Shown piece by piece: positions 1 through 16,001 of a stretch of 16,001 bases of DNA. The notes beneath the pieces were generated by a model that was given only the letters and a program-made list of their open reading frames with translations, had not been told where the DNA came from and made no database searches. The stretch is from the NCBI GenBank assembly GCA_016784265.1, contig JADHUZ010000003.1:1-16001 (forward strand), written 5' to 3'. The DNA is from Fidelibacterota bacterium (GTDB lineage Bacteria; Fidelibacterota; BS150m-G59). Each line of letters starts with the position of its first letter. The first letter of the stretch is position 1. Both the position numbers and the translations under genes were made by a program.

Positions 1-22
1 TCGGTATCAAGATATCGTTCAT
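1..22 (-). CDS. hslU: HslU ATPase subunit, first 7 codons (partial, runs off left edge)
   Basis: An ATG at 22..20 overlaps the TGA stop of hslV in an ATGA junction. The visible codons read M-N-D-I-L-I-P. This fits the start of HslU, the AAA+ unfoldase that feeds HslV, whose N-terminus is usually a short leader followed by a TPREIV-like motif. Gene order hslV-hslU with coupled translation is standard. Only seven codons are visible, so the call rests mainly on context. Confidence 0.6.
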
Positions 23-555
23 TTTAATTCCAGAATTTTAATTTTTTTGTTTGTGTAAATGCAAGTATGCGCGGCAATTTTCATGGCTTCTTTAACAATC
101 TGAGCTGCGTCCAGTTTTGTGTGGCTAATCAGTGCTTCTGCGGCAGATTGCGCATAAGGACCACCGGAGCCGATTGCGAGAATATTTTTATCAGGCTCAA
201 TCACGTTGCCGTCACCAGAAATTAAAAGCATGTTTTTCACATCAGCAACGATTAACATGGCTTCCAGCTGGCGCAAAACCTTATCCATGCGCCACTCTTT
301 TGCAAGTTCAACAGCCGCCCTCGGTAAGTTGCCGCTAAATTCTTCCAATTTCGCTTCAAATTTTTCAAAAAGTGCAAAAGCATCGGCGCTTGCACCGGCA
401 AATCCCGCAAGAACACGACCATCAAACAACTTGCGTATTTTAACAGCTTTGCCTTTTAAAACCGTGTCACCAAAAGTAACTTGTCCATCCCCGCCGATAG
501 CGATTTTTTTTCCGCTTCGCACAGCGAGGATTGTTGTAGATTGTATTTTTTTCAT
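19..555 (-). CDS. hslV: ATP-dependent protease proteolytic subunit HslV
   Basis: HslV is the threonine peptidase of the cytoplasmic HslUV (ClpQY) proteasome-like protease. It forms double hexamers that degrade proteins unfolded by HslU. The 178-residue length is typical. The family motif TTILAVR starts at residue 7, so Thr7 becomes the catalytic N-terminal nucleophile after removal of a six-residue propeptide (MKKIQS). The strings [21 protein letters not shown] and the IGSGG loop are also family hallmarks. An AGGA lies before the ATG, and the gene begins 8 nt after the rpoN stop. Its stop overlaps the hslU start. It is probably the penultimate or a late gene of the long panD-to-hslU operon. 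No truncation is seen. Confidence 0.97.
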
Positions 556-563
556 AGATTTTC

Positions 564-1916
564 CTATAATTTTCTCCGAAATCGAGACGGTAAAATTCCT
601 AAAATTTCACGATATTTTGCAACAGTTCTTCTTGCAACTTTCAAGCTTTTTTTTGAAAGCAGTTTGGATATTTTTTCATCGGTGTGAGGATGAGAGCTAT
701 TTTCAGAATCAACAAGTATTTTAATTTGCTCTTTGACCATTGCATTGGTTGCTTCGGAGTTTTCATGAATTTTATGAGTTGTAAAAAATGCTCGAAGCTC
801 AAACACACCAAAAGGCGTTTGAATAAATTTATCGTTTACTGCGCGACTTACTGTTGACAAATCCATCTCGATATCGTTAGCGATTTCACTCATTGTCAGA
901 GGTTCGATGGTTTTTCCGTCTGTCTCAATAAATTTCTTCTGTTTTTTTATGATGGCTTCCGCGACACGGACAATCGTTTGTTTTCGTTCAGCCAGCGATT
1001 GTATAAATTGTGTTGCGGAAATAAACTTTTCTTTTAAAAAGGATTTTGAGTTCGGATCCATTTTTTTTAGTGATTGCATCATGTTCAAATAAACAGGATT
1101 GATTTGCAAGTTCGGAATTTTATCGCTCAGTGTTGTTATTTTATTCCGTTGTGATGAGATTTCCAGAAGCAGATCTGGAAGCACTTGGTTTGTTGCTGGA
1201 TTTGTGCTGTCTTCGCCCGGACGCGGATTAAAATGAGAAATAACATCCGAATATTGCTGGATTTGCTCTTTGGTTATGCCTTGTTCGTAAATAGATTCAA
1301 ACCGTCGGTTTGCGAAATTATCGAAATGTTCCTTAATAAAATCATAAACCTGTGGTTTTTCCGCGCGCTTTGCTTGAATTAGCAAACACTCTTTTAAATC
1401 TCGCGCGGCAATGCCGGGTGGATCTAATTTTTGAATTATTTTTAAAACTCGAAGCACCAGATGTTTATCTGTAGAAATGTTGCCGGCAATTACTTCCGGG
1501 TGCATCACAAAATATCCGTTTTTATCCAAATTGTACACAATTTGCTCGGCAATTTGATGCATTGTTTCGTCCAAATTGTAATCCCGCAATTGTTCAAACA
1601 AAGAGTCGGCTTGCGTTTTTTCGTTTGGCACGAACGTAAACATATCAGTTGATTTTTGGGTCGAGCTGGCAGGAAAAGAATCATCATAATTTGGGAAAAA
1701 GTCTTCAATGTCAAACTCTTCGGTGTTTTCCTGCTCGTCTGGATTTACGTCCTCTTCTTCCTGTTCAACCGAATCGAGAAATGGATTTTTTTCCATTTCT
1801 TGATAAATTCGTTGTTCTATTGCAAGTCTATTGATTTGCAACAACTTGCTTGTTAAAATTTGTCGAGGAGATATCCGCTGTTTTTGGGACTGCGATTGTT
1901 TTAATTTAGACATCAT
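564..1916 (-). CDS. rpoN: RNA polymerase sigma-54 factor RpoN
   Basis: Sigma-54 directs RNA polymerase to -24/-12 promoters and needs an AAA+ activator to open them. The 450-residue protein shows the three classic regions. Residues 1-45 are a Gln/Leu-rich region I that contacts activators. Residues about 50-80 form a strongly acidic region II. Region III carries the core-binding part, a helix-turn-helix around 345-385 and the diagnostic RpoN box [10 protein letters not shown] at 428-437. The ATG at 1916 overlaps the lptB TGA (ATGA); a second ATG follows directly (MM). An lptB-rpoN pairing is common in Gram-negative bacteria. The matching activator-type helix-turn-helix at the right edge of the window shows that sigma-54 control is used here, but I see no convincing -24/-12 promoter inside the window. 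Confidence 0.97.
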
Positions 1917-2641
1917 CGCTGCAAAACGAATTTTTCACCGAGATATTTTTCCTTGACAAAGCGATCTGTTGCAAGGTCTTCGGCGGTTCCCTCTCGGACA
2001 ATTTTTCCATCAACGAGCAAATATGCTCTGTCGGTAATTGCCAAAGTTTCATGAACATTATGATCCGTTATGAGAATGCCGATATTTCTTTTTGCTAAAT
2101 TTCTGATGATCGATTGCAAGTCCTCTGCCGTGATTGGATCAATACCGACAAATGGCTCGTCTAACAACAAAAACTTTGGATTAACCACGAGTGCACGCGC
2201 AACCTCTGTTCTGCGTCGCTCGCCACCAGAAAGAGATGCGGCTTTTTGGTCTTTTAGATTTTCCAGCCGGAAGTCTTTGAGGTGTTGTTGCACAATTTCG
2301 TGTTTTTCTTGTTTGGAAAAAGAGAGTCTGTCCAAAACGATATGTAGGTTTTGAGAAACTGTAAGCCCTGAAAACACAGAAGACTCTTGTGGAAGATATC
2401 CTATTCCGCTCCGCGCTCTTTTATACATCGGCAGATTTGTGATATCGTGGTTTTCCAAAAACACGTTGCCTCCGTGAGGCTTTAAAAATCCGACAGTCAT
2501 ATTGAAAGTCGTTGTTTTTCCCGCGCCATTTGGACCGAGCAACCCGACAACTTCACCACGTTCTACACAAACAGAAACATCTCTGACAACTGTTTTTTTC
2601 CCAAATCGACGAGATAAATTATTAGTTTGCAGCGCGCTCAT
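1913..2641 (-). CDS. lptB: LPS export ABC transporter ATP-binding protein LptB
   Basis: LptB is the cytoplasmic ATPase that, with LptF/LptG and LptC, extracts LPS from the inner membrane. I chose the ATG at 2641 (242 aa, MSALQTNN). It lies one base after the lptC stop and matches the family start, whereas the in-frame extension to 2692 only overlaps lptC. Visible motifs: Walker A GPNGAGKTT at 36-44, Q-loop YLPQE near 82-86, signature LSGGE at 137-141, Walker B FLLLDEP near 157-163 and the switch His in ITDHNV at 191-196. YLPQESSVF is the LptB version of the Q-loop region and separates it from generic ABC ATPases. It overlaps rpoN by 4 nt. Confidence 0.96.
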   Translation of the reverse strand: MSALQTNNLSRRFGKKTVVRDVSVCVERGEVVGLLGPNGAGKTTTFNMTVGFLKPHGGNVFLENHDITNLPMYKRARSGIGYLPQESSVFSGLTVSQNLHIVLDRLSFSKQEKHEIVQQHLKDFRLENLKDQKAASLSGGERRRTEVARALVVNPKFLLLDEPFVGIDPITAEDLQSIIRNLAKRNIGILITDHNVHETLAITDRAYLLVDGKIVREGTAEDLATDRFVKEKYLGEKFVLQR

Positions 2642-2642
2642 T

Positions 2643-3170
2643 TTAATCTTGCTTAAACTTTCCTGTCGGCATTTCAATCTTCCAATTTTCAAGATTCACA
2701 TCCGATTCAAATCCAACGCCCCACAATGTATCTTTTGTTGTGCGGAACTCCACGCTATCTTTTGTATAAATCCATTCCTGTTGCGAATCAAAAAAGAGCG
2801 AAGTTGTCAGTAACACAAGCCCGCTATCTGTTTTTACAAAAATGTTACCAAAAGCATACATATCGTTTGTTTGCTTGTTCAGCGTTGCCGTGTTGGCAAT
2901 TAAATTGGAAATATGTCCATTTTTCTGGTCGTAAAAATCCACAGAAATTTCGTCTTCAAAATTAATAATCGGATCTTCTGGATATTGAAAGGTGTGTCCC
3001 GCGGACACGACAACATTGAGCCGACCTTCAGTCGAAACAGAAATTTTGGACTCCCAACTTTCCATTTTGGGAATAAGAGCGCTGTTTTCCGGCTCGTGAA
3101 CTTCTGTTTGTTGTCGGCATGCTATGATGAGCGCAATGCAGGCAAAAACCCATATTTTATTCTGCGCCAT
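2643..3170 (-). CDS. lptC: LPS export periplasmic protein LptC, predicted lipoprotein form
   Basis: The 175-residue protein begins with a short signal ending in IIAC, giving a lipidated Cys at 18. It is followed by a beta-rich LptC/OstA-like domain with repeated short strands (for example MYAFGNIFVKT and LLTTSLFFDS) and a WIYTKDSVEF stretch. LptC bridges the inner-membrane LptBFG transporter to LptA in the periplasm. The E. coli protein keeps an uncleaved helix, while lipoprotein forms are found in Bacteroidetes-like lineages. Its position between kdsC (14-nt overlap) and lptB strongly supports the assignment. Sequence similarity in this family is low, so context carries much of the weight. 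Confidence 0.85.
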   Translation of the reverse strand: MAQNKIWVFACIALIIACRQQTEVHEPENSALIPKMESWESKISVSTEGRLNVVVSAGHTFQYPEDPIINFEDEISVDFYDQKNGHISNLIANTATLNKQTNDMYAFGNIFVKTDSGLVLLTTSLFFDSQQEWIYTKDSVEFRTTKDTLWGVGFESDVNLENWKIEMPTGKFKQD

Positions 3171-3702
3171 ATTTTTCTTTCATGATTTTTTGCAGAGCGT
3201 CTTCAAAGCGTCCCGCGCCGTACAGAATAAAATCTATCGCATCGCGAAAGCCGCAATCACCGCCAGGATTGGGCGTTATGTAATCCGCAATTTTTTTGAT
3301 CTCTTTTCGTGCGTTGAGCGGTGCTATTTTTATCCCCGCTTTTTGCATTGGCAACCAATCAATTAAATCGTCTCCGATGTATGCGATTTCTTCGTCGGAA
3401 CAACAGAATCGTTTCTTTAACTCTTCGTAAACAATTATTTTTTTCGGCGTTTGAAACAGCACGTCTTCAAGATCTAATTCTTTAGCCCACTTTTCCGTTG
3501 CCTCCGATTTTCTCCCAGAAATCATGGCAAAAGCAATCCCAGCCGCACGCAACAGCGCGATGCCCAAGCCATCAGCGGGGCAGAACTTTTTTAATTCTTG
3601 TTCCTTGCTAATGTATATTCCGCCGTCGGTTAACACGCCGTCAACATCGCTAATCACAAGTTTTATTCTCTTCAATCTATTTTTTATTGTTTTATCAATC
3701 AT
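3157..3702 (-). CDS. kdsC: 3-deoxy-D-manno-octulosonate 8-phosphate phosphatase KdsC
   Basis: KdsC dephosphorylates Kdo-8-phosphate to Kdo, the step before CMP-Kdo activation. This 181-residue HAD hydrolase without a cap domain shows motif I SDVDGVLTDG (nucleophile Asp19, Asp21), motif II Ser/Arg in ISGRK at 61-65, a Lys in TPKK near 85-88 and motif III YIGDDLIDW with Asp111/Asp112. GGDCGFRDAIDFIL near the end is the KdsC-type tail. The segment FCPADGLGI replaces the more usual basic residue before the conserved DG. The ATG at 3702 lies 8 nt inside the end of waaA, pointing to coupled translation with the enzyme that uses the product after activation. Confidence 0.93.
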   Translation of the reverse strand: MIDKTIKNRLKRIKLVISDVDGVLTDGGIYISKEQELKKFCPADGLGIALLRAAGIAFAMISGRKSEATEKWAKELDLEDVLFQTPKKIIVYEELKKRFCCSDEEIAYIGDDLIDWLPMQKAGIKIAPLNARKEIKKIADYITPNPGGDCGFRDAIDFILYGAGRFEDALQKIMKEKYGAE

Positions 3703-4912
3703 TGTTTATCCACTTTAAAATTTTATCAACAGCCCCTGTTTTTTCGTTCACAAACGACGAAACCGCCACATTTCTTTTCTCGCCGCACGATTTATTCACG
3801 AAAGCAAGCAGGCTTTCGCTCGTTTGAACGACTTGAACGAACCCTAAATTTACCAATTCTATTGCCTCTTCCAAAATGCCAAAATTTGGACCAAACGCAA
3901 TAAAATTTTCGTAAACAGCCGGCTCAATGACAGAATGTACTCCTGCGCCAAAGCCACCACCAACGTATGCAATGTTTGTATGGCGATAGATATCAGGCAA
4001 AACGCCAACAACATCAATTAGCAAAATCTGCTTATCTTTTTGAAAACGACTCCATTTTGAATATGTTGCGTTGCTTCTTTCCAAAAAATTTACATATCGC
4101 CGGATTGATTTTTTATCAGGTTCGTGAGGAACCAAAACAATTAAGCACTTCGGCCGATCTTTTAGCAATTGTCGAATAACAGGGAAAACAATCGGCTCAT
4201 CGCTTTTTAATAAACTTGCAAAAACGATACTTGTTGAATTTTCCAGTTGCGCGAACCCGGAAAACTTCTGCTTTCGGCGCACAATTTGATCGAATCGTGT
4301 ATCTCCGGCAACAACAATTTTTTCTTTATCGCAAAATTGTGCCCATCGCTTTGCTGAGATAGAATTCATTGTAAAAACAGCATCAACGTTTTTGAATAGA
4401 TTTTTATGAAACGCTGTTAGCAAAAATCGCCTTGAATTTCTGTGTAAATTTGCGTTAATGAGAGCAGTTTTCGCACCAAAATTTTTTGCAGCGATTAGAT
4501 GATAAGGCCATAAATCATGGCGGGAAATCACCCATTTTTCAGGGGAAATAAGCCGAACAAATTTGCGTGCATTTCTCTTTGTATCGAAAGGGAGATAGGT
4601 TACAATATCAGCGCGGTGATCATTTTTCGCATGTTGGTAAATAGTTGACGAAAAAACGGTCAAAATTGTATTCCATTCGGAGCGGTCAATTTTGTCGAGA
4701 ATCGGCTTGATTTGTTCGTATTCTCCAGCGGAAGCGGCATGAAGCCATAATTTATTTTTGTTTGCGTCAAGCGCTTGTATGCGCGGCAGAAGCGATGCAA
4801 AATCTTCTTTTCGCTCGCGAAGCATGGATTTTGCTTTTTTGGAAAGCAAGCGCAAAACTCGTAATCCCAACAAAGCCAGGAAGACGAATGCGGAATAGAT
4901 TTTAAGCAACAT
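3695..4912 (-). CDS. waaA: 3-deoxy-D-manno-octulosonic acid transferase WaaA (KdtA)
   Basis: WaaA moves Kdo from CMP-Kdo to lipid A precursor at the inner face of the inner membrane. I start it at ATG 4912 (405 aa), which places the typical family anchor MLLKIYSAFVFLALLGL at the very N-terminus. A GTG at 4948 would add 12 polar residues and overlap the upstream small gene more deeply. Visible motifs: HAASAGEYEQ near 58-67 with the catalytic Glu, the PHEPDK motif in the second Rossmann domain and GGGFGAGVHSVIEPAVY, the CMP-sugar-binding GT30 signature. It overlaps the CWC gene by 11 nt and kdsC by 8 nt. No good Shine-Dalgarno is seen, consistent with coupling. Confidence 0.94.
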   Translation of the reverse strand: MLLKIYSAFVFLALLGLRVLRLLSKKAKSMLRERKEDFASLLPRIQALDANKNKLWLHAASAGEYEQIKPILDKIDRSEWNTILTVFSSTIYQHAKNDHRADIVTYLPFDTKRNARKFVRLISPEKWVISRHDLWPYHLIAAKNFGAKTALINANLHRNSRRFLLTAFHKNLFKNVDAVFTMNSISAKRWAQFCDKEKIVVAGDTRFDQIVRRKQKFSGFAQLENSTSIVFASLLKSDEPIVFPVIRQLLKDRPKCLIVLVPHEPDKKSIRRYVNFLERSNATYSKWSRFQKDKQILLIDVVGVLPDIYRHTNIAYVGGGFGAGVHSVIEPAVYENFIAFGPNFGILEEAIELVNLGFVQVVQTSESLLAFVNKSCGEKRNVAVSSFVNEKTGAVDKILKWINND

Positions 4913-5081
4913 GATTTTCTGTTGGTTTTTGTCTTTGTAGGCAATCACGACACAAGCACGATGATGTTTTCTTCGTTTTTCTTGGCGAAACTTTCATACA
5001 CCAACATGCCTTTTTCCCGAGAGCGATTTCGCAAATAAATCGTTTGCCGCACTGTGGACAGCGGCTATAAATATCTGACAA
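4902..5081 (-). CDS. Small cysteine-rich CWC family protein
   Basis: This is a short gene of about 59 residues with the pattern CPQC, then a single Cys, CWC, and CLCRDC: eight cysteines that look like a zinc- or metal-binding knuckle. The spacing matches the family I know as cysteine-rich CWC (Cys_rich_CWC), whose function is unknown. No ATG is available. I use the TTG at 5081 (leading to SDIYSRCPQC), and a TTG at 5108 would add nine residues. It overlaps the end of panD by 17 nt and the start of waaA by 11 nt. The clear Cys motifs in this frame, not the length, make it a real gene. Confidence 0.75.
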   Translation of the reverse strand: MSDIYSRCPQCGKRFICEIALGKKACWCMKVSPRKTKKTSSCLCRDCLQRQKPTENHVA

Positions 5082-5406
5082 ATTTGTTTTCTTTGTCAAC
5101 AAGCACAACGAGAGGTTTTATCGGCTTGTCTGAAAGTTCAAATCCCATGATAATAATTTCATCTCCGGATTTGATCAAATGTGCGGCAGCACCATTCATT
5201 TCGATTGAACATGAACCGCGTTTTCCAGCAATGATATAAGTTTCCGCCCGAGCACCGGAAGTATTGCTTGCCACAAGGACTTTCTCTCCAACAATGAATC
5301 CTGCCATTTCGACAAGATCCTCATCAATCGTTATGCTGCCGATATAATCAACATCTGCCGCAGTAACGATTGCTTTGTGAATTTTAGATCGTAAAAACCA
5401 TCTCAT
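5065..5406 (-). CDS. panD: Aspartate 1-decarboxylase PanD
   Basis: PanD converts L-aspartate to beta-alanine for pantothenate and coenzyme A. It is made as a pro-enzyme that cuts itself between Gly and Ser to form a pyruvoyl group. The 113-residue protein shows the cleavage site YIGSITIDED with the Gly23-Ser24 bond, the conserved SKIHKA Lys near 8, GARAETYIIAGKRGS (active-site Arg/Tyr) and LNGAAA-like MNGAAAHL. It appears to be the first gene of the left operon. A sigma-70-like promoter lies just upstream, and the leader is short with no obvious Shine-Dalgarno. Linkage to LPS genes is presumably operonic convenience rather than a shared pathway. Confidence 0.96.
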   Translation of the reverse strand: MRWFLRSKIHKAIVTAADVDYIGSITIDEDLVEMAGFIVGEKVLVASNTSGARAETYIIAGKRGSCSIEMNGAAAHLIKSGDEIIIMGFELSDKPIKPLVVLVDKENKFVRYL

Positions 5407-5423
5407 TTGAACAATATCCGAAT

Positions 5424-5452
5424 TTTATATAATTTAAATCGACGAAAAACAA
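5424..5452 (-). promoter_or_regulatory. Predicted sigma-70-type promoter for the panD operon
   Basis: Read on the minus strand, a TTGTTT box (5452..5447) is followed by a 17-nt spacer and a TATAAA box (5429..5424). Transcription would begin about 11 nt before the panD ATG. The -35 box overlaps the U-tract and last stem bases of the fliG terminator. AT-rich DNA yields such matches by chance, so this is tentative. Confidence 0.4.
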
Positions 5453-5478
5453 GAGCAACAAAAAAACGTTGTGTCTTG
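5445..5478 (-). terminator. Intrinsic terminator after fliG
   Basis: On the minus strand, CAAGA-CA-CAAC (5478..5468) pairs with GTTG-C-TCTTG (5459..5450) around an 8-nt T-rich loop. Five T follow (5449..5445). There are nine pairs with a small asymmetric internal loop. It begins 6 nt after the fliG stop and lies before the panD promoter, so it would separate the motor genes from the LPS operon. Confidence 0.5.
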
Positions 5479-5483
5479 TCTGG

Positions 5484-6407
5484 CTATTCGATAAAATCAC
5501 CCTCTAAATAATCCTCAAGATTTAATTTTCCCTCTTCAGACATTTCGCGCAAACGAGAAAGAATGGTGTTTTGGGCAGATTCAACAACACGGCGGAGTTG
5601 TGGCCCGCTCACCAAATCCATCTCATCCTCCAAGATCATCCTCACTTTTTCCGGTTGTACGCTGATGATTTTATCAACAAGATCTTTGAGTTGTCCTTTT
5701 AACGAAAGCGCAATATCTCTTGCCTCAACACCCTTAAAGACCTCGCGCAGCTCTTCATCAGGAAGGTATTTCAAGTCCTCAAACTGAAGATGGTGTTTTT
5801 TGACTTCTTTTGCAAGATCCGGATTTTCTTTCTGCAGACGTTCAAAAAATTGCTGTCCGGCTCGCATGCCCATCAGATCAATCATTTTTGCAAGATTTTC
5901 ACTGCCGCCCTTTTCGTAAGATACGTCCGGTGGCAACGCATGAGATTTTTCTCGTAAATCTGCTGCAATGGACAGCATTCCTTCGTACGGCAAATCGCCC
6001 GGATCGCCAACCGTTACCATAATTTTTGCCTGTTCTTCCGGTGTAAACATTTTAACTACACGATATTGCTTTTTTACATCTACCTGAGCAATCGCGATAG
6101 CGATCACGCGCACAGGCTCGTTTCTCAGTAGGTAAAAAATTTGATCTTCGGATAAATGTTGCAAAAATTCAAAGGGTTGATTGGTATCGTCGGATTTGAA
6201 TTTATCCGAAAGAAATTCGAAATAAAATTCTTCGACGATTTTTTTTCGGACAGACAGAGAAAATTTTTCAAGCGATTCCATTTCTTTGCGAACCTTCTGA
6301 ATCTCGTCTTCTTTTAAGTCTTTGAAAACGGACAAAGCGAGATTCTGCCCGAGAGTTTGAAAAATAATTGCAATCTTTTGATGTCCTGTTGGTGTTATTT
6401 CTGCCAT
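5484..6407 (-). CDS. fliG: FliG-family motor switch (rotor) protein
   Basis: FliG is the cytoplasmic rotor protein that binds the FliF tail through its N-domain and receives torque from MotA through its C-terminal domain. The 307-residue protein is slightly shorter than usual (about 330). Residues 1-75 are the N-domain, with PFEFL at 78-82 opening the middle domain. HLQFEDL at 206-212, DIALSLKGQLK at 231-241 and the charged torque helix LEDEMDLVSG at 259-268 mark the C-terminal domain. The usual EHPQ motif of the middle domain reads NEPVR here, and MFVFEDI reads HLQFEDL. Its ATG overlaps the last base of the FliF-like stop (TAATG). No fliM or fliN is adjacent. Family assignment is firm; a role in a classical flagellum is not. 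Confidence 0.9.
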   Translation of the reverse strand: MAEITPTGHQKIAIIFQTLGQNLALSVFKDLKEDEIQKVRKEMESLEKFSLSVRKKIVEEFYFEFLSDKFKSDDTNQPFEFLQHLSEDQIFYLLRNEPVRVIAIAIAQVDVKKQYRVVKMFTPEEQAKIMVTVGDPGDLPYEGMLSIAADLREKSHALPPDVSYEKGGSENLAKMIDLMGMRAGQQFFERLQKENPDLAKEVKKHHLQFEDLKYLPDEELREVFKGVEARDIALSLKGQLKDLVDKIISVQPEKVRMILEDEMDLVSGPQLRRVVESAQNTILSRLREMSEEGKLNLEDYLEGDFIE

Positions 6408-7759
6408 TATTGAGTCTCCTCCATTGCTGCGGTTGCTGGTTTTTCGCCACCATTAGATCCTGCATCCATAAGCCAGTCTCCCATAATTCGTTTTGCTGTA
6501 TCAGGATTTCCAACAGACAGCGCGACGACCTGATTTCGTAAGGCGGCAACATCGCGTCGAAGCACGGCGGGATCTACTTTTTTTGTTGAAGGCGTGTCGC
6601 CGTTTCCTTGTTGCTGTGCGGGAGACGGTGCAATTTCTTTGTGCGTCCACCGCCGAATGACAAACAAAAGGAGCGCTACAAACACGATAAATAGAACAAC
6701 ACCCAAAGCAATTAGCATTTTATAGCCACCGCCGAAAGCCCCGCTCTCTGTTCGAGACAATGATTTTTTGTCAAGCACAGAAATCATTTCCTCTTGTTCT
6801 GTAATGGTTTGTTCCATTTTTTGACGCTCTTTTTGGAGATTAGAAACAACTCTGTTATTACGTTTTTCGAGACTGTCAACACGGCTACCAATGAGCGAAA
6901 GGTTCCCCAAATACGTTTCAACTTGTTGATTAAGAAGCGTATTTTCAGATTCCAACTCACGAATAGAAATATCTTTATCTGCGATGATTTTTTCCGGAGA
7001 AAGCGAAAGGTTTCGATAAAGCAAGAGCGAATCTTTCAGCGCAGATTTTTGCCTTAAGTCGTCAAGCGCGTTTTCCATTTCGTGAATTTTTTCTCCAAAT
7101 TGGTGAACCATAACATCGTTCACAGCAAGAGAGCCGTCGGCAGAAAATGGCGCATGTTGAATATCTAACTCGTCGCCACGATCGCCGTCATAACCTGAAA
7201 CTTTTTGAATCACATATCGCACTTGTTCTTCGGTTTGTGGTGTGATTTCCGACGAAAGAAAAACGTGAATAGTTAATCGTATAATTTGTGGCAACTGTTC
7301 AAAAAGATGTTTGTACGAGCGTGGCTTTACTTCGGATTTTTCATCTGCATCAGAAGGCTCCTCACTCTCGGTGAGATAATTTTCCGAAGACACTTCGTCC
7401 GGCAAATCTCCCACGGCAGGTAATTGCCATGGCATCCCAGGAGTTGAATTCAACGAAAATGATGAGGGTGGAACAAGAGATTGCTCCGGAAAAACGCCAC
7501 CATTTCCCTCGACAACACTTTCCTGCTCCACGACAGGAACGAATTTAATTTCAGCAAAAACAGAAACGATAAAATCGCTATCCAGCAACTTATTCAACGC
7601 TGATTCAATTTTTTCATGAATGTTTTGCTCGATGAGAATTTGTTGCTCCAAAATCCCAAGATTTTGGCTCAAAAGACAAACAGCGAACAAGTTTATTAAA
7701 AAGACGCACAATAGTGAAAAGCGGTATCTTTTTTTGCTAAGATTTTGACAAAATGCCAT
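6407..7759 (-). CDS. Reduced FliF-like inner-membrane ring protein with periplasmic coiled coil
   Basis: Numbering is from ATG 7759 (450 aa), which has GGGGG five bases upstream; ATG 7771 is an alternative. Residues 14-31 form a signal or anchor helix. Residues about 48-80 (KIESALNKLL...VFAEIKFVPVVEQ) and 159-205, ending in GYDGDRGDELDIQHAPF, match the two halves of the third ring-building domain of FliF. A Pro/Ser/acidic insertion of about 75 residues lies where FliF has its beta-collar. Residues about 215-330 are a heptad-rich coiled coil. Residues 348-371 are a membrane helix. The cytoplasmic tail about 396-430 ends in SVGNPDTAKRIMGDWL, the FliF-type FliG-binding helix. RBM1 and RBM2 are missing. 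Next-door fliG fits the binding tail. I infer the base of a reduced MS-ring; another anchoring role is possible. Confidence 0.75.
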   Translation of the reverse strand: MAFCQNLSKKRYRFSLLCVFLINLFAVCLLSQNLGILEQQILIEQNIHEKIESALNKLLDSDFIVSVFAEIKFVPVVEQESVVEGNGGVFPEQSLVPPSSFSLNSTPGMPWQLPAVGDLPDEVSSENYLTESEEPSDADEKSEVKPRSYKHLFEQLPQIIRLTIHVFLSSEITPQTEEQVRYVIQKVSGYDGDRGDELDIQHAPFSADGSLAVNDVMVHQFGEKIHEMENALDDLRQKSALKDSLLLYRNLSLSPEKIIADKDISIRELESENTLLNQQVETYLGNLSLIGSRVDSLEKRNNRVVSNLQKERQKMEQTITEQEEMISVLDKKSLSRTESGAFGGGYKMLIALGVVLFIVFVALLLFVIRRWTHKEIAPSPAQQQGNGDTPSTKKVDPAVLRRDVAALRNQVVALSVGNPDTAKRIMGDWLMDAGSNGGEKPATAAMEETQ

Positions 7760-7822
7760 TTTTACCCCCATAATTCCCCCATTAAAAATACAAAAAACAC
7801 GGAAATTCACAAATGGTTAACA

Positions 7823-8524
7823 TTACTTTGGTTCGTTTCTCAACCAAATCATTTCGATCCTACGATTTTTTGCACGATTGCCCTGTGAATTGTTATCGGT
7901 AACAGGAAAATATTCACCGAAACCACGTACTTGAAATCGAGGAAAATTGCCCGCAGGCGAACGAACGATTGGTGTTGCGCCCATGTATAACAGGTGCTCG
8001 ATGACGCGTGTTGCTCTTGCGCCGGAAAGATCATAATTGGAAGACCATGCGAGATTGTCAGAAACTGGTGTGTTGTCGGTGTGTCCTACAACAGCAATTG
8101 GGCTTCCCGATTGTCTAATTTCTGGTAAAATTTCATGTAAAATATCAATAAATTTTGGCGTAAGATCGGATGAAGCCGACCGAAAAAGTATTTCGTTTGG
8201 TAGCGTAAACTTGACCCCTTCTGGCGTTGTTGTTACCGTAGATCCTTCGATGTCTTCGGCGATCTTTTCTAGTCCGCTGCGGGTTTCCGATAGTGTTTTT
8301 AGCGTGCCATAATCTTCAGAAAAGCCGCGCCCCTTTTCAGCGGCTTCTGGGTTGAACGCTTCAACCATTTGTTCGTATTTAACGGAATCAATGCTCGACA
8401 TAGCGAATAGCGCAATGAAAAAGGTCATTAATAGTGTCATTGTATCGGCGTAAGTAATAAGCCAACTTCCGTCATTGGTTGACTTATCCGACCCAAGTTG
8501 CTTTTTGTAATGCTGGCCGTTCAC
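7823..8524 (-). CDS. motB: MotB-family stator protein with OmpA-like peptidoglycan-binding domain
   Basis: MotB pairs with MotA to form the ion-conducting stator and anchors it to peptidoglycan. In this 233-residue protein, the helix WLITYADTMTLLMTFFIALF carries Asp27, the expected ion-binding residue. A linker of about 65 residues is followed by an OmpA-like domain at about 115-230 with VVGHTDNTPV, YDLSGARA and NRAKNRRIEM, the peptidoglycan-binding motifs. The start is a GTG whose TGA-overlapping junction with motA (GTGA) suggests strict coupling. Ion type (proton or sodium) cannot be decided from the sequence alone. TolR/ExbD is excluded by the OmpA domain. Confidence 0.93.
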   Translation of the reverse strand: MNGQHYKKQLGSDKSTNDGSWLITYADTMTLLMTFFIALFAMSSIDSVKYEQMVEAFNPEAAEKGRGFSEDYGTLKTLSETRSGLEKIAEDIEGSTVTTTPEGVKFTLPNEILFRSASSDLTPKFIDILHEILPEIRQSGSPIAVVGHTDNTPVSDNLAWSSNYDLSGARATRVIEHLLYMGATPIVRSPAGNFPRFQVRGFGEYFPVTDNNSQGNRAKNRRIEMIWLRNEPK

Positions 8525-9375
8525 TCTTTTTCTTTTTCGACGGGCGCCTCTTTGGGCTTGTCAACGCTATCTATCCACATTCTTGGTGGCAAATAAGCAT
8601 TCATTTTTTCTTTGACAAACAGAGGATGTTGTTTGTGTAAAACCAAAACAAGACCTTCCAGCATCATGTACTTCAAATTTTTTGTTGTGTCAACAGACTT
8701 ATCAATTTTTTCACCCAGCGGTAGAAAAAACATATTGGCGAGAATTGTGCCGTATAGCGTAGTAATCAAAGCTGCGCCCATGCCAGTTGCAAGGCTTCCC
8801 ATAGGATTATCGGATTTTGTGCCGAGCGATTGCATCATAACAACTAAGCCAACAAGAGTTCCAATCATTCCGAACGCAGGGGCATATTTGCCGACAGAGC
8901 CGAGCAGTTTCGCATCTGCTTTGTGACGCAATGAGTCGCTTTCAATCCGAGTGGTCATAATCCCAGAGATTTTATCTTCCGAATATCCCTGCACAATCAT
9001 TTCGGCACCATCTTTTAGAAATGGATGTGAAATACCGTTTTCTGCGAGATTTTCGAGTTCAAAAGAGCTTTTGCGATGTGCCTTAGCCATTGCAATAATT
9101 TCGTCGATATACGCCGAAGGATTATCTCGCTCTTTTCGCATGACTGCTGCGATAATTTTTGGAAAACGAAGAGTTTCTTTCACAGGGAAGCTCATCAAGG
9201 TTGCTGCCAAAGATCCGCCCAGTACAATTAAAATAGATGGCGTGCTTGCAAAGAAATCAAACATTTGGATAAGTGCTATGCTAATATTCGGTTCTGTTAC
9301 CATGAGCAATTGTAAAATTGCATAGAGAACAAGCCCAATACCAAGCAGTATGCCGAATATTGTTCCAAGATCCAT
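8521..9375 (-). CDS. motA: MotA-family stator channel protein
   Basis: MotA surrounds the MotB helix and turns ion flow into torque on FliG. The 284-residue protein shows four membrane helices at about 5-25, 45-63, 163-183 and 199-220. The TPSILIVLGGSLAATLMSFP stretch belongs to helix 2. KYAPAFGMIGTLVGLV carries the conserved Pro166 at the start of helix 3, and TTLYGTILANMFFLPLGEKI carries Pro219 in helix 4. The large cytoplasmic loop 64-160 would face FliG. This is true MotA rather than TolQ/ExbB. The ATG follows the upstream gene's TAG with no gap (TAGATG), and its end overlaps motB. Confidence 0.94.
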   Translation of the reverse strand: MDLGTIFGILLGIGLVLYAILQLLMVTEPNISIALIQMFDFFASTPSILIVLGGSLAATLMSFPVKETLRFPKIIAAVMRKERDNPSAYIDEIIAMAKAHRKSSFELENLAENGISHPFLKDGAEMIVQGYSEDKISGIMTTRIESDSLRHKADAKLLGSVGKYAPAFGMIGTLVGLVVMMQSLGTKSDNPMGSLATGMGAALITTLYGTILANMFFLPLGEKIDKSVDTTKNLKYMMLEGLVLVLHKQHPLFVKEKMNAYLPPRMWIDSVDKPKEAPVEKEKE

Positions 9376-10767
9376 CTATTTATCACCCGGATTTAGTTTT
9401 TTTTGATTCATTTGATTGCGTATTTGAGTTAGACTTGTCTTGACGCTGGTAAATTCAGGATCGATTCGGAGAGCAATTTGCCAGTTTAGCGTGGCGCGCC
9501 CAACATCTCCCGTGCGGTAATAAATTGATCCGCGACGCGCGTAAGCTAACGCCAAATTTGGGTTCAAATCAATTGCTCTATTGGCAAACTCAAGCGAGCG
9601 GCTATAATCCTTTGCTTGATAATGTTGCAATGATTCATAAAGATATCGCAATGCGCGATTTAGATTTTTTTCATAATTAAATCGAGAAAGCCTAATCGTA
9701 CGAATAGAGTCAATATAAACATCTAATTGCTTTCTATGTTTTGCTACAGAATTTTGTAAGTTGAAAACCTCGTTTTTATACCACAGCACAGAATCTCTCA
9801 GCACAGAAACTTGCCCTATCGACTCAAAAGAAGGTGTTTTAGTTTTGCCAAGAGAAACAGAATCTCTTTCGGTAAATACGCCGCTAACAAGTGGTGATTC
9901 CGGAAGATTGCGTTCTTTGGCCGTTCTGTTTGGACGAGGAAAATCAACGCTAAACCCGACCACAAGGGCTGGACTTTCTTGCTGAGAGAATTCTTCTCGT
10001 CCCCACTGCGGCAGATTTTCTACATTAACGAATCCAGCAGAACAAGAGAAATTATTCAAGACTGGAATTTTTGCACCGATATTGATTCCACCACCATCGT
10101 ATTCTGCAATAAAATCCCATACTTTTTGACTGCGCGCAGATTTTGTCCTCAAAAGAAAACCGGCAAACAAACCAATCGGCGAGCCTGTCGAAGAGCCGCT
10201 TTCTAATTCACCCTGAAGATCATGGCTAAACCGTCCGCCCCCCAAACCAAGATAAGAATGAATAAAATAATCTTCAAATCTGTTAATCTGGCTGATCACC
10301 AAAAAAGGTGCCATTTCTCGAAATCCGGTAGTGTTTCTGGAGGCTTGGTCTTTCGAAGCAACAACCTCAACCACAAAATCTTGAATCCCACAGGAAATGC
10401 TAAAATCATGGAATTTTGTAATTAAATATTGAAAATGAAACCCAAACTGTGTTTTTGTTAAAGTATCAGGGATTGAAACTGGCGGTTGAACAATGGATGT
10501 GTTAAAACGTATTTTGGGCGTGATGTCGCTTTCGAAGAAAATCCCGCGTCGCCACAATGTCTCAGGGTCAAATTGGATCATTTCGGCAGATATGCCGACA
10601 CGAAACAGATATGGCGAACGATAACTTTCGCTTGTTGGTATGTCCATCATCTGCCCAGGGCGAATAAAGCCCAAGTTTTCTGGCTCGACAGAATTGTTTT
10701 GCGCAGAAGAAACGATGAAAGAGGCGAGAAAAAACATCAAGATAATATTGAGCGATTTATAATTCAT
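9376..10767 (-). CDS. Outer-membrane beta-barrel protein with C-terminal coiled coil and TPR repeats
   Basis: I recognise no named family for this 463-residue protein. It has a signal peptide (residues 1-22, cleaved near SSAQ). Residues about 50-275 are rich in alternating aromatic strands of the kind seen in outer-membrane barrels (YLFRVGISAEM, FGFHFQYLI, YFIHSYLGLGGGRF, SPALVVGFSVDFP). A Ser/Thr/Pro linker and a short coiled coil (320-365) precede two TPR-like units at 370-450 (ALRYLYESLQHYQAKDYSRS, then NPNLALAYARRGSIYYRTGD). An AAGGATG lies before the ATG. It abuts motA directly, so the pair is co-translated. I infer that it links the stator or rotor in the inner membrane to the outer membrane, with the TPR part in the periplasm. 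Confidence 0.65.
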   Translation of the reverse strand: MNYKSLNIILMFFLASFIVSSAQNNSVEPENLGFIRPGQMMDIPTSESYRSPYLFRVGISAEMIQFDPETLWRRGIFFESDITPKIRFNTSIVQPPVSIPDTLTKTQFGFHFQYLITKFHDFSISCGIQDFVVEVVASKDQASRNTTGFREMAPFLVISQINRFEDYFIHSYLGLGGGRFSHDLQGELESGSSTGSPIGLFAGFLLRTKSARSQKVWDFIAEYDGGGINIGAKIPVLNNFSCSAGFVNVENLPQWGREEFSQQESPALVVGFSVDFPRPNRTAKERNLPESPLVSGVFTERDSVSLGKTKTPSFESIGQVSVLRDSVLWYKNEVFNLQNSVAKHRKQLDVYIDSIRTIRLSRFNYEKNLNRALRYLYESLQHYQAKDYSRSLEFANRAIDLNPNLALAYARRGSIYYRTGDVGRATLNWQIALRIDPEFTSVKTSLTQIRNQMNQKKLNPGDK

Positions 10768-10824
10768 GGATACATCCTTTTTGTCTCAGAAACGGTTATT
10801 TTCAAATGGAATTTGTTTGATTTT

Positions 10825-11736
10825 TTAATCGTAATTCTCCCATTCAATTTTGTACGTATAGCCCAAGTGAGTAGCAAAATCTTGAGGAATAAATATTTCA
10901 AAATTTCCGGCATCTCCCGATTCCAATGAAGCATCGGAAACAATTCCGTTTTCGAAGTTGCAAACAGACCCCTTGACAAACGCAGTGAAATCTTTCGTGG
11001 AACCGCTCCAATCGGTTCGAATTGTAAAAACGATACGAACAAAATCTGCTCGCACGCCACCTTCATTTTTGATGGTTCCCATAAATCGGGTATTATTCAG
11101 ACGATCGCGAAATTCGTCAATTTTTCCGACAAGGACACAATGTGCGGGATACTCATCAATCAAAATGTTTTGCTGGACAGGCACCTGATTTTTTGTAAAA
11201 GATTGATTGAATGTTTCTGCTAAAAACGGGTGCGTTTCCAAATCAAAACCGAAGGTGTCATCAGTGTTTGATTTTATCAAATTCTCAACTCGAAGAACAT
11301 CATCTTTTGGGACAACCAGTTGTCCAATAAATGTTTCCAAGGTCAGCGACGACACATCTTGAGTGATGATATTGCCATAAATCTGTGTGCCGTTTTTCAG
11401 TATTATTTCTTTTTCGTATGCGGATGTCGGACTAAGCCAAACGTTGCTTTTTGCCTCGAGATTATCAACAATGGTTTGTAAATGCCGAAGTTCTGCACGA
11501 AGTTTTTTAAATTCATATTCTAACTCCACAACATTATAATTTGACCCAGAATGGCGATTAATGTCTTCATCTAAATTAACAACAGGTGGCTGAAGATTGG
11601 TCGTGGCTCCAGTAGTATCTGCCGCCAGAAAGCGCTCTTCCGCCGAATGCGTAAGCGGCATCACCGCCCGAAAAGGACCGCATTGCACGAGAACCAAAAC
11701 AAAAACCAAAGCAACGGATAATTTTAAAATATTCAT
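10825..11736 (-). CDS. Lipoprotein B of the motor cluster: coiled coil, SH3-like and FxLYD-like domains
   Basis: This is a 303-residue protein of unrecognised function. The signal ends in LVQC, giving a lipid Cys at 19. A coiled coil follows at about 67-98, then a small beta domain with the pattern ILKNGTQIYGNIITQD...LETFIGQLVV at 110-153 that resembles Sm/SH3-like folds. The C-terminal domain at 199-300 has TIKNEGGVRADFVRIVFTI and SLESGDAGNFEIFIP, as in FxLYD-type domains where a strand pair ends in a hydrophobic 'F.v' edge. It is a paralogue of the gene at 11874-12689: GGVRADFVR, CVL.G, GS..F..G..SD and a YT...W tail are shared. A promoter-like site lies upstream. The barrel-TPR gene follows after 57 nt. 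Confidence 0.75.
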   Translation of the reverse strand: MNILKLSVALVFVLVLVQCGPFRAVMPLTHSAEERFLAADTTGATTNLQPPVVNLDEDINRHSGSNYNVVELEYEFKKLRAELRHLQTIVDNLEAKSNVWLSPTSAYEKEIILKNGTQIYGNIITQDVSSLTLETFIGQLVVPKDDVLRVENLIKSNTDDTFGFDLETHPFLAETFNQSFTKNQVPVQQNILIDEYPAHCVLVGKIDEFRDRLNNTRFMGTIKNEGGVRADFVRIVFTIRTDWSGSTKDFTAFVKGSVCNFENGIVSDASLESGDAGNFEIFIPQDFATHLGYTYKIEWENYD

Positions 11737-11807
11737 TTTTAATTTCTCTCTTCTATTTGGTGTTTTTTTGCCGATAATACCATTTCATTCAAAATATATC
11801 TCCCGAA

Positions 11808-11836
11808 AATATAAGAGTAATAACGCGCACAGACAA
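11808..11836 (-). promoter_or_regulatory. Predicted sigma-70-type promoter before lipoprotein B
   Basis: On the minus strand, TTGTCT (11836..11831), a 17-nt spacer and TATATT (11813..11808) lie in the 137-nt gap between the two paralogous lipoprotein genes. The start point would fall near 11801, giving a leader of about 65 nt. It could drive lipoprotein B, the barrel protein, motAB, the FliF-like gene and fliG separately from the two upstream genes. Confidence 0.4.
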
Positions 11837-11873
11837 GGCTTTTAAGATGTTTGTTCATAGCAATAAAATCTGT

Positions 11874-12689
11874 TTAATCCCAGTGAATTTCATGGGTGTA
11901 ATATTCGCAAATTGTTTCTTTGGGTAGTGTTATCTGGATTGAAAAATCTCCGCGCTGTTCCGGCTCGAGGCAGGTGTCCGAAATCACACCGCTTTGAAAG
12001 TGAACAACGGAGCCGGCAACAAAACACGAATCCGTTAAAATAGTATTCGTTTGTTCGTCGGATAACGTAAAAACGACGCGGACAAAATCAGCGCGCACAC
12101 CACCATTGTTTTTCACTTTTCCGCTAAAAGAAAACACATTGTCTTCAAAAGCCTCTTGCAATTCTCCGTCGAGCACGCAATTTGATTTTGGTTTTTCTAT
12201 CTGGCGAATGGTTTTAATTTGTGATCTTTCAAGCCGAAGATTGCCGATGGATGTTTGCAACACAACGGTGTCAAACGCTTGATCTATGATTTTTCCCCTG
12301 ATAGTTGTCCCATAGTTCATTTCGATTTCGTGCGTTTGCTCATCTTCGCCATCGAAGAGAGAATATATTTCACGTTTGAACCCTTCGAAGCGTCGGATAA
12401 CATCGTAATGAGCAACAGATTGCTTTAATCGTGAAATTTCACTGCGAATTTCAGCGATGTCTTTTTCGACCCGAAAAAATTGTTTCCCCATCTGTCTGGA
12501 AACATCTTCAATCTGTCGCCGGCTGACAGTATCGCTGATTGTCTGTTTTGTTGTATCTAATCTGGTGGTATCTGCGGAAACAATTTCCGGTGCGCTTTCT
12601 TCAATGTTTTCAGGACGCCCCCCGAAACCGGGCATCCAAGCGCATCCGAGAAACATTACAACGAATGTGAATATGCAAAAGGCTTTCAT
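11874..12689 (-). CDS. Lipoprotein A of the motor cluster, paralogue of lipoprotein B
   Basis: I start this at ATG 12689 (271 aa), which yields the short lipoprotein signal MKAFCIFTFVVMFLGC with lipid Cys16. It lies one base after the HEAT gene stop. The frame extends to 12788 but that part is only overlap. A coiled coil runs about 60-112. A small beta domain (EIEMNYGTTIRGKIIDQ...LQTSIGNLRL) occupies 121-160. The C-terminal FxLYD-like domain (171-270) has VKNNGGVRADFVRVVFTL and SGVISDTCLEPEQRGDFSIQ. Domain order matches the lipoprotein encoded next door, so tandem duplication and divergence are likely. I infer an envelope part of the motor system; the exact function is unknown. Confidence 0.78.
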   Translation of the reverse strand: MKAFCIFTFVVMFLGCAWMPGFGGRPENIEESAPEIVSADTTRLDTTKQTISDTVSRRQIEDVSRQMGKQFFRVEKDIAEIRSEISRLKQSVAHYDVIRRFEGFKREIYSLFDGEDEQTHEIEMNYGTTIRGKIIDQAFDTVVLQTSIGNLRLERSQIKTIRQIEKPKSNCVLDGELQEAFEDNVFSFSGKVKNNGGVRADFVRVVFTLSDEQTNTILTDSCFVAGSVVHFQSGVISDTCLEPEQRGDFSIQITLPKETICEYYTHEIHWD

Positions 12690-12690
12690 A

Positions 12691-13821
12691 TTATTTATCG
12701 CCCAAAGTTGTTTTATGCGCCATGAGCGCCGCGAGCCGAAGTTGCTGCAAATCATTTTCTGTGCCCTTACTGCGAATAAGTTTTTCAACCGGCGGATATA
12801 AAAAATAATTGTCGCGATTTTGCATCAACACGATTAATTCATCAATAACAGGTTGATCGGCGACGAGTGATAGTTTTTCAACTGCGGACTTGCGAATGTT
12901 TGCAGGCGCTTCTCCGTCTTTGACGATATCAAGCAGTGTTGGTATTGCGCGCACATCCTGAAAATCTGCAAGCGCCCCAACAAGAGCATCGAGCAAAGAG
13001 TAATAATCTTTTTTGTTTTGTTGATGCGCCTCCATCAGTGCCAAAATTATCCGCTCGTCGGAGACATCTTCAATTGATTTCAGTGCAAAATCGCGGACAG
13101 AAATCTGTGATTCGGGATCGCTCAGAAGGTCTGCAAAAGCATCTGCAACAACGGGATCCTCTTTCTTTGCGAGCATCTCGATAACACGATTGCGAACAGA
13201 GGTGTTTACTGTTTCATCCGTGGCGATGCTGATTAAAATTGGCACGACACGCTGATCGTCCATGCTACCCAAAATTTCTGAAATTGAAGTTTGAACAGAA
13301 AAATAATCTTCCTTGCTGTATTCGAGTATTTCAATGAGCGGAATGATAATTTCATCGTCTGGGATGGATTGAAGCGAAGAAATTAATGTATTGCGCAAGT
13401 CAAGATATGCTAATCTTATCTCGCCGAGAGAAGCCACAACAGCCAAAGAATATTCCCTGTTTCCGCTTGCAGAAAGAACTTCGAGTGCCGTTTTTGACAT
13501 CTGTAAATTTGTTTTAGCAAAATTGGGCAACTGGCCAACAATAGCAGAAAGTCCAACCGGATCGTTCGTTTCCCCAATAGCGATTATGGCAGATTCTCTT
13601 GTGCTTGCAAGCAACTTTTCGTTGTTCATGGCAGCGATTAAATCGAAAATACGCTCGACCTTTCCGGATTGATATTTTACTTTGGCGCGAAGGATATCTT
13701 CTTGTGTTAGCAACTGATTTTGCACACAATTACATAGCATCAGAATTAGGAGCACCCAAATCGTTTTCACGAAAAAAGATGATTTATGCGCGATTCGGTG
13801 CTGATTTGAATAAAAATTCAT
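12691..13821 (-). CDS. HEAT-repeat lipoprotein
   Basis: The 376-residue protein has an N-terminal membrane-targeting stretch TIWVLLILMLCNC with probable lipid Cys32. The -1 Asn is unusual, so lipidation is tentative. The rest is helical, in about eight HEAT or armadillo-like pairs with repeated patterns such as DDQRVVPILISIATD, DDEIIIPLIEILEYS and DVRAIPTLLDIVKDG. Such solenoids serve as protein-protein scaffolds. The start is uncertain: ATG 13821 lies at the predicted transcription start of a strong promoter-like site, whereas GTG 13770 (VKTIWVLL) gives a standard short lipoprotein signal and a leader of about 50 nt. It is the first gene of the motor block, joined to lipoprotein A by a one-base gap. 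Confidence 0.8.
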   Translation of the reverse strand: MNFYSNQHRIAHKSSFFVKTIWVLLILMLCNCVQNQLLTQEDILRAKVKYQSGKVERIFDLIAAMNNEKLLASTRESAIIAIGETNDPVGLSAIVGQLPNFAKTNLQMSKTALEVLSASGNREYSLAVVASLGEIRLAYLDLRNTLISSLQSIPDDEIIIPLIEILEYSKEDYFSVQTSISEILGSMDDQRVVPILISIATDETVNTSVRNRVIEMLAKKEDPVVADAFADLLSDPESQISVRDFALKSIEDVSDERIILALMEAHQQNKKDYYSLLDALVGALADFQDVRAIPTLLDIVKDGEAPANIRKSAVEKLSLVADQPVIDELIVLMQNRDNYFLYPPVEKLIRSKGTENDLQQLRLAALMAHKTTLGDK

Positions 13822-13827
13822 CCCTGA

Positions 13828-13856
13828 ATTTTACCAAAAAACCACGAATTTTTCAA
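13828..13856 (-). promoter_or_regulatory. Predicted sigma-70-type promoter of the motor gene block
   Basis: On the minus strand, TTGAAA (13856..13851), 17 nt and TAAAAT (13833..13828) form a good match to the sigma-70 consensus in the 55-nt gap after lpxH. The -10 box ends 6 nt before ATG 13821, so the transcript would begin at or next to that ATG. It is either leaderless or translated from GTG 13770. Confidence 0.5.
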
Positions 13857-13876
13857 GCTTAATCTCAATCGTTTTT

Positions 13877-14608
13877 TTATGACCAATAATGTAGTGAAAG
13901 TTTGTTGTTTTCAAATTTTCCATAAGAAAAATATTTCATCCAATCGCCGAGAATTAGAAATCGTTTTTTGCCATCATTCAACTGATGCGGACGATGAATG
14001 TGTCCGAACAAAACAAAATCAATTTCGCCTTTAAATTTTGTTTTGGCAAATTCCTCGCCCAAAATAGTCAAGCGTTCGACAATTGCATCTTCGCTTGAAT
14101 TGTAGCGTCTGCTGGATTGCGAAATCATTTCGGCAAATTTAAATCCAATGTCAGGATGTAACCATTTGAACAGAAATATCGCCACGCGACTTCGCAAAAT
14201 TGATTTCAAGATTTTGTAGCCAGTGTCGCCGGGCAAAAGTCCATCGCCATGCGCGAGGAAAAATCGTTTTCCATTAATCGTGATCTCATGTTCCGGTGGA
14301 ATAATTTCGACATCCAGATGGTTAGTAAAAAAATCACCCAACCAGAAATCATGATTTCCGCCCAAGATGTAAATTTTCGTGCCAGAGCCTCGCAAGGAAG
14401 AAATCCCGCAAAAAATCTGATGATGATATTTTGGGATAACATGCTTGTAATCAAACCAAAAATCAAACAAATCTCCCAAAATATACAACGCATCTGCACC
14501 GTGTATGGATTGCAAAAATTCTATCAGTTTTTCACGGCGCGATTTTGTGTCTTGTGTTTCCAAATGACTTAAATGTGCATCGGAAATGAAATAAATCGCC
14601 TTTTCCAT
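13877..14608 (-). CDS. lpxH: UDP-2,3-diacylglucosamine diphosphatase, LpxH family
   Basis: LpxH hydrolyses UDP-2,3-diacylglucosamine to lipid X in lipid A synthesis, at the inner-membrane surface. The 243-residue calcineurin-like phosphoesterase has the full metal-binding set: FISDAHL (Asp10, His12), LGDLFDFW (Asp46), GGNHDFWLG (Asn85, His86), AHGDG (His120) and FGHIHRPH (His203, His205). The ILGDLFDFWF spacing and the helical insert about 128-170 are LpxH-like rather than generic phosphoesterase. Linkage to waaA, kdsC and lptBC within this window supports a lipid A role. The ATG at 14608 diverges from thiI across a 91-nt gap in which I see no clear promoter for either gene. Confidence 0.88.
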   Translation of the reverse strand: MEKAIYFISDAHLSHLETQDTKSRREKLIEFLQSIHGADALYILGDLFDFWFDYKHVIPKYHHQIFCGISSLRGSGTKIYILGGNHDFWLGDFFTNHLDVEIIPPEHEITINGKRFFLAHGDGLLPGDTGYKILKSILRSRVAIFLFKWLHPDIGFKFAEMISQSSRRYNSSEDAIVERLTILGEEFAKTKFKGEIDFVLFGHIHRPHQLNDGKKRFLILGDWMKYFSYGKFENNKLSLHYWS

Positions 14609-14690
14609 TAAGCAAAATTTACATATAAGTTGGGATTTATTCGTAAATTTAATGTCACGGACGACCTATATTTTTTAGGGAATCAAAAAA

Positions 14691-14694
14691 GGAG
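14691..14694 (+). promoter_or_regulatory. Ribosome binding site supporting the TTG start of thiI
   Basis: GGAG preceded by six A lies 5 nt before the TTG at 14700. It decides the non-ATG start, because the next ATG would be far inside the THUMP domain. Confidence 0.7.
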
Positions 14695-14699
14695 AAAAT

Positions 14700-15875
14700 T
14701 TGGAAAAAACTCACATCATTTGTCATTATGCCGAAATTGCAATTAAAGGCGCAAATCGGAAACTGTTCGAGAAGCAATTACAGGATAATATCAAATTTAA
14801 TTTGAAGAAAGATTGTCCAAATTGTGTTGAAAAAACACAACGCAAACGAGGGCGAATTGTGATTGTTCTTAGTGAAACTGGACAAAACAATCTCCCAAAA
14901 ATCGAAGAAGTTTTGAAGGAAATTTTTGGACTTGCCTATTTTGCATTCGCTACAAAAGTGGATGCAGACATGGAAACCATGAATAAAGCCGCAATCGAAA
15001 TGCTTTCGGAATTGGAGTTCGATTCGTTTCGTGTAACTTCTCGTCGAGCCGACAACCGATTTTTGTTCGGCAAACAGCAAATGAACGAAAAAATCGGTGC
15101 ACATATTGTCGAAACGATGCAGAAAAAAGTGAATCTTGATAATCCGGATGCGACTTGTTTTGTTGATGTTTTGGAGGATGGCGCATATTTTTACACCGAG
15201 CGGATTTCGAGTTCTGGCGGGTTGCCTGTTGGTTCTTCGGGAAAAACTTTACTGATGCTTTCTGGCGGAATTGATTCGCCTGTTGCGGCATATTACACAC
15301 TCAAACGAGGAGCGGGAATTGTGGCGTTGCATTTTCATTCGGTGCCGTTGACGAATCGTGCTTCTATCGAAAAAGCAGAAGAAACTGCAGAATTACTCCA
15401 ACGATATCAGAGAAAAATCAAACTTGTTTTGGTGGAACTTGCGCCAATTCAAGAGCAAATTATGGTCAAATCCCCAGAAAAATATCGTATCGTTTTATAT
15501 CGCAGATTTATGTTTCGCATCGCCGAAGAAATAGCAAAACTCGAAAATGCACATGCAATTGTAACGGGTGAATCGCTTGGGCAAGTCGCCTCGCAAACCG
15601 TAGAAAATATGGAAGTTATCGAAGAAGTTACGAAAATTCCGATTTTGCGTCCATTGATTGGATTTGACAAACAAGAGATTGTAAATGTGGCAACGCGAAT
15701 TGGAACTTACGATATTTCCGTTCAACCGGACCAAGATTGTTGTTCACTTTTTGTGCCGAAGCATCCAGTAACAAAAGCCAAACTTTTTGAAGCACAACGA
15801 GCGGAAGAGGATTTGGATGTCGAAAATCAAGTTAAAACAGCAGTTGAGAATCGCGATGAGATAATTATCGGTTAG
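14700..15875 (+). CDS. thiI: tRNA 4-thiouridine synthetase ThiI (without rhodanese domain)
   Basis: ThiI adenylates U8 of tRNA and inserts sulfur to make 4-thiouridine; in some bacteria it also helps build the thiamine thiazole. The 391-residue protein has an N-terminal ferredoxin-like part, a THUMP domain to about 165, and a PP-loop pyrophosphatase domain with LMLSGGIDSPVAA at 185-197. AIVTGESLGQVASQT at 286-300 and the DCCSLFVPKHPVTKAK segment with Cys347/Cys348 are family hallmarks. The C-terminal rhodanese of the E. coli protein is absent, as in Firmicutes-like short forms, so a separate sulfurtransferase or cysteine desulfurase partner must deliver sulfur. Start is TTG with a clear GGAG. 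It is the only complete gene on the plus strand and ends 19 nt from the convergent partial gene. Confidence 0.95.
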   Translation: MEKTHIICHYAEIAIKGANRKLFEKQLQDNIKFNLKKDCPNCVEKTQRKRGRIVIVLSETGQNNLPKIEEVLKEIFGLAYFAFATKVDADMETMNKAAIEMLSELEFDSFRVTSRRADNRFLFGKQQMNEKIGAHIVETMQKKVNLDNPDATCFVDVLEDGAYFYTERISSSGGLPVGSSGKTLLMLSGGIDSPVAAYYTLKRGAGIVALHFHSVPLTNRASIEKAEETAELLQRYQRKIKLVLVELAPIQEQIMVKSPEKYRIVLYRRFMFRIAEEIAKLENAHAIVTGESLGQVASQTVENMEVIEEVTKIPILRPLIGFDKQEIVNVATRIGTYDISVQPDQDCCSLFVPKHPVTKAKLFEAQRAEEDLDVENQVKTAVENRDEIIIG

Positions 15876-15894
15876 ATTGCTCTATCGCAAATCT
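15874..15894. terminator. Small hairpin between convergent thiI and activator gene
   Basis: AGATTGC (15874-15880) and GCAAATCT (15887-15894) form a seven-pair stem with one bulged base around a six-base loop. It fills the space between the two convergent stop codons. There is no T-run on either side, so terminator activity is uncertain; it could act on both strands. Confidence 0.35.
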
Positions 15895-16001
15895 TCAAAA
15901 CAATTCTGGTTTTTCCAGCCCTAATTCTTTGATTTTTCTGGATAGATTTGGTTGTGCCATTCCAATAGATTCAGCCGTTTGAGAAATTTTCCAATTGTTT
16001 G
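15895..16001 (-). CDS. C-terminal Fis-type helix-turn-helix of a sigma-54-dependent regulator (partial)
   Basis: The last 35 codons of a minus-strand gene are visible before a TGA at 15897..15895. They include ISQTAESIGMAQPNLSRKIK and then ELGLEKPELF. This matches the HTH_8/Fis domain at the end of NtrC/NtrX-type enhancer-binding proteins, where an N.S.TA..IG....L.RK.K.LG pattern is typical. These activators bind upstream sites and use an AAA+ domain to open sigma-54 promoters, in keeping with rpoN in this window. The AAA+ and any receiver domain lie beyond the edge, so the input signal is unknown. It converges on thiI. Confidence 0.8.
   Translation of the reverse strand, partial: NNWKISQTAESIGMAQPNLSRKIKELGLEKPELF

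Follow-up and report, generated by a model that had tools for sequence, protein, structure and literature searches.

Conserved linkage of a flagellar power unit to outer-membrane proteins in SAR406 points to a flagellum-independent envelope motor

The window analysed here is a 16,001-nucleotide stretch of a Marinimicrobia/SAR406 contig. Its open reading frame list contains all eight genes of the minus-strand block that an earlier note on this sequence had placed at 5484–13821, and on this single strand they follow each other in the order HEAT lipoprotein, LpA, LpB, barrel-TPR, MotA, MotB, reduced FliF, and FliG:

12691..13821, minus strand: HEAT-repeat lipoprotein (HEAT_2, 4e-16); accessory, at another locus in the relatives read
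11874..12689, minus strand: LpA, lipoprotein paralogous to LpB (phmmer against LpB; lipobox-like LGC)
10825..11736, minus strand: LpB, conserved lipoprotein (alignment of 20; lipobox-like LVQC)
9376..10767, minus strand: barrel-TPR protein (signal peptide, predicted outer-membrane beta-barrel, long helix, TPR)
8521..9375, minus strand: MotA, stator subunit (Pfam MotA_ExbB, 1e-24)
7823..8524, minus strand: MotB, stator subunit (Pfam MotB_plug, 1.2e-19; OmpA, 1.5e-9)
6407..7810, minus strand: reduced FliF (Pfam YscJ_FliF_C, 9e-6; RBM3/collar)
5484..6407, minus strand: FliG of a non-flagellar clade (Pfam FliG N, M, and C; tree)

The tight junctions described previously are indeed present in the window sequence, with TAGATG joining barrel-TPR to MotA, GTGA joining MotA to MotB, and TAATG joining FliF to FliG. 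The listed LpA frame extends to 12788 from a TTG, and ATG 12689, which lies downstream, is likely the start instead of this TTG; the GTG start of the reduced FliF is also uncertain, and translation may in fact begin at a downstream ATG. The absence of fliE, fliH, fliI, fliM, fliN, and flh genes from the window was equally confirmed, none being recognised in the ORF list, by Pfam on ten proteins, or among the remaining flank genes, which were named by eye. LPS genes were recognised by eye in the flank. In the genome to which the window belongs (0.96 Mb, 65% complete), the only FliG_C match is the window copy, and neither FlhA nor FliM was found, a weak absence because the genome is incomplete.

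Our search covered 176 genomes of the SAR406/Marinimicrobia phylum, and all counts apply inside this phylum. A motor-type FliG is present in 127 of the 176. Both FlhA and FliM are absent from 96 of these 127 carriers, while one or both accompany the motor FliG in 31; absence from a draft genome can be due to assembly loss, but hardly in 96 at once. Among the genomes read, 15 with a motor FliG possess a second, ordinary FliG in a locus with an adjoining full-length FliF. The core order LpB-barrel-MotA-MotB-FliF-FliG is intact in 85 of 115 loci, partial yet in order in 29, and broken in none (the one other locus, L025, is cut off and was left unjudged). This arrangement is therefore not a matter of chance, and wherever a locus extends far enough to show linkage, the barrel and lipoprotein are linked to the motor. 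In the contig search, the window FliG retrieved no relatives and the LpB alignment retrieved 188, of which 80 were kept (73 with titles naming Marinimicrobia or Neomarinimicrobiota, 7 non-specific); since this set was found through LpB, it is silent on motors lacking LpB. Of the 803 barrel-TPR relatives, the best 120 were used.

The HEAT protein follows a different pattern. A homologue (E <= 1e-25) occurs in 137 of the 176 genomes; the 32 genomes that lack the LpB family have none, and strong FliG is also absent from all 32. A strong FliG is missing from 17 of the 144 genomes with the LpB family, 14 genomes have HEAT without strong FliG, and 4 the reverse; we take these mismatches, without proof, for assembly gaps. 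Among the fetched motor loci, HEAT stands beside the motor in this window only, and in six relatives, chosen because a second match resembled LpA, it sits away from the motor genes in an LpxH-HEAT-LpA-like locus. We accordingly rejected a conserved unit of eight genes: in the relatives read, HEAT-LpA stands at a locus of its own, although it co-occurs with the motor.

LpA and LpB are paralogous (phmmer 1e-24 and 1e-25). LpB combines an N-terminal beta-type domain, a coiled-coil-like segment, and a C-terminal domain common with LpA, and has 31 invariant columns in the alignment of 20; the lipobox-like site is LVQC in the window protein and is found by a simple pattern in 16 of the 20 rows. A sequence-profile search for a PDB relative of LpB gave nothing below 0.1 (best 0.11). 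Structure modelling predicts that the barrel-TPR protein forms an outer-membrane barrel; its parts are a signal peptide, a beta-barrel at about 53–277, a long helix at 315–384, and TPR at 388–458. In relatives, one or two genes for secreted coiled-coil TPR proteins lie between LpB and the barrel; 7 of the 10 scanned match YfiO, and one gives a weak TolA_bind_tri match (0.0083).

The window FliG exceeds the Pfam cut-offs for its FliF-binding N, middle M, and stator-facing C domains (51, 40.4, and 86.4 bits vs 25, 25, and 23.3; FliG_C 2e-24) and scores 118.9 bits with the NCBIfam equivalog TIGR00207, below the cut-off of 226.7. In the tree, 37 motor FliGs form their own clade with support of 100/100, separate from the flagellar FliGs. 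The His and Gln of the EHPQ motif occur in 0 of these 37, as opposed to 21/23 and 23/23 flagellar FliGs. According to the available part of PMC6290876, this motif serves FliM binding by FliG; judged from its sequence, the motor FliG has lost it. Lys264 and a basic residue 281 are kept, while in the torque helix Arg297 is lost in 37/37 and Asp288 and Glu289 are each kept in 18/37.

Each of the four motor proteins is homologous to a flagellar protein, as would be expected of an ordinary flagellar motor or a piece of a decaying flagellar cluster. However, motor and flagellar FliGs stand apart in the tree, 31 genomes combine the motor FliG with FlhA or FliM, and decay is at odds with an operon order conserved across the phylum, a FliG that has lost EHPQ, and a remodelled FliF. 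We therefore reject a flagellar remnant, which we regard as extremely improbable; that the motor is non-flagellar is, in our estimation, highly probable. The earlier note had envisaged a possible non-flagellar trans-envelope motor built from all eight genes of one operon. Its gene set requires revision, six genes being conserved and HEAT-LpA being a second locus joined here, whereas its departure from the flagellar motor is upheld by the 96/127 carriers without FlhA and FliM, the lost EHPQ, and the second FliG. A flagellum using these genes, or envelope linkage never kept in relatives, had been named beforehand as refuting results; neither was seen, given these same observations (two FliGs in 15 genomes) and the linkage of barrel and LpB to the motor in all loci of sufficient length.

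Flagellar FliF comprises RBM1-RBM2-RBM3 and two membrane helices, and its S-ring (RBM3/collar) contains about 33–34 subunits. In the window FliF-like protein, Pfam lists YscJ_FliF_C alone, and the matched part of flagellar FliF is RBM3/collar only (FliF 241–440), RBM1 and RBM2 being missing. A single-chain model contains the RBM3/collar fold, and sequence and model together give the following layout: an N-terminal hydrophobic signal-like segment, RBM3/collar at about 50–223, helices at 231–351 (the stalk), one transmembrane helix at 363–389, and cytoplasmic tail helices at 414–452; the VIA rows for this model and that of the barrel-TPR protein are mostly filled by single domains, with other parts barely covered. 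An extra stretch of 120–211 residues, absent from flagellar FliF, follows RBM3/collar in 18 of 19 reduced FliFs, the exception being L028, where just 45 residues separate RBM3 from TM2. The likeness of the tail to a FliG-binding segment has an hhalign probability of only 33%.

The MotA profile matches MotA chains at 1.8e-67 and TolQ at only 8.6e-5, and we thus rejected a TolQ/ExbB identity. Pro173 and Pro222 are each present in 19/19 MotA sequences. Arg90 is matched in its column in 0/19, an Arg being visible by eye in the next column, and Glu150 has a match in 0/19. The equivalent of MotB Asp32 is present in 19/19, and Pfam, applied to the window MotB only of the 19, identifies a plug and an OmpA-like peptidoglycan-binding domain. 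In the MotA tree, which has long branches, motor and flagellar MotA are not separated. The changes at FliG Arg297/Asp288/Glu289 and MotA Arg90/Glu150 mean that the stator–rotor contact may differ. They could also suit a static scaffold or an ion-gated signalling complex on the FliF/FliG fold, working without rotation, given that Arg297 is lost in 37/37 motor FliGs, Asp288 and Glu289 in about half, and MotA Arg90 is displaced; a full MotAB with its ion-path residues and the conserved FliG Lys264 and basic 281 make this very unlikely.

Based on these data, we propose a flagellum-independent motor, driven by the proton-motive force and turning a trans-envelope rotor, which we consider quite probable. 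Peptidoglycan-anchored MotAB would push a cytoplasmic FliG ring, which in turn would rotate a ring of FliF-like subunits whose stalk could lift the rotating RBM3/collar ring into the periplasm. There, this ring would meet LpB and the TPR/coiled-coil arm of the barrel protein, with HEAT-LpA and, in relatives, the one or two coiled-coil TPR proteins possibly serving as adaptors. We infer ring formation, FliF–FliG binding, and contact with the barrel. Real rotation is probable. No filament, export gate, or FliM/CheY switch was recognised for the motor. Its work would be done on the cell surface or at the outer membrane, where the likeliest task is to displace surface proteins in gliding or adhesion; for an output of this kind, surface motility or the movement of adhesins, we see a chance a little short of even. 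Against the proposal stands the phylum's sole cultured member, described as non-motile and with the motor in its likely genome.

The same components could instead form an envelope machine resembling Tol-Pal, in which MotAB and the FliF/FliG ring transmit the proton-motive force to the outer membrane, serving constriction, stability, or lipid/LPS handling rather than cell movement, with no need for continuous rotation. TolB_N exceeds its Pfam cut-off in just 21 of the 176 genomes, at no more than 27.6 bits, and in none of the other 155; the YfiO- and TolA_bind_tri-matching proteins between LpB and the barrel and the LPS genes in the flank point the same way. So does the description of the phylum's sole cultured member, Fidelibacter multiformis IA91 (accession AP035449), as non-motile in the available text of PMC11652737; the motor is present in G016, its likely genome. 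Yet MotA resembles MotA far more than TolQ, the retained FliG and FliF ring domain point to a rotor, which is absent from Tol-Pal, and the 32/176 genomes without LpB family, strong FliG, and HEAT are easier to reconcile with a dispensable function than with a role in envelope integrity. We hold this alternative to be unlikely.

The proposed rotary motor could, more specifically, power the phylum's type IX secretion/gliding machinery in place of GldLM, which drives both secretion and SprB movement in Flavobacterium as far as the accessible part of PMC8986121 describes it. SprA_N is found in 170/176 genomes and sorting tails in 176/176. GldM is found in 1/176 and GldL above its cut-off in 1/176 (7 at E <= 0.001). 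The 14 control genomes supplied a positive control for none of SprA, GldM, and GldL, and a GldLM pair that diverges beyond the reach of the models may have gone unrecognised; the good GldL and GldM matches share one contig (G147:C9; 95.4 and 105.5 bits). However, SprA and 20 or more sorting-tail matches are found in 18 genomes that lack strong FliG, LpB family, and HEAT, and secretion therefore cannot depend on the motor everywhere. This weakens the type IX motor as the main reading and leaves it quite unlikely. It is just as unlikely that most of SAR406 runs a flagellar-derived rotary machine that drives a type IX/SprA-linked surface apparatus in the place of GldLM; were it so, T9SS-type surface movement would have a second, independent power source, and a rotary flagellar motor would be at work without a flagellum. 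Our gradings are not exclusive, because this reading is a special case of the main one.

The conserved cluster of a flagellar power unit and outer-membrane proteins points to an undescribed envelope rotary machine. Our literature search, with thin coverage of subscription papers and none of preprints, returned no such system, and the available portion of PMC7693769 contains nothing on non-flagellar motors. If our proposal is correct, MotAB-FliG-FliF torque exists apart from flagellum, export gate, and switch, and is conserved in a large, mostly uncultured marine phylum. It would provide a natural minimal motor for probing the roles of FliF and FliG where FliM, FliN, and export apparatus are missing, would inform questions about the origin or dismantling of the flagellar motor, and its function would be testable in the cultured member. 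The gene fliG is one of those on which calls of flagellar motility in marine metagenomes rest; PMC10359470, in the part available, searches fliG, fliM, and fliNY and requires two of the three. As a marker of flagellar motility, fliG alone would mislead in the SAR406 phylum.

Among known systems, Agl-Glt of Myxococcus achieves surface movement with a MotAB-class motor, of TolQR type, that is linked to TPR proteins and proteins of the outer membrane; it is not known to contain FliF or FliG, and the likeness to GltE seen here is generic, at the level of TPR (best 0.027, 2/19 members). Tol-Pal couples the proton-motive force from inner to outer membrane, as proposed for the SAR406 motor, and employs coiled-coil TPR adaptors like those found next to the motor genes. 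SAR406 differs from it in having MotA, not TolQ, together with rotor proteins, and a TolB_N that is weak and confined to 21/176 genomes. With GldLM, the SAR406 motor would share the action of a proton-motive-force motor across the envelope (PMC8986121, in the part available), in a phylum that has SprA and sorting tails, whereas its parts are MotAB, FliG, and FliF, GldL and GldM being nearly absent. With the flagellar motor it shares a stator and two rotor proteins, the ion-path residues, the FliG domain order, and the FliF RBM3/collar fold. It departs from that motor in a FliG without the FliM-binding motif, in carriers that mostly lack FlhA and FliM (96/127), in a FliF without RBM1/RBM2 whose long stalk is followed by a single C-terminal membrane helix, and in its linkage to an outer-membrane barrel and a lipoprotein.

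The window is one entire contig (C57 of the source genome, G000, which is 0.96 Mb and 65% complete). The labels LpA, LpB and BarTPR, like the flank names LpxH, HslV, KdtA, KdsC and LptB, were assigned by eye without a database source, and a Pfam scan of the flank proteins covered PanD and the LpxH-like phosphoesterase only.

13821-5484, minus strand: HEAT lipoprotein, LpA, LpB, barrel-TPR protein (BarTPR), MotA, MotB, reduced FliF, FliG
19-5406, downstream flank (by eye): HslV, RpoN, LptB, short lipoprotein, KdsC, KdtA-like
13877-14608, upstream flank (by eye): LpxH-like

By these names, given by eye, the flanks are a lipopolysaccharide and envelope neighbourhood. The tight gene junctions claimed in the earlier note read in the window as it stated, and LpB is separated from the barrel-TPR gene by 57 bp with no intervening gene. 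Residues 103-150 of LpB (10825-11736) weakly match the Leptospira N-terminal domain family NF047433 (4.5e-8, below the cut-off), LpA gives weak matches to the LA_3334 and FxLYD models, and a CarboxypepD_reg match is seen in 2 of 20 LpB rows.

The motor genes keep their order among relatives. With the window FliG as query, 48 of 61 genomes (the window's own and 60 relatives, all listed in the same phylum) gave a match, in two classes, one close (E <= 1e-45) and one distant (9e-21 or weaker), that coexist in some genomes. Among 35 close-class loci fetched for gene order, 34 carry on one strand LpB, one or two genes, barrel-TPR, MotA, MotB, FliF and FliG; the remaining locus, L025, is truncated where its contig stops. 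The genes lying between LpB and barrel-TPR were inspected in 15 loci, and all ten of those scanned in relatives have TPR matches. When 80 named loci are added, 73 of them with titles that place the phylum as Candidatus Marinimicrobia or Neomarinimicrobiota (that is, SAR406 or Fidelibacterota), the six core genes are complete and ordered in 85 of 115 loci and partial with the order kept in 29, and no locus of the 115 shows a broken core order. Most partial loci (25/29) end within 1.2 kb of the stretch end; in three (L065, L079 and L113) the window query gave no FliF match. In the last of the partial loci, L129 (CP070787.1, a record titled chromosome), the barrel-TPR gene enters an N run at ~12.8-13.4 kb and resumes as RND-transporter-like sequence, apparently through a false scaffold join.

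The linkage of all eight genes, which the earlier note had proposed to follow in relatives, holds for the six-gene core but not for HEAT and LpA. In six relatives, chosen because a second, LpA-like match lay at a distance from LpB, an LpxH-like gene and HEAT are followed by the LpA-like gene (6/6, with the LpxH gene of L146 and several ends cut), and no motor gene lies near them within the stretch read. Because HEAT-LpA stands apart there, and HEAT was not detected in any fetched motor locus other than the window, the eight-gene arrangement looks particular to the window's lineage. Co-occurrence of the two modules across genomes, together with their fusion in the window, suggests that they may share a function. 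In two of these relatives (L144 and L146) an HslV homologue lies ~3-4 kb from HEAT-LpA, and the window HslV is at the opposite end; the motor may have entered, or been lost from, an HslV/HEAT-LpA neighbourhood.

Distribution was scored in 176 genomes, namely the window's own and others with a completeness of 80% or more. The LpB family is found in 144/176, ten of them by weak matches only (best E > 1e-25) that are probably LpA or chance, the FliG profile in 139 (strong in 127), HEAT (E <= 1e-25) in 137, FlhA over its cut-off in 36 and FliM in 35. FlhA or FliM accompanies a strong FliG in 31 genomes and neither does in 96 of the 127, so that the genome-wide search for these two genes called for earlier supports a motor other than the flagellar one. 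In six genomes (G015, G037, G041, G045, G155 and G158) flagellar genes occur but a strong motor FliG does not, and 43/176 lack both. Neither a strong FliG nor HEAT is present in any of the 32 genomes that lack the LpB family. Coupling is imperfect: 17 LpB-family genomes are without a strong FliG, HEAT occurs without it in 14 genomes, and four show the reverse. Fisher tests, which ignore shared ancestry, give p = 5e-23 for FliG and 1e-28 for HEAT against the LpB family, and 0.10 for the motor against flagellar genes. Since motor-less genomes are spread over several families (f6, f24 and parts of f5, f13, f8 and f15), more than one lineage either came to lack all parts together or inherited that lack. 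Family f6, 14 streamlined genomes of 0.7-1.0 Mb, is without motor FliG, LpB family and HEAT; 13 of the 14 have SprA, and sorting tails fall to 1-4. One single-contig genome (G016; 2,788,509 bases) has motor FliG, LpB family and HEAT without FlhA or FliM. For Fidelibacter multiformis IA91, the phylum's cultured member and apparently a carrier of the motor, the description gives a genome of 2.79 Mbp and calls the organism non-motile; its available text says nothing on gliding or flagella (PMC11652737). A marine MAG survey, in its available text, uses fliG as one of three flagellar markers (PMC10359470); in the Marinimicrobia phylum, fliG by itself does not signify a flagellum.

The motor FliGs are a group of their own. 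In a tree of 60 sequences, a branch with 100/100 support divides 37 motor FliGs from 18 flagellar FliGs found within the phylum and from five outgroups; the window FliG is on a long branch. A full-length FliF adjoins all 18 flagellar FliGs, and a motor FliG is present as well in 15 of the 18 genomes. The EHPQ motif, FliM-binding according to the portion of PMC6290876 available, is lost from motor FliGs (His 0/37, Gln 0/37), and divergence is greater in the middle domain than in the N and C domains. Lys264 and a basic residue at position 281 are kept in 37/37, Asp288 and Glu289 in 18/37 each, and Arg297 is lost throughout (37/37). By sequence, the PDB relatives of motor FliG are FliG or FliF-FliG fusion chains. 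In the stator, MotA matches solved MotA at 1.8e-67 vs 8.6e-5 for TolQ and retains Pro173 and Pro222 (19/19 each) and Glu98 (18/19), and MotB retains Asp32 (19/19) and Pro52 (18/19). Arg90 and Glu150 of MotA are each 0/19 at their columns, with an Arg, by eye, one column beside the former. Motor and flagellar MotA are not separated in the MotA tree.

An attractive alternative is that the motor replaces GldLM in type IX secretion, given that SprA_N (170/176 genomes) and sorting tails (176/176, up to 31 per genome scored) extend across the phylum and GldL and GldM are almost missing. GldM was found in 1/176 and GldL in 1/176 over the cut-off (7/176 at E <= 0.001), with sensitivity for both gauged by genome G147 alone, as 14 control genomes gave no match for SprA, GldM or GldL. 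The good GldM and GldL matches share one contig, G147:C9, possibly foreign DNA. Por sorting-domain genes had been noted in SAR406 bins (PMC5596340, available part). However, 18 motor-less genomes retain SprA and at least 20 sorting tails, and for this reason we rank replacement of GldLM as a rival. TolB_N matches are weak (best 27.6 bits) and pass the Pfam cut-off in 21/176 genomes.

The proposed mechanism is a motor acting on the envelope. MotAB, anchored to peptidoglycan, would drive a FliG ring without FliM or FliN, and this ring would turn a ring of FliF-like subunits. Their stalk would raise the RBM3/collar ring towards the TPR arm of the barrel, LpB and the TPR adaptors, and surface or outer-membrane parts would move as the output. 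A 120-residue helix, if extended, spans ~18 nm (1.5 Å per residue); the two modelled stalk helices could instead fold back on each other. Such a system was not described in the literature searched, including the available parts of PMC5596340, PMC8630151 and PMC10359470. As its stator and rotor are homologous to those of the flagellum, we count it as of the flagellar-motor kind. To our knowledge, a machine of this kind without export gate, switch or filament is unlike the systems known.
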